From positions 658,682-722,681 of the forward strand of contig NZ_JACICD010000001.1 in assembly GCF_014195655.1 (NCBI RefSeq): a stretch of DNA of 64,000 nucleotides. Direction: 5' to 3'. This document shows positions 1 through 64,000 of the stretch, in pieces. The first letter of the stretch is position 1. Every line of letters begins with the position of its first letter. The DNA comes from Ancylobacter tetraedralis. GTDB lineage: Bacteria > Pseudomonadota > Alphaproteobacteria > Rhizobiales > Xanthobacteraceae. A program made the position numbers and the translations under genes. The notes beneath the pieces are model-generated. The model was not told the DNA's origin, did no database searches, and saw nothing but the letters and a program-made list of their open reading frames with translations.

Positions 1-339
1 CTTTCCGGCGGCCAGAAGCAGCGCGTCGCGCTGGCGCGGGCGTTGATCAGCGGCCCGCAGATTTTGGCGCTGGACGAACCCTTGGGCGCGCTTGATGCGC
101 TCACCCGCATCGAGATGCAGCGCCTCGTCGAGCGTATCTGGCGCGAGCAGGGCTTTACCACCGTTCTGGTGACCCATGATGTGTCCGAAGCCGTGGCGCT
201 CGCCGACCGCATCATCCTGATCGATGACGGCCGCATCGCGCTGGACCTCGACGTGCCGCTGCCACGTCCGCGTCGACGCGGCAACGCCGACAGCGCGCGG
301 CTCGAAGGCCTCATTCTGGAGCGACTGCTGGGCTCATAG
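1..339 (+). CDS. ABC transporter ATP-binding protein, SsuB/TauB-like, C-terminal part
   Basis: The gene enters from outside the window and only its last 112 residues are present. They begin at the ABC signature LSGGQKQR, followed by the Walker B stretch [12 protein letters not shown] and the H-loop [11 protein letters not shown]. This is the cytoplasmic ATPase of an aliphatic sulfonate/taurine-type importer. The next gene, 55 bp downstream, encodes the matching periplasmic binding protein, so the two probably belong to one transport operon whose permease lies upstream. The Walker A region is outside the window. The substrate is inferred only from the neighbour. Confidence 0.9.
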
Positions 340-394
340 GGCGGCGGGCTCCTTATCCTTCCAATTTTAACGTTGCAAAGAAGGACGACTTACC

Positions 395-1345
395 ATGACG
401 TCGATCACGCGCCGCACCGCGCTTGCCGGGGCCGCAGGTCTCGCCCTCGCCCTCGGCTCGCGCGCGGGCTTCGCCGCCGAGACGCAAGTGCGCGTCGGCT
501 ACCAGAAATACGGCACGCTGGTGCTGCTCAAGGGCCGCGGCATTCTGGAGAAGAAGCTGGAGCCGCTGGGCGTGACAGTGAAGTGGGCGGAGTTTGCCGC
601 CGGGCCGCAAATGCTGGAAGCGCTGAACGCCGGCGCCATCGATATCGGCCAGACCGGCGAAGCGCCGCCGATCTTCGCGCAGGCCGCGAGCGACAATCTG
701 CTCTACCTCGCCAACGAGCCGCCGGCGCCCAAGGGCGAGGCGATCCTTGTGCCCAAGGACAGCGCGATCAAGTCGGTGGCGGAGCTCAAGGGCAAGACGG
801 TCGGCCTCAACAAGGGCTCCAACGTCCACTTCCTGCTGGTCAAGGCGCTGGAAAAGGCGGGTCTCGCCTATACCGACATCACGACCAAATTCCTGCCGCC
901 AGCCGATGCCCGCGCCGCTTTCGAGAAGGGCGCGCTCGATGCTTGGGCGATCTGGGACCCGTTCCAGGCTTCGGCCGAGCTGGCGATCGGCGCGCGCGTA
1001 CTGACGACGGCTGAGGGCATCGTGCCGAACTACCAGTTCTATCTCGGCTCGCGGAAGTTTGCCGACGCCAACCCGGCAGTGATTGACGCGTTGATCGCAT
1101 CGATCCGCGAGACGGACGAGTGGATCCAGAAAGACCCGGCGGCGGCGGTCGCCGAACTGGCGCCGATCACCGGCATCCCGGCGCCCATTCTGAGCGTCGC
1201 TGTCGGACGGCAAAGCTTCGGCGTTGCAGCGCTCACCCCGAAGGTTATCGCGGACCAGCAGTTAGTCGCCGATACCTTCTTCGGGCTCGGGCTTCTGCCG
1301 AAGAAGATCGTGGTGGCCGATGCCGTGAGGAAGGGCGCGTCCTGA
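395..1345 (+). CDS. ssuA: Aliphatic sulfonate ABC transporter substrate-binding protein (SsuA-like)
   Basis: A 316-residue periplasmic binding protein of the SsuA/NMT1 type that would deliver alkanesulfonates to an SsuBC importer. The N-terminus has a twin-arginine-like leader (ITRRTALAG, then an alanine-rich hydrophobic stretch) with probable cleavage after residue 28 (GFAAE). The mature start RVGYQKYGTLVLLKGRG and the later motifs VGLNKGSNVHFLLVKALEKAG and AWAIWDPF are typical of sulfonate-binding proteins. It follows an SsuB-like ATPase on the same strand. A second, complete ssu set lies at 30111-34007, so the region carries two sulfonate uptake systems. The exact sulfonate cannot be read from sequence. 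Confidence 0.88.
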   Translation: MTSITRRTALAGAAGLALALGSRAGFAAETQVRVGYQKYGTLVLLKGRGILEKKLEPLGVTVKWAEFAAGPQMLEALNAGAIDIGQTGEAPPIFAQAASDNLLYLANEPPAPKGEAILVPKDSAIKSVAELKGKTVGLNKGSNVHFLLVKALEKAGLAYTDITTKFLPPADARAAFEKGALDAWAIWDPFQASAELAIGARVLTTAEGIVPNYQFYLGSRKFADANPAVIDALIASIRETDEWIQKDPAAAVAELAPITGIPAPILSVAVGRQSFGVAALTPKVIADQQLVADTFFGLGLLPKKIVVADAVRKGAS

Positions 1346-1356
1346 CGTGAAGCCTC

Positions 1357-1382
1357 GGGCCGGCCTCACAGTGGGCCGGCCC
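1357..1382 (+). terminator. GC-rich hairpin after ssuA, possible terminator
   Basis: A perfect 9-bp inverted repeat (GGGCCGGCC at 1357-1365 and GGCCGGCCC at 1374-1382, 8-base loop) begins 12 bases after the ssuA stop codon. There is no T-run after it, so it is a weak candidate for an intrinsic terminator. It could instead stabilise the mRNA end. Confidence 0.45.
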
Positions 1383-1429
1383 TGCCTCGCTGAACGCAAA
1401 CGATAATATACTAATTTTATATAAATATA

Positions 1430-1457
1430 TTGACCGTCATATTACGTTGCGTAATTA
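1430..1457 (+). promoter_or_regulatory. Sigma-70-like promoter with an embedded operator palindrome
   Basis: TTGACC (1430-1435) and TAATTA (1452-1457) sit 16 bases apart in an AT-rich stretch upstream of the rhodanese gene and resemble -35 and -10 boxes. Between them, overlapping the -10, is a perfect dyad ATTACG-TTG-CGTAAT (1441-1455). A repressor bound there would block polymerase. The layout resembles that of ArsR-family (BigR/SqrR-type) sulfide-responsive repressors, but no such gene is adjacent, so the identity of the regulator is inference. Confidence 0.55.
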
Positions 1458-1511
1458 TCAGCCTCAGAGCTTTGAGATCCCAACAGAGTCAAGCAATCTG
1501 AGGAGTATACC

Positions 1512-2444
1512 ATGTCGAACCTCCGTCTGGCGGGTGGATTGCTCGTTGGCGTCCTGCTGACTGCAATAGTGTCCCCTGTCAGCGCTCAGCAGGGACCGCT
1601 GGTTGATGCCGAATGGCTCTCCAAAAACTTGGAAAACCCGAAAGTCCGGGTATTCGAGGTGAGCGTCGATCCCGGAGTCTATGAGCACGGCCATGTGCCG
1701 GGCGCGGTCAACATCAGCTGGCACACCGATCTGGTCGATCCCGTGAAACGCGACATCGTCAGCCCGGCCAAGTTCGAGGAGCTGCTTGAAAAGGCCGGCG
1801 TGACCAAGGACACCACGATCGTCCTCTATGGCGACAACAACAACTGGTTCGCCGCCTGGGGTGCGTGGGTGTTCAACCAGTACGGTCTCGGCGACCAGGT
1901 GAAGCTGCTCGATGGCGGGCGCAAGCTGTGGGAGAAGCAGGCGTTGCCGCTCGATACCAAGGCACCGTCCTATGCCAAGTCCGACCTGACATTGCTGCCA
2001 GCAAAGCCGGAGTTGCGCGCCCGTCTCGCCAATGTGCTCGAGGTGGTCGAGGCTAAGAAGGACGCGGTGATCGTCGATATCCGGTCCGGTGACGAGTTCT
2101 CCGGCAAGCTGTTCGCCCCGGAAGGCTCCAAGGAACTGTCGATCCGTGCCGGCCACGTGCCGGGCGCGAAGAATGTGCCCTGGTCGAAGGCGGTCGATGC
2201 CGAGACCGGCAAGTTCAGGTCGAAGGAAGAGCTCAAGAAGCTTTATGCCGATGCCGGCGTCGACGGCTCCAAGCCGATCATCGTCTATTGCCGCATCGGC
2301 GAGCGCTCCAGCCACACCTGGTACGTGCTGTCGCGCATCCTCGGCTACGACGTGCGCAACTATGACGGCTCCTGGACCGAGTACGGCAATTCGGTCGGCG
2401 TGCCCGTCGTCAATCTTGCCGGCACGGTGTGGCAGGGCAAGTAG
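1512..2444 (+). CDS. Exported two-domain rhodanese (thiosulfate sulfurtransferase-like)
   Basis: A 310-residue sulfurtransferase with a Sec signal peptide (hydrophobic residues 5-24, cleavage near VSA-QQ at 25), so it should act in the periplasm. The N-terminal rhodanese domain (about 30-150) is non-catalytic: the active-site position reads VLYGDNNNW, without cysteine. The C-terminal domain (about 170-305) has the catalytic loop CRIGERS with Cys260. A Shine-Dalgarno-like GAGGAG lies just before the ATG. It would move sulfane sulfur from thiosulfate or a polysulfide to an acceptor. The downstream YeeE/YedE permease makes a periplasmic sulfur-capture plus import pair likely. A regulated-looking promoter precedes it. 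Confidence 0.92.
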   Translation: MSNLRLAGGLLVGVLLTAIVSPVSAQQGPLVDAEWLSKNLENPKVRVFEVSVDPGVYEHGHVPGAVNISWHTDLVDPVKRDIVSPAKFEELLEKAGVTKDTTIVLYGDNNNWFAAWGAWVFNQYGLGDQVKLLDGGRKLWEKQALPLDTKAPSYAKSDLTLLPAKPELRARLANVLEVVEAKKDAVIVDIRSGDEFSGKLFAPEGSKELSIRAGHVPGAKNVPWSKAVDAETGKFRSKEELKKLYADAGVDGSKPIIVYCRIGERSSHTWYVLSRILGYDVRNYDGSWTEYGNSVGVPVVNLAGTVWQGK

Positions 2445-2490
2445 ACGATCTCGCTTGACGTTTCCCTCCAGGCTGCGGCGCGGGGCCTGT

Positions 2491-2518
2491 GCCGCCGCGC
2501 CGTTTCTTATGCGGCGGC
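2491..2518 (+). repeat. Hairpin between rhodanese gene and YeeE gene
   Basis: GCCGCCGC (2491-2498) and GCGGCGGC (2511-2518) form a perfect 8-bp stem with a 12-base loop ending three bases before the chosen ATG of the YeeE gene. In RNA it would cover the region expected to hold the ribosome-binding site. It may attenuate or terminate between the two genes. Confidence 0.4.
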
Positions 2519-2521
2519 TTG

Positions 2522-3712
2522 ATGCGTATTCTCCCCGTGTTCATTTCCCTTGCCGTCGCGGCGACCATCGTCGCGAGCGTGCTGCACCTGTCTTCGGGCG
2601 ACGGCGAAGGGCGATCCCTCGGGCTTTCGCTGGCGCTTGGCGCGCTGTTCGGGGTGGTGTTGCAGCGCTCGCGGTTCTGCTTTTTCTGTCACACGCGTGA
2701 TCTGGTCGACGACGGCGATCCACGGGGCGTGCTGGCGATATTAGTCGCGCTGGCGGTCGGTGCGGCTGGCTATCTCGTAGTGATCGGCGCCTGGCTGCCG
2801 GTGCCGTCGCCCGAGCGCCTGCCGCCCGACGCCCATATCGGTCCGGTTAGCCTTGTGCTTGCCGGCGCCGCCCTGCTGTTCGGCTTCGGCATGGCGCTGT
2901 CGGGTTCGTGCATCTCCGCGCATCTTTATCGGCTCGGTGAAGGATCGCCGACCGCACCCTTCGCCCTGTTGGGGGCGGGGGCGGGGTTCGTGCTCGGCTT
3001 CCTCACCTGGAACCCGCTCTACATGGCGGCGATCTCCGAGGCGCCGATGATCTGGCTGCCGCATTATCTAGGCTATGCCGGCACGCTTGGAGCGACCTTA
3101 GCTATGCTCGCGTTGCTGGGCGGGATCGCCCTGTGGCGCGCGCGGCCCGGCAGAGTTGTCGAAGCGCGGGCCTCTGGCATCGACCTTTCCGGCCTGGCGC
3201 GTGCCATCTTTATCGCGCGCTGGCCGGCGGCGATCGGCGGTGCGGCCGTCGGTGTGCTGTCAGCCGCAAGCTATTTGCGGGTCGGTCCTCTCGGGGTGAC
3301 GGCGGAGATCGGCAGCCTCGCGCGCAGCGGCGCCGGGGCGCTCGGCGTGCTGCCGGACACGCTTCACGGCCTTGACAGCTTTCGCGGCTGTGCAACGGCG
3401 GTCAAGGCGGCTCTGCTGTCCGAGAACGGGCTCTTCATCGGTGGCCTCGTCGCCGCCAGTTTGGCCGCGGCTTTAGCTGCAGGCCAGTTCACGCCGCGCT
3501 GGCCGTCAGCACGCGATGTGTTCAGCGGACTTGTCGGAGGGACTTTGATGGGGTGGGGCGCCATGACGGCGCTGGGATGCACGGTGGGCGTGCTGCTCTC
3601 CGGCATTCACGCCGGTGCCCTTTCCGGATGGGTGTTTCTTGCCGCCTGCCTCGTCGGGACGCTGCTCGGGCTGCCTATCCGTCGCGCGCTGATGACGGTT
3701 CACAGCCGATAG
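2522..3712 (+). CDS. YeeE/YedE family inner-membrane sulfur transporter
   Basis: A hydrophobic protein of 396 residues with two homologous halves, as in YeeE/YedE (thiosulfate/sulfur-compound importers). Conserved cysteine motifs are visible: RSRFCFFCHTRD (Cys53 and Cys56), GSCISAHLYRLGEGS, FRGCATAVKAALLSENGLF, and ALGCTVGVLLSGIHAGALSGW near the C-terminus. I chose the ATG at 2522. An in-frame GTG at 2489 would add 11 residues that include the loop of a hairpin and look non-coding. With the exported rhodanese upstream it probably forms a sulfur-scavenging operon. The exact substrate (thiosulfate, sulfane sulfur or selenium) is not decided by sequence. Confidence 0.88.
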   Translation: MRILPVFISLAVAATIVASVLHLSSGDGEGRSLGLSLALGALFGVVLQRSRFCFFCHTRDLVDDGDPRGVLAILVALAVGAAGYLVVIGAWLPVPSPERLPPDAHIGPVSLVLAGAALLFGFGMALSGSCISAHLYRLGEGSPTAPFALLGAGAGFVLGFLTWNPLYMAAISEAPMIWLPHYLGYAGTLGATLAMLALLGGIALWRARPGRVVEARASGIDLSGLARAIFIARWPAAIGGAAVGVLSAASYLRVGPLGVTAEIGSLARSGAGALGVLPDTLHGLDSFRGCATAVKAALLSENGLFIGGLVAASLAAALAAGQFTPRWPSARDVFSGLVGGTLMGWGAMTALGCTVGVLLSGIHAGALSGWVFLAACLVGTLLGLPIRRALMTVHSR

Positions 3713-4146
3713 CTCTCGATAAGCGGGGCCCAATCATCACCCGCCCCGACTAGCGAGCGATAGCCGCCGCGCCATGACAGCAACGGATCACCCTGGGGGA
3801 TGGTTCGTGCAGCCCGGATGCGGCCGATCAGGAGCACATGGCTGTCGCGCTCGATGACGTTCTCCACCGCGCGGTCGAAGCCGTCATGGCGTCCACCAGG
3901 ATGGGGACGTTGTCGTCAAGCGGGGTCCACTGCTGGTCGTTGGAGGGGTCGCACCCGAACCGCAACCAGCAGCGCCGGCACCTCGCCGGGGAGGGTGGAA
4001 ACGGTCCCGAGCGTGGCCCAGCACTCGTCACCCACGCCCGTTGTCGCGATGGCGACACTACCAACCACTTGCTTGAGCGCGGTGCGACAGGAATCGTCTA
4101 CCGGCGGGGCCGCCAATTCGGGCCGCCTGAAAGCAAGAGTCATCAC
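3700..4146 (-). pseudogene. Degraded flavin reductase (DIM6/NTAB-type FMN reductase)
   Basis: Pieces of one flavin reductase can be read in different minus-strand frames. The N-terminal part (from 4146) reads CRTALKQVVGSVAIATTG and TVSTLPGEVPALLV. A middle piece reads LDDNVPILVDA. The C-terminal part reads FDRAVENVIERDSHVLLIGRI and ends PLLSWRGGYRSLV...ESYRL at a stop at 3700-3702. At least two frame changes and a missing central stretch (the usual substrate-loop region) show it is non-functional. Its 3' end overlaps the end of the YeeE gene and its GTG/ATG start overlaps the stop of the next pseudogene. Such enzymes supply FMNH2 to SsuD-like monooxygenases. Confidence 0.75.
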
Positions 4147-4640
4147 TCATTCCTACCTGTGGTTCGGCTATGGGCCTGGGGGATGGCGCTACCGGGCGGA
4201 ACGTCATGTGTCAGCCAGACATTGCCGCCGATGCTCGAGCCTCGCCCGATGGTGACGCGGCCGAGCACGGTGGCGCCAGCATAGATGACGATGTCGGTCT
4301 CGCTGATAGGATGGCGCCGGTTGCCCTTGATCAACGCGCCTTGGGCATCGGACGGCAAGCTGCGGGCGCCGAGCGTCACCGCCTGATACAGTCGTACCCG
4401 CTCGCCGATTACCGTGGTCTCGCCGATGAACACCCCGGTGCCGTGATCGATGAAGAAGCTGCCGCCGATCTGCGCCCCAGGGTGGATGTCGATGCCGGTC
4501 CGCGAGTGGGCGATATCGGTGATCAGCCGTGCAAGGAAGGTCGCGCCCAACTGCTGCAGCGCATGGGATATGCGGTCATGAATGACCGCCGTCAGGCCGG
4601 GGTAGACAAGAAGTATCTCGGAGTGGCCCGTGCGAACCTA
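4143..4640 (-). pseudogene. Truncated serine O-acetyltransferase (EpsC/CysE type)
   Basis: The C-terminal half of a serine acetyltransferase, the first step of cysteine synthesis. Reading from about 4640 the frame gives EILLVYPGLTAVIHDRISHAL, then the left-handed beta-helix repeats: TGIDIHPGAQIGGSFFIDHG, VFIGETTVIGERVRLYQAVT and RVTIGRGSSIGGNVWLTHDV. About 150 N-terminal residues normal for EpsC are absent and the frame is closed upstream by TAA TAG. A 135-residue product starting at 4550 is possible but would lack the serine-binding N-terminal region. Overlap with the flavin reductase remnant suggests a former sulfur-assimilation operon. Confidence 0.78.
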
Positions 4641-5222
4641 TTAGAACCTGAAAACTCCGCGCGTCGATCTTTCTGCCGCCGCAGGGCTGAAAGTTCTGAA
4701 AGTGGTTGCGCTGAGCCAATAGGGGCAGACCGCTAAGTCGAGACGAAGAGCCCGCCGGCCGCGTGAAGCCACCGGCCTCGTCCTGATCGAGCCGGCAGGA
4801 TCGCGGGCGGCAGCAGAACGTGCCAGGCAGCCGCGCCTCTCCCTGGAACTTCGACATAGCTGATCTTATCGTCAGGTGCACAGGCACCGGAGCGCTGGAC
4901 ATCGAGAATGGCCGCCTAGCGGCTGGACAGCGCCGCACACACCGTGGGTGGCTTATGCGACGCTGACGATGCTCTTTCGGACGCTTTCACGTAAGTGAAA
5001 TGCACGAAATACGTCGATTCTGCAGAGAGATATACGTATTAAACAAACACACTCTCGACAAAATTGGCAACAGATCAGTCGTTACATGAGTCGAGCCTCA
5101 CCGAATTGCATCGGAGCTCAACTGAAAAGCACGCCGCACCGAAGTATAATGAGCAAATAATTTTACTGTAATTAGGCTATTTACATAAATATTCGCGAAG
5201 TCATGCATTTTTTTTGGTCGCC
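4641..5222. other. Intergenic stretch with no supported gene; one short palindrome
   Basis: No open frame here resembles a protein family. It lies upstream of the broken acetyltransferase and downstream of tctA. The only clear structure is the perfect dyad TTTCAC-GTAA-GTGAAA at 4985-5000, possibly an old operator of the decayed minus-strand genes. The part from about 5000 to 5220 is much more AT-rich than its surroundings, with a run of eight or so T at about 5207-5214. Confidence 0.5.
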
Positions 5223-6725
5223 CTATTCCGCGAAGACCTTCTCGCGATTGACCCTTACCGTGGGCAGGATGATGACGATCAGCAGGGCTGCCGCGGCGAT
5301 GAGCAGCACCACGCTGATCGGCTCGCGCACGAACACGGTGGGATCCCCGCGAGAGAGCGTCAGCGCGCGGCGCAGGTTCTCCTCCATCATCGGACCGAGG
5401 ATGAAGCCGAGCAGCAGCGGTGCCGGCTCGAAGCGCAGCGCCACCAGCACGAAGCCCAGGAGCCCGAACACCGCCGCCGCGATCAGGTCGACGGAACTGT
5501 TCGAGACGCTGTAGATGCCGATGCAGCTGAACAGGATGATGGCCGGGTACAGCAGCCGGTAGGGGATGCGCAGCAGCTTCACCCACAGGCCGACCAGCGG
5601 CATGTTGAGCACCAGCAGCATCGCGTTGCCGATCCACATGCTGGCAACCACCCCCCAGAACAGGTCCGGCTCGGTCCTCATGATCTGCGGACCGGGTGTG
5701 ATGCCGTGGATCATCATCGCCCCGACCATGAGCGCCATCACGGCGTTGGACGGCAGGCCGAGTGTCAGCAGCGGGATGAACGAGGTCTGAGCGGCTGCAT
5801 TGTTGGCCGATTCCGGTCCTGCAACACCTTCGATCGCTCCCTTGCCGAAACGGGAGGGGTCGCGTGCCAGTTTCTTCTCCACCGTATAGGATGCGAAGGC
5901 CGAGAGCGCCGCGCCGCCACCCGGCAGCAGGCCGAGCGCCGAGCCGATGATCGAGCCGCGCAGCGCCGGCCCGGCCGACTGGATGAGATCCTGCCGCGTC
6001 GGCATCACCCTTCCGTGCTCGATTATCGTGCCGCCTTCCTTCTCATGCTGCACGAGGATGCGGATGATTTCCCCGATGCCGAACACCCCCATCGCCAGGG
6101 AGACGAAGTTGATCCCGTCGGACATCTCCGGAATGCCGAAGGTGAACCGCAGGTCGCCCGAATTGATGTCCGTGCCGACGAGGCCGAGCAGCAGGCCGAG
6201 GATCACCATCGTCAGTGCTTTCAGCAACGACCCCTGCGCGAGCACAATCGCGCCGACCAGCCCCAGTGTCATGAGGGAGAAGTAATCGGCGGGTCCGAAG
6301 CGAATAGCGACGCTCGCCAGCGCCGGCGCGAACAGGGCAACGACGAAGGTCGCCACCGTTCCTGCGAAGAAAGACCCGAGCGCGGCAATGGCCAGCGCGG
6401 GCCCGGCGCGGCCCTGGCGCGCCATGGCATGACCATCGAGGCAGGTGATCACCGATGAGGTCTCACCCGGCATGTTCAGCAGGATCGACGTTGTTGAGCC
6501 ACCATACTGCGCGCCATAATAAATGCCCGCCAGCATGATCAGCGCCGTGGTCGGTTCCAGCGAAAAGGTGAAGGGAAGCAGCAGCGCGATGGTGACGAGC
6601 GGGCCTACTCCCGGCAGGACGCCGACGAAGGTGCCCAGCAGGACGCCGAGAAAGCAGTAGGCGAGGTTGATCGGCGTCGCGGCAACGACAAAGCCGTGCA
6701 GGACACCATCCCAGATGCTGATCAT
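5223..6725 (-). CDS. tctA: Tripartite tricarboxylate transporter, large membrane subunit TctA
   Basis: A 500-residue integral membrane protein of the TctA family, the large channel subunit of a secondary transporter for tricarboxylates and related organic acids. Family motifs include GVLPGVGPLVTIALLLPF near the N-terminus, MPGETSSVITCLDGHAMARQG, EGVAGPESANNAAAQTSFIP and LTLGLPSNAVMALMVGAMM. About a dozen transmembrane segments are evident. I chose the ATG at 6725, which overlaps the tctB stop by four bases (ATGA). An upstream in-frame start would run through tctB. It is the last gene of a 13-gene operon and works with tctB and tctC of the same operon. Confidence 0.95.
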   Translation of the reverse strand: MISIWDGVLHGFVVAATPINLAYCFLGVLLGTFVGVLPGVGPLVTIALLLPFTFSLEPTTALIMLAGIYYGAQYGGSTTSILLNMPGETSSVITCLDGHAMARQGRAGPALAIAALGSFFAGTVATFVVALFAPALASVAIRFGPADYFSLMTLGLVGAIVLAQGSLLKALTMVILGLLLGLVGTDINSGDLRFTFGIPEMSDGINFVSLAMGVFGIGEIIRILVQHEKEGGTIIEHGRVMPTRQDLIQSAGPALRGSIIGSALGLLPGGGAALSAFASYTVEKKLARDPSRFGKGAIEGVAGPESANNAAAQTSFIPLLTLGLPSNAVMALMVGAMMIHGITPGPQIMRTEPDLFWGVVASMWIGNAMLLVLNMPLVGLWVKLLRIPYRLLYPAIILFSCIGIYSVSNSSVDLIAAAVFGLLGFVLVALRFEPAPLLLGFILGPMMEENLRRALTLSRGDPTVFVREPISVVLLIAAAALLIVIILPTVRVNREKVFAE

Positions 6726-7183
6726 GGAAACGGCCAAAATTTGAACGGCAAGCCGAGGAGCTTGACGAAGACGACGGACGAGGCGAGCGACACACTGATC
6801 GCCAGTGGCACGACTTCCCGCCACTTTGCGTCGCGACTGCCAAGGGCGGCGACGACCACCGTGATGATGCCGGTGACGACGACGCCCAGCGAGCCGACGA
6901 GCAGGGCAAAAAGGATGACGGAACCCAGCACGAGTGCCAGCGGTCGTGCGCCCGCGCGCCCGTCGATGGGCCGGCCCTCCGGCGCCACCAGCGACCGCAG
7001 GGTGACCAGAAGCCCGAGCACCGCGAGCGCCGCGCCGAGCAGCGTGGGCATGTAGCCGGTTCCCATGCGCGCGGCCGTCCCCATGGGGTAATGCGTGGCG
7101 GCGACATAGGAGACGCCGGCGCCGAGCGCGGCGATCAGCAGCCCACCGACGATCTCGTCGCGATTCCTAGTCGTGGCGGACAT
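6722..7183 (-). CDS. tctB: Tripartite tricarboxylate transporter, small membrane subunit TctB
   Basis: A 153-residue protein with four predicted membrane spans (for example LLIAALGAGVSYVAA, LLGAALAVLGLLVTL and ALVLGSVILFALLVGSLG), the usual size and topology for TctB. Its start at 7183 lies inside the last codons of the preceding dehydrogenase gene and its end overlaps tctA by four bases, so the genes are translationally linked. Sequence conservation in TctB is low; the call rests on topology and on its place between tctC-linked genes and tctA. Confidence 0.88.
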   Translation of the reverse strand: MSATTRNRDEIVGGLLIAALGAGVSYVAATHYPMGTAARMGTGYMPTLLGAALAVLGLLVTLRSLVAPEGRPIDGRAGARPLALVLGSVILFALLVGSLGVVVTGIITVVVAALGSRDAKWREVVPLAISVSLASSVVFVKLLGLPFKFWPFP

Positions 7184-8099
7184 GAAGCAGCGTCTCCTGT
7201 GAGGCGGTGTGACCGAGCGCGGCGTCGAGATGGGCGATGGCAAGCGCCAGCGTGGCCGGCTGCTCGCCGCCCAGACTCCGCTTGAGTCCGAGATCGGCCA
7301 GCCCGGCGAGCCGGGCGGAGACGACGCGGCTGACCACCGGGTCGAGGCCGACCTGAGCGATGGTGTCCGCCGATTGGGCGACCTCCAGCGCGCGCCGGCC
7401 GGCGTGTACCCCATGCGAGCGGAGCAGGAAGTCGATGACGTCGCGCGCGCCCTTGCGCTCGAACATCTCGACGAAACTGTCGATCACCTCGCCGTCGAGC
7501 CCGTAACGGCGCGCCGCGACCAGCGATTCGACCAGCAGCGTCTCCAGCCCCTTGGTCAGCACACTGCGCAGGATCTTCACCGCCGCCGCCTGGCCCGGAC
7601 GGTCGCCGACGACGCGGATGTCGAAACCGAACGGCGCAAGTCGCGCCGCCAGTTCCGACGCCGGACCGCCGGCGGCGAGCAGCGGCACACGGTGCAGCCC
7701 GCTGGCCGGCGCACCCATGATGGCGATGTCGACGAAGGCGCGACCCGTCGCGGTGACGATGCCGGCCACCTCCGCCTTGACCGACGGGCCGAGCGAATTG
7801 ACGTCGGCATAGATGACCGACGGCAACAGCGCGGGGATACTGGCCCGCGCCGCCACGGCCGCGGCATCCTGCGTGACGCTGGAGAGGACGATATCGCGGT
7901 CGCCCAGGATCGAAGGCTCGAACGCCAGTCTCACATCGAGCTCGGCCGCGCGCCGCAGCGCGAGTGCCCGCTCGGTCGGGCCGGGAGGATCGTCATAGGC
8001 GACGATATCGACGCCGCCGCCGTCCAGCAGCCCGCGCGTGAAGCTTGAACCGACCTCGCCGAAACCGATGATGCCGATCTTGAGCGGAGCATGGGTCAT
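7167..8099 (-). CDS. NAD(P)-binding dehydrogenase with DUF1932 domain
   Basis: A 310-residue protein built like 6-phosphogluconate/3-hydroxyisobutyrate dehydrogenases. It has an N-terminal Rossmann fold with KIGIIGFGEVGSSFTRGLL and a central segment with FVDIAIMGAPASGLHRVPLL. The C-terminal all-helical DUF1932 domain begins around AAVKILRSVLTKGLETLLVE, where the lysine takes the position of the family's catalytic Lys. It probably oxidises or reduces a beta-hydroxy acid using NAD(P). It starts 7 bp after the upstream RraA-like gene and its end overlaps tctB. The substrate is unknown; the context suggests a branched hydroxy-acid intermediate. Confidence 0.85.
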   Translation of the reverse strand: MTHAPLKIGIIGFGEVGSSFTRGLLDGGGVDIVAYDDPPGPTERALALRRAAELDVRLAFEPSILGDRDIVLSSVTQDAAAVAARASIPALLPSVIYADVNSLGPSVKAEVAGIVTATGRAFVDIAIMGAPASGLHRVPLLAAGGPASELAARLAPFGFDIRVVGDRPGQAAAVKILRSVLTKGLETLLVESLVAARRYGLDGEVIDSFVEMFERKGARDVIDFLLRSHGVHAGRRALEVAQSADTIAQVGLDPVVSRVVSARLAGLADLGLKRSLGGEQPATLALAIAHLDAALGHTASQETLLHVRHD

Positions 8100-8106
8100 C
8101 ACGCGG

Positions 8107-8889
8107 CTACCATTTGCTCGGCGGCAGGATCTTCGCCGCTTCCTGCGGCGAGCGTCCTTCCGCCAGAGCGGCGACCAGCACGCTCTCGCGCGAGGCCGCG
8201 ACTTGCGCCTTCTCCAGCACCGCGCCGGCGATTTCCGGTGGCACGATGATGAGCCCGTCATCGTCGCCCAGCACGAGGTCGCCCGGGCGGATCTGGACGC
8301 CGGCGATGGTGACGGTGCCGTTGAACTCCACCAGTTCGAGCCGATGCTTGCCGGTGCGAGGCGTCACGCTGCGCGACCACACGGCGAGGCCGGAGCGGAC
8401 GATGCTCGCCTTGTCACGCACCGAGCCGTCCACGACGATGCCGGCCAGCCCCTTGGCGTGCGAGGCGGTGGCGAGCAGGCCGCCGAAGCTGGACGCATCG
8501 ATGCCGCCGCCGCCATCCACCACGAACACGTCGCCAGCGCGTGTCAGCGTGATCTGATCGATGCCGCCACCGCGCGGCTTCTCGCCATTGACCAGCGCAT
8601 GACCCGCGAGGCGGCGTGCCCGCGACTGGCGCGCGGTGACCGCCGGACCGACGATGCGCTGGCCGGTGGCCAGGGGGCGCAGCGTCAGGGAGGGCACGGC
8701 GGTGTCGTAGCCGAACTCGTCGAGTATGTCGGCCACCATGGAGGTGAGATCGGGCAGCGCGAGGTAGCCGGCGATGATCGCCGGGTCGAAGCGCTCGATC
8801 TCGACCTGGCGGATGAGGCGGGGATCCAGATTGCCGACCAGACGGTCGGCATAGGGCCGGAGCTGCTCAAGAATGATGTCGGTGGACAT
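8107..8889 (-). CDS. RraA/HMG-aldolase family protein (divergent paralogue)
   Basis: A 260-residue member of the RraA-like superfamily, which includes 4-hydroxy-4-methyl-2-oxoglutarate/4-carboxy-4-hydroxy-2-oxoadipate aldolases. The metal and substrate motif VVDGSVRDKASIVRSGLAVW contains the conserved Arg158-Asp159, and the later loop reads PGDLVLGDDDGLIIVP. It carries about 40 more N-terminal residues than the two other RraA paralogues in this window (9961-10638 and 19724-20398) and is only distantly similar to them. It is cotranscribed with the DUF1932 dehydrogenase and a Bug binding protein. Aldolase or oxaloacetate-decarboxylase-like activity is the likely role. The RNase E inhibitor function is unlikely given the catabolic context. 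Confidence 0.85.
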   Translation of the reverse strand: MSTDIILEQLRPYADRLVGNLDPRLIRQVEIERFDPAIIAGYLALPDLTSMVADILDEFGYDTAVPSLTLRPLATGQRIVGPAVTARQSRARRLAGHALVNGEKPRGGGIDQITLTRAGDVFVVDGGGGIDASSFGGLLATASHAKGLAGIVVDGSVRDKASIVRSGLAVWSRSVTPRTGKHRLELVEFNGTVTIAGVQIRPGDLVLGDDDGLIIVPPEIAGAVLEKAQVAASRESVLVAALAEGRSPQEAAKILPPSKW

Positions 8890-8916
8890 GGTGTCTTCCT
8901 TCGACTGCGGCTTGGG

Positions 8917-9909
8917 TCACTGGGTCTGGATGTTCGCGGTGGCGACGACCTGCTTCCACTGCTCGTAGCCGCGGCGGATTTCGGCCTCGAACTCGGCCGG
9001 AGTCGAATTCACCAGCGTCATGCCCGCCTTGTCGGTCACAGCGAGGTAGGACGGGTCCTTGGCGAGGTCGACGATGGCGGTATTCAGCTCCTTGACGACG
9101 GCATCCGGCGTGGAGGCCGGGCCCAGCAGGCCGAGCCAGGAGCGAGAGACGAAGGCGTTGACGCCCGCTTCCTCAATGGTCGGGATATCAGGAGCGAACT
9201 TGCTGCGCTCCGCCGTGGCGACGCCGAGGGGGCGTATCTCGCCGCTCTTGAAATAGGGCAGCGAGGTGCTGAGCACGAGGAAGCCGACCTGAATGCGCTT
9301 GCCGAGCAGTTCCGCGATGATCTCGCCCTGGCCCTTCAGCGGCACATGCACGATGTCAATGCCGGTGAGCTGCTGCAGATAGGCGGTGTTGAGATGCTGG
9401 CCGGACCCGATGCCGGCCGTGCCATAGTTGAATTTGCCGGGATTGGCCTTGATGTAGGCGAGAACCTCCTTGAGGTCCTTGCCCGGCAGCGCCGGATCGA
9501 CCGCCAGCACGCTCGCCTGATCGGCCACCAGCACGATCGGCTTGAAGTCCTTGAAGATGTCGTAGCGCAGCTTGGTGTTCAGCGCCGGCACGGTGACGTG
9601 GTTCGAGGAGGTGAACAGGAAGGTGTGGCCATCGGTCGCCCGCGCGACATATTCCGTGCCGACCGCCGCCCCGGCGCCGGGGCGGTTCTCCACCACGAAG
9701 GACTGGCCGAACTTTTTCGACAGCTTGTCGGCGAGTTCGCGGGCGAGCAGGTCGGTGCCACCCCCCGGCGGGAAGGGCACCACAAGCTTTACCGGCTGGG
9801 TCGGCCAGGACTGCGCGAAGGCCGGCGCGCCGGCCGCAGCGATCCCCGAGGCGACGATGCCAGAGGCCAGAAGCAGCGCCAGACGCCGCAATAATTTTAT
9901 CTTTTCCAT
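8917..9909 (-). CDS. tctC: Bug/TctC family periplasmic binding protein
   Basis: A 330-residue exported solute-binding protein. The signal peptide covers about residues 1-32 (KIKLLRRLALLLASG, cleavage near AFAQS). Bug-family motifs are clear: PVKLVVPFPPGGGTDLLARE, FVVENRPGAGAAVGTEYVAR, YGTAGIGSGQHLNTAYLQQ and DIPTIEEAGV. As tctC of the operon that also encodes TctB and TctA, it should capture the organic acid and hand it to the membrane subunits. Bug proteins bind carboxylates through the N-terminal pocket. The ligand cannot be predicted, but the flanking RraA aldolases point to a hydroxy- or oxo-dicarboxylate. Confidence 0.93.
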   Translation of the reverse strand: MEKIKLLRRLALLLASGIVASGIAAAGAPAFAQSWPTQPVKLVVPFPPGGGTDLLARELADKLSKKFGQSFVVENRPGAGAAVGTEYVARATDGHTFLFTSSNHVTVPALNTKLRYDIFKDFKPIVLVADQASVLAVDPALPGKDLKEVLAYIKANPGKFNYGTAGIGSGQHLNTAYLQQLTGIDIVHVPLKGQGEIIAELLGKRIQVGFLVLSTSLPYFKSGEIRPLGVATAERSKFAPDIPTIEEAGVNAFVSRSWLGLLGPASTPDAVVKELNTAIVDLAKDPSYLAVTDKAGMTLVNSTPAEFEAEIRRGYEQWKQVVATANIQTQ

Positions 9910-9960
9910 AGAAAAACTTCCTAATTTGCCAAATTGAGCCAGCGCCCGCTGGCCGCGCGA

Positions 9961-10638
9961 TCAGATCTCGATGTCGATACCCTTGCGCCGCAGGATCGCT
10001 GGACCGAACAGATCCCAGGTCGTGATCGCACCACTTGCGAGCCGAGCCCGCAGCGCCGTTTCCTTCTCCGAACGCTGCTGGGCGACCTCGGCCACCCAAT
10101 CGATGTCGGCGAACGGGATCACCACGACGCCGTCATCGTCGCCAATGATGAGGTCGCCCGGGTGGACCTCCACCCCACCGACCACGATCGCCTCGGCAAG
10201 CGGGCCGAAGTAATCCTTGTCGCCCCGGCTCTTGAGGCTGAGCCCCCGCGCGAAGACCGGCAGGTCGCTCTCACGCAGGATGTTGCCGTCGCGCGCCGCG
10301 CCATCGATCAGCACGCCGGCGATACCGCGTTGCAGGGCGGCCTCGGCCATGACGTCGCCGAACGCCGCGCCCTCGGTGAACGCCTCGGCCGAATAGACGA
10401 TCACGTCGCCGCGCTTGGCGAGCGCGAGGGCGGCATGGCCCGTGAGATTGTCGCCCGGCTTGCCCTTGGCGGTGAAGGCCGGACCGAGCAGGCGCAGGCC
10501 CTTGCGGATGGGCTTGATGGCGTGATGCAGCGCGCCGCGTCGGCCGAACGCCTCATGCGCCGTCGCGGTGCCAATATCGGCGAAGGCGGCGATCTGCGCC
10601 GGGGTAGGGCGAGGAAAGTCGGGAGCGAACTTCGTCAT
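9961..10638 (-). CDS. RraA/HMG-aldolase family protein
   Basis: A 225-residue RraA-like protein, the typical length for 4-hydroxy-4-methyl-2-oxoglutarate aldolase relatives that cleave a C4-hydroxy-2-oxo acid to pyruvate and a keto acid. Landmarks are the N-terminal TAHEAFGRRGALHHAIKP, the loop AAFGDVMAEAALQRGIAGV, the Arg116-Asp117 pair in IDGAARDGNI, and PGDLIIGDDDGVVVIP. It is closely similar along its whole length to the protein at 19724-20398, so one arose by duplication of the other. It sits 19 bp after the ketopantoate-reductase-like gene in the long operon. Confidence 0.88.
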   Translation of the reverse strand: MTKFAPDFPRPTPAQIAAFADIGTATAHEAFGRRGALHHAIKPIRKGLRLLGPAFTAKGKPGDNLTGHAALALAKRGDVIVYSAEAFTEGAAFGDVMAEAALQRGIAGVLIDGAARDGNILRESDLPVFARGLSLKSRGDKDYFGPLAEAIVVGGVEVHPGDLIIGDDDGVVVIPFADIDWVAEVAQQRSEKETALRARLASGAITTWDLFGPAILRRKGIDIEI

Positions 10639-10657
10639 TGGAGTATCCTCGAAGGGG

Positions 10658-11755
10658 TCAGACAGCGTGGGCGGGCTGGTCGGTCCCGCGACTGGCGAAA
10701 CTCAGCAGCAGCGCGGGATGCGGCTTGGCGCGGCCCGCTTCAATCTCGCGCACCACGGCGCGCACATGTTCATTGGCCGGCACCGCGACGCCCACCTCGC
10801 GCGCACGGGCGATGACGAGGCCGTAGATCTCCTCCACCTCGGTCGGGCGCCCCTTGGCGACGTCCTGCCCCATGGAGGGGCGCTGGGCGTCGCTGCGCGC
10901 CTTGGTGGCGAGGGCCGCCGCCAGCAGCGCCTCCTCAACCTTGGCCAGCGCCGCGCCATCACCCTCGTCGGCGCGCGCATAGAGCGTCGCCGGCACCGGG
11001 CCGATGGACTCCAGCGCGAACCCCAGCCGCTCGCCGACGCGGATCGCCTCGCCGGCGACCTTGATCCCGAACCGGCGCAGCGCGGGGTCGCGATCCAGCG
11101 CGTTGATCGACAGGCCGCTGGCGGCCGACACGCCGTTGCGCATGGCGTTGGCGGCGAGCTTGGACCAGCGTTCTCCGGCCAGATTGGTGGTGACCTTGAC
11201 CGAATCCACCTTGCGCAGCAGCGCGCCCAGCGCCTCGATCCGTTCGGTGAGACGGCCATCGGGTTCACCGACGCGGAACACGTCGATGCCCGGGCTTCCG
11301 CGCGGCACCATGCGCTGCACATGGCCGGGCCCGTCGAGTTCCACGCCGATCCGCGCGGCGATCAGCCCGGCGACCCGCCCGTGCCCCACCACCTCGCCGA
11401 TGACGTCCTCATTGATGCCGTTCTGGGCCGAGACGACCAGCGCGCCCGGCGCCAGGAAGGGCCGGATCCGCTCGGCCGCGTGGCGCGTGGCGTAGGATTT
11501 CACGGCGATGAAGGTGAGGTCGATCGCCGGCCCTTCGCCAAGCCGGCCGATCTCGCTCTCATGCAGCATGGTGACGGGGATGGCGGCGGTCTCCTCCGGC
11601 GCCATGCCGTCGACGCGGAAGCCATACGCGCGCACCGCCGCGACATGGGCGGCCCAGCCGTCGACCAGCGTCACGTCCTCGCCCGCCGCCGCGAGCTGGG
11701 CGCCGATATAGCCGCCGACCGCACCGGCGCCGATGATTGCGATACGCGGCGCCAT
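10658..11755 (-). CDS. Ketopantoate reductase (PanE/ApbA)-like NADP-dependent reductase
   Basis: A 365-residue two-domain oxidoreductase. The Rossmann nucleotide motif is IAIIGAGAVGGYIGAQLAAA at the N-terminus. The ketopantoate-reductase hallmarks follow: TFIAVKSYAT, SAQNGINED, a lysine in KVTTNLAGERWSKLAANAMR, and the C-terminal RPSMGQDVAKGRPTEVEE. A typical PanE is about 300 residues and this group is longer, so a catabolic 2-oxo/2-hydroxy acid reductase is more likely than pantothenate synthesis. It begins one base after the binding-protein gene stop. A paralogue lies at 23993-25069. ATG 11755 was preferred because the longer upstream start would overlap that stop. Confidence 0.85.
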   Translation of the reverse strand: MAPRIAIIGAGAVGGYIGAQLAAAGEDVTLVDGWAAHVAAVRAYGFRVDGMAPEETAAIPVTMLHESEIGRLGEGPAIDLTFIAVKSYATRHAAERIRPFLAPGALVVSAQNGINEDVIGEVVGHGRVAGLIAARIGVELDGPGHVQRMVPRGSPGIDVFRVGEPDGRLTERIEALGALLRKVDSVKVTTNLAGERWSKLAANAMRNGVSAASGLSINALDRDPALRRFGIKVAGEAIRVGERLGFALESIGPVPATLYARADEGDGAALAKVEEALLAAALATKARSDAQRPSMGQDVAKGRPTEVEEIYGLVIARAREVGVAVPANEHVRAVVREIEAGRAKPHPALLLSFASRGTDQPAHAV

Positions 11756-11756
11756 C

Positions 11757-13358
11757 TCAGGCCCCGTTCTCGAGCCAGACATCCTTCAGTCCGCTGAAGG
11801 CCTGGTCGGGCGTGTCGGGGATGCCCCGCAGACGCTTGCTGTAGACCGTCAAACGCTGCAGCTCGAACAGCGGAATGTTCGGCAGGTCGGTCATGGCAAT
11901 CTTCTGCCAGCCCTCGAAAGCCGCCAGACGCTGGGCCGGATCCGGGTTGCTCTGGGTGATCTCGATCAGCTTGTCGAGTTCGGGGTTGGAGTAGCGCGCG
12001 CCATTGGTGTTGGGCACGCCCTTGGCGATGGATTTGGTCCAGTAGAGCCGGTAGAGGCCCATGGCCGGGTCGATCATCGCCGAGAACTGGCCGGCGCGGG
12101 TCTGGAAGTCGTAGTCGGTGTAGACGCGCTTGTAGAGGGTGGGCGTGTCCTGCGAGCGCAACTTGAGATCGATGCCGACCTGCTTGAGGTTCTGCCGGAG
12201 GAATTCGGCAGTGTTCTGCAGCGCATCCGTGTTCGATTCATAATCGAAGAAGATCGAGAAGCGCACGCCGCCGTCCTTGCGCGGGAAGCCCGCCTCGTCG
12301 AGCAGCGCGTTCGCCTTGGCCGGATCGAACGGATAGGCCGGCAGATTCTTCGAGAAGTACTTCTGGTAGTGCGGGATCGGGCTGGTGGCGACCGTGCCGA
12401 AGCCGTACCACGCCGCGTCGATCAGCCCCTGCTTGTCGATGGCATGGGCGATGGCCTGGCGCACCTTCACATTGCCGGTGATGGCGTCCTGGGTATTGAA
12501 CTCGAAGGTGAAGATGGGCGAGAGCCACTCATAGCCCTGCGTGGTGAAGGCGAGCTTGGGATCCTGCTTCAGACGGGCGATGTCGGCCAGCGGCACGGGA
12601 TCGAACGGGCCATACTGCACCTCGCCCACCTCGAAGGCGGCCGCGCGGGATGCGGCATCCGGGATGATGCGGAAGATCAGCTTGTCGACATACGGCTTGC
12701 CGGCATCCCAATAGTCCGGATTGCGCTCGAACTCGATGTATTCGCCCTTGTTCCAGCGCACGAAGCGGAACGGCCCGGTGCCGATCGGCTTGAGGTTGGC
12801 GGGGTTCTTGGCAGGCTCCGACCCGGCATAGATATGGGCCGGCAGCACCTGCGATTCCGCGGCGCTGAGGGCGCCCAGAATGATCGGCGAGGATTGCGAC
12901 AGGCGCAGCACCGCGGTCCGCTCGTCCGGCGTTTCCACGTCGGTCACGCTGGCGAAGGTGGTCCGCCCGCGCGGGTGGAGCTTTTTCCAGAGCTCCAGCA
13001 CGCTATAACGCACGTCCTTGGAGGTGAAGGGCGTGCCGTCATGCCATTTCACGCCGGGGCGCAGCTTGAAGGTGATGGAGAGGTTGTCCGGCGCGACCTC
13101 CCAGCTCTGGGCGAGGCTCGGCAGCGGCTGCATCGCGTGGTCGTAGCTTAGCAAGCCGTCATAGACGTTGGGCGAGACGACGTTGACCGAATAATGATTG
13201 CTCACCGCGCTGGTGAGCACGGTCGGCTCGGGGTTGATCACCGCCACCAGCGTGCCGCCCTTGAGGGGGCCGGCCGCGTGCACGGCGCCGCTGAACGCCG
13301 GCGCGACGGCCGAGCCCAGCAGCAGGGAGAGGAATGTACGACGTTCGATCGCGATCAC
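11757..13358 (-). CDS. Dipeptide/oligopeptide-type ABC transporter substrate-binding protein (SBP_bac_5)
   Basis: A 533-residue family-5 binding protein. A twin-arginine-like leader (AIERRTFLSLLLGSA, cleavage near AVHAAG) directs export. The mature protein contains the family pattern around LAQSWEVAPDNLSITFKLRP and GVKWHDGTPFTSKDVRYS, then GPFRFVRWNKGEYIEFERN. The start is a GTG at 13358 preceded by an AGGAG ribosome-binding site; no ATG fits the leader. It belongs with the ABC permeases and ATPases at 14604-18278, from which it is separated by the SfnB-like gene. Family members bind peptides, glutathione, opines or nickel complexes, so the ligand is open. Confidence 0.92.
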   Translation of the reverse strand: MIAIERRTFLSLLLGSAVAPAFSGAVHAAGPLKGGTLVAVINPEPTVLTSAVSNHYSVNVVSPNVYDGLLSYDHAMQPLPSLAQSWEVAPDNLSITFKLRPGVKWHDGTPFTSKDVRYSVLELWKKLHPRGRTTFASVTDVETPDERTAVLRLSQSSPIILGALSAAESQVLPAHIYAGSEPAKNPANLKPIGTGPFRFVRWNKGEYIEFERNPDYWDAGKPYVDKLIFRIIPDAASRAAAFEVGEVQYGPFDPVPLADIARLKQDPKLAFTTQGYEWLSPIFTFEFNTQDAITGNVKVRQAIAHAIDKQGLIDAAWYGFGTVATSPIPHYQKYFSKNLPAYPFDPAKANALLDEAGFPRKDGGVRFSIFFDYESNTDALQNTAEFLRQNLKQVGIDLKLRSQDTPTLYKRVYTDYDFQTRAGQFSAMIDPAMGLYRLYWTKSIAKGVPNTNGARYSNPELDKLIEITQSNPDPAQRLAAFEGWQKIAMTDLPNIPLFELQRLTVYSKRLRGIPDTPDQAFSGLKDVWLENGA

Positions 13359-13389
13359 GGGTCGCTCCTGTTCGTTTGATGGCGGTGCG

Positions 13390-14607
13390 TCAGGCGTTGG
13401 CGACCGGCGGCGCGATGCCGTCGAGGTACCAGGCACCCAGTCCCTTCGCGCGATAGGCCAGCGGGTCATGGGTGGTGTGGGTGCGGGCGTTGCGCCAATG
13501 GCGGTCGTAATTGGCGTCGGCGCGGGTGATCGACGCGCCGCCGACCTCGTAGAGCGTCTCGGACGTGCTCAACGCCACCTCGGCCGCGAAGATCTTGATC
13601 TCCGACACGCCGGCGGCCGCCTCGGCGACCAGCCGCTCCAGCGCCGCCCCCTCGACGCCGCGCGCGGGAGCATCCGCCACGCGGTCGATCAGATCGGCGG
13701 TGTGCAGGAATAGCGCCTGTGCCGCATGTGCCCGGGTCGCGATCTTGCCGATGGCGTGCTGGATGAACGGATCCTCCGCGGCACGCACGACGCCGCTCTC
13801 GCGCACCGTGCGGGCTCGGCTGCGGGCATAGGTGACTGAATCGTCCAGCACAGCGAGGCCGATGCCCACTTCCAGCCCCGCATGCAGCAGGTGGACCCCC
13901 GCATCGGTGTAATCGCGCGGCAAGCCATGCCAGCCGGCCGAGCTCATGATCTCGCTGTCAAGGACCAGAACATTCTCCAGCTCGGTCGTGCCGCTGGCCG
14001 TGGTGCGCTGGCCCATCCCGTCCCAGTCGTCGAGCAGGCGGATGCCATCACGCTCGCGCGGGATCAGCACCGCGACGCGTTCGCCGTCCGGCGTGATCGC
14101 GGTGACGCGCAGATGCTGGGCGAACAGGCTGCCGGTCGAATAGTATTTCCGCCCGTTCAGCCGCCAGTTCGCACCGTCCCGCGTCAGCGTCGTGGCGACC
14201 GCGCCGCGCACCGAGCCACCGAGTTCGGCATTGGCGACGCCGAACAAATCCCCCGCCACCACCCTCGCGAAGAAGTGGCGCTTCTGCTCCTCCGTACCAT
14301 GCAGCGCCAGCCGCTCGACCGAGGTGATATGCGGGATGAAGCCCTGTGCGACGTTGGTGTCCGCCTTGGAGAGCAGCAGATAGACCTCGGCGACCTGCCG
14401 CCAGCTGGCCTCCAGCCCGCCATAGCGGCGCGGGACACGCAATGCGCCGAGCCGACTGTGCCGAATCTCCTCGAACGCCTCGTAGGGCAGGATGTGTTCG
14501 CGGTCACGACGGGCGGCGTCGCGGGCGATGTCGTCGGCGAGTGCGCGGGCGACAGCCACGACGTCAATGTGGTCGCGCGTCAGCGCAACGGGGGAAGCGG
14601 CTGTCAT
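13390..14607 (-). CDS. SfnB/DszC-like acyl-CoA-dehydrogenase-fold flavin oxidoreductase
   Basis: A 405-residue protein with the acyl-CoA dehydrogenase fold. It resembles the SfnB sulfur-acquisition oxidoreductases and DszC-type FMNH2-dependent monooxygenases more than true acyl-CoA dehydrogenases. Visible features: IRHSRLGALRVPRRYGGLEA, VAQGFIPHITSVERLALHGT, GVANAELGGSVRG, LNGRKYYSTGSLFA, and DDWDGMGQRTTASGTTELEN. The usual catalytic glutamate region of acyl-CoA dehydrogenases is not apparent. Its ATG overlaps the upstream ATPase gene (ATGA), so it is part of the transporter operon. This suggests oxidation, perhaps C-S cleavage, of the imported compound using reduced flavin. The sulfur link is inference from family and context. 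Confidence 0.82.
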   Translation of the reverse strand: MTAASPVALTRDHIDVVAVARALADDIARDAARRDREHILPYEAFEEIRHSRLGALRVPRRYGGLEASWRQVAEVYLLLSKADTNVAQGFIPHITSVERLALHGTEEQKRHFFARVVAGDLFGVANAELGGSVRGAVATTLTRDGANWRLNGRKYYSTGSLFAQHLRVTAITPDGERVAVLIPRERDGIRLLDDWDGMGQRTTASGTTELENVLVLDSEIMSSAGWHGLPRDYTDAGVHLLHAGLEVGIGLAVLDDSVTYARSRARTVRESGVVRAAEDPFIQHAIGKIATRAHAAQALFLHTADLIDRVADAPARGVEGAALERLVAEAAAGVSEIKIFAAEVALSTSETLYEVGGASITRADANYDRHWRNARTHTTHDPLAYRAKGLGAWYLDGIAPPVANA

Positions 14608-15590
14608 GCGGGTACGAGTCCTTCTTGGAGGCAAAGCGACGAAACCTGGGATGTCTCGTGGAGGTGGCACGCGACCGCGCGCCCCTCGCCGGCGACGCGC
14701 AGCTGCGGAACCGCATGTCGACAGCGCGCCTGCACGAGCGGGCAGCGCGGATGAAAGGCGCAGCCGGTGGGCGGGTTGAGCGGGCTCGGCAATTCGCCGG
14801 TCACCACGGGCCTGTTCGCGATCCGGTGAGTACGCGGGCTGATGACCGGTACGGCCGCCAGCAACGCCTGTGTATAGGGATGAGCCGGTGCGGCCAGCAC
14901 GTCGGCATGCGTACCGGTCTCGACGATCCGGCCGAGATACATGACCGCCACGCGGTCGGCCATGTGCTGGACGACACCGATATCGTGACTGACGAACAGG
15001 TAGGCGAGCTTGTATTCCTGCTGCAGGTCAACCAGCAGGTTCAGAACCTGCGCCTGCAGCGATACGTCGAGAGCGGAGACCGGCTCGTCGAGCACCAGAA
15101 GCTCGGGTCCGCAGGCGAGCGCGCGGGCGATCGCGGCGCGCTGGCGCTGGCCGCCGGACAGCTCATGCGGGTAACGGTCTTTCAGCGAGGCCGCGAGCCC
15201 GACCTGATCCATCAGCGAAGCAACCCGGCGCGCGCGGGCGGCGCCATTGGCCTGCGTGGTCCGCAATGGCTCCTCGATGATCCGGGTCATGTCAAAGCGC
15301 GGATCGAGCGAGGACGCCGAGTCCTGGAACACCATCTGCAATTTGCGACGATAGGGCAGCAGGGCCCGTCCCTTCAGGCGGGCGATGTCGATCCCGTCGA
15401 TGCGAATCGCGCCACGGGCGACATCGGTGAGCCGCATCACGGCACGTGCGAGCGAGGACTTGCCGCAGCCGGATTCGCCCACCAGCCCGAGCGTCTCGCC
15501 GCGCCCGACCGCGAGGTCAACGCCTCGCACGGCCCGCACCGTGCCGCCATGCGAGCGGTAATCGACGTCCAGTCCCTGGATCTCGAGCAT
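14604..15590 (-). CDS. Oligopeptide/dipeptide ABC transporter ATP-binding protein, DppF/OppF-like
   Basis: A 328-residue ATPase with Walker [10 protein letters not shown] (about residue 38), Q-loop [11 protein letters not shown], signature LSGGQRQR, Walker [13 protein letters not shown] and H-loop [14 protein letters not shown]. The C-terminal oligopeptide-transporter extension carries the cysteine-rich [12 protein letters not shown], which in relatives can hold an Fe-S cluster. It partners the ATPase encoded by the next upstream gene; their stop and start codons share one base (TGATG). Together they energise the permeases DppB and DppC. Confidence 0.93.
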
Positions 15591-16435
15591 CAGCCGGCAA
15601 ACTCCCCGCTATCGACCAGCTCGGGCAGGCGTGGACGCGGCCCGAAGCGGGGGCGCGGCTGGGGACGCGCGGCGATCAGTCCGCGGCTATAGGGATGGCG
15701 CGGCGCCTCGAAGAAAGGAATGACGGGCTGTTCCTCGACGGCCTGCCCGTGACGCATCACCAGCACGCGGTCCGCCGTTTCCGACACGACCGCGAGGTCA
15801 TGTGTGATCAGCAGCAGCGCCATGCCGTTCTCGTTCTTGAGCTCCAGCAGCAATTGGAGGATCTGCGCCTGGATCGTCACGTCGAGTGCGGTGGTCGGCT
15901 CGTCGGCGATCAGCAGGGCCGGCCGCTGGGCCAGCGCAAGGGCGATGACGACGCGCTGGCGCATACCGCCCGACAGACGGTGCGGATATTCCCCGAGCCG
16001 CTGGCGCGGTGCGGGAATGCGCACGCGCTCCAGCAGGTGCAGGGCGTAATCGGCCGCCTCGCGTCGGCTGACGGGGCGATCCGCGCGGATCGCCTCGACG
16101 AGCTGCGCGCCGATGGTCATCACCGGGTTGAGCGAGGTGAGCGGATCCTGAAACACCATGGCGATGGGCGCGCCGCGATGCTTGCGGCGCTGGCGCGGGG
16201 TGAGGCCCAGGACCTCCTGCCCGGCGAGGCGGGCCGATCCGCCGATCCGCGCGGAGGGCAGCAGCCCCATCAGGCTGAGGCCGGTCACCGTCTTGCCGCA
16301 GCCGGATTCGCCGACGAGGGCCAGTGTTTCGCCCGGGGCGATGTCGAAGGACAATCGCTCCACGGCGGAGACGACACCCCGTGCGGCGGCAAAGCCGATC
16401 GACAGCTCGCGGACCTCCAGCAGCGACGGGCTCAT
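15590..16435 (-). CDS. Oligopeptide/dipeptide ABC transporter ATP-binding protein, DppD/OppD-like
   Basis: A 281-residue ATPase: Walker [13 protein letters not shown]-loop [11 protein letters not shown], signature LSGGMRQR, Walker [14 protein letters not shown]-loop [16 protein letters not shown] chose the ATG at 16435, which overlaps the permease stop by four bases. Longer readings would run far into the permease gene. It is somewhat short at the C-terminus compared with typical OppD (about 320 residues), lacking most of the extra cysteine-containing tail seen in its partner. Confidence 0.93.
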
Positions 16436-17301
16436 GCGTCGCCTCCGCGGAGTTCGCCCGCGCTCGTCCGGCGCACGCGCATGCGCGGGTTCAGCAGGTC
16501 CGCCACGCCCCCACCCAGCAGCACGAAGCCCATGACGGCGACAAAGATGGCAAGGCCGGGCAGCGCGGTGAGATACCAGGCGGTGCGCAGCAGCGGGCGG
16601 GCATTGCCGATCATGCTGCCCCAGGAGATCGTGTTGGGATCGCCGAGACCGAGAAAGGCGAGTGCGGCCTCGACCAGAATGGCGTGGGCGACCACGGCGG
16701 AGACCATGACGATCACCGGAGCGAGGCTGTTCGGCAGAATATGCGTGGCGATGATCCGGGCGTGGCCGAGGCCCATCGTCTCGGCGGCCAGCACATAGTC
16801 GGCGCGCCGGATTCGAAAGACTTCCGCGCGGGTCAGCCGCGCGATCTCGGGCCACGCTGTCAGCCCGATGGCCAGTGTGACGCTGCCGATGGACGGCGCC
16901 AGCACGGCCACCAGCACCATGGAGAACAGGAAAGTCGGGATGGTCTGGAAATACTCGCTGAGCCGGGTCAGCGCATCGTCGAGGCGGCCGCCCGCGTAAC
17001 CGGCGAGCGCTCCGACACTGACGCCGATCATCGTCGCGAGGATCGCGGCGCCGACGCCGATCGAGAGCGAAACGCGCGCGGCATGGCAGAGCTGGGCCGC
17101 GACGTCGCGGCCGAGCTGATCAGTCCCCAGGGGGAAGGCCGCATCGCGCAATGGCCAGAGCGAGCGAGGCCCGACCATGGCCATCGGATCGCCGGGATAG
17201 AGGACGCCGGCTCCCGTAGCGACGCCTGCCAGAGCCAGCAGCAGCGCCAGCCCGACGAGGGCAGAGGGGTTTGTACGCGCGAGGGCGATGAACCTGCTCA
17301 T
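16432..17301 (-). CDS. Dipeptide-type ABC transporter permease, DppC-like
   Basis: A 289-residue inner-membrane permease. An N-terminal membrane segment (ALVGLALLLALAGVATGAG) is followed by the periplasmic loop ending in LGTDQLGRDVAAQLCHAARV, a hallmark of DppC/OppC. The BPD transport core follows, with the coupling-helix region AEVFRIRRADYVLAAETMG. Start and stop codons overlap the neighbouring genes by four bases each. It pairs with the DppB-like permease to form the translocation channel. Confidence 0.93.
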   Translation of the reverse strand: MSRFIALARTNPSALVGLALLLALAGVATGAGVLYPGDPMAMVGPRSLWPLRDAAFPLGTDQLGRDVAAQLCHAARVSLSIGVGAAILATMIGVSVGALAGYAGGRLDDALTRLSEYFQTIPTFLFSMVLVAVLAPSIGSVTLAIGLTAWPEIARLTRAEVFRIRRADYVLAAETMGLGHARIIATHILPNSLAPVIVMVSAVVAHAILVEAALAFLGLGDPNTISWGSMIGNARPLLRTAWYLTALPGLAIFVAVMGFVLLGGGVADLLNPRMRVRRTSAGELRGGDA

Positions 17302-18278
17302 GACGCCAGCTCGACCCGCGGGTCGAGCACCCCATAGAGAAGATCGATGACAAGGCTCATGACGATCACGAGCAGCGAATTGCACAGGAACAGGCTGAGC
17401 AGCAGGTTGATGTCGCGGTCGCTCACCGCCTCGAAGGCAAGGCGCCCCATGCCGGGCCAGGAGAACACGGTCTCGACGACGACCGCGCCGCCAAGCACCG
17501 AGCCGAGCTGCAGGCCGCTCAGCGTGACCACGGGAAGCAGCGCGTTGCGCAGCACATGGCGAATGGCAATGCGCGCCTCGGATATCCCCTTCGCCCGCGC
17601 GGTGCGCACATAGTCGAGGTCGTAGACCTCGCCCATCGCGGCCCGCGTCACCCGCGCATAAAGGGCGAGATAGGCCAGGCTCAGCGTCGAGGCCGGCAAA
17701 ACCAGATGATAGGCAATATCACCGACGGCGCCGAGCACGCCCGGAGGGCCGCCGATCTGCGTCATGCCGCCGAGGGGAAACCAGCGCAGCTGCACGGCAA
17801 ACAGTACGATGGCCATGAGGCCGATCCAGAACACGGGCGTGGCGAAAACCACGGCGGCGAAGACTGACACCGCCTGATCGACCAGCCCGCCGCGAAAGCG
17901 CGCGGCCAATGCGCCGAGCAGCAGCCCGAGGCCGACAGCCAGGGCGACCGCCGCGCCGATGAGCAGCAAGGTCGCCGGCAGCCGGTCCAGGATGAGCTGG
18001 GAGATCGGCATGTTGTGGCGGAAGGAGTAGCCGAGATCGAAGTGCCCCAGCTGCCGGACATAGGCGAGGAACTGCGCCCAATCCGGCCGGTCGAGCCCGA
18101 ACTGGGCGCGCAGCATGTCCATATATTCGGGAGACGCGGCACCGCCTTCACCGGCGATGACGTCGACGAGATCTCCCGGAATCGCTTTCAGCAAGATAAA
18201 ATTCCCTAGCATTATCAATTCAATAACGGGAATTGTCTGCGCCAGGCGGCGAAGCGTGTAGGTGGCGAGCGGAGGCAA
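17298..18278 (-). CDS. Dipeptide-type ABC transporter permease, DppB-like
   Basis: A 326-residue permease and the first gene of the 13-gene minus-strand operon. It has the DppB N-terminus (TYTLRRLAQTIPVIELIML), the large periplasmic loop with RAQFGLDRPDWAQFLAYVRQ, and the EAA/coupling motif in YVRTARAKGISEARIAIRHV. Six membrane spans are expected. The 228-bp divergent region upstream holds several dyads that could bind a regulator. Confidence 0.93.
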   Translation of the reverse strand: MPPLATYTLRRLAQTIPVIELIMLGNFILLKAIPGDLVDVIAGEGGAASPEYMDMLRAQFGLDRPDWAQFLAYVRQLGHFDLGYSFRHNMPISQLILDRLPATLLLIGAAVALAVGLGLLLGALAARFRGGLVDQAVSVFAAVVFATPVFWIGLMAIVLFAVQLRWFPLGGMTQIGGPPGVLGAVGDIAYHLVLPASTLSLAYLALYARVTRAAMGEVYDLDYVRTARAKGISEARIAIRHVLRNALLPVVTLSGLQLGSVLGGAVVVETVFSWPGMGRLAFEAVSDRDINLLLSLFLCNSLLVIVMSLVIDLLYGVLDPRVELAS

Positions 18279-18506
18279 AGCTGAGTGACCCGATTTAGTC
18301 TATATGAATTATGTTATATTGATTGAACCGGTCGGTGTCTAGCGCTATAAGCGATGTCGTCCGGCGCGGGAGGCAAAAGACGCTGGAGGTGGCACGCCAC
18401 ATCTCCAATTCGCGATCATGCGGAATTAATTGATCAAGTTGAGGCCGGCATCATTCCCTAATTTGATGCAGGACGTCGATCGATTGATTCAATTTTTGCT
18501 CAATGG
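18279..18506. promoter_or_regulatory. Divergent promoter region between the transporter operon and the dehydratase operon
   Basis: This AT-rich spacer should contain both promoters. It holds an imperfect 22-bp dyad beginning CTATATGAATTATG near 18301, a perfect TTGATCAA palindrome at 18430-18437, and a perfect ATTGA-T-TCAAT dyad at 18483-18493 just before the dehydratase start. Spaced dyads like these are typical of GntR/FCD- or IclR-type catabolic repressors. No regulator gene lies inside the cluster, so the binding protein is unknown. Confidence 0.5.
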
Positions 18507-19712
18507 ATGAGAAATATAGTGAAGATAGCGCGCGTAGAGGCGTTTCTATACAATCCAGGCACCGCTAAGAATCTTCTATTTGTTCGAATCGAGACAGATA
18601 GCGGGCTTCACGGCTGGGGCGAATCTTATGTGAGCGGCAAGAAGGAGAAGGTGGTCGATGGCTACCTGCAGTCCATCGCGCCGCTGATCGTTGGGCGGGA
18701 CGTGTTCCACCTGCGCCATCTCGGGCAGGTGCTGCTGGACGATTTCGCGATTCGGCGCAGCTCCGTGGACTTTCTGGCCGCCTGGAGCGCGATCGAGATC
18801 GCCTCCTGGGACATTATCGGCAAGGCTGCCGGCCTGCCGGTCCATAAGCTGCTCGGTGGCGCGGTCCGCGAGAAAATCCGTGTCTATGCCAATGGTTGGT
18901 GGTTCGGTGCCAAGGGTGTCGATGAGACGGTGTCCCGCGCCGTCGAGGTCGTTCGTCAGGGCTATGACGCCATCAAGTGGGATCCCATTCCCGGCCCGTG
19001 GCGCAACTTCATCTCCCGCGCCGACGAGAACGAGGCCGTCGCCCATGTGAAGGCGATGCGCGAGGCGGTCGGCCCGAATGTGGAGCTGCTGGTCGACGGC
19101 CATCGCCGTCTCGCCCCGGTCCATGCCATCCGTCTGGCCGAGCGCTTCGCGGAGTATGACATCGGCTGGTACGAGGAGCCCTGCCCGCCCGACAACATCG
19201 ACCTCACCGCCCAGGTGAAGCGCTCGACGCATATTCCCATCGTGGTCGGGGAAGCGATCTACACCAAGGAAGGCTTCCTTCCGGTGTTCCAGAAGCAGGC
19301 GGCCGACATCATCAACCCCGACATCTGCGCGGTCGGCGGCCTGTCCGCCATGCTGGACATCGCGACGCTCGCCGCACCGCATGCCGTGGGGGTCAGTCCG
19401 CACAATTTCAACAGCCCGATCGTCGGTCTGGCCGCGACGGTCCAGCTGTCGGCACTGATCACCAATTTCACCATCGCCGAACTGTTCGTGAACCTGATCG
19501 AGCCGACCCGGCCGATCACAGCGCAAGGCCTGAACATCGAGGCCGGCTGGGTCGATCTGCCGACCACTCCCGGCCTTGGCATCGACCTCGACCGCGAGGA
19601 GCTGCTCAAGCGCCCCTATGCCGAACTGCCGGGCAAGAATTTGCGCCATTACTGGGAGGAGTTCCCGCGCAAGGGAGCCGTCTCCGCCCAGCCCTTCACG
19701 CTTCCCGCCTGA
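18507..19712 (+). CDS. Mandelate racemase/muconate lactonizing enzyme family dehydratase (enolase superfamily)
   Basis: A 401-residue enolase-superfamily enzyme. The metal ligands of the barrel are Asp197 in LLVDGHRR, Glu223 in YEEPCPPDN and Glu249 in VVGEAIYTK; His299 in VSPHNFNSP is the probable acid/base partner. The second-strand motif is YDAIKWDPI, without the KxK pair of mandelate racemase, which fits acid-sugar dehydratases such as galactonate dehydratase. It likely removes water from a 2,3-dihydroxy acid to give a 2-oxo acid, the type of compound RraA/HpaI aldolases cleave. ATG 18507 has a poor ribosome-binding site; a GTG at 18519 is a possible alternative. It is followed after 11 bp by an RraA gene. 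Confidence 0.9.
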   Translation: MRNIVKIARVEAFLYNPGTAKNLLFVRIETDSGLHGWGESYVSGKKEKVVDGYLQSIAPLIVGRDVFHLRHLGQVLLDDFAIRRSSVDFLAAWSAIEIASWDIIGKAAGLPVHKLLGGAVREKIRVYANGWWFGAKGVDETVSRAVEVVRQGYDAIKWDPIPGPWRNFISRADENEAVAHVKAMREAVGPNVELLVDGHRRLAPVHAIRLAERFAEYDIGWYEEPCPPDNIDLTAQVKRSTHIPIVVGEAIYTKEGFLPVFQKQAADIINPDICAVGGLSAMLDIATLAAPHAVGVSPHNFNSPIVGLAATVQLSALITNFTIAELFVNLIEPTRPITAQGLNIEAGWVDLPTTPGLGIDLDREELLKRPYAELPGKNLRHYWEEFPRKGAVSAQPFTLPA

Positions 19713-19723
19713 CGAGGCCTCCT

Positions 19724-20398
19724 ATGTCCAAGATCAACCGTGATTTTCCGCGCCCGACCGCCGCGCAGATCGAGGCGTTTCGCGCCATCGGCGCGGCGAC
19801 CGCCCACGAAGCCTTCGGCCGCAGGGGAGCTGTCGATTCCGCCATCAAGCCAACCTATCCCGGCATTCGGATCCTGGGTCCAGCCTTCACGCTGAAGTCG
19901 CCGCCCGGTGACAATCTCACCCTTCATGCCGCGCTGAAGCTGGCCAAGCCCGGCGACGTGCTGGTGGTCGACGCCGGCGACTATCCCGAGCAGGGCTCGT
20001 TCGGCGATGTCATGGCGACATCCGCCAAGGCCCTTGGTCTGGCTGGCCTCGTCACCAATGGTGGCGTGCGCGATGCCGCCAGCATCCGCGACCTTGGCTT
20101 TCCGATCTTCACCCGTGCCGTGTCGATCCGCGGCACCATCAAGGAATCCCTCGGGCCCCTCGCCGAGCCGATCGTGTTCGGCGGCATCCATGTGAATCCG
20201 GGTGATCTCGTGATCGGCGATGATGACGGGCTGGTCATCATCCCGCTCGCCGAGGTCGATGCGGTGCTGGACGTCGCCACCAAGCGCGAGGCGAAGGAGG
20301 CCGGCATCCGGGCCGAACTCGCCAAAGGCCGCACCACCTGGGACATCAGCAATTTCAATGCGCTGCTCAAGCGCAACGGCCTAGATCTCGAGATCTGA
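19724..20398 (+). CDS. RraA/HMG-aldolase family protein
   Basis: A 224-residue paralogue of the protein at 9961-10638, colinear throughout. It shares the N-terminal FPRPT.AQIEAF pattern, ATAHEAFGRRGAVDSAIKP, and GSFGDVMATSAKALGLAGLV. Arg116-Asp117 lie in TNGGVRDAAS, followed by PGDLVIGDDDGLVIIP and the C-terminal GLDLEI. Probable class II pyruvate aldolase or oxaloacetate decarboxylase acting on the product of the dehydratase encoded just upstream. It lies in the plus-strand operon dehydratase - RraA - AhpD. Confidence 0.88.
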   Translation: MSKINRDFPRPTAAQIEAFRAIGAATAHEAFGRRGAVDSAIKPTYPGIRILGPAFTLKSPPGDNLTLHAALKLAKPGDVLVVDAGDYPEQGSFGDVMATSAKALGLAGLVTNGGVRDAASIRDLGFPIFTRAVSIRGTIKESLGPLAEPIVFGGIHVNPGDLVIGDDDGLVIIPLAEVDAVLDVATKREAKEAGIRAELAKGRTTWDISNFNALLKRNGLDLEI

Positions 20399-20414
20399 CA
20401 CAAGGAAACCGACC

Positions 20415-21026
20415 ATGGCAAACGTCGCAAAAAAGGCAGAGACCGCCCCCACGGCCCATGTCGAGGGCCTGGTGTCCTGGCTCGACCTGCCCGCCCCGAC
20501 CGCCACGCCCGAGACCGACGCCCTGTTCGCCGACTCGCTGGAGAAGCGGGGATACATTCGCAACACGCAATATGTACTGGCGCAGATTCCGGCCCTGCTG
20601 CTGGCGCAGGATGCGCTGAGCCGCTCGCTCACCGTCGATTTCGACAGCGGCCTGAGCGGCAAGGAGCGCGAGCTGATCGCCCTCGTCGTCAGTGTCGACA
20701 ATCGCTGCGAGCCCTGCGTGTTCGGGCATGCCGCCAAGCTGCGGCAGATCACCGGGGACCCGCTGTGGGTGGGCAAGTTGGAGGTGAACTACCGCCGTGC
20801 CGATCTCACCCCGCGCGAGCGCGCCATCGCCGACTACGCGGTCAAGATCAGCCGCGCCCCGGCGGAGATCGAGCCGTCCGACATTGAGGGGCTGCGCAGC
20901 GTCGGCCTGAGCGAGCGCGAGATCCTCGAAGCGGCCGGCATCGCCGCCTATTTCAACTTCAGCAACCGCGTGAACAGCGCCCTCGGCATCCACCCGAACC
21001 CGGAGCCGTTCGTCTCCTTCCGGTGA
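20415..21026 (+). CDS. AhpD/carboxymuconolactone decarboxylase-fold peroxidase-related protein
   Basis: A 203-residue all-helical protein with the AhpD-type redox motif: VSVDNRCEPCVFGHAAKL contains Cys98-x2-Cys101 and His105. It matches the uncharacterised peroxidase-related group in the carboxymuconolactone decarboxylase superfamily. It may detoxify a peroxide by-product or act on a lactone intermediate; the CxxC favours a redox role. It is the last of three plus-strand genes beginning at 18507, 16 bp after the RraA gene. The next gene converges from the other strand. Confidence 0.85.
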   Translation: MANVAKKAETAPTAHVEGLVSWLDLPAPTATPETDALFADSLEKRGYIRNTQYVLAQIPALLLAQDALSRSLTVDFDSGLSGKERELIALVVSVDNRCEPCVFGHAAKLRQITGDPLWVGKLEVNYRRADLTPRERAIADYAVKISRAPAEIEPSDIEGLRSVGLSEREILEAAGIAAYFNFSNRVNSALGIHPNPEPFVSFR

Positions 21027-21094
21027 CGGTTGGCGCGACGACAAAAGCCGCGTCCGGGCCATTCCCGGTCGCGGCCTTGCGGTGTGGGCGGAAA

Positions 21095-21910
21095 TCAGTC
21101 GGCTGCCAGGGCGACTTCGGCGACCGCCGCGCCGACCGTGCGCCAGTGGCGCGTATCGGCGGAAGCCGCCTGAAGGAAATAGCCGAGATCGGAGCCGGTG
21201 GGCAGGAAGCGCAGGCCCTGCGCGATATAGCCCTCGATCACCGCGCGGTCCTTGAGCCCTCCGGCACCGAAGATCTTGCCATGACGTCGGCAGGCCTCGT
21301 TCGTCACGCGGAAGGCCTCGCGGATCACGGGGTGATCGGTCTCTCCCAGAACGCCGGATTCGGCGGCGAGATCGTTCACCCCGATCATCAGCACGTCCAC
21401 GCCCCGCGTCGTCGCGATGGCGTCGGCATTGGCGATCGCCTCGGGACTTTCCAGCATGACCACGATGAGCGTGTCGGCGTTGACGGTGTCCACCACCTTG
21501 GCCGGCGCCAGCGCCTCGAAGCCGAGCTGCGGCAGGAACGGCACCATGGCGCGCCGGCCGATGGGCGCGAACAGCGTGGCGTCGACGATGCGCCGCGCCT
21601 GCTCGGCTGTGTCGACATGCGGCACGATGAGCCCCATCGCGCCGCTGTCGAGCAGACGCGCCAGCAAGGCGGGATCATCGCCCGCCGGCCGCACCAGCGG
21701 CGTCACGCCGGCATCCTGCGCGGCGACGGCGATCTGCGCCACCGTGTCGAGCGAGATCGGGCTGTGCTCGGTGTCGATGAACAGGAAGTCGAAGCCGCTC
21801 GCGCGGGCGATCTTGCCGATGTCGACCGTCCGGGCCTGCCGAAGCGACAGGCCCAGTGCCAGCTCGCCTTTCGCGAGCCGGCGCTTGGTATGATTGGGGG
21901 TAATGGCCAT
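21095..21910 (-). CDS. HpcH/HpaI family class II aldolase
   Basis: A 271-residue metal-dependent aldolase related to 4-hydroxy-2-oxoheptanedioate aldolase and macrophomate synthase, which cleave or form 4-hydroxy-2-oxo acids with pyruvate. Signature regions are ASGFDFLFIDTEHSPISLDT (metal-site glutamate), VRPAGDDPALLARLLDSGAM, IVPHVDTAEQARRIVDATLF and DVLMIGVNDLA. ATG 21910 follows the TctC gene stop by five bases, so it is in an operon with two Bug binding proteins. It makes this cluster carry four aldolase-type genes in total (three RraA plus this one). Confidence 0.9.
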   Translation of the reverse strand: MAITPNHTKRRLAKGELALGLSLRQARTVDIGKIARASGFDFLFIDTEHSPISLDTVAQIAVAAQDAGVTPLVRPAGDDPALLARLLDSGAMGLIVPHVDTAEQARRIVDATLFAPIGRRAMVPFLPQLGFEALAPAKVVDTVNADTLIVVMLESPEAIANADAIATTRGVDVLMIGVNDLAAESGVLGETDHPVIREAFRVTNEACRRHGKIFGAGGLKDRAVIEGYIAQGLRFLPTGSDLGYFLQAASADTRHWRTVGAAVAEVALAAD

Positions 21911-21915
21911 TGCGC

Positions 21916-22884
21916 TCACTGAAGCTGGATATTGCCGGTCGCGATCAGCGACTTCCACCGCGCATAGTCGGCATCGACGATGGTGCGGAAATCCGGGCGC
22001 GTCGAGCCGAAAGGCTTGCCGCCGGTGGCGCGGATCTTGGCCGCGACATCCTCGGAGCGCACGATGTCGACGACCTCCCGGTTGAGCCCATCCAGCACGG
22101 CGTCGGGCGTGCCCTTGGGCGCGAACAGGCCGAACCAGTTGACCACCTCGAAATCCGGCACACCCGCCTCCGCGAAGGTCGGCACGTCGGGCAAGCTCGG
22201 CTGGCGCTGCCGGTCGGTGGTCGCCAGCGCCTTGAGCTGGCCGGTCGCCAGCGGCTCGCCGATCGAGGTCAGCCCCATGAAGGCGAGCTGCACCCGGCCC
22301 GAGAGTATTTCCGGGATGATCGGCCCCGCCCCGCGCAGCGGCACATGCACCAGCTTGGTGCCGGTGCGGGAGAGGAAAGACTCGGTGGTCAGATGGGTCG
22401 CGCCGCCAAGGCCGGAGCTCGCGTAGTTGTAGCGGTCCGGATTGGCCTTCAGCTTGGCAACGAGTTCCCCAAGGCTGTTCACCTCAAGGCTGGGATGCAC
22501 GACCAGCAGGTAGCTCGACGTCTGCGTCGCGACGATGGGCTCCAGATCGGTGATCGGGTTGATACGCGGCTCCTTGGCCGTGGCGAAGTTGGTCACCAGC
22601 GAATCGGAAATCGCCAGCAGCGTGTAGCCGTCGGGCGCGGACCGGGCGACCGCCTCGGTGCCGATCAGCGTCGCCGCACCCGGCTTGTTGTCGACCACCA
22701 CGGGCTGGCCCAGCCGCTGCTGCAGGAACGGAGCGATGGTGCGAACCGCCACATCCACGCCACCGCCCGGCGCATAGGGGACGACGATGGTGATCGGCTT
22801 GGCGGGATAGTCATCCGCCATGGCGGCGGGCGACAGCCCGGCCATGCCGGCCAGCGCGAGGAGCGCGACGACGACGCGTTTCAT
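21916..22884 (-). CDS. Bug/TctC family periplasmic binding protein
   Basis: A 322-residue exported Bug protein. Signal peptide to about residue 23 (VVVALLALAGMAGLSPAAMA). Family motifs: YPAKPITIVVPYAPGGGVDV, QPVVVDNKPGAATLIGTEAV, YNYASSGLGGATHLTTESF, and LPDVPTFAEAGVPDFEVVNW. It is an orphan: no TctA/TctB genes adjoin it, so it may feed the TctAB encoded at 5223-7183 or serve as a sensor ligand-binding protein. It is clearly paralogous to the next gene upstream. Confidence 0.92.
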   Translation of the reverse strand: MKRVVVALLALAGMAGLSPAAMADDYPAKPITIVVPYAPGGGVDVAVRTIAPFLQQRLGQPVVVDNKPGAATLIGTEAVARSAPDGYTLLAISDSLVTNFATAKEPRINPITDLEPIVATQTSSYLLVVHPSLEVNSLGELVAKLKANPDRYNYASSGLGGATHLTTESFLSRTGTKLVHVPLRGAGPIIPEILSGRVQLAFMGLTSIGEPLATGQLKALATTDRQRQPSLPDVPTFAEAGVPDFEVVNWFGLFAPKGTPDAVLDGLNREVVDIVRSEDVAAKIRATGGKPFGSTRPDFRTIVDADYARWKSLIATGNIQLQ

Positions 22885-22920
22885 GAGGATCTTCCGGTGA
22901 GAGGGATGCGGAGGCGGCGC

Positions 22921-23889
22921 TCACTGCGCCTGGATGTTTCCGGCCTTGACGATCGCGCGCCACAGGGCGAGGTCCGCCGTCACGGCGTCGCCGAGCGCCG
23001 CCGAGGACGAGCCATAGGGCGTGTTGCCGTTGGCGACGGTCCTCTTGGCGAAGTCGGCGCGCTGCACGATGGCGGAAATCTCCTTCTGCAGGCGCTCGAC
23101 GATCGGCTGCGGCGTGCCCTTCGGCGCGAAGACGCCGGACCAGGTGACGATCTTGAAGTCCGGTACCCCGGCCTCGGCCACGGTCGGCACGTCGGGCAGT
23201 TGCGGGTAACGCTCGGGCGAGGTCACGGCGAGCGCCTTGAGGCTGCCGTCGGCGATGTACTGGGAGGTCGTGCTGAGGCCGAGGAAGGCGATCTGCACCC
23301 GGCCCGACAGCAACTCCGCGACCATTTGCGACGAGCCCTTCAGCGGCACATGCACGATGTCCACCCCGGTGCGCTGGATGAAATAAGCCGCCGACAGATG
23401 CGGCGAGCCGCCGATCCCGGAGCTGGCGTAATTATACTTGCCGGGCTCGGCCTTCAGCTTGGCGATGAGCTCCTTGAGCGTCGACACGCCGAGGCTCGGG
23501 TGAACCACCAGCACATAGCTGGACTGGTAGGGCGCGGAGACCGGCACGAGGTCCGTCACCGGATCGTAGCGCAGATCCTTGTTTACGGCCGCCCCGGTGA
23601 CCAGCGAATCGGAGGTGACGAGCAGCGTGTAGCCGTCCGGCACGGCGCGCGCGACCTGCTCGGTGCCGACCGCCGAGCCGGCGCCCGGCTTGTTCTCCAC
23701 CACGAAGGGCTGCTCCAGACGTGTCTCCAGCTCGGGGCTCAGCGCCCGCGCCAGCACGTCCAGCCCGCCGCCCGGAGCAAAAGGCACGATGAGCGTCACC
23801 GGGCGCGACGGATAGGTGTCGGCATGCACGGCAGACACCAGCAGCAGCGTGACAACCGCTGCCGTGATGAGACGATCCAGAAGCGTCAT
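22921..23889 (-). CDS. Bug/TctC family periplasmic binding protein
   Basis: A 322-residue paralogue of the preceding Bug protein. It shares the long matches RPVTLIVPFAPGGGLDVLAR, VENKPGAGSAVGTEQVARAV, YNYASSGIGGSPHLSAAYF and LPDVPTVAEAGVPDFKIV. Signal peptide to about residue 24 (cleavage near AVHADT). I chose ATG 23889 because AGGAAT lies seven bases before it; a start 30 bases further upstream would lengthen the leader unusually. It opens a three-gene minus-strand operon (Bug, Bug, HpaI aldolase) divergent from a ketopantoate-reductase-like gene. Confidence 0.92.
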   Translation of the reverse strand: MTLLDRLITAAVVTLLLVSAVHADTYPSRPVTLIVPFAPGGGLDVLARALSPELETRLEQPFVVENKPGAGSAVGTEQVARAVPDGYTLLVTSDSLVTGAAVNKDLRYDPVTDLVPVSAPYQSSYVLVVHPSLGVSTLKELIAKLKAEPGKYNYASSGIGGSPHLSAAYFIQRTGVDIVHVPLKGSSQMVAELLSGRVQIAFLGLSTTSQYIADGSLKALAVTSPERYPQLPDVPTVAEAGVPDFKIVTWSGVFAPKGTPQPIVERLQKEISAIVQRADFAKRTVANGNTPYGSSSAALGDAVTADLALWRAIVKAGNIQAQ

Positions 23890-23925
23890 CGGAATTCCTG
23901 TTGCTTCAAATAGGTTCAATATAAT

Positions 23926-23944
23926 ATCTATATGTCCTATAGAT
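23926..23944. promoter_or_regulatory. 19-bp operator-like dyad in a divergent promoter
   Basis: ATCTATA-TGTCC-TATAGAT is a perfect 7-bp inverted repeat with a five-base spacer, centred between the divergent Bug gene (starts 23889) and the reductase gene (starts 23993). It lies in a short AT-rich island. The half-site CTATA also occurs in the 18.3-kb divergent region, so one regulator could bind both, but that is inference. Confidence 0.6.
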
Positions 23945-23992
23945 TAACATTGCACTCAAAGCTCGCGCAATAGCTCCAAGGAATTCCGCCCC

Positions 23993-25069
23993 ATGACCAA
24001 CAGGGTTGCCATCGTCGGTGCCGGCGCCGTCGGCGGCTATATCGGCGCCTACCTCGCCCGCGCCGGCCACGACGTCACGCTCATCGATCCCTGGCCGGAG
24101 AATGTCGAGGCGGTGCGCCGCGACGGCTTCTCCCTGTCGGGCCTCACGCCGGAGGAGAGCATCAACGTTCCCGTCCGCATCCTGCATGTCGGCGATGTCC
24201 AGGGCTTCGTTCGCGAAGCCCCGTTCGACATCGCGTTGATCGCGCTGAAGTCCTACGACACGCTCTGGGCGACCCGGCTCATCCTGCCCTACCTGACTCC
24301 CCAGGGCGTGATCGCCTCGGCGCAGAACTGCATCAATGATGAGCGCGTGGCGAGCGTCGCCGGCCGCGAGCGCACCGTTGGCGTGGTGATTGCCGGCATC
24401 GCCGCCGAGCTCTATGAGCCGGCAAAAATTCGCCGCGCGGTGCCGCGCGGCGTGCCGGGCGTCCTGCGCGTGGGGGAACTCGACGGCAGCCTCACACCAC
24501 GGCTGCAAAATCTCGCCGCCGTGCTGGGCGACGTCGACACGGTGCAGATCACCACCGATCTCTATGCGGAGCGCTGGACCAAGCTCTCGGTCAACGCGAT
24601 GCGCAATTCGCTCTCGGCGGCCAGCAGTCTGTCGGGGAATGACATCACCCGAAACGACGTGGCGCGCCGCTTCGCCATACGCTTGGGCAGCGAAGCCGTT
24701 GATGTCGGCTTCGCGCAGGGGCTGAAGCTGCAGGCGGTCAGCCGCATCGACCCGGACACGCTGCGTCGTGCCGGGCGCGGCGATGCTGCTGCCTATACCG
24801 AAGTCGAGGGCATCCTCATCGAAGAGACCCGCAACGGCCGGCGCAGCGAATATCAACGGCCGTCGATGGGGCAGGACGTCCTGCGCGGGCGCCGCACCGA
24901 GATCGACTTCCTCAACGCACTCGTCGTGGAGACCGGCAGCCGCCTTGGCATCGCGACGCCCGCGAACGCGGCGATTGTCGCAGCCGTGCGGGGGATCGAG
25001 CGGGGGGAACTGTCTCCTTCGGCCGAACTGATCGCAACCCTCGAGCAGGAGATTCTCGCCGCAACCTGA
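23993..25069 (+). CDS. Ketopantoate reductase (PanE/ApbA)-like reductase, second copy
   Basis: A 358-residue NADP-dependent reductase paralogous to the one at 10658-11755. It has VAIVGAGAVGGYIGAYLARA at the nucleotide site, LIALKSYDTLW, SAQNCINDERVASVAGRER, the catalytic-lysine segment ERWTKLSVNAMRNSLSAASS, and RPSMGQDVLRGRRTEIDFLN near the C-terminus. Its position at the edge of the cluster, divergent from the Bug/aldolase operon, suggests that it acts in the same pathway on a related 2-oxo acid. Confidence 0.86.
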   Translation: MTNRVAIVGAGAVGGYIGAYLARAGHDVTLIDPWPENVEAVRRDGFSLSGLTPEESINVPVRILHVGDVQGFVREAPFDIALIALKSYDTLWATRLILPYLTPQGVIASAQNCINDERVASVAGRERTVGVVIAGIAAELYEPAKIRRAVPRGVPGVLRVGELDGSLTPRLQNLAAVLGDVDTVQITTDLYAERWTKLSVNAMRNSLSAASSLSGNDITRNDVARRFAIRLGSEAVDVGFAQGLKLQAVSRIDPDTLRRAGRGDAAAYTEVEGILIEETRNGRRSEYQRPSMGQDVLRGRRTEIDFLNALVVETGSRLGIATPANAAIVAAVRGIERGELSPSAELIATLEQEILAAT

Positions 25070-25113
25070 GCGCGCGGCATGCCGGCACTCGCAAACGTCG
25101 CCAACCCCACTTC

Positions 25114-25138
25114 GGGAGGACGGCCGCACGGCCCTCCT
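25114..25138 (+). terminator. Imperfect GC-rich hairpin after the reductase gene
   Basis: GGAGG (25115-25119) and CCTCC (25133-25137), with an inner GCC/GGC pair, can fold into a bulged hairpin 45 bases after the reductase stop codon. A poor T-run follows. It may separate this gene from the rhodanese gene at 25180. Confidence 0.3.
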
Positions 25139-25179
25139 GTGTCTCACCAGAGCTTTGTCTCACCACCAAGGAACCGACA

Positions 25180-25536
25180 ATGACCGAAACCACCGCTTCC
25201 GAAGTCCGCCCGGCCTTCCGGATCACAGCCGCCGAAGCTCACAAGGCGGTCGCGCAGGGCGCCCTGCTCATCGATGTCCGCAGCCTGACCGGGCGTAACC
25301 GCGATGGCGAAGTCGCCGGCGCGGTTGTCGTTGCCAAGCCGGACGTCGTCGACGTGCTGACGCGCCGCGTTGCCCGCGTGGCGCCGGAGCAGAAGATCGT
25401 GCTGTTCTGTGGCAGCCCCAAAGGATCCGAGCCGCTCGTGCGGACGCTGATCGAGGCCGGGTTCTCCGAGGTCTACGATGTGGAAGGTGGAGCGCCGGCT
25501 CTGCTCGGCGGCGAGCCGGCAATCTCCTGCGGCTGA
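25180..25536 (+). CDS. Single-domain rhodanese-like protein
   Basis: A 118-residue cytoplasmic protein with one rhodanese domain. It has the LLIDVRSLTGRNRDGEVAGA start of the fold, strand IVLFCGSPKGSEPLV with the active-site cysteine in the CGSPKGS loop, and the closing VYDVEGGAPALL. No signal peptide. It probably carries a persulfide on that cysteine. It lies upstream of an Rrf2 regulator and a second rhodanese of the same size (26218-26586), which together look like a sulfur sensing or handling module. Confidence 0.85.
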   Translation: MTETTASEVRPAFRITAAEAHKAVAQGALLIDVRSLTGRNRDGEVAGAVVVAKPDVVDVLTRRVARVAPEQKIVLFCGSPKGSEPLVRTLIEAGFSEVYDVEGGAPALLGGEPAISCG

Positions 25537-25614
25537 TAGCGCCCTGCGCGCTAACCCCTGCCATGCCGGTCCGCCACAAGCGGTTCGGCACGGTCTCGCG
25601 CCATCCGAAGTCGT

Positions 25615-25708
25615 GTGAGTTGCGCTTCCTTGGCGGAAACTCACGCTTCACCCGTACGGCCACATGGCATAGGTTTCGCACAAAGCTGGGCTGATCCTTG
25701 CCCGTACG
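25615..25708 (+). promoter_or_regulatory. Promoter region of the Rrf2 gene with paired repeats
   Basis: The region holds an inverted repeat GTGAGTT (25615-25621) / AACTCAC (25638-25644) and two copies of CCGTACG 50 bp apart: the palindrome CCGTACGG at 25652-25659 and CCGTACG at 25702-25708. Rrf2 proteins usually autoregulate by binding dyads near their own start, so these are candidate sites. No clear -35/-10 pair was found. Confidence 0.4.
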
Positions 25709-25728
25709 TTGGAAGGCTCGCATTACAT

Positions 25729-26175
25729 TTGCTGACGATGAAGGGAAAATACGGGCTGAAGGCTCTCGTATACCTGGCCGGCATTGATGCAGGCAGACGG
25801 GCGCAGGTCGGTGAGATCGCCGAGGCGCGCGGCATACCCCGCAAGTTCCTTGAATCCATTCTCTCCGAATTGCGCAATGCGGGCTATGTGAGTGCCCGCA
25901 AGGGACCGCAGGGCGGTTACTGCCTCGCGCGGCCGGCCGTCGATATCATTGTCGGAAAGGTCATCCGGGCGATTGACGGTCCGCTCGCTCCCATCGCCTG
26001 CGCCAGCCGCAGCGGCTATTCACCCTGTCCGGATTGCGACGAGACGACCTGCGAGATCCGCCACATCATGGTCAAGGTCCGCATGGCGATCTGCGACGTG
26101 CTCGACCACTGCACGCTGGCGGATCTGCGGGCCCATGGCCACCTCCTCGCCATGGTCGACGAGCCCTGTTCCTGA
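25729..26175 (+). CDS. Rrf2 family transcriptional regulator with cysteine cluster
   Basis: A 148-residue winged-helix regulator of the Rrf2 (IscR/CymR/NsrR) family. The N-terminal HTH reads KGKYGLKALVYLA, then RGIPRKFLESILSELRNAG and VSARKGPQGGYCLARPA. The C-terminal half has a dense cysteine group (CASRSGYSPCPDCDETTC) able to bind an Fe-S cluster or react with persulfides. I chose the TTG at 25729 because it gives the family-typical MLTMKGKYG start and is better spaced from GGAAGG; ATG 25738 is the alternative. Flanking rhodanese genes suggest it senses cysteine or sulfane-sulfur status. Confidence 0.88.
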   Translation: MLTMKGKYGLKALVYLAGIDAGRRAQVGEIAEARGIPRKFLESILSELRNAGYVSARKGPQGGYCLARPAVDIIVGKVIRAIDGPLAPIACASRSGYSPCPDCDETTCEIRHIMVKVRMAICDVLDHCTLADLRAHGHLLAMVDEPCS

Positions 26176-26217
26176 GCGACAGGGCTGAGGCAACGCCTCG
26201 CGACGAAGGACATCTCC

Positions 26218-26586
26218 ATGACCGATGCTACCGAGATCGTGCCGCCCGATCATCTGACACCGGAAGAGGCCGCTGCGGCGGTGGCTGCCGGCGCGCTGCT
26301 CGTCGATGTTCGTGGGGAGCGCGCCCGCGCGCGTGACGGACTGGTCGAACAGGCCGTCGTGGTGCCGAAGATGACCATCGTCGACCGGTTCGGTCTGCGC
26401 TCCCACAATCGGCTCGCATTGACCGATGGCCAGACCGTTGTCGTGTTCTGCAGCAGCGAACGCGGCTCGTCCACCTATGTGCCGATCATCCGCTCGCTCG
26501 GCGTGTCGCCGGTTTTCGGGGTGCGCGGCGGGTTTCGCGCCCTGGCCCTGTCGGGCCTGTTTGCGCTGCTCCCCCCGGACGATTGA
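26218..26586 (+). CDS. Single-domain rhodanese-like protein
   Basis: A 122-residue single rhodanese domain: LLVDVRGERARARDGLVEQA, then VVVFCSSERGSSTYVPI with the catalytic cysteine in the CSSERGS loop, then VFGVRGGFRALAL. No signal peptide. It lies 42 bp after the Rrf2 gene and is probably cotranscribed with it. It is similar in length and layout to the rhodanese at 25180-25536 but is not a recent duplicate. Confidence 0.85.
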   Translation: MTDATEIVPPDHLTPEEAAAAVAAGALLVDVRGERARARDGLVEQAVVVPKMTIVDRFGLRSHNRLALTDGQTVVVFCSSERGSSTYVPIIRSLGVSPVFGVRGGFRALALSGLFALLPPDD

Positions 26587-26699
26587 TTTCAAGCGATTAT
26601 TCGCCCGCTAGGTGGCGGTCGCTTCATTTAGAAATGCCAATCGTTCACCATTCACATCGCGTGCGCCAGGTCCCGCGAGGCCCCGCGTTCGTGAGGATC

Positions 26700-27120
26700 T
26701 CAGCAATGTGACAAGTGGTTGTCGTTGAGGACGGCAGGGGATTTCCGTGCTTCGTTCGACGGCATGCGGCCTATGGCGTCGGTGATAACGCGGTCGTGAT
26801 AGGGCTTATAAAAGAACCTGCGGCCCGTAGGCAGGGCACTCTCTTCGATGATCGCCTCGCCCGAGGCCACGATGATCTTCACCCGTAGCTCGCGGTTGCG
26901 GACGTAATTACACAGCTTGAAGCCATCCATCGTTCCTTCCATCGGCAAATTGGTGAACACATTGCGATGTCGTCCCTCGATTGCACCATATGAATGGTCT
27001 CGCCGGCGCAACTGGCCTCCAGTCCCAAATGGCAAGCCGACTGCACGAGGTCGACAGCATTCACAGGAATGACCGCGGCGCTCATGGCGATGATGAAGGC
27101 CTCAGAGCCCGAAGGTCGAC
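26700..27120 (-). pseudogene. Frameshifted response-regulator receiver domain
   Basis: Two minus-strand frames together give one receiver domain. The first part reads VIPVNAVDLVQSACHLGLEA and IHMVQSRDDIA. The second reads VFTNLPMEGTMDGFKL, RVKIIVASGEAI and ALPTGRRFFYKPYHDRVITD, the last with the conserved lysine and KPY motif, ending at 26700-26702. A single-base shift near 26965 joins them. The N-terminal acidic pair is not recognisable, so the start is lost. It resembles the stand-alone CheY-like proteins common in Hyphomicrobiales. Confidence 0.7.
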
Positions 27121-27218
27121 ACCTCTGGAATCGGCATTCGGCGGACGTGTTCGGGCTGTTGCTCCGCCGCGAGCATTGCACCATCCGTATCCGTACTTCC
27201 TGGCGTGCAAGGATTGCT

Positions 27219-27515
27219 TCAGGCAGTGAAGCCGGCGGCATTGTGACACCGCAACTGCATCAAGTGTGCAACATCCCTACGGATGCGCCGCAGTTCCGGC
27301 CACGGGAAATGCCGCCCCTCTGCGCCATCCGCACCGATGGTGATCAGCACGTCGAGCTTTGCGGAAAGGCCGCGCAGAGAGTTGGCGTCTGCCGCGAAGA
27401 GCCTCGCGATCAGGCGCTCTTCATCGCCGGATGCTGCCGCCTCTTCCTGTCGTGTGACGGAGTAGCCGATGGCGCGATCCGCGTCGTCCCAACGCTGCTG
27501 ATGTGCGCGCAGCAC
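27219..27515 (-). pseudogene. Hypothetical protein, probably N-terminally truncated
   Basis: A 98-residue reading frame with the look of a conserved small hypothetical protein. It opens with WDDADRAIGYSVTRQEEAAA, continues ANSLRGLSAKLDVLITIG, and ends with PWPELRRIRRDVAHLMQL. Relatives I recall have additional residues before the WD motif. Here the frame begins right where the relaxase fragment on the other strand begins, so it was probably cut by the same rearrangement. No function is known to me. Confidence 0.5.
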
Positions 27516-28803
27516 TGCTTCAACGCCCGGGGTCGCGGCGCCAAGGTGATGGCCTCGCTGCCGCGCGATGGCGGCGGCTGGCAGAGCGGTTCGTCAGGCC
27601 GGTTCCGTTCCCGCCGCGTCGTGGTGAAGGCGCGGGTGGTGAGGCTTGCCGGGAAGGGGAAGAGCGCGCGCGGCCCGAAGATGCGCGGCGCCGTCTCGGT
27701 CGGCGCGGTCGGCGCGCATCTACGCTACCTCGAACGTGACGGGGTTACCCGCGACGGCGAGAGAGGGCGGGCCTACTCGGCGCTAGGTGACGAGGTCGAC
27801 GCCAGGGCCTTCATGGAGCGCAGCGGTGAGGTTCGCCACCAGTTCCGCTTCATCGTCGCGCCGGAGGATGCCGCCGAGCTCAGTGACCTGAAGCGTTTCA
27901 CCCGTGACCTGATGCAGCACATGGAGAGTGACCTCGGGACCAAGCTCGACTGGATCGCCGTCGATCATCACAACACCGGCCATCCCCACAGTCATATCCT
28001 CGTTCGTGGCGTGCTGGACGACGGCCGCATCCTCAACGTCGCCGGTGACTACATCGCCCATGGCATCCGCCATCGGGCGAGTGAGCTGATGACGCTGGAG
28101 CTCGGCCCGCAGACCGAGGTCGAGCTGAAGAACAAGCTGCGCCATGAGGTGGACGCGGATCGCTTCACGCGGCTGGATCGGATGATGATCGCCGAGCAGC
28201 GCGAACACGGCGTCGTCGACCTGCGACCGGACGCTGGAGAAAGCTATCTCGTGCGGACCAACCGGCTTGTTCTCACCGATCGGGTGAAGCGGCTGGAGAG
28301 CTTTGCCATCGCCGAGGAGATCGAGCCAGGACGCTGGAGCCTTGCCGACCGGGCCGACAGCACTCTCCGGGCGATGGGCGAGCGTGAGGACATCCTGCGC
28401 ACCATGCACCGCGCGCTGGCCGATCACGGCCTCGCTGACGCGCGAGGCGCCGAGCAATACGTCACTCATGGCAATAGAATCTCGCATGCCCTTGTCGGTC
28501 GCGTGCTCGACAAGGGATTGGCGGGCGATGAGATGGGCGAGCGGTTCTATCTGGTCATCGATGGGGTGGACGGGCGCACCCATTATGTCGAGACCAGCGA
28601 CGCCTCCCGGCTGGAGGATATCAAGCGCGGCCACATCGTCGCGCTGGACCCGCTACCGACAAAGTCCGATCCACGCCCGGCGGACCTCAACATCGCGATC
28701 CTGGCCGAGCAGAGCGGCGGCATCTATCGGCCGAGCGAGCATCTGGAAATGGCGCGCCCTGTGATCGAGCGGCAGCGCGGCGACCCGTACGCCTTCATCC
28801 GTT
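27516..28803 (+). pseudogene. Relaxase/mobilization protein (DUF3363 type), both ends missing
   Basis: A long in-frame piece of a plasmid/ICE relaxase that nicks the transfer origin. It runs from FNARGRGAKVMASLPRDGG through RRVVVKARVVRLAGKGK and VGAHLRYLERDGVTRDGERG. It includes the metal-binding histidine motif VDHHNTGHPHSHILVRGVLD and the downstream VDGVDGRTHYVE. Homology stops near GDPYAFIR at about 28803, where sequence of a convergent gene takes over, and about 80 N-terminal residues normal for the family are lacking. The open frame itself extends from 26994 to 29126, but those extensions look non-coding. Confidence 0.75.
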
Positions 28804-29545
28804 GGGACGTAGTCGAACTCGGGATATTGTCGCTGATAAGAAAGCGCCCAGTTCCGCTGGCGTGCGACACGATAGCGCTCCTCCGCCTTCAACTCAGCGG
28901 TCGTGGGCTCGTGCTTCTGCCGTCTGATCGTCTCCGCCAGTATGAAGGGAACCTTGTCGACGCCCCGCGAACTTCGACATGCTTGCCCGCGAGGGTGCAG
29001 GAAATTTCCCGCGCCTCCATCCCGCGCGCGATGCTGTCGAGAATGAAGATCGCCCTCTCGATCGAACCGGCTCCCAGCCGCATTGACAGCAGGCCTTCCC
29101 CGCCAATCGCGATGATGCCGTCATGATCCGGCTTAGCGCGGCGCAGTGTATGGGCGGTCAGCGATACGGCAGTGTGGGGTTTATCGATCCGGCACCAGTC
29201 GATCGTTCGCGGATTGGGCTCTCGCGGCTTCATCAGGCGGCATGGCGCGATCGCTACCTCGCGAGCCCGTTCGAGGCGCTCCCCCATAAACGGATCTGAC
29301 GGGCTCGTCGGATCGAGACGGATGAGCTCGACGGTGGGATCGGCTAAGGAGGCAAAGATTGTCGGCCTCGCATTCTTGCCGGCTGTTCTGTCACGCCAAT
29401 AGGTCACGGTCGGCAGCGGCACGCGATGCTGGACGCAGAGGTACTTCAGCCGCCAATGCGAAATGCCGAGCTTGGCGGCGACGGCCTCAAGCGGCTCGGC
29501 CCAAACGCGATCGTACATCTCGCGGCGGGTGATATGGGCGATCAT
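28804..29545 (-). pseudogene. Plasmid-type hypothetical protein, frameshifted and truncated
   Basis: The N-terminal half reads from ATG 29545: ITRREMYDRVWAEPLEAVAA, then KLGISHWRLKYLCVQHRVPL and VTYWRDRTAGK, a helix-turn-helix-like start common in plasmid-borne hypothetical proteins. Near 28975 the frame changes. The continuation in another frame reads VPFILAETIRRQKHEPTTAE, ELKAEERYRVARQRNWAL and QRQYPEFDYVPT, and breaks off at about 28804 against the relaxase remnant. The unshifted frame would give 218 residues ending at 28889. Confidence 0.65.
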
Positions 29546-30110
29546 GCGAATATGGGAGTGACGTCAATGGGGAGCTCGCTATCTATCGCTGGTCGATGAC
29601 ATCCCCGCCGGCCGACCGAAGCCATTCACAAGAAAAGCGCTTCCGCGCAAGACCAGTGGGCCGGTCCGCCGCGGCCACATCAAGGCTGGCGCTTCGCGCG
29701 GCTACGGCCTTGACCCGGCCGCGGCAGACCGGCAGGGGCTGGCCATCGCGTAGGGCGGAGTGTGAGCGGCTTTCTCCGCGGTGAGAGAACCGGAATGGTC
29801 GGGGCGCGCGACAGCGGTCATTTGGGCAATTGCCGACACTGGACATTGCCGAACCCAACAGAACGATCCCGCTCCCGCCAAGAACGGCCGATAGATCCTC
29901 GGCAGAAACCAGACGTTCAGTACCCGGCACTCGGGTAGCGAATCGAGCCGAATTCATCTTGCCGTCTAACCGGCGAGTAGCGATCCGTCCTCAACAAGCC
30001 GGGTGAGCGCCCTATATGGCGAGCCCGCCCTGATGTGCCAGTAACGGGGCAGATGTTCAGTCGAGCGAGTTTGGTGACGTGGAGAGCACCTTGCTGAGGT
30101 GCGCCAACTC
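29546..30110. other. Gap with no recognisable gene
   Basis: About 565 bp between mobile debris and the sulfonate operon. Open frames exist on both strands (for example minus strand 29583-29957), but their translations are rich in Arg/Ser/Pro and match no family I recognise. It is probably decayed sequence. No repeats of note were seen. Confidence 0.5.
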
Positions 30111-30923
30111 TCAGGCTTCTTGTCCCCAGCGCTGCACGGTCAGACGGTTGAGCGTGGCGAAGACAAGGCTCTCGACGGCCAGCCCGATTAGAATCACGGT
30201 CAGCAAGCCGGCGAAGACATTGGCGGTTTCGAGCTGAGAGCGGTTGACGAAGATGAACCAGCCAAGGCCACCCTCTCGCGCACTGGCCCCGAACACCATT
30301 TCGGCCGCGATCAGGGTACGCCAGGCGAAGGCCCAGCCGAGGCGCAGTCCCGACAGGATGGATGGTAGCGCGGCGGGAATCAGCAGCCCGACGACATAGG
30401 ACGGGCCGGTGAGCCCGATGTTGCGTCCCGCCATGCGCAGCGTCGGCGGCACGGCGCGAAAGCCCGCGTGACAGGCGAGCGCCAAAGGCCAGAGCACCGA
30501 ATGGACGATGACGAAGACGAGGCTGGAGGCGCCGACGCCGAACCACAGCAGCGCCACGGGAAGAAGGGCAATCGCGGGCAGCGGATTGAACATCGCCGTC
30601 AGCAGCCCCAGCAGGCTCTCGCCCCAGCGGCTCAGTGCGGCCAGCGCGGTGATGATCGCGGCGAGGCCGATGCCGATGCCGTAGCCGGTGAGCAGGATGC
30701 CGAGCGAGGCGCGCACCCGCTCGGGCAGTTCGCCGTTGCGCAGGTTCTCCCACAAGGCCACCAACGTCTCCAGAAAGCTTGGCAGCAGGAGCGAGTTTCC
30801 CAGCCAGCGGGCATAGGACTCCCAGATCAGGGCAAGTCCCACGAGGATGACGAGACGGCGTGCGCGGGGGCCCACGGTGAACGGGGCGGGGCGGGCGGAC
30901 GTCGAGAGGGTGCTTTCAGACAT
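30111..30923 (-). CDS. ssuC: Sulfonate/taurine-type ABC transporter permease (SsuC-like)
   Basis: A 270-residue inner-membrane permease of the BPD_transp_1 family. It has an N-terminal span (RRLVILVGLALIWESYARWL), the ssuC-like ERVRASLGILLTGYGIGIGL, and the conserved LPSILSGLRLGWAFAWRTLI coupling region before EMVFGASAREGGLGWFIF. ATG 30923 overlaps the ATPase gene by eight bases. With ssuB and ssuA immediately upstream it forms a complete sulfonate importer, divergent from ssuD. Confidence 0.9.
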   Translation of the reverse strand: MSESTLSTSARPAPFTVGPRARRLVILVGLALIWESYARWLGNSLLLPSFLETLVALWENLRNGELPERVRASLGILLTGYGIGIGLAAIITALAALSRWGESLLGLLTAMFNPLPAIALLPVALLWFGVGASSLVFVIVHSVLWPLALACHAGFRAVPPTLRMAGRNIGLTGPSYVVGLLIPAALPSILSGLRLGWAFAWRTLIAAEMVFGASAREGGLGWFIFVNRSQLETANVFAGLLTVILIGLAVESLVFATLNRLTVQRWGQEA

Positions 30924-31806
30924 TGTGGGTAACCTCGACGCGATGATGAGCGTCCGTCCTGGCCGGGAGACTGGCGGCGGTTTTCGCCTCCGGCAGCGCC
31001 GCGCCGAAGATGCGCTGCTGGATCTCCATCTCCAGCCGGCCGAAATCGGGGGTGCCCCGCTGCCGCGCCGCATCGGGCACGGCATATTCCGCGCCGATCC
31101 GGCCGGGATGCGGCGTCATGACCAGCACGCGGGTGCCCACATGCAGCGCCTCGTCAATGGCATGGGTGACGAACAGGCAGGTGGCGCCGGTCTCTTCGCA
31201 CAGGGCCAGGAGCTCATCCTGCATGCGACGGCGGGAGAGGGCGTCGAGCGCGGCGAAGGGCTCGTCCATCAGCAGGATGGCGGGTTGCACGGCGAAAGCG
31301 CGGGCGATGGCACAGCGCTGCTTCATGCCGCCCGACAAGGTGTGAGGGTAGGCATCGGCAAAGCCGCCGAGACCGACGCGCCCCGCCCAGTCGCGCGCGC
31401 GTTCAAACGATTCAGCCCGACCCAGCCCGCGGGCACGGCGAAGGGCAAAGGCAATGTTTCCCGCCACCGTCCGCCAGGGCAGAAGCTGGTCGAATTCCTG
31501 GAACACCACCATGCGGTCGGGCCCCGGCGCGCGTACCGGCGCGCCATGGAGCCTGATTTCGCCGGAACTCGTCTTGAGGAAGCCGGCCACGGCGCGCAGC
31601 AGCGTGGACTTGCCGCAGCCCGAGGGGCCGAGCAAAGCCAGTCGCTCGCCAGCGTCGATGGTGAAGGACACGTCCTCCACCGCCGTGACCGTTCCGGCGT
31701 CGGTTTGGTAGCGCAGAGTAACGTGCTCCACAGCCAGCGGCGGTGGGCCATCACCGGCCGCCGGCTGGTTCTGCGGCGGGAGCCGACCCACCGGCTCAGC
31801 TCCCAT
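30916..31806 (-). CDS. ssuB: Sulfonate/taurine-type ABC transporter ATP-binding protein (SsuB-like)
   Basis: A 296-residue ATPase with Walker A GPSGCGKST, Q-loop VFQEFDQLLPWRT, signature LSGGMKQR, Walker B ILLMDEPFAALD and H-loop LFVTHAIDEALHVG. The order and spacing are those of TauB/SsuB. The start at 31806 overlaps the end of the binding-protein gene by 11 bases. A C-terminal extension of about 40 residues after the core is longer than in E. coli SsuB. Confidence 0.9.
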   Translation of the reverse strand: MGAEPVGRLPPQNQPAAGDGPPPLAVEHVTLRYQTDAGTVTAVEDVSFTIDAGERLALLGPSGCGKSTLLRAVAGFLKTSSGEIRLHGAPVRAPGPDRMVVFQEFDQLLPWRTVAGNIAFALRRARGLGRAESFERARDWAGRVGLGGFADAYPHTLSGGMKQRCAIARAFAVQPAILLMDEPFAALDALSRRRMQDELLALCEETGATCLFVTHAIDEALHVGTRVLVMTPHPGRIGAEYAVPDAARQRGTPDFGRLEMEIQQRIFGAALPEAKTAASLPARTDAHHRVEVTHNV

Positions 31807-32806
31807 TGCGTGCGTGCAGGCCCGGCTGGAACAGTTCCTTCCAGCTCGGCTTCTGCTTGATGAGGCCGATGCGGTGTTCAAAGTCGACGAACACCTCCAC
31901 CCGCTCCGGGACGGTCGTAAAGCGGATCTGCGGGTCGCGGATGATGGCCTCGACAAAACCGGGATCCAGCTTCGACTTCTCGGCGGCGATATAGAGGGCG
32001 GCGGCGTCCTTCGGGTTCGCCTTGATCCACTCATTGGCCTCGTCCAGCGCGGCGACGAAGGCATCGACGGTCTTGGGGTTGTCCAACGCAAACTTCTTCG
32101 TGCCGTAGACGACGTTGAAGGTGTGCGGGCCGCCGAGCACATCGTAGCTGTTCAGCACCGCATGAACCTTGTCGTTCTGCAACTGCTGCTCGAAAAACGG
32201 CGGCGAGGTGAAGTGGGCAGTGATGCCGCCGGTCCCGGAGAGGATCGAGGCCGTCGCATCCGGATGTGGCAGGCTCACGGTGAGATGATCGAGCTTGTCA
32301 TATTGGCCAAAGGCCTTCTCGGCTGCGATCTGGAGCACAATCGGCTGGAACCCGACCTTGACCGAGGGCAGGGCGATGCGATCGGTATCGGTGAAGTCCT
32401 TGATTGTCTTCACGTTCGGGTTGTTGGTGGTCAGCACATTCGGCATGGAGCCGAGGGCGGCGATCAGCAGGATGTCCGTTTTGCCGCGCGTCTTGTCCCA
32501 GGTGAGGATCGCCGGAGCAACGCCGGCCGTCGCGAAATCGAGGCCGCCGGAGATAAGCGAATCGTTCATGGCGGCCGCGCCGGAGAGGCGCAGCCACTCG
32601 ACCTTGAGATCGTTTACGCCAGCGGTGGCGGCGTGTTTCTCGATGAGTTTCTGCTCCTTCGCGACGATCAGGGGCAGATAGGCGATTCCGAACTGCTGGG
32701 CGATCCGCAACTCATTCGTCTCCGCGCGGGCGGAGGAGACAGCGGATGAACCAGCGACCCACACTAGTGAAAATGTGGCAGCAACGAGCAGGGCGCGAAC
32801 GCGCAT
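31796..32806 (-). CDS. ssuA: Sulfonate ABC transporter substrate-binding protein (SsuA/TauA-like)
   Basis: A 336-residue exported binding protein. Signal peptide to about residue 28 (ALLVAATFSLVWVAGSSAVS, cleavage near ARAET). The mature start LRIAQQFGIAYLPLIVAKEQ, then GGLDFATAGVAPAILTWDKT and ALPSVKVGFQPIVLQIAAEK, are typical of the NMT1/SsuA family. ATG 32806 has a nearby GGAG-type site; an upstream ATG at 32839 would lengthen the leader. It is the first gene of the minus-strand ssuABC operon and is divergent from ssuD, so the ligand is probably an alkanesulfonate. Confidence 0.9.
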   Translation of the reverse strand: MRVRALLVAATFSLVWVAGSSAVSSARAETNELRIAQQFGIAYLPLIVAKEQKLIEKHAATAGVNDLKVEWLRLSGAAAMNDSLISGGLDFATAGVAPAILTWDKTRGKTDILLIAALGSMPNVLTTNNPNVKTIKDFTDTDRIALPSVKVGFQPIVLQIAAEKAFGQYDKLDHLTVSLPHPDATASILSGTGGITAHFTSPPFFEQQLQNDKVHAVLNSYDVLGGPHTFNVVYGTKKFALDNPKTVDAFVAALDEANEWIKANPKDAAALYIAAEKSKLDPGFVEAIIRDPQIRFTTVPERVEVFVDFEHRIGLIKQKPSWKELFQPGLHARNGS

Positions 32807-32845
32807 GGGAAAGGCTCCATGTCTTGGGATGACCAACATTCAGAG

Positions 32846-32860
32846 CTTTATTATATAAAG
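32846..32860. promoter_or_regulatory. Perfect dyad in the ssuA-ssuD divergent promoter
   Basis: CTTTAT-TAT-ATAAAG is a 6-3-6 inverted repeat in the AT-rich 112-bp spacer between ssuA (minus) and ssuD (plus). A TATACT box at 32865-32870 could be the -10 for ssuD. The dyad is in the right place for a shared regulator of sulfonate use, but does not obviously match a CysB or Cbl site. Confidence 0.5.
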
Positions 32861-32918
32861 TCAATATACTATAGAGACTTCCATCCGCTGCCTCGGCGCT
32901 CATGGAACGTGGATTGAA

Positions 32919-34007
32919 ATGAGCCGTTCTGACTTCCTTTGGTACATCCCCAACGACGTGAAGGCCGGCCATCGTGGCGACGTGCCGGCGTCGAATTCTG
33001 GCACGCTCGACAGCCTGACCGATCAGGCGAAGGCACTTGAAGAGTACGGCTGGAGCGGTGCGTTGATCGGCACCGGTTGGGGGCGGCCAGACACCTTTAC
33101 GGTCGCAGCGGCGCTCGCTGCGCGCACGACCCGTTTCGAGCCCCTGATCGCCATCCGTCCGGGCTATTGGCAGCCGGCCCAGTTCGCGTGTGCGGCGGCA
33201 ACGCTTGACCAGCTTTCGGATGGCCGAACCCGTTTCAACATCGTCTCAGGCAAGGACAGCCTTGCCGCCTATGGCGACAGCGAGGGGGACGCCACGCAAC
33301 GTTATGCGCGGACCCGCGAATTCATGCGACTGGTGCGCCGGCTTTGGACCGAGGAGGATGTCACCTTCAGCGGCGACTACTTCCTGGTCGCGGGCGCAAC
33401 GGTGGAGCCGCGTATCACCGCGCGCGGCGCCCGGCTGCACCCGCGCTTCTATTTCGGTGGGGCCTCCGAGGCGGCCGAACGCGTCGCGGCGACCGAGGCG
33501 GATGTTCAACTCTTTTGGGGGGAGCCGCGCGACGGCGTGGCCGAGCGGATCGAACGTCTGAAGGCCTTGGGCCGCACGCTGGATCGCGATCTCCCGCCTC
33601 TCGAGTTCGGCCTGCGCATCACGACGCTGGTGCGGGATACGACGGCGCAGGCCTGGGCCGACGCCGAGGCAAAGGTGGCGGAGATGGCCAGAACCGGAGG
33701 CGCCGGCTGGCAGGATCACAGGGGCCCAGCCGCCGTTGGTCAGCAGCGCCTGCTCGACCTGCATCACCGCGGCGACGTGCTCGACGACAATCTCTATACG
33801 GCTCCGGGCAAGTTCGGCGGTGGTGGCGCCGGCACGACCTGGTTGGTCGGTTCGGCCGAGGACGTCGCCGGTTCGCTTCGAAAATACCAGGACCTCGGCA
33901 TTACTCAGTTCATATTGTCCGACACGCCCTATCTGCGCGAGATCAAGCGGCAGGGAGAAACGCTGCTGCCTCTGCTGTCGCGACCTAACCTTTCTCTCGT
34001 CTACTAA
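32919..34007 (+). CDS. ssuD: FMNH2-dependent alkanesulfonate monooxygenase
   Basis: A 362-residue luciferase-fold monooxygenase that releases sulfite from alkanesulfonates with O2 and FMNH2. Family landmarks run from the N-terminal FLWYIPNDVKAGHRGD and LEEYGWSGALIGTGWGRPDT to FEPLIAIRPGYWQPAQFACA, RTRFNIVSGKDS and HPRFYFGGASEAAERV. The active-site arginine loop NLYTAPGKFGGGGAGTTWLV is followed by the C-terminal LGITQFILSDTPYLREIKRQ. It is divergent from ssuABC. No intact flavin reductase gene is adjacent; the only one in the window is the pseudogene at 3700-4146. FMNH2 must come from elsewhere. Confidence 0.93.
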   Translation: MSRSDFLWYIPNDVKAGHRGDVPASNSGTLDSLTDQAKALEEYGWSGALIGTGWGRPDTFTVAAALAARTTRFEPLIAIRPGYWQPAQFACAAATLDQLSDGRTRFNIVSGKDSLAAYGDSEGDATQRYARTREFMRLVRRLWTEEDVTFSGDYFLVAGATVEPRITARGARLHPRFYFGGASEAAERVAATEADVQLFWGEPRDGVAERIERLKALGRTLDRDLPPLEFGLRITTLVRDTTAQAWADAEAKVAEMARTGGAGWQDHRGPAAVGQQRLLDLHHRGDVLDDNLYTAPGKFGGGGAGTTWLVGSAEDVAGSLRKYQDLGITQFILSDTPYLREIKRQGETLLPLLSRPNLSLVY

Positions 34008-35068
34008 GCCGCTCTCGGTGCCCGGATAGTGTGCAGCGCCTCCGGCTTGAGGTGTGTATAGCGCCGCAGCATCTTCCAGTCCTTGTGGCCGGTCACGAGC
34101 GCCACCTGTTCGATGGAGAAACCTGCCTCAAACAGCCGGCTGGTGCCTTCGTGGCGCAGGTCGTGGAAATGCAGGTCCTCGATCTTGAGGTCCTGGCACT
34201 GCCGACGAAACGCGGTGCCGACCGAGCGGCCGTTGTAGGGGAAGATGCGGCCTTCTCGACGGCTCAAGGCGGCTCCTTGCTACTCGATGATCTCACACGC
34301 GTCATAACCCGCCACATCGAGCAGCGGGATGCGCTGATGGTTGCCATCTTTCCTGCGCGGGTCCCTGCGGTCCCGAATGAGCAGCATCCGCGTCCTTGGA
34401 TCGAAGTCGCGCCATTCGACGCGGCAGATTTCTGCCTGACGCATGGCCGTAGCTGCAGCAAAGCGCACGATGCGTCTAACGGGAATGCTCTGCCGAGGAT
34501 TCTCGTCCAGCGCCGTGAGGATGCGGTTGGGTTCGTCCTGCGTCGGCCGGCGATCCCGCTCCTTGCCTTTTCCAATCAGGCCGAGCCGCTTCAGGGCGAT
34601 GCGCGCGAGATCGAGGGGCTCGGTCGAGAGGGTCACGCCGTGGACCGCCGCAGCGTGGGAGAGCACGGTCTTGATATATCCGAAGTCCATGCTGACCGGA
34701 CCAGCCCGTTCTTTGGCGCGGTCCCTTCCGTATTTGATGAGGCGCTCGCGGTCGATCTCGGCGATCTTCAGGGCTCGAGCGCCTCGTCGAGGGCGGTGAG
34801 GCAGAAATCCTTGGAGCGGCCGATCCGGATCCCCACCTCAGCCATGTCCTGGCGGTGGAGCGCGACGGGATCGCGGAGCGTTTCGCCTCGCGCGACTTGC
34901 GCATGACAGCGGGTTCCTGGCGATCGATGCGGCGCTCCAAGTCGAGCGTCCATTGTCGAGCACCCATTCTTCGGCATCCTGACAGCGCAGGAACGTCTCG
35001 TTGACGTACTGTCCCTTCCGACGGATCCGGGCTCTCCAGGAGCTGGATTTTAGTTTAGTGAAGGCAGC
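34004..35068 (-). pseudogene. Tyrosine recombinase/integrase, inactivated
   Basis: A nearly full-length integrase can be pieced together. The N-terminal arm reads AFTKLKSSSWRARIRRKGQ and ETFLRCQDAEEW. Frame changes occur near 34930 and again near 34880. The core then reads LRDPVALHRQDMAEVGIRIG and YIKTVLSHAAAVHG. The catalytic part has the first Arg in TAMRQAEICRVEWRDFD, then IIE followed by an in-frame TAG at 34280-34282. Beyond the TAG come FHDLRHEGTSRLFEAGF (HxxR), VTGHKDWKMLRRYTHLKPE (H and the nucleophile Tyr) and the true stop at 34004. No ATG is present at the expected start. It sits next to dusA, its likely integration target. Confidence 0.85.
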
Positions 35069-35084
35069 GAATCCGTGCGCGCTC

Positions 35085-35151
35085 CGTGTGCACTCACGCG
35101 TCGAAAAATCGGAAATTGGGGCGTATCGTGGCGAAAAATCGAGTGCACACG
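35085..35151. repeat. Nested inverted and direct repeats between integrase remnant and dusA
   Basis: An 11-bp perfect inverted repeat (CGTGTGCACTC at 35085-35095, GAGTGCACACG at 35141-35151) encloses 45 bp. That interval holds two copies of CGAAAAATCG exactly 30 bp apart (35102-35111 and 35132-35141). The position beside an integrase start and a dusA target fits arm-type recombinase or excisionase binding sites of an attachment region, or the integrase promoter with its operators. Confidence 0.6.
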
Positions 35152-35183
35152 ACGCGGCCCAGCTCCTTGAAGTTACAAAAATA

Positions 35184-36214
<1,031 letters not shown>

Positions 36215-36215
<1 letters not shown>

Positions 36216-37051
36216 TGCTCGAATCCATTCCGCTCGACCATCTGATGTGGCTGGCCGGCGCGCTGCTGGCGGCGGGCTTTGCCACGGGTATCCTCGCCGG
36301 TTTGTTCGGCATTGGCGGCGGGGCGATCCTGGTGCCGGTGCTCTATGAGGTGTTCGGCGCCATCGGGGTGGGCGATGGCGAGCGCATGCATGTCTCGGTC
36401 GGCACCGCGCTCGCTATCATCGTGCCCACCGCGTTGCGCTCTTTCTTTGCCCATCGCGCCCGCACGAAGGTCGATAATACCGTGCTGCGGCAATGGGCGC
36501 TTCCGCTCGTGGTCGGCGTCGTCGCCGGCTCCGCGCTGGCGGCCATCTCGCCGGACACGGTGCTGAAGATCGCCTTCGTGCTGTTCACCGTGCTGATGTC
36601 GTCGAAGCTTCTGTTCGGCCGCGACAGCTGGGTTCTGGCGGAGCGACTGCCCGGCCGGCTGGCCATGTCGGCCTATGCCTTCGCCATCGGTGCCGCCTCG
36701 CCGTTGATCGGCATCAGCGGCGGCGGCATCGCGACGGTGGTGCTCACGCTCTACCGCGTGCCGATCCACACGGCGATCGCCACCTCGGCGGGGCTCGGCG
36801 CGCTCATCGCGGTGCCGGGTACGCTCGGCTATATCGTCAGCGGGCTGCCGCATCTGGCGCAGCTGCCGCCCTTCTCGCTCGGCTATGTCTCGCTGCCCGG
36901 TCTCATACTGGTCGGCGGCGTGGCGACGCTGGCCGCCCCGCTCGGCGCGCGGCTGGCGCACCGCTTCTCCAAGCGCCAGCTGGAGGTCGGATTCGGGGTG
37001 TATCTCCTGACCGTCGGCCTGCGCTTCGTGTTCGCGCTGGCGGGGCACTGA
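36215..37051 (+). CDS. TauE/SafE (TSUP) family sulfite/organic acid exporter
   Basis: A 278-residue membrane protein with eight or so spans. Duplicated TSUP motifs are visible: GLFGIGGGAILVPVLYEVFG in the first half and GAASPLIGISGGGIATVVLT in the second. Family members export sulfite, sulfoacetate or similar anions, or import organic acids. Its ATG shares bases with the dusA stop, so it is cotranscribed with dusA. The sulfonate degradation genes lie about 2 kb upstream and produce sulfite, but a functional link is only inferred because the two segments have different origins. Confidence 0.88.
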
Positions 37052-37068
37052 GCACCGCCGGCGCTCCC

Positions 37069-37797
37069 TCAGGGCGAGCCGACCTTCGCCCGCATCACCA
37101 GCTTCTCGCCGCGGATCTCGAAGCTGCCGAGCCGCGAGAGGAAGCTCATGCCGAGCAGGCTGTGCTTGAGCGAGCCGGGGCTGGCGATCAGCGCGGGCAC
37201 CTTGCGCTCGGCAATGCTGCCGGCGATCTCCACCTTGTCGAGCACCACGGCGGCGGCGCGCCCGCGCCCGTTCGCGGTGTCGATCGGGATGTCATATTGC
37301 AGGAACTCGATCGGCAGGCCCACCGCCACCGCGTCCTCGGGCGTCAGCACCATGCTGGAGGCACCGGTATCCACCAGCATGGGAATGCGGTTGCCGTTGA
37401 TCTCCACCCGCACGTTGAAATCGCCGTCGCGCGCGCGCGCCACCTCCACCGCGGGGGTGCCGTCCTTGGCCAGCGGCACCGCATAGCCCGGCGCCAGCTC
37501 GGCCAGCACGCGATAGGCGGCGGCGTGGATCTCGAAGCGGTAGGTATAGCCGGTGGCGAGGAAGGCGAAGATGACCCCCCACAGGATGGCGGCGCGCAGC
37601 AATTCACCGATTCGGCCGGTCAGCACCGTGAAGGTGACGGCGCCGAGCACCAGCGCCAGCGAGCCATAGCCCACCGCATGGACGAGGTCTCCCATGTCGA
37701 GGCCGGCCACGGCGCCATATTGCGAGGCCCAGACGAGCAGGCCGATGCCGCTCGCCAGCCCGAGGATGACGGTCCACAACAGGCGGTCGGCGTTCAT
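37069..37797 (-). CDS. Membrane-anchored retropepsin-like aspartic protease (TIGR02281 type)
   Basis: A 242-residue protein with three N-terminal membrane segments (LWTVILGLASGIGLLVWASQ, GSLALVLGAVTFTVL, ILWGVIFAFLATGY). A periplasmic retropepsin-like domain follows, with the catalytic MLVDTGASSMVLT motif and the later SLLGMSFLSRLGSFEIRGEK. This is the clan AA protease family widespread in alphaproteobacteria; substrates are unknown. Its ATG overlaps the DUF1289 gene stop by four bases, so the two form an operon. Confidence 0.88.
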   Translation of the reverse strand: MNADRLLWTVILGLASGIGLLVWASQYGAVAGLDMGDLVHAVGYGSLALVLGAVTFTVLTGRIGELLRAAILWGVIFAFLATGYTYRFEIHAAAYRVLAELAPGYAVPLAKDGTPAVEVARARDGDFNVRVEINGNRIPMLVDTGASSMVLTPEDAVAVGLPIEFLQYDIPIDTANGRGRAAAVVLDKVEIAGSIAERKVPALIASPGSLKHSLLGMSFLSRLGSFEIRGEKLVMRAKVGSP

Positions 37798-37976
37798 CGG
37801 TCGCTCTCCGCGGTGGGGCGGCCGGCGAGGCGGGCCATGATCGCGCGCCGCTCGGCTTCGGTCATGCCGCTCCAGGCGCCGATTTCCGCCAGCGTCCGGC
37901 CACAGCCGAGGCACTGCCGTCCGCTCACATCGAGCGTGCAGATCGAGATACAGGGAGTTGAGACCGTCATCGGCAT
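37794..37976 (-). CDS. DUF1289 family small cysteine-rich protein
   Basis: A 60-residue protein with the DUF1289 pattern STPCISICTLDVSGRQCLGC, followed by GRTLAEIGAWSGMTEAERRA. The four cysteines (C-x3-C-x8-C-x2-C) could bind zinc or an Fe-S cluster. Function is unknown. It is translationally coupled to the aspartic protease gene downstream. Confidence 0.88.
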   Translation of the reverse strand: MPMTVSTPCISICTLDVSGRQCLGCGRTLAEIGAWSGMTEAERRAIMARLAGRPTAESDR

Positions 37977-37990
37977 CGGAATCGGTACGC

Positions 37991-38818
37991 TTAGGGATGC
38001 CGGGAGAGGATAAGCAGACCCGTCAGGAAGGCAATCTCGACCACCAGCACTGCCGCACCGGCGACATCTCCCGTTTGCCCGCCGAATTGGGCGCGGGCAA
38101 GGCGGACGAGGGCGAAAAACCCCGCTGCCGCAAGGAGAAGGCCGCCGAGCAGGGCCCCCGCGCCAAGGCTGGGGACAACCGCCACGGCGGCGATCGCGAA
38201 GGCCACCGCCAGCCCCACGGCGAGCGCCATGCCCGCCGGGCGCCCGGCGCGGCGCGACAGGCCTTCCGCCCGCGCCGGGGGCAGAGCGGCGAGCATGGCC
38301 AGCGCCCCGACCCGCGAAAGCGACAGCGCCGCCACCAGCGCCCCGGCCACCGCCGGCACGCCGTGCTGCGCCAGCGCCTGCAGCGTGCCGGCGCGCAGCG
38401 CGAAGCTCACAACCAGCGCCAGCACGCCGAAGCTGCCGATCCGGCTGTCCTTCATGATCTCCAGCCGCCGCGTCCGCGTCGTGCCGCCCAGCGCATCGGC
38501 CGTATCGGCCAGGCCATCCTCGTGAAAGCCGCCGGTCACCATCATCAGCGCGGCCAGCGTCAGCGTGGCGGCGAGAAAGGCGCCGAGGCCGAGCGCGGCC
38601 GCGAGGGTGAAGACGAGGGCGCCGATCAGCGCGATCAGCGCACCGGCCACCGCGAAGGCCGGCGCCATCTGGCCGAGTTCGCGCCCCTCATCCCACGGCC
38701 GCTCGAAGGGCAGGGGCGGGATGGGCAGCCGCGAGAGGAAGCGCAGCGCCGCCGGCACGTCGCCGGGCGTGTCGCGCAACATCTGTCCGAGTCCCGGGCC
38801 GAGCATGGGAATGGGCAT
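37991..38818 (-). CDS. cobS: Adenosylcobinamide-GDP ribazoletransferase (cobalamin synthase)
   Basis: A 275-residue membrane enzyme that joins adenosylcobinamide-GDP and alpha-ribazole in the last steps of B12 synthesis. Landmarks: ALRFLSRLPIPPLPFERPWD, the metal-binding signature TGGFHEDGLADTADALGG, the basic TRTRRLEIMKDSRIGSFGVL, and several membrane helices. I chose ATG 38818; an upstream alternative at 38854 would run into bluB. It is clustered with bluB and cobT, which make the lower ligand it uses. Confidence 0.93.
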   Translation of the reverse strand: MPIPMLGPGLGQMLRDTPGDVPAALRFLSRLPIPPLPFERPWDEGRELGQMAPAFAVAGALIALIGALVFTLAAALGLGAFLAATLTLAALMMVTGGFHEDGLADTADALGGTTRTRRLEIMKDSRIGSFGVLALVVSFALRAGTLQALAQHGVPAVAGALVAALSLSRVGALAMLAALPPARAEGLSRRAGRPAGMALAVGLAVAFAIAAVAVVPSLGAGALLGGLLLAAAGFFALVRLARAQFGGQTGDVAGAAVLVVEIAFLTGLLILSRHP

Positions 38819-38834
38819 GGTGGGCGGGCTTCCT

Positions 38835-39530
38835 TCAGCGCTCCAGCAGGACATCGGCCAGCGGCCGCCGGTGCTCCCAGCCGGCGCGCTCCAGTTCGGG
38901 CACGTCGGACGGCTCGCAGGGATAGCCGATGCAGAGATAGCCGACCAGCCGCCATTGGGCGGGCACGTCGAGCGCCGTCGCCACGGCCGGGGGATCGAGG
39001 ATCGACACCCAGCCCACCCCGATGCCGCGCGCCGCCGCCGCCAGCCACAGCGTGTGGATCGCCATCACGGCGGAATAGGCGAGCGTTTCCGGCATGGTGG
39101 CGCGGCCGAGGCCATGGCCTTCGCGCGGATCGGGTTCGACGAAGACCGCGAGATGCTCGGGCGCGTCATCGAGCCCGGCGAGCTTGAGCCGGGCATAGAG
39201 CGCCGCGCGGCTCGCGGGCTGGGCCGCCAGTGCCTCAGCGTTGCAGGCGGTGAAGATGGCACGCACCGCCGCGCGCCGCTTCGGCGCGCCGACCCGGACG
39301 AAGCGCCAGGGCTGGCTGAGGCCGACGCTGGGCGCCTGCATGGCCAGCGCGAGCAGCGCCTCCACCTCGCCCGTCGCCAGTGGCGTGCGCTGGAAATGCC
39401 GCACATCCCGCCGCCAGGCGAACAGCGTGTCGAGCCGGGCGCGAAACGGCGCGTCGAACAGGGGAGGGTTGGGGCGCTCGGTTGACGCTTCGGGAGGCGT
39501 GTCGTCCGGTTTGGGGGGTTGCGCGTGCAT
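38835..39530 (-). CDS. bluB: 5,6-dimethylbenzimidazole synthase
   Basis: A 231-residue flavin enzyme of the nitroreductase fold that breaks FMNH2 with O2 to give dimethylbenzimidazole, the lower ligand of B12. Motifs: FAWRRDVRHFQRTPLATGEV, MQAPSVGLSQPWRFVRV, DPREGHGLGRATMPETLAYS, and the C-terminal GYPCEPSDVPELERAGWE. A proline-rich N-terminal tail of about 25 residues precedes the fold. It is divergent from cobT, which uses its product, and just upstream of cobS. Confidence 0.93.
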   Translation of the reverse strand: MHAQPPKPDDTPPEASTERPNPPLFDAPFRARLDTLFAWRRDVRHFQRTPLATGEVEALLALAMQAPSVGLSQPWRFVRVGAPKRRAAVRAIFTACNAEALAAQPASRAALYARLKLAGLDDAPEHLAVFVEPDPREGHGLGRATMPETLAYSAVMAIHTLWLAAAARGIGVGWVSILDPPAVATALDVPAQWRLVGYLCIGYPCEPSDVPELERAGWEHRRPLADVLLER

Positions 39531-39603
39531 GTGCGAGGGTCTACCCCGCCGCCGCGCCCGACGCGATCCCCCGCGCCGGTTCCGCATCACGAACGAGGCT
39601 TCC

Positions 39604-40626
39604 ATGCTGCGCTCCGCCACCGGCCTGCCCTTCGACGACATCCGCAACCTCGTCGCGCAGATGCCCGGCCCGGATGAAGCCGCCCGCGCCGCGGCGCGGG
39701 CGCGCCAGGACAGGCTGGTGAAGCCGCCCGGCGCGCTCGGGCGGCTGGAGGAGATCGCCATCCACATCGCGGGCTGGCAGGGCCGGGAGATCCCGGCGGT
39801 GAACCGGCCGACCGTGGCGGTGTTCGCGGCGACCCATGGCGTGGCCGGGCGCGGCGTGTCGCCGTATCCCTCCGAGGTGACCAAGCAGATGGTTGCCACC
39901 TTCACGGCGGGCAAGGCGGCGGTGAACCAGATCTGCGGCGTGTTCGGCGCGGGCCTCAGGGTGTTCGACCTCGCGCTGGATCTGCCCACTCCCGACATCG
40001 TCGAGGCGGACGCGCTGACCGAGGCGGAATGCGCCGCCACCATGGCGTTCGGCATGGAGGCGCTGGCCGGTGAGCCGGACCTGCTGTGCCTGGGCGAGAT
40101 GGGCATCGGCAACACGACGGTTGCCGCCGCCATCTTCCACGGCCTCTATGGCGGCGAGGCGGCCGAATGGGTGGGTCCGGGCACCGGCTCCACCGGCGAG
40201 ACGCTGGCGCGCAAGATCGAGGCGGTGCGCGCGGCGGTGGAACGTTCGCGCGGGCATCTCGATGACCCGCTGGAGGTGCTGCGCAAGCTCGGCGGGCGCG
40301 AGATCGCCGCCATGGCCGGCGCCATCCTCGCCGCGCGCCTGCAGCGCGTGCCGGTGGTGCTGGACGGCTATGTCGTCACTGCCGCCGCCGCCGTGCTCAA
40401 GGCGATGGACCCGAGCGCGCTCGACCATTGCCTCGCCGGCCATGTCTCGGCCGAGCCGGCGCATCGCCGCGTGCTGGAGCAACTCGGCCTCGTCCCGCTG
40501 CTCGATCTCGGCATGCGGCTGGGCGAGGGCTCCGGCGCGGCGCTGGCGATCGGCGTCGTCAAGTCGGCGCTGGCCTGCCACGCCGGCATGGCGACCTTCG
40601 CGGAAGCCGGCGTATCGGACGCCTGA
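39604..40626 (+). CDS. cobT: Nicotinate-nucleotide:dimethylbenzimidazole phosphoribosyltransferase
   Basis: A 340-residue enzyme that attaches ribose phosphate to dimethylbenzimidazole to make alpha-ribazole phosphate. Typical sequence: KPPGALGRLEEIAIHIAGWQ, FAATHGVAGRGVSPYPSEVT, LGEMGIGNTTVAAAIF, and the catalytic glutamate in MRLGEGSGAALAI near the C-terminus. It is divergent from bluB across a 73-bp spacer too short for a standard cobalamin riboswitch. None was recognised. Confidence 0.95.
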   Translation: MLRSATGLPFDDIRNLVAQMPGPDEAARAAARARQDRLVKPPGALGRLEEIAIHIAGWQGREIPAVNRPTVAVFAATHGVAGRGVSPYPSEVTKQMVATFTAGKAAVNQICGVFGAGLRVFDLALDLPTPDIVEADALTEAECAATMAFGMEALAGEPDLLCLGEMGIGNTTVAAAIFHGLYGGEAAEWVGPGTGSTGETLARKIEAVRAAVERSRGHLDDPLEVLRKLGGREIAAMAGAILAARLQRVPVVLDGYVVTAAAAVLKAMDPSALDHCLAGHVSAEPAHRRVLEQLGLVPLLDLGMRLGEGSGAALAIGVVKSALACHAGMATFAEAGVSDA

Positions 40627-40629
40627 GCC

Positions 40630-41154
40630 TTGCCCCGGCTTTATCGACGCCCGCGCGGCGGCTGGCGCCCGAGCACGTGGCATTCCATCCTCTTCGCCGC
40701 GGCGCTGGTGGTGGTTGCGCTTGTCGTCGAGCGCCTCGTGCCGCCGCTCACCGGGTCGGTGCGGGTGGCGGATGGCGATAGCCTGGAAGTGGCGGGCGAG
40801 CGCGTGCGGCTGGGCGGCATCGATGCGCCGGAACTGCACCAGTCCTGCGGTCGGGCCGGCGAGATCTGGCCCTGCGGCGAGAAGGCGAAGGCCGCGCTCG
40901 TGGCGCTGCTCAAGGGCGGCAATGTCAGCTGCCGCCCGGTGGACGAGGACCGCTATGCCCGCGCCGTCTCCGTCTGCGAGGTGGAGGGGCAGGATATCGC
41001 CGCCCGCCTCGTGGAGCAGGGCTGGGCGGTGGCGACCGGCCTGTCCTATCGGCGCGAGCAGTCCGCCGCCCGCAATGCCGGGCGCGGCATCTGGTCTGGC
41101 CCGTTCGACCTGCCGGCCGACTGGCGCGCCGCCCATCCGCGCCCGCCGTCGTGA
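40630..41154 (+). CDS. Thermonuclease (SNase)-family protein with N-terminal membrane anchor
   Basis: A 174-residue protein with a single membrane span (SILFAAALVVVALVVERLV) followed by an SNase-like OB fold. It has VRVADGDSLEVAGERVRLGG, IDAPELHQSCG, EDRYARAVSVCEVEGQDIAA and AARNAGRGIWSG. It probably acts in the periplasm. The start used is a TTG three bases after the cobT stop region; no good ATG precedes the membrane segment. Two cysteine pairs could form disulfides. Nuclease activity is not assured because the catalytic arginines are only partly recognisable. Confidence 0.78.
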   Translation: MPRLYRRPRGGWRPSTWHSILFAAALVVVALVVERLVPPLTGSVRVADGDSLEVAGERVRLGGIDAPELHQSCGRAGEIWPCGEKAKAALVALLKGGNVSCRPVDEDRYARAVSVCEVEGQDIAARLVEQGWAVATGLSYRREQSAARNAGRGIWSGPFDLPADWRAAHPRPPS

Positions 41155-41194
41155 ACCGCTTTCGCCGCGCCGGTGTCGCGCCTATCTAACGCGA

Positions 41195-41866
41195 ATGCCC
41201 GCCTCGCCCCCCACGGAAACACTCGACGCGCTCCTCGCGCAGATCCGCGCCTGCCGGGCCTGCGTCGAGCATCCGCTCGGCCGGCCGCTGCCGCATGAGC
41301 CGCACCCGGTGCTGCATATGGGGGCGAGGGCGCGCATCCTGATCGCCGGACAGGCGCCGGGCACAAAGGTGCATGCGTCGGGCCTGTCCTTCAACGATGC
41401 GTCGGGCGAGCGGCTGCGCGCGTGGCTCGGCGTCGACCGGGCCACGTTCTACGATGCCGACCGGATCGCCGTCGCAGCCATGGGCTTCTGCTTTCCCGGG
41501 CAGGACGCCAAGGGCGGCGACCTGCCGCCGCGCAAGGAATGCGCGCGCCTCTGGCATGACCGGCTGTTCGCCGCGCGCCCGCCCTTCGACCTCGTGGTGG
41601 CGGTGGGCGCGAACGCGCAGGCCTATCATCTCCGGCGCCTCGGGCTGGAGCGCTTCGCCGGCGGCGGGCTCACCGAGCGGGTGGCGCGCTGGCGGGAGAT
41701 CTGGGCCGCGTCAGGCGAGACCCGCGTGCTGGCGCTGCCGCATCCTTCCTGGCGCAACACGGGCTGGCTGAAGCGTCACCCCTGGTTCGAGGCGGAACTG
41801 CTGCCGGTGCTGCGGGCCGAAGTGGCGCGCCTTCTCGGGCAGCCCCCTCAACGCGAGAGCAACTGA
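41195..41866 (+). CDS. Uracil-DNA glycosylase family protein
   Basis: A 223-residue member of the UDG superfamily. It has CRACVEHPLGRPLPHEPHPV, the nucleotide-flip loop ILIAGQAPGTKVHASGLSFN, DASGERLRAWLGVDRATFYD, then MGFCFPGQDAKGGDLPPRKE and the C-terminal LPHPSWRNTGWLKRHPWFE. The GQAPG motif and HPSWRN place it near the single-domain families described as having lost or altered the Fe-S cluster. It would remove uracil or another damaged base from DNA. Its 3' end overlaps that of the convergent permease gene by 19 bases. Confidence 0.85.
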   Translation: MPASPPTETLDALLAQIRACRACVEHPLGRPLPHEPHPVLHMGARARILIAGQAPGTKVHASGLSFNDASGERLRAWLGVDRATFYDADRIAVAAMGFCFPGQDAKGGDLPPRKECARLWHDRLFAARPPFDLVVAVGANAQAYHLRRLGLERFAGGGLTERVARWREIWAASGETRVLALPHPSWRNTGWLKRHPWFEAELLPVLRAEVARLLGQPPQRESN

Positions 41867-42600
41867 TGCCGGTTCAGCCGGCGTTCCAGCAGGTTCCACA
41901 CCCGGCGTACGATTTCCACCATCAGGAGGTAGAGCGCGGCTGCCCAGAGATAGACCTCCATGTCGTAGGAGCGCGAGAAGGCGAGGCGGGTGACGCCCAT
42001 CAGGTCGTACACCGTCACGACCGAGGCGATGGCGCTGGACTTGATCATCAGGATCAGTTCGTTGCCGAGCGGGCGCAGGCCCACCGCATAGGCCTGCGGC
42101 AGGAGGATGGTGCGGTAGATCTGGTAGCGCGTGAGCCCCATCGCCTTGCCGCCCTCGGTCTGGCCGACCGGCAGGCTCTGGATGCCGCCGCGCAGGATCT
42201 CGCACTGATAGGCGGCGGTGTTGAGCGTGAAGGTGAACACCGCGCAGTTGAACGCGTCGCGGAAGAACCACCACAGCCCGATATCGGTCAGCGCCTCGCG
42301 GAACTGGCCGGCGCCGTAATAGATGAGGAAGGTCTGCGCCAGCAGCGGCGTGCCGCGGAAGAAATAGGAATAGCCGAAGGATACCGACCGGGCGACCTTG
42401 CCGCCCTCGATGCGCGCGATGGCGAGCGGCAGGGACAGCACCGCGCCGATCCCCACCGAGAGGAAGACCAGTTGCAGCGTCACCCAGATGCCGCCGAGAA
42501 AGCGCAGCCCGTAGCGATCCATCAGGTCGGCATTCAGGCCGATGACGCCCATCAGCCAGAGGAAACCGTCGCCGGCCTGGGCAAGAAGGTTCATGATCAT
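41848..42600 (-). CDS. Polar amino-acid ABC transporter permease (HisM-like)
   Basis: A 250-residue permease of the HisMQ subfamily. It has VTLQLVFLSVGIGAVLSLPL, YFFRGTPLLAQTFLIYYGAG, QCEILRGGIQSLPVGQTEGG, and the EAA loop region KAMGLTRYQIYRTILLPQAY. Five spans are expected. It overlaps the second permease gene (stop/start at 42597-42600). No binding protein or ATPase for this transporter lies in the window, so those subunits must be encoded elsewhere. Confidence 0.9.
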   Translation of the reverse strand: MIMNLLAQAGDGFLWLMGVIGLNADLMDRYGLRFLGGIWVTLQLVFLSVGIGAVLSLPLAIARIEGGKVARSVSFGYSYFFRGTPLLAQTFLIYYGAGQFREALTDIGLWWFFRDAFNCAVFTFTLNTAAYQCEILRGGIQSLPVGQTEGGKAMGLTRYQIYRTILLPQAYAVGLRPLGNELILMIKSSAIASVVTVYDLMGVTRLAFSRSYDMEVYLWAAALYLLMVEIVRRVWNLLERRLNRHQLLSR

Positions 42601-43322
42601 GCCTTGCCTCCCGCGCGCGTCAGCCCGCGATTCGCCCGCTTTTCGGCTCTCGTCAGCACGAGGCTGGAGGCGATGGAGAAGAGGAGATAGATGAGGCAGG
42701 CGACGAGATAGAAGAAGAAGGGCTGCTTGGTGACGCCCACCGCGATGGCGGTCTGGCGCATCAGGTCGTTGATGGCGATGACGGAGACCAGCGAGGTGTC
42801 CTTCATCAGCACCATCCAGTTGTTGGACAGGCCGGGCAGGGCGACGCGCCAGAGCTGGGGAAACACCACGAGACGGAAGGCATTGAACCGCGACAGGCCG
42901 AGCGCCGCCGCCGCCTCCTTCTGGCCGCGGGGCACGGCGCGCAGTGCGGCGAGGAACACCTCGCTGGAGAAGGCCGCCAGCACCAGCCCCAGCGCCGCGA
43001 CGCCGGCGAGGAACTGATTGACCTCGATGGTCGCTCCCTCGACGAAATGGCTGGCGATGCGCGAGAACAGCATCTGCCCGCCATAATAGACGATGAACAG
43101 CGTGAGCAGTTCGGGCAGGCCGCGAAACACGGTGGTGAAGGTATCCGCCGCGGCCCGCAGCGCCCGAGAGCGCGAATCCTTGGCCAGCGCCACGGCGAGA
43201 CCGAGCGCGAAGCCGAAGGGCAGAGTCGCGAGGGCGAGTTCGACGGTCAGCAGGGCGCCGCTGGCGATTTCATCGCCCCAGCCATTCGGGCCGAAGGAGA
43301 GCAGGCGCAGGAGATCCAGCAT
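42597..43322 (-). CDS. Polar amino-acid ABC transporter permease (HisQ-like)
   Basis: A 241-residue permease partner of the preceding gene. It has ALLTVELALATLPFGFALGL, TVFRGLPELLTLFIVYYGGQ, SSEVFLAALRAVPRGQKEAA, and the EAA motif in LGLSRFNAFRLVVFPQLWRV. The start may be 43322 (used) or 43343, which adds seven residues. The pair resembles histidine, lysine/arginine/ornithine or opine transporters; the substrate is unassigned. Confidence 0.9.
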   Translation of the reverse strand: MLDLLRLLSFGPNGWGDEIASGALLTVELALATLPFGFALGLAVALAKDSRSRALRAAADTFTTVFRGLPELLTLFIVYYGGQMLFSRIASHFVEGATIEVNQFLAGVAALGLVLAAFSSEVFLAALRAVPRGQKEAAAALGLSRFNAFRLVVFPQLWRVALPGLSNNWMVLMKDTSLVSVIAINDLMRQTAIAVGVTKQPFFFYLVACLIYLLFSIASSLVLTRAEKRANRGLTRAGGKA

Positions 43323-43804
43323 CGGGAGGAAGGCGCTCCGCAAGCGGCCGGTGGCCGTTGACGTGGGACGGGAGCGCCATTCCGGAAGCCTTGGCCCGGA
43401 ACGGCGCGCGGAACGTCAGTCGACGCGGGAGGGCAGATGCACGGGCCCGGCCGGCGCGCCGCCGGAGGCGGGCGCGACGACGGAACAAACCGCCGCGAAA
43501 CGGGTGACGAGGCTCATGCTGTTCCCCTCTGCCATTGTGCTCCCGCTGGAAGGCGGGGCCTGCGCCGGCTGTGTTTTTGTTCCGGCTCGCGCAATGCTGG
43601 CACTTTTGCCGGCCCCTGCGCAACGCCGCCGATGCAATAACGATCATAATCGCGAATGATGGAGAATTAAGCAGGAAACTGCGCCGCATGGCGTCGTGTT
43701 CCCGCCATACGCACAACTGATCGGCCGATGTGCATCGATGGGTTGACGCTGTGGGCGCTCTGGTGTCTCACCGCGGGGAACGACATGGAAGGAGCGTGAC
43801 GATC
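43323..43804. other. Promoter-containing gap between the permease genes and mrp
   Basis: About 480 bp with no convincing gene; open frames here lack family resemblance. The section 43630-43700 is relatively AT-rich (AATAACGATCATAATCGCG) and may hold the divergent promoters for the permease operon and mrp. No strong dyads or boxes were identified. Confidence 0.4.
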
Positions 43805-44995
43805 ATGGCGGTAACCGCAGATGAGGTTCGTGCCCGGCTGGCGCAGATTTCCGCGCCCAACGGCCAGCCCGTGACGCAGACGGGTGCGCTGTCGGACATC
43901 CTCGTGTCGGACGGCAAGGTCTACATGTCCATCACCGTCGATGCCGGCGAGGCGCAGGCCTGGGAGCCGGTGCGCGCGGCGGTGGAGCGCACCGTGCGCG
44001 GCACGCCTGGCGTGACCTCGGCGCTGGTGGCGCTGACCGCCGAGCGCAAGGGTGGCGCGGCGCCCGTGGGCGGCAGCTCCACCCAGCCCGTGCGCGTCTC
44101 GGGGCAGGGCGGGGGGCACTCTCACGCGGGCCATTCACATGCTGGCCATTCCCACGCGCAGCCGCCCGCCGATCCGCAGAAGGAAACCCCCGGCCTTCCG
44201 GGCGTCGGCGCCATCATCGCCGTGGCGTCCGGCAAGGGCGGCGTCGGCAAGTCCACGCTGGCGGCCAATCTCGCGCTCGGCCTGTCGTCGCTCGGCCTCA
44301 AGGTCGGTCTGCTCGATGCCGACATTTACGGCCCCTCCGTGCCGCGCCTGATGGGCCTCAAGGGCAAGCCCGACGTGGATGGCCGCATGCTGCAGCCGCT
44401 GCAGTCCTGGGGCCTCAAGGTCATGTCCATCGGCTTCCTCGTCGAGGAAGAGACGCCGATGATCTGGCGCGGGCCGATGGTGATGTCCGCCATCAGCCAG
44501 CTGCTCAAGGAAGTGAACTGGGCGCCCCTCGACATCCTCGTCGTCGACATGCCGCCGGGCACGGGCGACGCGCAGCTCACCATGGCGCAGCAGGTGCCGC
44601 TGGCCGGCGCGGTCATCGTCTCCACTCCGCAGGACCTCGCGCTGATCGACGCGCGGCGCGGCATCGCCATGTTCCAGAAGGTGAACGTGCCGGTGCTCGG
44701 CGTGGTCGAGAACATGAGCTATTTCATGTGCCCGCATTGCGGCACGCGCTCGGATATTTTCGGCCATGGCGGCGCGCGCCATGAGGCGCAGCGCCTCGGC
44801 GTGCCCTTCCTCGGCGAGGTGCCGCTGCAGATGGCGATCCGCGAGACCTCGGACGCCGGCCGCCCGATCGTGGCGACCGCGCCGGATAGTCCGGAAGCGC
44901 AGATCTACCGCAACATCGCCCAGGGCGTGCGCGAGGCGCTCGCCGCCCGCCGCGCCGGCGCCCGCGCCGCGCCGCGCATCGTGATGGAAAGCTGA
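43805..44995 (+). CDS. apbC: Fe-S cluster carrier ATPase Mrp/ApbC with His-rich linker
   Basis: A 396-residue Mrp/NBP35 protein that carries and delivers Fe-S clusters. An N-terminal DUF59 (MIP18-like) domain covers about residues 4-85. A linker with three GHSHA-type repeats follows (about 105-120). Then comes the P-loop domain with the deviant Walker A VASGKGGVGKST, LLDADIYGPSVPRLMG, VVDMPPGTGDAQLT, and the cluster-binding CPHCG motif in MSYFMCPHCGTRSDIFGHGG. Start ATG 43805 was chosen because it begins exactly at the DUF59 domain. The His-rich linker may bind metal. Confidence 0.94.
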   Translation: MAVTADEVRARLAQISAPNGQPVTQTGALSDILVSDGKVYMSITVDAGEAQAWEPVRAAVERTVRGTPGVTSALVALTAERKGGAAPVGGSSTQPVRVSGQGGGHSHAGHSHAGHSHAQPPADPQKETPGLPGVGAIIAVASGKGGVGKSTLAANLALGLSSLGLKVGLLDADIYGPSVPRLMGLKGKPDVDGRMLQPLQSWGLKVMSIGFLVEEETPMIWRGPMVMSAISQLLKEVNWAPLDILVVDMPPGTGDAQLTMAQQVPLAGAVIVSTPQDLALIDARRGIAMFQKVNVPVLGVVENMSYFMCPHCGTRSDIFGHGGARHEAQRLGVPFLGEVPLQMAIRETSDAGRPIVATAPDSPEAQIYRNIAQGVREALAARRAGARAAPRIVMES

Positions 44996-45004
44996 GGCGC
45001 GCGC

Positions 45005-45295
45005 GTGCTGAAAGTGATCGCCCAGGATTTCATGCGGGTCGAGAGCATCGACCTCGTCCTGCCGCTCTATCGCGAACTGGTGGAAAAGACCCGGCAGGAG
45101 GCGCGCTGCCTCGCCTACGATCTGTTCATCGATCAGAAGGACCCGGGCCATTTCGTCTTCGTCGAGGAATGGCCCGATCGCGCGGCGCTGGACGCGCATT
45201 GCCGCACGGAACACTTCACCCGGCTGGTGCCGCTGATCAATGCGCACCAGCGCCAGCCGTGCATCATCACGCTGATGGAGCCCGTCGCGGCCTGA
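45005..45295 (+). CDS. Antibiotic-biosynthesis-monooxygenase-fold protein (putative quinol monooxygenase)
   Basis: A 96-residue ABM-domain protein: the start LKVIAQDFMRVESIDLVLPL, then LYRELVEKTRQEARCLAYDL, VFVEEWPDRAALDAHCRTEH and FTRLVPLINAH. Relatives include YgiN quinol monooxygenase and heme-degrading enzymes. The start is GTG. It follows mrp by nine bases and is probably in the same transcript. Function is not established. Confidence 0.85.
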   Translation: MLKVIAQDFMRVESIDLVLPLYRELVEKTRQEARCLAYDLFIDQKDPGHFVFVEEWPDRAALDAHCRTEHFTRLVPLINAHQRQPCIITLMEPVAA

Positions 45296-45305
45296 GCCGG
45301 CCTTT

Positions 45306-46040
45306 TCAGGCGCTCGGGCGGGCCCAGTCCTGCGGCAGGCCGAACATATCGGTGAAGCCGCGATGGCCCGCCGGCGTGATAGCGAGCGCGCGGCTGCCGG
45401 TCGTGCGGCGCACCCAGCCGCGCGCCAGCGCATTGCCCAGCAGCGCCGCGCCGAGATGGCCGGCGAGATGGGGCCGGCGCTCGCTCCAGTCGAGGCAGGT
45501 GCGGCAGAGCGGGCGTTTTGAGGCGCCCGCGAGGTCGATGCCGACATCGCACAGGAAGGCACGGCCGCCCTCGGTGACGAGGCCGGGGCCATTCGCCAGC
45601 ACGATATGGTCGCGGCGGGTGAGGGCATCCGCCAGCGCGATGCCGAGCCGGCCGGCCATGTGATCGTAGCAGGTGCGCGCCAGCCGCAGCGCCTCGTCCT
45701 TCGGGCCCGGCGGGCGGTGGCGCTTCGGGCCGGCGGCGGCCACCGCCATCAGCGCCTCCAGCAGATCGGCGATCTGCGTCGAGGCGAGCCGATAATAGCG
45801 GTGCCGCCCCTGTTTCTCCACCGCGATGAGTTCGGCATCCAAGAGCCGCGCGAGGTGCCCGCTCGCGGTCTGCGCGCTCACCCCCGCATGGCTGGCGAGT
45901 TCGCCCGCCGCCAGCGCCTGCCCGCCCATGAGGGCGGCGAGCATGTTGGCGCGGGCGACATCGCCCATGAGGGCGGCGACCTGCGCGATGGCGTTGGCGG
46001 AGGCGATGTTGGAAGCGATGTTGGAGGCGATGTTGGTCAT
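45306..46040 (-). CDS. ArsR-type helix-turn-helix transcriptional regulator
   Basis: A 244-residue regulator with an N-terminal winged helix: VARANMLAALMGGQALAAGE, LASHAGVSAQTASGHLARLL, AVEKQGRHRYYRLASTQIAD. The C-terminal half contains CRTCLDWSERRPHLAGHLGA, a conserved segment of the long ArsR-like group found next to transporters in proteobacteria. The two nearby cysteines could sense metal or redox. The first residues are a NIAS tandem repeat encoded by 12-bp repeats. It is divergent from an EamA exporter that it may control. Confidence 0.86.
   Translation of the reverse strand: MTNIASNIASNIASANAIAQVAALMGDVARANMLAALMGGQALAAGELASHAGVSAQTASGHLARLLDAELIAVEKQGRHRYYRLASTQIADLLEALMAVAAAGPKRHRPPGPKDEALRLARTCYDHMAGRLGIALADALTRRDHIVLANGPGLVTEGGRAFLCDVGIDLAGASKRPLCRTCLDWSERRPHLAGHLGAALLGNALARGWVRRTTGSRALAITPAGHRGFTDMFGLPQDWARPSA
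45999..46034. repeat. Three 12-bp tandem repeats at the start of the ArsR-type gene
   Basis: GGAGGCGATGTT, GGAAGCGATGTT and GGAGGCGATGTT follow each other at 45999-46034. On the minus strand they encode three consecutive NIAS units right after the start Met-Thr. The unit length is a multiple of three, so copy number can change without frameshift. Confidence 0.8.
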
Positions 46041-46160
46041 GGCGGCAGGTTAGCGGCGGCGCGGGCCCCCGTCATCGGCTCATGGTTCGGCCGTCGCCGA
46101 AGCATTCGCGGGCGGGGAGGGGCTAGACGGCGGGCCTCCCGTGAACCGCCGGATGCCCGC

Positions 46161-48310
<2,150 letters not shown>

Positions 48311-48507
48311 CGACCGGCGGCCGACGTCTGAACGCGGAACGCCGTCGCCCCACCGGACGCCGTCCCGGTCGCTGCCTGGCGCAGGGCCGGGGCGGCGTCC
48401 GCCTTTGCATCGCTGCCCTCCCGGGCGCGGCCCGCCGGTCTCGTCCGCGATGACGTGAACGGGGGCGGTGTTGCGCGGATCGGGCGGCCTGTGGCAGGAC
48501 ATTCTGC

Positions 48508-49596
48508 ATGAAACGTCGTGACCTCATTCGCTCCGCCGGGCTCGGCCTTGCCGCCTCCGCGGTCGCCGCCCCCGCCATCGCCCAGAGCGCGCCCAAGGTG
48601 CAGTGGCGGCTCACCTCCAGCGTGCCCAAGGTGCTGGACGCGATATTCGGTGCCAACGAGCTGGTGTCGAAATATGTGAGCGAGGCCACCGACGGGCGCT
48701 TCGTGATTCAGAATTTCGCGGCCGGCGAGATCGTCCCCGGGCTGCAGGCGCTCGACGCGGTGCAGAACGGCACGGTCGAAGTGGCCCAGACCCCGCTCTA
48801 TTACTATACCGGCAAGGATCCGACCTTCGCCTGCTTCACCACCATGCCGTTCGGGCTCAATGCCCGCCAGCAGAATGCCTGGTACTACCATGGCGGCGGG
48901 CGCGAGCTGCAGGACGCGTTCCTCGTCAAGTACAATCTGGTGGGCTTCCTCGGCGGCAATACCGGCACCCAGATGGGTGGCTGGTTCCGCAAGGAGGTGA
49001 AGGACCTTTCCGACTTCAAGGGGCTCAAGTTCCGCATCGGCGGCATTGCCGGGCAGGTCGTGGCCAAGCTCGGCGTGGTGCCGCAGCAGATCGCCCCCGG
49101 CGATATCTATGCCGCGCTGGAGAAGGGCACGATCGACGCCTGCGAATGGGTCGGGCCTTATGACGACGAGAAGCTCGGCTTCGTGAAGGTGGCGCCCTAT
49201 TACTACTATCCCGGCTGGTGGGATGGCGGGCCGACCATGAATGTCGTGGTCAACCGCGGCAAATGGAACGAGCTGCCCCGGCCTTACCAGGCGATCTTCG
49301 AGGCGGCCACCGCCTATGCCAATGCCGACATGCTGGCGAAATACGACGCGCGCAACCCGGCGGCGCTGCGCCGGCTGGTGGGTGCCGGCGCGCAGCTGCG
49401 CCCGTTCCCGCAGAGCTTCCTCGACGCCTCGTGGACCGCGACCAACGAGCTTTACGCCGAATTGAGCGCCAAGAATGCCGAGTTCAAGAAGGTGATCGAC
49501 GCGCTGATCGCCTTCCGCAACGAGGAATATCTGTGGTGGCAGGTCGGCGAATATCCCTATGACGGCTACATGATCCGCGCCCGCTCGCGCGGGTGA
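48508..49596 (+). CDS. TRAP transporter substrate-binding protein (DctP family), copy 2
   Basis: A 362-residue paralogue of copy 1 with Tat leader KRRDLIRSAGLGLAASAVAA. Shared landmarks are [80 protein letters not shown] and YYPGWWDGGPTMNVVVNRGK. Segments lining the pocket differ (for example LTSSVPKVLDAIFGAN instead of [16 protein letters not shown]), which suggests a changed ligand preference. It is separated by 197 bp from copy 1 and 28 bp from copy 3. Confidence 0.93.
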   Translation: MKRRDLIRSAGLGLAASAVAAPAIAQSAPKVQWRLTSSVPKVLDAIFGANELVSKYVSEATDGRFVIQNFAAGEIVPGLQALDAVQNGTVEVAQTPLYYYTGKDPTFACFTTMPFGLNARQQNAWYYHGGGRELQDAFLVKYNLVGFLGGNTGTQMGGWFRKEVKDLSDFKGLKFRIGGIAGQVVAKLGVVPQQIAPGDIYAALEKGTIDACEWVGPYDDEKLGFVKVAPYYYYPGWWDGGPTMNVVVNRGKWNELPRPYQAIFEAATAYANADMLAKYDARNPAALRRLVGAGAQLRPFPQSFLDASWTATNELYAELSAKNAEFKKVIDALIAFRNEEYLWWQVGEYPYDGYMIRARSRG

Positions 49597-49624
49597 TGGG
49601 CGTCGTCTCTCCAAGGAAGCAACC

Positions 49625-50731
49625 ATGACCCGCCATATCGAACGCCGCGTCCTGCTGCGCGGCGCGGGGCTGGCGACGGCCGCCGCCGGCGTCGCGCTGG
49701 CCGCCCCCGCCATTGCCCAGACCGCCCCGCAGATCCGCTGGCGCCTGTCGTCGAGCTACCCGAAATCGCTCGACACCATCTACGGCGCGGCGGTGCTGCT
49801 GTCGAAATATGTGGGCGAGGCGACCGATGGGCGCTTCACCATCGACGTCTTCGCGCCGGGCGAGATCGTGCCCGGCCTGCAGGCGCTGGACGCGGTGCAG
49901 AACCGCACCGTCGAGCTCGCGCAGACCGCGCTCTATTACTATATCGGCAAGGATCCGGCCTTCGCGCCCTTCACCACGCTGCCCTTCGGCCTCAATGCGC
50001 GCCAGCAGACGGCGTGGCTCTATCATGGCGGCGGCCTGGAACTGCAGAACGCCTTCCTCGCCAAGAGCAACGTCATCGGCTTTGCCGGCGGCAACACGGG
50101 CGCGCAGATGGGCGGCTGGTTCCGCAAGGAAATCAAGACACTGGCCGATATCAAGGGCCTGAAGATGCGCATCCCCGGCATGGCCGGGCAGGTGCTCTCG
50201 CGCCTCGGGCTGGTGCCGCAGAACCTGGCTGGCGGCGACATCTATCCGGCGCTGGAAAAGGGCACGATCGATGCCGCCGAGTTCGTCGGCCCGGTGGACG
50301 ACGAGAAGCTCGGCTTCAACCGCGTCGCGCCCTATTACTATTATCCCGGCTGGTGGGAGGGTGGCCCGACCATCCATTTCATCGTCAACCTGCCGGCCTG
50401 GCGGTCGCTGCCCAAGCCCTATCAGGCCGCCTTCGAGGCCGCGAGCGCCTATGCCAATGCCGACATGCTGGCGAAATACGACGCGCGCAACCCCGCCGCG
50501 CTGCGTCGTCTGGTCGCCGCCGGCGCCCAGCTCCGGCCGTTCCCGACCGAGGTCATGGACGCCTCCTACAAGGAGAACATCGCGCTGATGGCGGAGATTT
50601 CGGCGAGGAATGCCGATTTCAAGACCATCTATGAATCGATGCTCGCCTTCCGCAACGAGGAATACCTGTGGTGGCAGGTCGGCGAATATCCCTATGACGG
50701 CTACATGATCCGCGCCCGCACGCGCGGATAG
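49625..50731 (+). CDS. TRAP transporter substrate-binding protein (DctP family), copy 3
   Basis: A 368-residue paralogue with leader IERRVLLRGAGLATAAAG (twin arginine, cleavage near AIAQT). It retains [80 protein letters not shown] and [18 protein letters not shown]. Copies 2 and 3 share the C-terminal EYPYDGYMIRAR, which copy 1 lacks. Only 28 bp separate it from copy 2, so those two are an operon. Membrane subunits are absent. Confidence 0.93.
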   Translation: MTRHIERRVLLRGAGLATAAAGVALAAPAIAQTAPQIRWRLSSSYPKSLDTIYGAAVLLSKYVGEATDGRFTIDVFAPGEIVPGLQALDAVQNRTVELAQTALYYYIGKDPAFAPFTTLPFGLNARQQTAWLYHGGGLELQNAFLAKSNVIGFAGGNTGAQMGGWFRKEIKTLADIKGLKMRIPGMAGQVLSRLGLVPQNLAGGDIYPALEKGTIDAAEFVGPVDDEKLGFNRVAPYYYYPGWWEGGPTIHFIVNLPAWRSLPKPYQAAFEAASAYANADMLAKYDARNPAALRRLVAAGAQLRPFPTEVMDASYKENIALMAEISARNADFKTIYESMLAFRNEEYLWWQVGEYPYDGYMIRARTRG

Positions 50732-50766
50732 GCAAGCGCGGGTGAGGGCGGGCGCTGGCGCGCGGT

Positions 50767-50794
50767 TCAGACCGGCTTGGTCAGACCGGCTTGG
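50767..50794. repeat. 14-bp tandem duplication at the end of a transporter gene
   Basis: TCAGACCGGCTTGG occurs twice in direct succession (50767-50780 and 50781-50794). The second copy contains the stop codon of the minus-strand EamA gene. The first copy lies just past it and carries a second, redundant stop. Confidence 0.75.
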
Positions 50795-51692
50795 CCGGCG
50801 CCTCGGGCAGCGCGCTGGCCACCGGCGCGGGGGAGGGGCGGTGGCGGTGCATCGCATAGAGCCCCGCGGCCGTGATCAGCGCCATGCCGCCGATCGAGAC
50901 GAGGTCGGGCATCTCATTGAACACCGCGGCGCTCAGTGCCACCGAGCACACCACCGCGGCGTAGCGGAAGGGCGAGATCACCGCGGCGTCGTTGCCGCGG
51001 AACGCGGCGATGGTCAGCATGTGTCCGCAGATCAGCGTGAGGCTGCCGCCGAGCAGCCAGGCCAGCGTCATCAGGTCGAGCGGCCGCCAGTCTTGCATCA
51101 GGCTGCCGCCGAAGCCGAGCAGCATGCCGACCATGGCGGTGGCGAAGGTGACGACGAGGATGGGCACATGCGCGCCGATCCGCTGGGTGACGAAGTCGCG
51201 GAAGGTGAGCAGCACGGCCGAGCCGATCGGCAGTAGCGCCATGGCATCGAAGGCCGAGCTTCCGGGCTTGACGATGAGCACCACGCCGGCGAAGCCGACC
51301 AGCACCGCCACCCATTCGCGCAGCTCGATGCGCGTGCCGAACAGCAGCACGGCTGCCGCCATGGTGATGAGCGGGGCGATCTGGATGATCGCCGCGGCAT
51401 CGCCGATCGACATCGTGGTGATGGCGGTGATGAACAGCACCGCCACGAAGGCCTCGGCGGTGGAGCGCAGCAGCACGCGGCTGTCGAGCGCGAAGCGCAG
51501 GCTGGCCAACTTGCCCTTGTGCGCCAGCAGGGCGAGCAGGAACAGGCCCGCCATGGCGCCGCGTATCGCCAGCACCTGCGTCGGCGGAATATGCGCCAGC
51601 GCGAGCTTGGAGAAGGCGTCGTTGGTCGCGAAAATCGAGGAGCCCGCGATCATCAGCAGGATGCCGCGGCGCAGGGCGGAAGACGGGTTCAT
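50781..51692 (-). CDS. EamA/DMT family transporter
   Basis: A 303-residue, ten-span drug/metabolite transporter. First repeat: ILLMIAGSSIFATNDAFSKL, PPTQVLAIRGAMAGLFLLAL, TTMSIGDAAAIIQIAPLITM. Second repeat: TLAWLLGGSLTLICGHMLTI, RGNDAAVISPFRYAAVVCSV. A Pro/Ala-rich tail follows. ATG 51692 was used; longer starts add residues without membrane character. It is convergent with the third TRAP binding protein gene. Substrate unknown. Confidence 0.88.
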   Translation of the reverse strand: MNPSSALRRGILLMIAGSSIFATNDAFSKLALAHIPPTQVLAIRGAMAGLFLLALLAHKGKLASLRFALDSRVLLRSTAEAFVAVLFITAITTMSIGDAAAIIQIAPLITMAAAVLLFGTRIELREWVAVLVGFAGVVLIVKPGSSAFDAMALLPIGSAVLLTFRDFVTQRIGAHVPILVVTFATAMVGMLLGFGGSLMQDWRPLDLMTLAWLLGGSLTLICGHMLTIAAFRGNDAAVISPFRYAAVVCSVALSAAVFNEMPDLVSIGGMALITAAGLYAMHRHRPSPAPVASALPEAPAKPV

Positions 51693-51830
51693 GTCATGGA
51701 ACGCAGCGTAAGGCGCGGCGCGAAGGAAGGGGCCGCGCGTCCGGATCGGATGTTGCATGGGTGATAGAACGCCACCGGCACCTTGGCCAGAACTATCCCG
51801 TCCCACGCCCTGCGGTCAGGGCATGGCCGA

Positions 51831-53021
51831 TCAGCATTCCTCGCAGGCCGCTCCCTCTCGCGCCGCCACAAGACCGCCATCACGCCGTTCCAGCGATTGC
51901 GAGACCATGCATAGGCCAAGCGCGACCACGGCCAGCGCCGCCCCGACCCAGGGCAGATCGGCATAGCCAAGGCCCAGCGTGATGGACGCCCCGCCGATCC
52001 AGGCGCCCGCGGCATTGCCGAGGTTGAAGGCGCCCTGATTGAGGGTCGAGGCGAGATTGGGCGCGCCGATGGCGGCATCCACCACGCGCACCTGGATCGG
52101 TGCCACGACGGCGAACACCAGAATGCCCCAGACGAACACCGTCGCCACGGTGAGCGCCGCATGGGGGCTGGCGAAGACCAGCGTCACGAGGATCACGGCG
52201 AGACCGATGAAGATGCCCATCAGCGAGGGCATCAGCCGCCAGTCGGCGAGGCGGCCGCCGAGAATGTTGCCGATGGTGATGCCGACGCCGAACAGCAGCA
52301 GCACATAGGTCACGGTGTGCGGCGCCAGCCCCGTCACGTCGCGCAGCAGCGGCGCGATATAGGTGAGCACGGTGAACAGGCTGGCCGAGGCCAGCACGCT
52401 CAGCATCATGGTCAGCAGCACCTGCGGGCGGCGCAGCACGCCGAATTCACGGAGGATGTTGCCGGCCGCATGGGGAATGTCGCGCGGCACCCACAGCGCG
52501 ATGGCGCTCACCGCGAGGATGCCGATCACCACCACCGCCCAGAAGGTGGAGCGCCAGCCGAAGGCCTGGCCGAGCGCGGTGCCGAGCGGCACGCCCAGCA
52601 CATTGGCCAGAGTGAGCCCGGCGAACATCAGCGCGATGGCGCTGGCGCGCTGGTTGGGCGGCACGAGATTGGCCGCGACCACCGCGCCGATGCCGAAGAA
52701 GGCGCCGTGGCAGAACGCCGTGACCACGCGCGCGGCCATGAGGAACGCGTAGTCCGGCGCGATGGCGCACAGGAAATTGCCCACCACGAACATGCTGGCG
52801 AGCCCGATCAGCGTGGCCTTGCGCGGCAGCGAATTGGTGATGATGGCCATGATCGGCGCCCCCACCACCACGCCGAGCGCATAGCCGGTGACCAGCAGGC
52901 CCGCCGCCGGAATGGAAACGTGAAGATCGGCGGCGACTTCGGGCAGCAGGCCCATGATGACGAATTCAGTGGTGCCGATGCCGAAGGAAGCCATGGCCAG
53001 GGCCAACAGCGGGAGCTGCAT
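51831..53021 (-). CDS. MFS transporter, arabinose-efflux/YdhP-like
   Basis: A 396-residue, 12-span major facilitator of the drug:H+ antiporter-1 group. It begins LLALAMASFGIGTTEFVIMG and continues GLLPEVAADLHVSIPAAGLL, TGYALGVVVGAPIMAIITNS, LPRKATLIGL and FCHGAFFGIGAVVAANLVPP. The N-terminus and loop 2-3 match AraJ/YdhP-type exporters. ATG 53021 begins right at the first span; a longer frame upstream looks non-coding. The substrate is likely a small hydrophobic compound or sugar analogue but is not determined. The tail ends in two cysteines (CEEC). Confidence 0.88.
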   Translation of the reverse strand: MQLPLLALAMASFGIGTTEFVIMGLLPEVAADLHVSIPAAGLLVTGYALGVVVGAPIMAIITNSLPRKATLIGLASMFVVGNFLCAIAPDYAFLMAARVVTAFCHGAFFGIGAVVAANLVPPNQRASAIALMFAGLTLANVLGVPLGTALGQAFGWRSTFWAVVVIGILAVSAIALWVPRDIPHAAGNILREFGVLRRPQVLLTMMLSVLASASLFTVLTYIAPLLRDVTGLAPHTVTYVLLLFGVGITIGNILGGRLADWRLMPSLMGIFIGLAVILVTLVFASPHAALTVATVFVWGILVFAVVAPIQVRVVDAAIGAPNLASTLNQGAFNLGNAAGAWIGGASITLGLGYADLPWVGAALAVVALGLCMVSQSLERRDGGLVAAREGAACEEC

Positions 53022-53192
53022 GGACGGACTCGCTCGATAGGGAATGCAGGATCGGGGCGTAGGTAGCAGGACGTACCCGCGTAACCTACGCAAATGATGT
53101 TGCGATGCGGCAACAATAGGGAGCGATGTCGGTGCGCTGCGTCAAAGGCGCCCGCTCAGGCCGATAGTGGGGGCAAGCCGGGCCCGTCCGCC

Positions 53193-54272
53193 TCAGCCGC
53201 CGGTCACGCTCATGTGACGGCGCAGGGCCGGGGGGCGGCCGGGGCGGTCGATCACGAAATCGTGCCCCTTGGGCTTGCGGAAAATGGCGTCGTCCAGCGC
53301 CGCGTGCAGCTTGTCGTCGCTCTCCGAGGCACGCAGGGGCGCGCGCAGATCCGCCGCGTCGTCCTGGCCGAGGCACATGTAAAGCGTGCCGGTGCAGGTG
53401 ACTCGCACGCGGTTGCAGCCCTCGCAGAAATTATGCGTCAGCGGCGTGATGAAGCCGAGCCGCCCGCCGGTCTCCTTGATCGAGACGTAGCGCGCCGGGC
53501 CGCCGGTGCGGAACGCGATGTCTTCCAGCGTCCAGCGCTGCGCGAGCCTTTCGCGCACGGTGGTGAGCGGGAGATACTGGTCGAGGCGCTCCGCGCCGGT
53601 TTCGCCGAGCGGCATGACCTCGATGAGCGAGACGTCCATGTCGCGGCCATGCGCCCATTCGACCAGGGAGGGGATCTCGTCCTCGTTCTCGCCGGCCAGC
53701 GCCACGGCGTTGAGCTTCACATGGATGCCGGCGTCCTGCGCCGCGTCGATTCCGGCGAGCACCTTGTTGAGATCGCCCCAGCGGGTCAGGGCGCGAAAGC
53801 GCTGCGGGTCCAGCGTGTCGAGCGAGACATTGATGCGCTTCACGCCGCAGGCGGCCAGTTCCTTGGCGAAGCGGGCGAGCTGCGAACCGTTTGTGGTCAG
53901 CGTCAGCTCTTCCAGCGCGCCCGAATCGAGGTGGCGAGACAGCGAGCGGAACAGGGTCATCACGTCCCGTCGCACCAGCGGTTCGCCGCCGGTGAGGCGC
54001 AGCTTCTTCACGCCGCGCGCGACGAAGGCCGAGCACAGCCGGTCGAGTTCTTCCAGCGTCAGCAGCTCGGGCTTGGGCAGGAACGTCATGTGTTCCGCCA
54101 TGCAGTACACGCAGCGGAAATCGCAGCGGTCCGTGACCGAGACGCGCAGATAGCTCACCGCCCGGCCGAAAGTGTCCATCAGCGGCGCGCGCGGCGCCTC
54201 CCGCTGCAGGCGGTCGATCAGGGCTTCGCCGATGAGGGCGTTCTGGAGGCCTTCCGGACGGCTCACGCGCAT
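53193..54272 (-). CDS. moaA: GTP 3',8-cyclase (molybdenum cofactor biosynthesis protein A)
   Basis: A 359-residue radical SAM enzyme that starts molybdenum cofactor synthesis. The N-terminal SAM cluster motif is [28 protein letters not shown] and [15 protein letters not shown] follow. The C-terminal cluster cysteines lie in [20 protein letters not shown], with the GTP-binding Arg between, and the protein ends in RHMSVTGG, the flexible GG tail needed for activity. A 30-residue extension before the core is usual in alphaproteobacterial MoaA. No other moa genes are nearby. Confidence 0.95.
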
Positions 54273-54522
54273 CGCTCCCGAGGCGCCACGTCGCGCCAGT
54301 TGCCGGCATTTCTAGACTGTCGACCGACGGGCGCCAAGGCGCCGGCACCTATCGCCCGATTGCAACATCCACTCGACCATCACGAGGCGGTGAGATCTTC
54401 CCCGCGCGCACGTCAGCTACTGACGATTGCCCGTTCGCCCGTTCAGGGCGCGCCGCCCACCGCTTGGCGGATGGCGTCGCCCCCTCTATGTGGGGTGGAG
54501 ATGCAACCGGGGAAAGAGCACC

Positions 54523-54903
54523 GTGACCGACGCCTGGCCCACCGAGATTCGCGTCCACAAGGATCATCGCGCGCTCACCATCGCCTTCGAGGACGGGGCG
54601 AGCTTCACCCTGCCGGCGGAATATCTGCGGATCGAGAGCCCCTCCGCCGAGGTGCAGGGCCATTCGGCGGCCGACCGGCAGCTGGTGGCCGGCAAGCGCG
54701 AGGTGCGCCTCCAGGAGCTGATCCCGGTCGGCAATTACGCGCTGCGCCTCGTTTTCGACGACGGCCACTCGACCGGCATCTACACCTGGGACACGTTCCA
54801 CGAACTGGGCCGCGAGCAGGACGCGCGGTGGACCCGCTACCTGCAGGAACTGGCGTCGAAGAATCTCTCGCGTGACGAAGCCGGCACGGTGCGCCGGCAC
54901 TGA
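54523..54903 (+). CDS. DUF971 (gamma-butyrobetaine hydroxylase-like N-terminal) domain protein
   Basis: A 126-residue protein made of a single DUF971 domain: PTEIRVHKDHRALTIAFEDG, FTLPAEYLRIESPSAEVQGH, and LRLVFDDGHSTGIYTWDTFH. The start is GTG 54523, preceded by GGAAAGAG. Such proteins are associated with Fe-S cluster assembly (often fused to or beside ApbC/Mrp), but the function is not settled. The 250-bp gap before it, shared with the divergent moaA, shows no clear motif. Confidence 0.88.
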   Translation: MTDAWPTEIRVHKDHRALTIAFEDGASFTLPAEYLRIESPSAEVQGHSAADRQLVAGKREVRLQELIPVGNYALRLVFDDGHSTGIYTWDTFHELGREQDARWTRYLQELASKNLSRDEAGTVRRH

Positions 54904-54990
54904 CACGCGCGTCGTCCAGCGGGCACGCCGTCGAGCACGAGCATCCCGGATCGGCCGCGCCGGCGGTCCGGGATGATGCGTCAGGCGCTC

Positions 54991-55581
54991 TCAGTTCTGC
55001 ACGATCACCGTGGTGCCGACATTCACACGGTTATACAGGTCGGTGACGTCGTCATTGGTCATGCGGAAGCAGCCGGACGACACGGCCTGGCCGATCGTCT
55101 CCGGCTCGTTGGAGCCGTGGATGCGGTAGAGCGAGGAGCCCAGATACATGGCGCGGGCGCCGAGCGGGTTGTCGATGCCGCCGGGCATGTAGCGCGGCAG
55201 GTCGGGCCGGCGCTGCAGCATCTGCGGCGGGGGCGTCCAGCCCGGCCATTCGGCCTTGCGGGTAATGGTCTTCACGCCGGACCAGCGGAAGCCGTCGCGG
55301 CCGACGCCGATGCCGTATTTCAGCGCCATGCCATTGTCCTGCACGAGATAGAGCCGGCGCTCGGCGGTATTCACGACAATGGTGCCGGGCTTGTACTTGC
55401 CGTCATAGCGCACGGTCTGGCGCGGCACCGGCGAACCGGAATAGCCGCTCTTCGGCCCGATGCCGAAGTCGAATGGCTTGGGAAACGCGCTGCCCAGCAG
55501 CGAACTCTGCGCCAACGCCGGCGCGCTGCCCGCCAGCACAAGCGCGGTGAGCACCCCGGCCGCAATCTTCGTCAGTCTCAT
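54991..55581 (-). CDS. L,D-transpeptidase (YkuD/ErfK type)
   Basis: A 196-residue exported enzyme that forms 3-3 cross-links in peptidoglycan or attaches proteins to it. Signal peptide to about residue 25 (LTALVLAGSAPALAQS). The YkuD domain reads GTIVVNTAERRLYLVQDNG, KYGIGVGRDGFRWSGV and PGGIDNPLGARAMYLG, then the active site YRIHGSNEPETIGQAVSSGC with the catalytic Cys, followed by FRMTNDDVTDLYNRV. ATG 55581 was taken; a start four codons earlier is possible. Confidence 0.92.
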   Translation of the reverse strand: MRLTKIAAGVLTALVLAGSAPALAQSSLLGSAFPKPFDFGIGPKSGYSGSPVPRQTVRYDGKYKPGTIVVNTAERRLYLVQDNGMALKYGIGVGRDGFRWSGVKTITRKAEWPGWTPPPQMLQRRPDLPRYMPGGIDNPLGARAMYLGSSLYRIHGSNEPETIGQAVSSGCFRMTNDDVTDLYNRVNVGTTVIVQN

Positions 55582-55964
55582 TGCACGCCTCACAACTCGA
55601 TCCGTTTGCGGCCTGCCTCTGCGTCGCCCGCAATGGAGGCCATGAAACGACTATGCGCCGCGAACTGCAAACAGAGACTTGACGAAGCGGGCGGATGGCG
55701 GCCCCGCGGCTGTACCGTCCCCGGCGGGCCAAGCCGGTCGGAGTCAGTATCGGAATGTGGATGGAGAGGGCGGGAATCTGGGCAAAGCGTCGTGCGCCGC
55801 CCATTGCCGGCAGGGCCTGCCCGGAGGACGGAATCGAATCAGCGAGCGGGAACACGTGCGTGATTCGCGCGGTGACCCGCGTTCATTTCCCGTGTCTGGA
55901 ATAGAAACCCATACGGCGAAGGATGAGAATTGTCGGCGTCGCCCGTACGGGCTGCCAGGTAAAT
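55582..55964. other. Gap between the transpeptidase gene and tRNA-Val; one 12-bp palindrome
   Basis: No protein-like frame is present. It holds the promoter of the minus-strand transpeptidase and the 3' trailer of the tRNA. The self-complementary GCCCGTACGGGC (55942-55953) lies 11 bp beyond the tRNA 3' end and might act in termination or processing, though it leaves no normal hairpin loop. Confidence 0.45.
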
Positions 55965-56039
55965 GGTGGGCGATGCAGGGATTGAACCTGCGACCCCTCC
56001 CGTGTGAAGGGAGTGCTCTCCCGCTGAGCTAATCGCCCG
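55965..56039 (-). tRNA. tRNA-Val, anticodon CAC
   Basis: A 75-base cloverleaf including encoded CCA. The acceptor stem GGGCGAT pairs with ATCGCCC. The D-arm is GCTC...GAGC and the anticodon stem CTCCC/GGGAG encloses loop TTCACAC with anticodon CAC. The T-arm is GCAGG-TTCAATC-CCTGC, followed by discriminator A and CCA. It would read GUG codons. Confidence 0.96.
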
Positions 56040-56115
56040 CTGCCCCGGAGATGTTCCCCGAGGGCGTCGCCGTCAATTGCGGCGGGGGGGATTTAGTGTG
56101 TGGGCACCGTGGGTG

Positions 56116-56823
56116 TCAAGCGCGCTCGCGCCATGGACCGTGGATGAGCAGTTCTTCCACCGTTTCCGGCAGCCGTTCGTAATGGTGGATCAGCGCGTCG
56201 CCGCCCAGTTCCTCGGCCGGCGTCTCGGTATAGCCGAACGGCACCACGATCACCGGAATGCGCGCATTCTTGGCGGTGAGCACGTCGGTGGCGCTGTCGC
56301 CGACCATGATCGCCCGCTCGGGCACCCCGCCGGCACGCGCGATGGTGCCGAGCAGATGGCCGGCATCGGGCTTGTAGACCGGAAAGGTGTCGGAGCCGGC
56401 GATCACCGCGAAACGCCCGGTGAGGCCCAGCCGGTCGAGCAGCAGGCGGGAGAGGTATTCCAGCTTGTTGGTGCAGACCGCCAGCACGTGGCCGCGCGCG
56501 GCAAGCTCGTCCAGCGCTTCGAGCAGGCCGGGAAAGGGGCGCGACGAATCGGCGATATGGGCGGCGTAATGGTCGAGGAAACGGTCATAAAGCGTGGCGA
56601 AGGTCGCCTCGTCGACGCGGATGCCGGCCGCGGTGAGGCCGCGATTGACCAGCGCCTTGGCGCCGGCGCCGATCATGCGGCGGGTGTCGTCGCGCGGCAG
56701 CGGCGGTGCGCCAGCCTCGGCAAGCACGATATCGAGCGTGTCGAGCAGGTCGGGGGCGGTGTCGACCAGCGTGCCGTCGAGGTCGAAGGCGATGACGGCG
56801 GGAGGGGCGGATGAGCGGGGCAT
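56116..56823 (-). CDS. gph: Phosphoglycolate phosphatase (HAD superfamily)
   Basis: A 235-residue HAD hydrolase: motif I AFDLDGTLVDTAPDLLDTLD, cap residues typical of Gph (RRMIGAGAKALVNRGL), the motif II region LAVCTNKLEYLSRLLLDRLG, motif III lysine in FPVYKPDAGHLL, and motif IV VGDSATDVLTAKNARIPVI. It removes phosphate from 2-phosphoglycolate, formed in DNA repair or photorespiration. ATG 56823 is used; a much longer open frame continues upstream over the genes on the other strand and is an artefact. tRNA-Val lies just downstream of it on the same strand. Confidence 0.92.
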   Translation of the reverse strand: MPRSSAPPAVIAFDLDGTLVDTAPDLLDTLDIVLAEAGAPPLPRDDTRRMIGAGAKALVNRGLTAAGIRVDEATFATLYDRFLDHYAAHIADSSRPFPGLLEALDELAARGHVLAVCTNKLEYLSRLLLDRLGLTGRFAVIAGSDTFPVYKPDAGHLLGTIARAGGVPERAIMVGDSATDVLTAKNARIPVIVVPFGYTETPAEELGGDALIHHYERLPETVEELLIHGPWRERA

Positions 56824-57003
56824 GAGGGCTCCTTCGGCTGGATGTGCACAACGAGGGGGTCGAGTGCCCGCCGCCGCGAGACGAGCCTGCCATTCGATGC
56901 CTACAATCCCGCCGCTTTTCCTGTCCAGCGTACCGCGTCCATCGGGCGCATGCGGCAGCGTGGGTGAGATGGTAATCCGGAGACGCAATTGAGGAGCCAC
57001 GAC

Positions 57004-57546
57004 ATGATGACGACGTTCCGCCACAAGGGGGCAGCGGCCCGGGGCGCCTCCGGCTTGATTGCCGTTGCGGCGCTGGCGCTGGCCATGAACATCGCGGCGG
57101 ACGGGGCGGCCATGGCGCAGGGCGCCGCGCCCACCGTGCCGCCGGCGGGAGCGCCTTCCGCAGCTTCGCCGGCTCCCGCGGCTACCCAGACTCCAGCGCC
57201 GCCCGCGGCGGCGGCGGACGGTCCCTATGTCTTCACCTCGCCGCCCTCGGCACAGGCCAACCGCGTCTATTCCGTGAACATGCGCACAGGCGAGGTGAAT
57301 GCCTGCCAGTTCGAGCGGCCGGAGGGCAGCGTCATCGGCATCACCAAGTGCTTCCCGCGCGATGCCAGCGCGGCGGGAACGGCGGCGGGCGCCTATGATG
57401 TCATGACCACCCGCTATTCCGGCGAGACCGGCATTTTCCGCGTCAACACCCAGACCGGGCAGATGAGCGTGTGCTACGTGCGCGACATGCCCAAGGAGGG
57501 CGGTGGCGTCGAGCCCGCCGTGGTCTGCACGCCGGGGACGCGGTGA
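57004..57546 (+). CDS. Exported hypothetical protein with Ala/Pro-rich linker
   Basis: A 180-residue protein with a signal peptide ([20 protein letters not shown], cleavage near MAQGA) and a low-complexity Ala/Pro/Thr linker to about residue 75. A C-terminal domain follows with two similar strands-and-turn units: [17 protein letters not shown] and [17 protein letters not shown]. Each unit has one central cysteine, and two further cysteines lie at CFPRD and VVCTPG. Two units of the type VNxxTGxxxxC suggest a small beta repeat. I do not recognise a named family. Confidence 0.75.
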
Positions 57547-57688
57547 CGAGCCCGGCAGTTGCAGGGCGGGGCCGCTGAAAGACCCGGACACAGGATGTGA
57601 GGCCGGAAAGCCTTGTCGCGGCGCCGTTTCGGCGCTACGCAGCGGCGGAACGCGTGACGAATTCCCCACCTCAAGTGCCAGGCCCCTC

Positions 57689-58402
57689 ATGTCCTCTGCC
57701 GCCGTCACCGCCGAAATGCTGAAGCGACAGGCCGCCGCGCGTGCGCTGGAGCATGTCCGCTCGGGAATGAAGCTTGGGCTTGGCACCGGCTCGACCGCCA
57801 AGCACTTTGTCGAGCTGCTGGCCGAGCGCGTGGCGCAGGGTCTGGAAGTGGTGGGCGTGCCCACCTCCGAGGTGACGCGCGCGCAGGCCGAGAGCCTGGG
57901 CGTGCCGCTGGGCACGCTCGACGAATATCCCGTGCTCGACCTGTGCGTGGACGGCGCCGACGAGATCGGGCCGGACCTCACCCTGGTGAAGGGCGGCGGC
58001 GGCGCGCTGCTGCGCGAGAAGATCGTCGCCAGCGCGGCGCATGAGATGATCGTGATCGCCGATGCCTCGAAGATGGTGGCGCAGCTCGGAGCCTTCTCGC
58101 TGCCGATCGAAGTGGTGGATTTCGGCGTCGCCGCCATCCGTCGCGGCATCGAGCGCAACGCCCGCGCGGCCGGCTGCCAGGGGCTGCTGACCTTGCGGCG
58201 CCGTGCGGACGGTCATGTTTTCGTCACGGATCAGGGACACCTCATCCTCGACGCGGCCTATGGCGTCATCCGCGAGCCGGCGCTGCTGGCCGCGCGGCTG
58301 GCCGAGGTACCCGGCGTCGTGGAGCACGGGCTTTTCATCAATCTGGCGAGCCGCGTCATTCTCGCGGGCGCCGACGGCGTGACGGTCATCGACCGCGCGT
58401 GA
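57689..58402 (+). CDS. rpiA: Ribose-5-phosphate isomerase A
   Basis: A 237-residue enzyme interconverting ribose-5-phosphate and ribulose-5-phosphate in the pentose phosphate pathway. Motifs: [20 protein letters not shown], the active-site [31 protein letters not shown], and the C-terminal [20 protein letters not shown]. The ATG 57689 start removes a non-homologous upstream reading. It is followed closely by a DUF2059 gene. Confidence 0.96.
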
Positions 58403-58425
58403 CAGAATTCGTCAGGGAGACATTC

Positions 58426-59019
58426 ATGCGGGTTGCCCGTGCAGGACAAGACAGGATGCGGCTGATCGGCGCCGGCCTCGCCGCGGTGATTCTTGCGCCA
58501 GCGATTCTTGCCGGGGGACCGGCCATCGCGCAGCAGCAGCCCGCCGCGCCGTTCCAGCTTGCGCAGGCTACCCCGGCCGCGGGCGCCAAGGCGCCGGAGC
58601 CGAGCGCGAACCAGCTGAAGCTGGCCCGCGAACTGCTGAGCGCCAATGGCGAGGCGTCGAGCTTCGATTCGCTCATTCCCGGCATCATCGACCAGGCGGC
58701 CGGCAGTTTCGTGCAGGCCAATCCGGATCTCATCCGCGACCTGCGTGAGGTCGCCAAGTCGCTGGCGCCCGAATATGAGGCGCGCCGCGCCGAGATCACC
58801 GACATTCTGGCGCGCGCCTATGCCTCGCAGTTCTCCGAAACCGAGCTGAACGACCTGCTCACCTTCTACCGCTCGGCGGTTGGCCGCAAGTTCGTGGAGC
58901 GCCGGCAGCAGGTGCTCGATGACGGCCTGCGCGGCATCCAGGCGTGGAGTTCGCGCTTCTCCCGCGAGATGGAAGGCCGGGTTCGTGACGAGATGAAGAA
59001 GCGCGGCTTCACCATCTGA
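58426..59019 (+). CDS. DUF2059 domain exported protein
   Basis: A 197-residue protein with a signal peptide (LIGAGLAAVILAPAILAGGP, cleavage near AIAQQ). An Ala/Pro-rich segment is followed by the helical DUF2059 domain: NQLKLARELLSANGEASSFD, EITDILARAYASQFSETELN, DLLTFYRSAVGRKFVERRQQ. Such proteins are periplasmic and uncharacterised. ATG 58426 has GGGAGA eight bases upstream; an earlier GTG at 58399 overlaps rpiA. It is probably cotranscribed with rpiA. A strong terminator follows 37 bases after its stop. Confidence 0.86.
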   Translation: MRVARAGQDRMRLIGAGLAAVILAPAILAGGPAIAQQQPAAPFQLAQATPAAGAKAPEPSANQLKLARELLSANGEASSFDSLIPGIIDQAAGSFVQANPDLIRDLREVAKSLAPEYEARRAEITDILARAYASQFSETELNDLLTFYRSAVGRKFVERRQQVLDDGLRGIQAWSSRFSREMEGRVRDEMKKRGFTI

Positions 59020-59055
59020 TCGCGCTTCCCTCCCGCAGGATCGGCACGGAAACGA

Positions 59056-59083
59056 AAAATGCCCGGCTCGCGCCGGGCATTTT
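59056..59083 (+). terminator. Strong bidirectional rho-independent terminator
   Basis: AAAATGCCCGGC-TCGC-GCCGGGCATTTT: a perfect 12-bp stem with tetraloop, A-run before and T-run after. It is placed between the convergent DUF2059 gene and the tctA gene and could serve both directions. Confidence 0.9.
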
Positions 59084-59089
59084 GCTGTG

Positions 59090-59125
59090 TGGGCTGGTGA
59101 AGGGGCTGGTGAAGGGGCTGGTGAA
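59090..59125. repeat. Three 12-bp tandem repeats downstream of tctA
   Basis: TGGGCTGGTGAA followed by two copies of GGGGCTGGTGAA (59090-59125) lie between the terminator and the tctA stop codon at 59134. They are non-coding and probably arose by slippage. Confidence 0.75.
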
Positions 59126-59133
59126 GGGCTGCC

Positions 59134-60645
59134 TCAGTCCTCGTCCGCCCCCACCGGTGCCTTGCGGCCGGTGAGAAGGAAGAACAGCAGCGGCCCGAAC
59201 AGGGCGAGCGCGGAGAGCGCGTAGAGCGTCAGCGCGATCGGGCTCTGGAACAGGGCCAGCGGATCGCCGACGCTGATCGCCAGCGCGCGGCGCAATTGCT
59301 GCTCGGAGAGCGGGCCGAGGATGAGGCCGACCACGACCGGGGCGATGGGGTAGTCGTAGCGGCGCAGCACATAGCCGAGCAGGCCGAAGATCAGCAGCAT
59401 GCCGAGCTCGACCAGCGAGGGGTTGGCTCCCAGCGTGCCGAGCGTGGCGAAGACCAGGATGCCGCCATAGAGCCACGGACGGGGAATGGCGAGCAGGCGC
59501 ACCCACAGCCCCACCAGCGGCAGGTTGAGGATGAGCAGCATGCCATTGGCGATGAACAGCGAGGCGATCAGGCCCCAGACCAGATCGGGATTGGTGACGA
59601 ACAGCAGCGGGCCGGGGTTCAGCCCATATTGCTGGAAGCCGGCCAGCATGATGGCGGCCGTCGCCGAGGTCGGCAGGCCGAGCGTGAGCAGCGGCACCAG
59701 CACGCCGGCAGCGGCCGCGTTGTTCGCGGCCTCGGGGCCGGCCACGCCCTCGATGGCGCCGTTGCCGAACTCGTCCGGCTTCTTGCACAGCCGCTTTTCC
59801 AGCGCATAGGACAGGAAAGTGGGGATCTCCGCGCCGCCCGCCGGCATGGCCCCGATCGGGAAGCCGAGGAAGGTGCCGCGAATCCACGGCTTCCATGAGC
59901 GCTTCCAGTCCTCGCGCGTCATGAAGACCGAGCCCTTCACCGGCTCGATGATCTCGTCGGCCCGCGCCCCGGCGGCGGCCACCGACAGCGTCTCGCCGAT
60001 GGCGAACAGCGCCACCGCCAGGGTCGTCACCTCGACGCCGTCCAGAAGATCCGGAATGCTGAAGGACAGGCGCGCCTGCCCGCTCTGCAGGTCGATGCCG
60101 ATGAGCCCGAGCGCGAGGCCGAGAAACAGGCTGGTGAGGCCGCGCGTCACCGAGGAACCGAAGGCGGCGGACACGGTGGTGAAGGCGAGCACCATCAGCG
60201 CGAAATAATCCTCCGGGCCGAAGGAGATGGCGATGTCGACCACGGTGGGGGCGACCAGCGCGAGGCCGATCGTGGCGATGGTGCCGGCCACGAAGGAGCC
60301 GATGGCCGCGGTGGCGAGTGCCGGCCCGCCGCGCCCGGCGCGCGCCATCTTGTTGCCCTCCAGCGCGGTGACGATGGAGGAACTCTCGCCCGGCGTGTTG
60401 AGCAGGATGGAGGCGGTGGAGCCGCCATACATGCCGCCATAATAGATGCCGGCGAACATGATGAGCGAGCCGGCCGGATCGAGCTTGAAAGTGATCGGCA
60501 GCAGCAGCGCCACGGTGAGCGCCGGGCCGATGCCCGGCAGCACGCCGACGGCGGTGCCGAGCATGACGCCGACAAAGGCGAACAGGAGATTGATCGGCTG
60601 CAGGGCGACCGTCAGGCCCTGACTGAGCGCGGCGAATGTGTCCAT
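59134..60645 (-). CDS. tctA: Tripartite tricarboxylate transporter, large membrane subunit TctA
   Basis: A 503-residue TctA protein. Motifs: [78 protein letters not shown], and the C-terminal [20 protein letters not shown]. It is a paralogue of the TctA at 5223-6725, but part of a self-contained tctCBA operon in core-looking DNA. It starts ten bases after tctB. Confidence 0.95.
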
Positions 60646-60655
60646 GGCGGCGCCC

Positions 60656-61138
60656 TCACATCAGCCGTTCGATCGGGCCGGCGGGCAGCGCCAGCTGCAG
60701 GCCCTTGGCGAAGATCACGTAGATCAGGAAGCACAGCACGGTGCCGGCCAGGAAATGCGCCCAGACCGGACCCCGGCCGAAGCCTTTTGCGGTGGCGGCG
60801 AACAGCCAGCCGGTGGCGATCGAGAAGCCGAGCAAGGGCAGCAGCACGATCTGCCCGACGAGGCCGGCCAGCACCCAGGCCATCGGGACGAACTCGTCGC
60901 GCGGGCGCTCCTGTTCGCCTCGGCGCAGCGCTTCCACCGCGGTGGCGACGGCGAGCAGCGCGAGGCCCCCGGCGATGATGGTGGGGAAGGCGGCGGGGCC
61001 GACGGCGGAATGCGCGTTGATGCTGGACAGCCGCCAGGCATCCCAGCCGACGACGAGCGCCAGCGCGGCCAGCCCGAAGGCGATGACGAAACCGGCCTTG
61101 TCGGGCCGTCGAGTGGACGAGAGGCGAGGGGCGTTCAT
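60656..61138 (-). CDS. tctB: Tripartite tricarboxylate transporter, small membrane subunit TctB
   Basis: A 160-residue protein with four membrane spans ([80 protein letters not shown]). The motif [20 protein letters not shown] is usual for TctB. It is placed between tctC and tctA on the minus strand. Confidence 0.9.
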
Positions 61139-61254
61139 CGGGGCTGCTCCCGGCAGTCGGAACGAAAGGCTCCCCCGCGGTGCAGGCCACGGGGGAGCGG
61201 TTTTGCGGCAGGTTCGGGGCCGGACGCGAAGCTCCGGCCCTCAGGGGCAGGGCC

Positions 61255-62223
61255 TCACTGCGCGAGGCCGATATCCTTCAGGATGGTCTGGGTGGCGCTG
61301 ATATCCTTGGCCAGCTGGGCATCGAAGGCCGATCCGGAGAGATAGGTGTTGGCCCAGCCCTTCTGGGCGAGCAGTTCGGTCCATGCCTTGGACTTCACCA
61401 TCTTTTCGATGGTCTCGCTGATCTCCTTCTTCTGCTCGGGCGTGATGCCCGGAGCCGCGGCGATCATGCGCCAGTTCTGGATTTCGACATCGATGCCGGC
61501 TTCCTTGAAGGTCGGCACGTCGGGCGCCTCCGGCAGGCGCTGGGCGCTCGACACGCCGAGAATGCGCAGCTTGCCGGCCTTGGCCTGCGAATCATATTCC
61601 GAGAGGCTGGCAATGCCGGCCGTGACCTTGCCGCCGAGCAGCGAGGCGAGCGATTCGCCCCCGCCCGAGAAGGCGATGTAGTTCACCTTGGTGGGATCGA
61701 CGCCCACCCCCTTGGCGAACAGGCCGGCGGTGATGTGATCGGTGCCGCCGGCCGAGCCGCCGGCCCAGGACACTTTCTGCGGATCGGCCTTCAGCGCGGC
61801 GACGAGGTCGGCCAGCGACTTGATCGGGGAGTTCGCCGGCACCGCGATGGCCTCATACTCGCCGGTCAGGCGGGCGATCGGCGTCACCTGCGAGAGATTG
61901 ACCGGCGACTTGTTGGTGATGATGGCGCCCACCATCACGTAGCCGCCGACGATGAGCGTGTTCGGATCGCCCTTGTTGGCATTGACGAACTGGGCGAGGC
62001 CGATCGTGCCACCGGCGCCGGGCACGTTCACCACCTGTACGTTCGACACCAGCTTGTCGGACTGAAGCGCCTGCTGGATCGAGCGGGCGGTCTGGTCCCA
62101 GCCGCCGCCGGGGGCGGCGGGGGCGATGATCTTCAGGTCCTTGATCTCGGCATGGGCGGCGCCCATGGGGGCGAAGGCGGCAAGCGCCGCCGCGACGAGT
62201 GCCCCGCGCAATATCTGGGTCAT
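61255..62223 (-). CDS. tctC: Tripartite tricarboxylate transporter binding protein TctC
   Basis: A 322-residue periplasmic binding protein. Signal peptide to about residue 24 (LVAAALAAFAPMGAAHAE). It differs from the Bug proteins at 8.9-23.9 kb and is closer to classical TctC: LKIIAPAAPGGGWDQTARSI, NVPGAGGTIGLAQFVNANKG, VSWAGGSAGGTDHITAGLFA, YIAFSGGGESLASLLGGKVT. The ATG at 62223 has a strong GGAGGAAA ribosome-binding site. First gene of tctCBA. The ligand is probably citrate or another tricarboxylate. Confidence 0.93.
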   Translation of the reverse strand: MTQILRGALVAAALAAFAPMGAAHAEIKDLKIIAPAAPGGGWDQTARSIQQALQSDKLVSNVQVVNVPGAGGTIGLAQFVNANKGDPNTLIVGGYVMVGAIITNKSPVNLSQVTPIARLTGEYEAIAVPANSPIKSLADLVAALKADPQKVSWAGGSAGGTDHITAGLFAKGVGVDPTKVNYIAFSGGGESLASLLGGKVTAGIASLSEYDSQAKAGKLRILGVSSAQRLPEAPDVPTFKEAGIDVEIQNWRMIAAAPGITPEQKKEISETIEKMVKSKAWTELLAQKGWANTYLSGSAFDAQLAKDISATQTILKDIGLAQ

Positions 62224-62479
62224 CAGTTTCCTCCGGATTCGGGCGCGGGCATGCGATGCCCTGAGGCGTTGCTCCCGCCCTTGTGGGTTGAGGAAGCTAG
62301 AACCTCCCCCAACGGGAGTCGAGCGCGAACGAGCCATGAAAAGGTCGTAGATCTGCCATGAGCGCGCTTGACGGCGAGGGACGGCGGGGCGACATGCCCA
62401 CATGTGGCGGCGATCGGGCCTATCGCGATCCGCGCCACGCAAAGATTGCGGCATATTCCGCCGCGAACCGGAGGCCGCC

Positions 62480-63907
62480 ATGTCGAGCTTTGCCCCTGAC
62501 ACCCGCTACGACGTGGACCTGTTCGTCATTGGCGGGGGCTCGGGGGGCGTGCGGGCCGCCCGCATCGCCGCCGGCTACGGCGCGCGGGTGCGGATCGCCG
62601 AGGAATACCGGTTCGGCGGCACCTGCGTCATTCGCGGCTGCGTGCCCAAGAAGCTGTTCGTCTATGCCGCCCGCTTCGCCGGCGAGTTCGCGGACGCCGC
62701 CGGCTTCGGCTGGACGGTCGAGGGGGCCCGCTTCGACTGGCCGACCCTGATCGCCAACAAGGACAAGGAGATCACCCGGCTGGAGGCCGCCTATCGCGCC
62801 AATCTCGATCGGGCGGGCGTCGAGATGGTGGCCCAGCGTGCCGTGGTCGAGGGTCCCCATGCCGTGCGGCTGGCCGACGGAACGGTGGTGACGGCGGGCA
62901 CCATCCTCATCGCCACCGGCGCCCATCCCAATCTCGGCATCGACATTCCCGGCCGGGAGCTTGCCATCACCTCGAACGAGGCTCTGCAACTGCCGCGCCT
63001 GCCGCGCCGCATCGTCATTCAGGGCGGGGGCTATATCGCGCTCGAATTCGCCAGCGTGTTCGCCGCGCTGGGCGCGCAGGTGACGGTGGTGCATCGCGGC
63101 GACAAGCTGCTGCGCGGCTTCGACGAGGAGGTCCGCGACCATCTCGCCAAGGAAATGGCCCAGCACGGCGTCGCCTTCGCCTTCGGCACGACGATCGAGG
63201 GCATTTACGAGGCGGGCGAGGCGGGCAAGCGCGTGCGGCTGAGCGACGGGCGCGACCTGTTCGCGGACGAGGTGATGCTCGCCATTGGCCGCGTTCCCAA
63301 TGTCATCGGTCTCGGCCTCGACGCGGCCGGCGTCGAGCTGAACGCCAATGGCGCCATCACGGTCGACGCCGCCTCGCGCACCAGCGTGCCCTCGATCTAT
63401 GCCGTGGGCGACGTCACCGACCGGGTGGCGCTGACACCCGTCGCCATCCGCGAGGGCCATGCCTTCGCCGATGCGGTGTTCGGCGGCAAGCCGTGGGCGG
63501 TGAATTACGAGGTGATCCCCACCGCCGTGTTCACCGAGCCGGAGGTCGGCGTGGTCGGTCTGTCGGAAGCGCAGGCGCGGGCGCAGGGGCGCCGGCTCGA
63601 CATCTACAAGACCGATTTCCGTCCGCTCAAGGCGACGCTGTCGGGCAGCCCGTCGCGCGTCTTCATGAAGCTGGTGGTCGATCAGGCGAGCGACACGGTG
63701 CTCGGCCTCCACCTCATCGGCGAGGCCTCGGCGGAGATCGTGCAGCTCGCCGCGGTGGCGCTCAACCTCGGGGCCAGCAAGGCGGATTTCGACCGCACCA
63801 TGGCGCTGCATCCCTCCAGCGCGGAGGAGTTGGTGACGATGCGCAGCAAGCATGCCTCCAGCGACCCGCTGCCCGAAGCTTCCGCGCAGGCCACTCCCGC
63901 CTTCTGA
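62480..63907 (+). CDS. gor: Glutathione-disulfide reductase
   Basis: A 475-residue FAD/NADPH enzyme that keeps glutathione reduced. FAD site VIGGGSGGVRAARIAAGYGA, redox-active disulfide in YRFGGTCVIRGCVPKKLFVY, NADPH region IVIQGGGYIALEFASVFAAL, second FAD motif VPSIYAVGDVTDRVALTPVA, and the C-terminal catalytic His-Glu in MALHPSSAEELVTMR. ATG 62480 was chosen at the domain start; earlier in-frame codons are non-homologous. It is divergent from tctC across 256 bp in which no clear motif was seen. Confidence 0.95.
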   Translation: MSSFAPDTRYDVDLFVIGGGSGGVRAARIAAGYGARVRIAEEYRFGGTCVIRGCVPKKLFVYAARFAGEFADAAGFGWTVEGARFDWPTLIANKDKEITRLEAAYRANLDRAGVEMVAQRAVVEGPHAVRLADGTVVTAGTILIATGAHPNLGIDIPGRELAITSNEALQLPRLPRRIVIQGGGYIALEFASVFAALGAQVTVVHRGDKLLRGFDEEVRDHLAKEMAQHGVAFAFGTTIEGIYEAGEAGKRVRLSDGRDLFADEVMLAIGRVPNVIGLGLDAAGVELNANGAITVDAASRTSVPSIYAVGDVTDRVALTPVAIREGHAFADAVFGGKPWAVNYEVIPTAVFTEPEVGVVGLSEAQARAQGRRLDIYKTDFRPLKATLSGSPSRVFMKLVVDQASDTVLGLHLIGEASAEIVQLAAVALNLGASKADFDRTMALHPSSAEELVTMRSKHASSDPLPEASAQATPAF

Positions 63908-63930
63908 TGCCCGCCTTCCGAGGCCCGGGG

Positions 63931-63972
63931 CAAGTTCGCATCGGCGCAAGGCAAGTGCGCATCGGCGCAAGG
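63931..63972. repeat. 21-bp direct repeat after gor
   Basis: Two adjacent 21-bp copies (63931-63951 and 63952-63972), each CAAGT(T/G)CGCATCGGCGCAAGG with one mismatch, begin 24 bases after the gor stop codon. The window ends soon after, so further copies may exist. Confidence 0.75.
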
Positions 63973-64000
63973 ATCGGGTGGCGCGAGCGCTCTGGCATTG

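Follow-up and report, generated by a model that had tools for sequence, protein, structure and literature searches.

The run of genes between positions 5,223 and 18,278 of the DNA analysed here, a stretch of 64,000 nucleotides from Ancylobacter tetraedralis (the window), raises the question of why two whole import systems should be joined to one set of lyase-like and reductase-like genes. Thirteen consecutive minus-strand open reading frames span 18278 to 5223, with junctions, in that direction and for the chosen starts, of -4, -4, -1, -4, 31, 1, 19, 51, 27, 7, -17 and -4 bp. The original prediction of thirteen genes in one direction, with overlaps or short gaps, is borne out, the widest gap being 51 bp. 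Pfam and NCBIfam also agree with the families it named, SfnB by likeness only: two Dpp-type permeases, two ATPases, a family-5 binding protein, an ApbA/ketopantoate-reductase protein (KPR1), two RraA proteins, TctC, a DUF1932 protein, TctB and TctA. TctA, TctB and TctC all score above their Pfam cut-offs, as expected of a tripartite tricarboxylate transporter. The tight spacing fits one transcript, its continuity being predicted from sequence; in a consensus scan of 4500-19000, a weak test, the stretch from 5173 to 18210 was free of sigma-70-like sites, and 0 of 4227 Rfam families reached the gathering score in positions 1-30000. A longer DppD frame, to 16855, was rejected as a start artefact, the model matches beginning around residue 142-147.

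Table 1. Features of the run, its seam and the adjoining genes (positions in the window; percentages are amino acid identities).
Feature	Position	Strand	Basis
TctA	5223..6725	-	TctA 3e-158; 78-79% in L035, L036, L039
TctB	6722..7183	-	Pfam; 40-43% in Azospirillum
NAD-binding/DUF1932 dehydrogenase	7167..8099	-	63-65% in L035/L036
RraA2, G-X20-R-D-X2-S	8107..8889	-	conserved subfamily; predicted RraA fold, pLDDT 90.2
TctC1/Bug binding protein	8917..9909	-	TctC 8e-63; 77% in Azospirillum, Serratia
Seam, Dpp module/Tct module	9910..9960	.	51-bp gap; modules separate in L035/L036/L118
RraA1, D-X20-R-D type	9961..10638	-	domain and motif; own clade 99/100
KPR1, ketopantoate-reductase family	10658..11755	-	TIGR00745 167.9 (cut-off 141.35); 59-65% in relatives
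SBP5, family-5 solute-binding protein	11757..13358	-	SBP_bac_5 1e-93 (scanned as longer ORF to 13469); 69-71% in Azospirillum, Serratia
SfnB/DszC-like flavoenzyme, acyl-CoA-dehydrogenase fold	13390..14607	-	between DppF and SBP5; TIGR04022 361.4 bits (cut-off 430.9)
DppF-type ATPase with oligo_HPY domain	14604..15590	-	domain models; L035 orthologue
DppD-type ATPase	15590..16435	-	domain models; L035 orthologue
DppC-type ABC permease	16432..17301	-	BPD_transp_1; 75% to L035
DppB-type ABC permease, first gene of run, TTG start	17298..18278	-	BPD_transp_1 5e-42; 62% to Azospirillum L035, full length
Intergenic, dppB/MR_MLE, divergent	18279..18506	.	same divergent pair in Azospirillum
MR_MLE, acid-sugar dehydratase-like	18507..19712	+	domain models, active-site residues, structure comparison
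RraA3, HMG/CHA-aldolase-like, D-X20-R-D	19724..20398	+	NF006731 218 (cut-off 179)
AhpD/CMD "peroxidase-related" protein	20415..21026	+	TIGR01926 152.1 (cut-off 81.8)
HpcH/HpaI aldolase, window extra	21095..21928	-	nearest model 2-dehydro-3-deoxyglucarate aldolase, below cut-off
TctC2/Bug protein, window extra	21916..22884	-	family match
TctC3/Bug protein, window extra	22921..23889	-	family match (scanned as longer ORF to 23919)
KPR2, ketopantoate-reductase family	23993..25069	+	TIGR00745 172.3 (cut-off 141.35); replaces DUF1932 in Serratia-type clusters

All genes of the run but SfnB have orthologues, 40-79% identical, in Azospirillum plasmids, and in two of these (L035 and L036) the orthologues of the twelve are grouped; because of this clustering, the gene content is not due to chance. 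Co-occurrence elsewhere, on which the original prediction had staked itself, was thus found. In the same plasmids, the Dpp and Tct halves form two separate, divergent operons; therefore, the run is two joined modules, with the 51-bp gap as seam, and the proposal that two importers in one transcript are the essence of the system is not supported. Serratia and Symbiopectobacterium likewise keep the Dpp genes apart from the Tct block, with AhpD and KPR2 intervening on the opposite strand.

The thirteen-gene run holds, but ending the unit at 18278 omits a divergent trio, MR_MLE, RraA3 and AhpD (18507-21026), which by sequence comparison is part of the same gene set; the AhpD orthologues in the Azospirillum-plasmid, A. 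brasilense and enterobacterial clusters are 59-74% identical. KPR2 probably belongs as well: an orthologue lies inside the cluster of Serratia (62%) and inside those of three Symbiopectobacterium loci (60-65%), in one of which (L053) it is split in two pieces. The run would make up roughly two thirds of a catabolic island (5223-25069) that was probably acquired horizontally. The G+C content is 49% in 18213-18506 versus 68% across the run. No shared operator emerged when the window's divergent promoter regions were compared with five regions from relatives (the best 14-mer had 20 mismatches in total, equalled in 4 of 20 shuffles), and a pattern made from two similar intergenic regions had no match in the window.

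RraA genes are found close to 22 of the 23 MR_MLE orthologues and to none of the 47 distant homologues; the one clostridial locus of eight without RraA (L054) is close to a contig end. Among 72,556 plasmid records, RraA2 and MR_MLE led to the same seven. Compared with RraA, the importers are tied less closely to the set: TctA occurs in 10 of 15 proteobacterial loci, and DppB in the fetched DNA of 7 of these 15 and also at 6 of the 47 distant loci. DUF1932 and KPR2 are complementary in presence, one replacing the other between lineages; since the window carries both, they could act at different steps. Among the nearest relatives, 120 of 121 genomes, the window's own being the other, gave no MR_MLE at E<=1e-120, at most 15 candidates being scored per genome. 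A search for RraA2 away from MR_MLE, in 398 genomes of the phylum and 385 of the class (draws that overlap), led only to the window and to G187, whose relative is 34% identical and has no MR_MLE in 19.9 kb; up to six candidates were scored per genome, so that misses are possible.

If the halves were catabolic operons independent of each other, serving unrelated acids through separate importers and adjacent by chance, this would account for the separate operons of Azospirillum and for the 8 of 15 relatives' loci without DppB in the fetched DNA. Against this, the full add-on (Dpp, SBP5, KPR1 and RraA1) lies beside the core in the window, in the A. brasilense group and in Serratia/Symbiopectobacterium; the RraA tree keeps the same carrier groups together for RraA1, RraA2 and RraA3, RraA1 grouping with the RraA3 kind. 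We regard two such independent operons as unlikely.

The MR_MLE enzyme has the active-site residues Asp197, His199, Glu223, Glu249, Asp272, His299 and Glu325, conserved in the orthologues. Their order (D-x-H, E, E, D, H, E) matches the spacing in E. coli DgoD, a galactonate-dehydratase-type active site, the last interval differing by one. The protein stays under all the NCBIfam cut-offs listed, with its best scores for gluconate and galactonate dehydratase models (224.5 for NF010624, cut-off 311). The closest solved structures are about 33% identical and mostly without assigned function, the nearest including some titled putative dehydratase; others, at 31-32% identity, are titled cycloisomerases, which makes dehydration uncertain. 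On sequence and motif, dehydratase activity is putative.

RraA1 and RraA3 carry the D-X20-R-D metal motif. RraA2 has neither this motif nor G-X20-R-D-X2-E/D, the HMG/CHA aldolase motifs reportedly given by Mazurkewich, 2014; its last motif site is Ser, Thr, Asn or Ala in the relatives at least 44% identical that cover it. In the clostridial loci, RraA3-like proteins with D-X20-R-D occur in two of seven (L058 and L060), the other five having an RraA with Glu there. RraA3 does not reach the cut-off of the LigK/PcmE HMG/CHA aldolase model TIGR02798 (203.6 versus 304.5) and passes the looser CHA aldolase model NF006731. Known HMG/CHA aldolase systems share the RraA fold and, with RraA1 and RraA3, the D-X20-R-D motif, the existence of two motifs being described in PMC5065237; they differ in that no ring-cleavage or OMA hydratase genes are present among the scanned window genes.

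That last absence bears on an aromatic ring-cleavage endgame, in which MR_MLE would be a cycloisomerase, AhpD/CMD a decarboxylase and RraA a CHA aldolase, acting on a ring-opened aromatic acid. The NF006731 score of RraA3, the small CMD proteins adjoining RraA3 in three loci (L046, L050 and L051) and the terephthalate-binding proteins among the solved relatives of the Bug protein fit such a route. A ring-cleavage dioxygenase is missing from the scanned window genes, however, the closest models to MR_MLE are those of sugar-acid dehydratases and its closest structures are titled putative dehydratase, and Clostridia have close versions of the cluster, so we consider it very unlikely.

Whether the core is instead a dehydratase, RraA aldolase and reductase sequence fed by Tct, with the Dpp half as an add-on, we judge to be evenly balanced. 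TctC1 and TctBA would import a hydroxy- or polyhydroxy-carboxylate, which MR_MLE would dehydrate to a 2-keto-3-deoxy acid. RraA3, whose motif is that of a metal-dependent pyruvate aldolase, would split this acid; pyruvate would be one product, and the other, also an oxo compound, would be reduced by DUF1932 or KPR2. RraA2, lacking both aldolase metal motifs, may catalyse an extra lyase, dehydratase or decarboxylase step. These reactions, their order and the substrate class are what we infer from the gene families. KPR1 and KPR2 pass the ketopantoate reductase cut-off, a score that does not imply the substrate, and no DUF1932 enzyme with known activity came up in our comparisons. Pantoate degradation, suggested by KPR and an amidase, was dropped, as it leaves MR_MLE without a role.

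The E. coli gar/gud pathway for the aldarates D-glucarate and galactarate combines an enolase-superfamily dehydratase, a metal-dependent pyruvate aldolase, a tartronate-semialdehyde reductase of the hydroxyacid dehydrogenase type and a carboxylate importer. The roles predicted for the window follow the same logic, and its additional HpcH/HpaI protein is nearest to GarL-type models. In contrast, RraA would take the place of the aldolase in the window, DUF1932 or KPR that of the reductase, and Tct, with Dpp added, that of the importer; gluconate/galactonate models give the dehydratase its highest scores, and two further RraA proteins and AhpD are without counterpart. Another comparison for RraA2 (260 residues) is FlDet, an RraA-family 2-keto-3-deoxyglucarate dehydratase/decarboxylase of about 27 kDa, which has a non-aldolase reaction in sugar-acid breakdown; its context is alginate, and no MR_MLE or Tct partner is mentioned in the part of the report covered (PMC8563752). 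Arylmalonate decarboxylase neighbourhoods in proteobacterial accessory regions have the same transporter mix, TTT, TRAP and peptide/nickel-type ABC genes, with an MR/MLE gene (PMC4996985, part of the text). They are centred on the decarboxylase, which domain scans did not recognise in 5223-25069, and the words aldolase and menaquinone do not occur in the main text covered. An improvised pattern for this decarboxylase matched 121 times where 162 matches would be expected, and is meaningless. The statement that no described pathway has such a composition holds for the open-licence PMC literature, searched partly by narrow queries: the parts are known, the combination undescribed.

Within the add-on, Dpp, SBP5, KPR1 and RraA1 may import a larger derivative and convert it to the core acid. 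DppB, DppC, DppD, DppF and SBP5 pass no dipeptide, nickel or oligopeptide NCBIfam cut-off (for the ATPases, among the best 25 matches). The idea that the ABC system imports a conjugate and Tct its released acid has partial support from three observations: the Dpp half is optional, as the DppB counts indicate; three Azospirillum plasmids have an amidase and a second Dpp set adjoining; and a Sodalis plasmid pairs SfnB homologues, the nearest found on plasmids (44 and 46% identical), with a related Dpp/SBP5 importer. The role of SfnB is perhaps an oxidative step that frees the acid from a form linked through sulfur or nitrogen.

The gene is called SfnB-like because of its score below the TIGR04022 cut-off. 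It had been counted in the conserved set, but is absent from the fetched DNA around the clusters of all 15 proteobacterial relatives, and 11 of their 13 searched genomes have no match at E<=1e-30; judged from these comparisons, it is an insertion between DppF and SBP5 seen in the window alone. These absences argue against sulfur acquisition, in which an organosulfur acid is imported, SfnB cleaves or oxidises the sulfur group and the carbon skeleton passes to the dehydratase and aldolase genes; nor was a sulfur-specific family above cut-off among the scanned neighbours (a subset of the frames) of enterobacterial and clostridial clusters. In its favour, SfnB sits within the run, and sulfur-related genes flank it: to the left, a rhodanese (1512-2444), a Sulf_transp/YedE-like gene (2489-3712) and, below cut-off, a serine-acetyltransferase-like frame (4143-4550); to the right, a pair of rhodaneses and a regulator of the Rrf2 family, with CymR as its nearest model but below cut-off. 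At G000:C1 640-659 kb there are luciferase-like monooxygenases, binding proteins of the NMT1 type and a second gene resembling SfnB. SsuA/TauD genes adjoin the A. argentinense cluster; molybdopterin oxidoreductases are near the Bosea, Mesorhizobium and Shinella clusters, the one in L044 nearest to bisC-type S/N-oxide reductases, below cut-off; and the Sodalis plasmid has two SfnB genes, Dpp/SBP5, another MR_MLE and a rhodanese. On balance, a sulfur pathway seems improbable.

A bolder reading, which we hold to be less likely than not, is that horizontal transfer has carried an undescribed pathway of acid breakdown across alpha-, beta- and gammaproteobacteria, and that Clostridia, a number of them from gut samples, share its core. 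The MR_MLE product would pass to an RraA pyruvate aldolase, RraA2 would found an RraA subfamily with a new, non-aldolase reaction, and the window would add a conjugate-importing, oxidative front end (Dpp and SfnB). If this is true, an entire pathway carried by bacteria of the soil, of plants and of the gut would be opened, functions would be gained for DUF1932 and for a motif-less RraA subfamily that databases list as aldolase or RNase regulator, and modules, an importer and an add-on oxidase, would be seen swapped around one catabolic core.

The original prediction of thirteen genes, minus-strand open reading frames between 18278 and 5223, holds, and the gene families it named are confirmed by Pfam and NCBIfam, with the SfnB/DszC-like flavoenzyme (SfnB) below its curated cut-off (361.4 versus 430.9). 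The junctions are six overlaps and six gaps (31, 1, 19, 51, 27 and 7 bp); the open reading frame reaching to 16855 is a longest-start artefact, with the ATPase starting near 16435. The gene unit is bigger than this run. An acid-sugar dehydratase-like gene (MR_MLE), a third RraA gene (RraA3) and an AhpD/peroxidase-related gene are divergent from dppB, with an HpaI aldolase, a further two Bug proteins and another ketopantoate-reductase-like gene (KPR2, 23993-25069) farther right, followed in order by a rhodanese, an Rrf2-family regulator, another rhodanese and a relaxase, the proximity of which is compatible with a mobile origin of the island. The divergent intergenic regions 18279-18521 and 23890-23992 are locally alike (score 34; 1 of 300 shuffles scored as high) and possibly contain a common operator sequence.

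Coordinates of features in the window and, where an L-number is given, in DNA stretches carrying relatives' loci
Feature	Coordinates	Position
MR_MLE	18507-19712	directly divergent from dppB
Third RraA (RraA3)	19724-20398	divergent from dppB
AhpD/peroxidase-related gene	20415-21026	divergent from dppB
Two single-domain rhodanese genes flanking Rrf2-family regulator	25180-26586	just right of KPR2
MobA/VirD2-type relaxase with DUF3363	26994-29126	adjoins island
Rhodanese, Sulf_transp/YedE-like transporter, serine-acetyltransferase-like ORF (short, 135 aa)	1512-4550	left of tctA
Molybdopterin oxidoreductase	L044:525-2915, L047:13794-16106, L048:13608-15950, L109:18358-20718	
Fourth RraA type	L046:17315, L047:4688, L048:16144, L049:15287, L051:18344, L109:20816, L111:18816	

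Scanning genome contigs with an MR_MLE alignment, with two short peptide patterns required (relatives without them are missed), yielded 70 loci. Of these, 15 are proteobacterial with at least 60% identity and come from Serratia, Symbiopectobacterium, Azospirillum, Bosea, Pseudothauera, Alcaligenaceae and Mesorhizobium, among others; 8 are clostridial (49-53%) and the remaining 47 are distant. An RraA gene (E<=1e-12, match covering at least half of the query) is near MR_MLE in all 15 proteobacterial loci, 7 of the 8 clostridial and none of the 47 distant ones, of which only 32 reach 15 kb, making absences there partly length-limited. Importers are less specific: TctC, TctA and DppB occur in 14, 10 and 7 proteobacterial loci and, with the same limit of length, in 2, 2 and 6 distant ones. 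DUF1932 is present in 11 of the 15 proteobacterial loci; the other four, all enterobacterial (L039, L040, L042, L053), have a KPR2 orthologue in its place. The gene set is accessory among the window's relatives: of 121 genomes, only that of the window carries MR_MLE at E<=1e-120.

Through a tblastn search of 72,556 plasmid records with the first ketopantoate-reductase-like protein (KPR1), plasmids of Azospirillum argentinense and Azospirillum sp. TSH58 were identified. Their annotation has one operon-like run, DppBCDF-SBP5-KPR-RraA, and divergently opposite it MR_MLE-RraA-AhpD-TctC-RraA-DUF1932-TctB-TctA; a third plasmid is likewise arranged. In L035 and L036, from these plasmids, all 15 genes are orthologous to window genes (40-79% identity, TctB lowest), and SfnB is not in the set. 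RraA2 (E<=1e-30) and MR_MLE (E<=1e-90) match the identical seven plasmid records, three from Azospirillum and four from Shinella; with two genera only, the independent events behind them are few. DppF, SBP5 and KPR1 are consecutive, without SfnB, in both Azospirillum and Serratia/Symbiopectobacterium. The Serratia order RraA1-TctC1-RraA2-TctB-TctA is that of the window minus DUF1932, whereas in Azospirillum the Tct block comes after AhpD. The 51 bp separating RraA1 from TctC1 thus mark the seam at which the Dpp and Tct modules, placed differently in other genomes, meet.

In a tree of 68 of the 76 RraA proteins collected (sequences of 190-360 aa were kept), RraA1, RraA2 and RraA3 of the window each fall in a starred set of seven rows from the same groups, the A. 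brasilense group and enterobacteria, the enterobacterial rows varying slightly because of broken gene copies. Given these shared carriers, clusters that include Dpp, KPR1 and RraA1 appear to represent a single lineage that has spread across class boundaries. Neither KPR1 nor RraA1 was found in the fetched DNA of Bosea (L044) and Pseudothauera (L045), though Dpp/SBP5 relatives are present. The cluster genes of Symbiopectobacterium L042 and L053 are in pieces (RraA2 in both; KPR2, MR_MLE, RraA3 and TctC1 in L053), as expected of decay in insect-associated lineages. Beside a Symbiopectobacterium cluster, ORF L040:12138-12854 matches Pfam domains of the Pertussis_S1/enterotoxin A type.

The best equivalog of the Rrf2-family regulator is CymR, below cut-off, and sulfur-responsive control is possible. 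Some 10 kb to the left of the window lies another SfnB-like gene (38%; L116, G000:C1 640000-659000 of the window's own contig), accompanied by luciferase-like monooxygenases and NMT1-type ABC genes. The clusters of Bosea, Mesorhizobium and Shinella have a molybdopterin oxidoreductase close by; the best match of the L044 protein, though below cut-off, is to the bisC S/N-oxide reductase family.

In the simplest chemistry, the substrate would be dehydrated, a retro-aldol step would release pyruvate and the remaining fragment would be reduced. Besides RraA, clostridial loci have DUF1932 (6/8), TAXI/TRAP-type genes (5/8) and LacI regulators (5/8), as scanned with one representative of each protein cluster. 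The Clostridia groups concerned are anaerobes; if so for these carriers, the core would be independent of oxygen. DUF1932 and KPR2 are mutually exclusive in the seven genomes tested (of 15 with loci), with matches below 40% and a KPR1 cross-hit set aside, which suggests that they do the same job; that the window carries both weakens this reading. A fourth RraA type, with the motif G-X20-R-D-X2-E, is found repeatedly in clusters that lack a DppB match. The Dpp half may supply a conjugate to the core, as hinted by the amidase and second Dpp set adjoining the Azospirillum cluster, by SfnB beside related Dpp/SBP5 genes in Sodalis, and by AgaA being the nearest solved relative of SBP5.

Every part of the set belongs to a known family, and no pathway of such composition was found in the open-licence literature for the terms searched. 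The set is probably an acid-sugar-type dehydratase/aldolase/reductase catabolic cluster, with RraA2 as its one odd enzyme.
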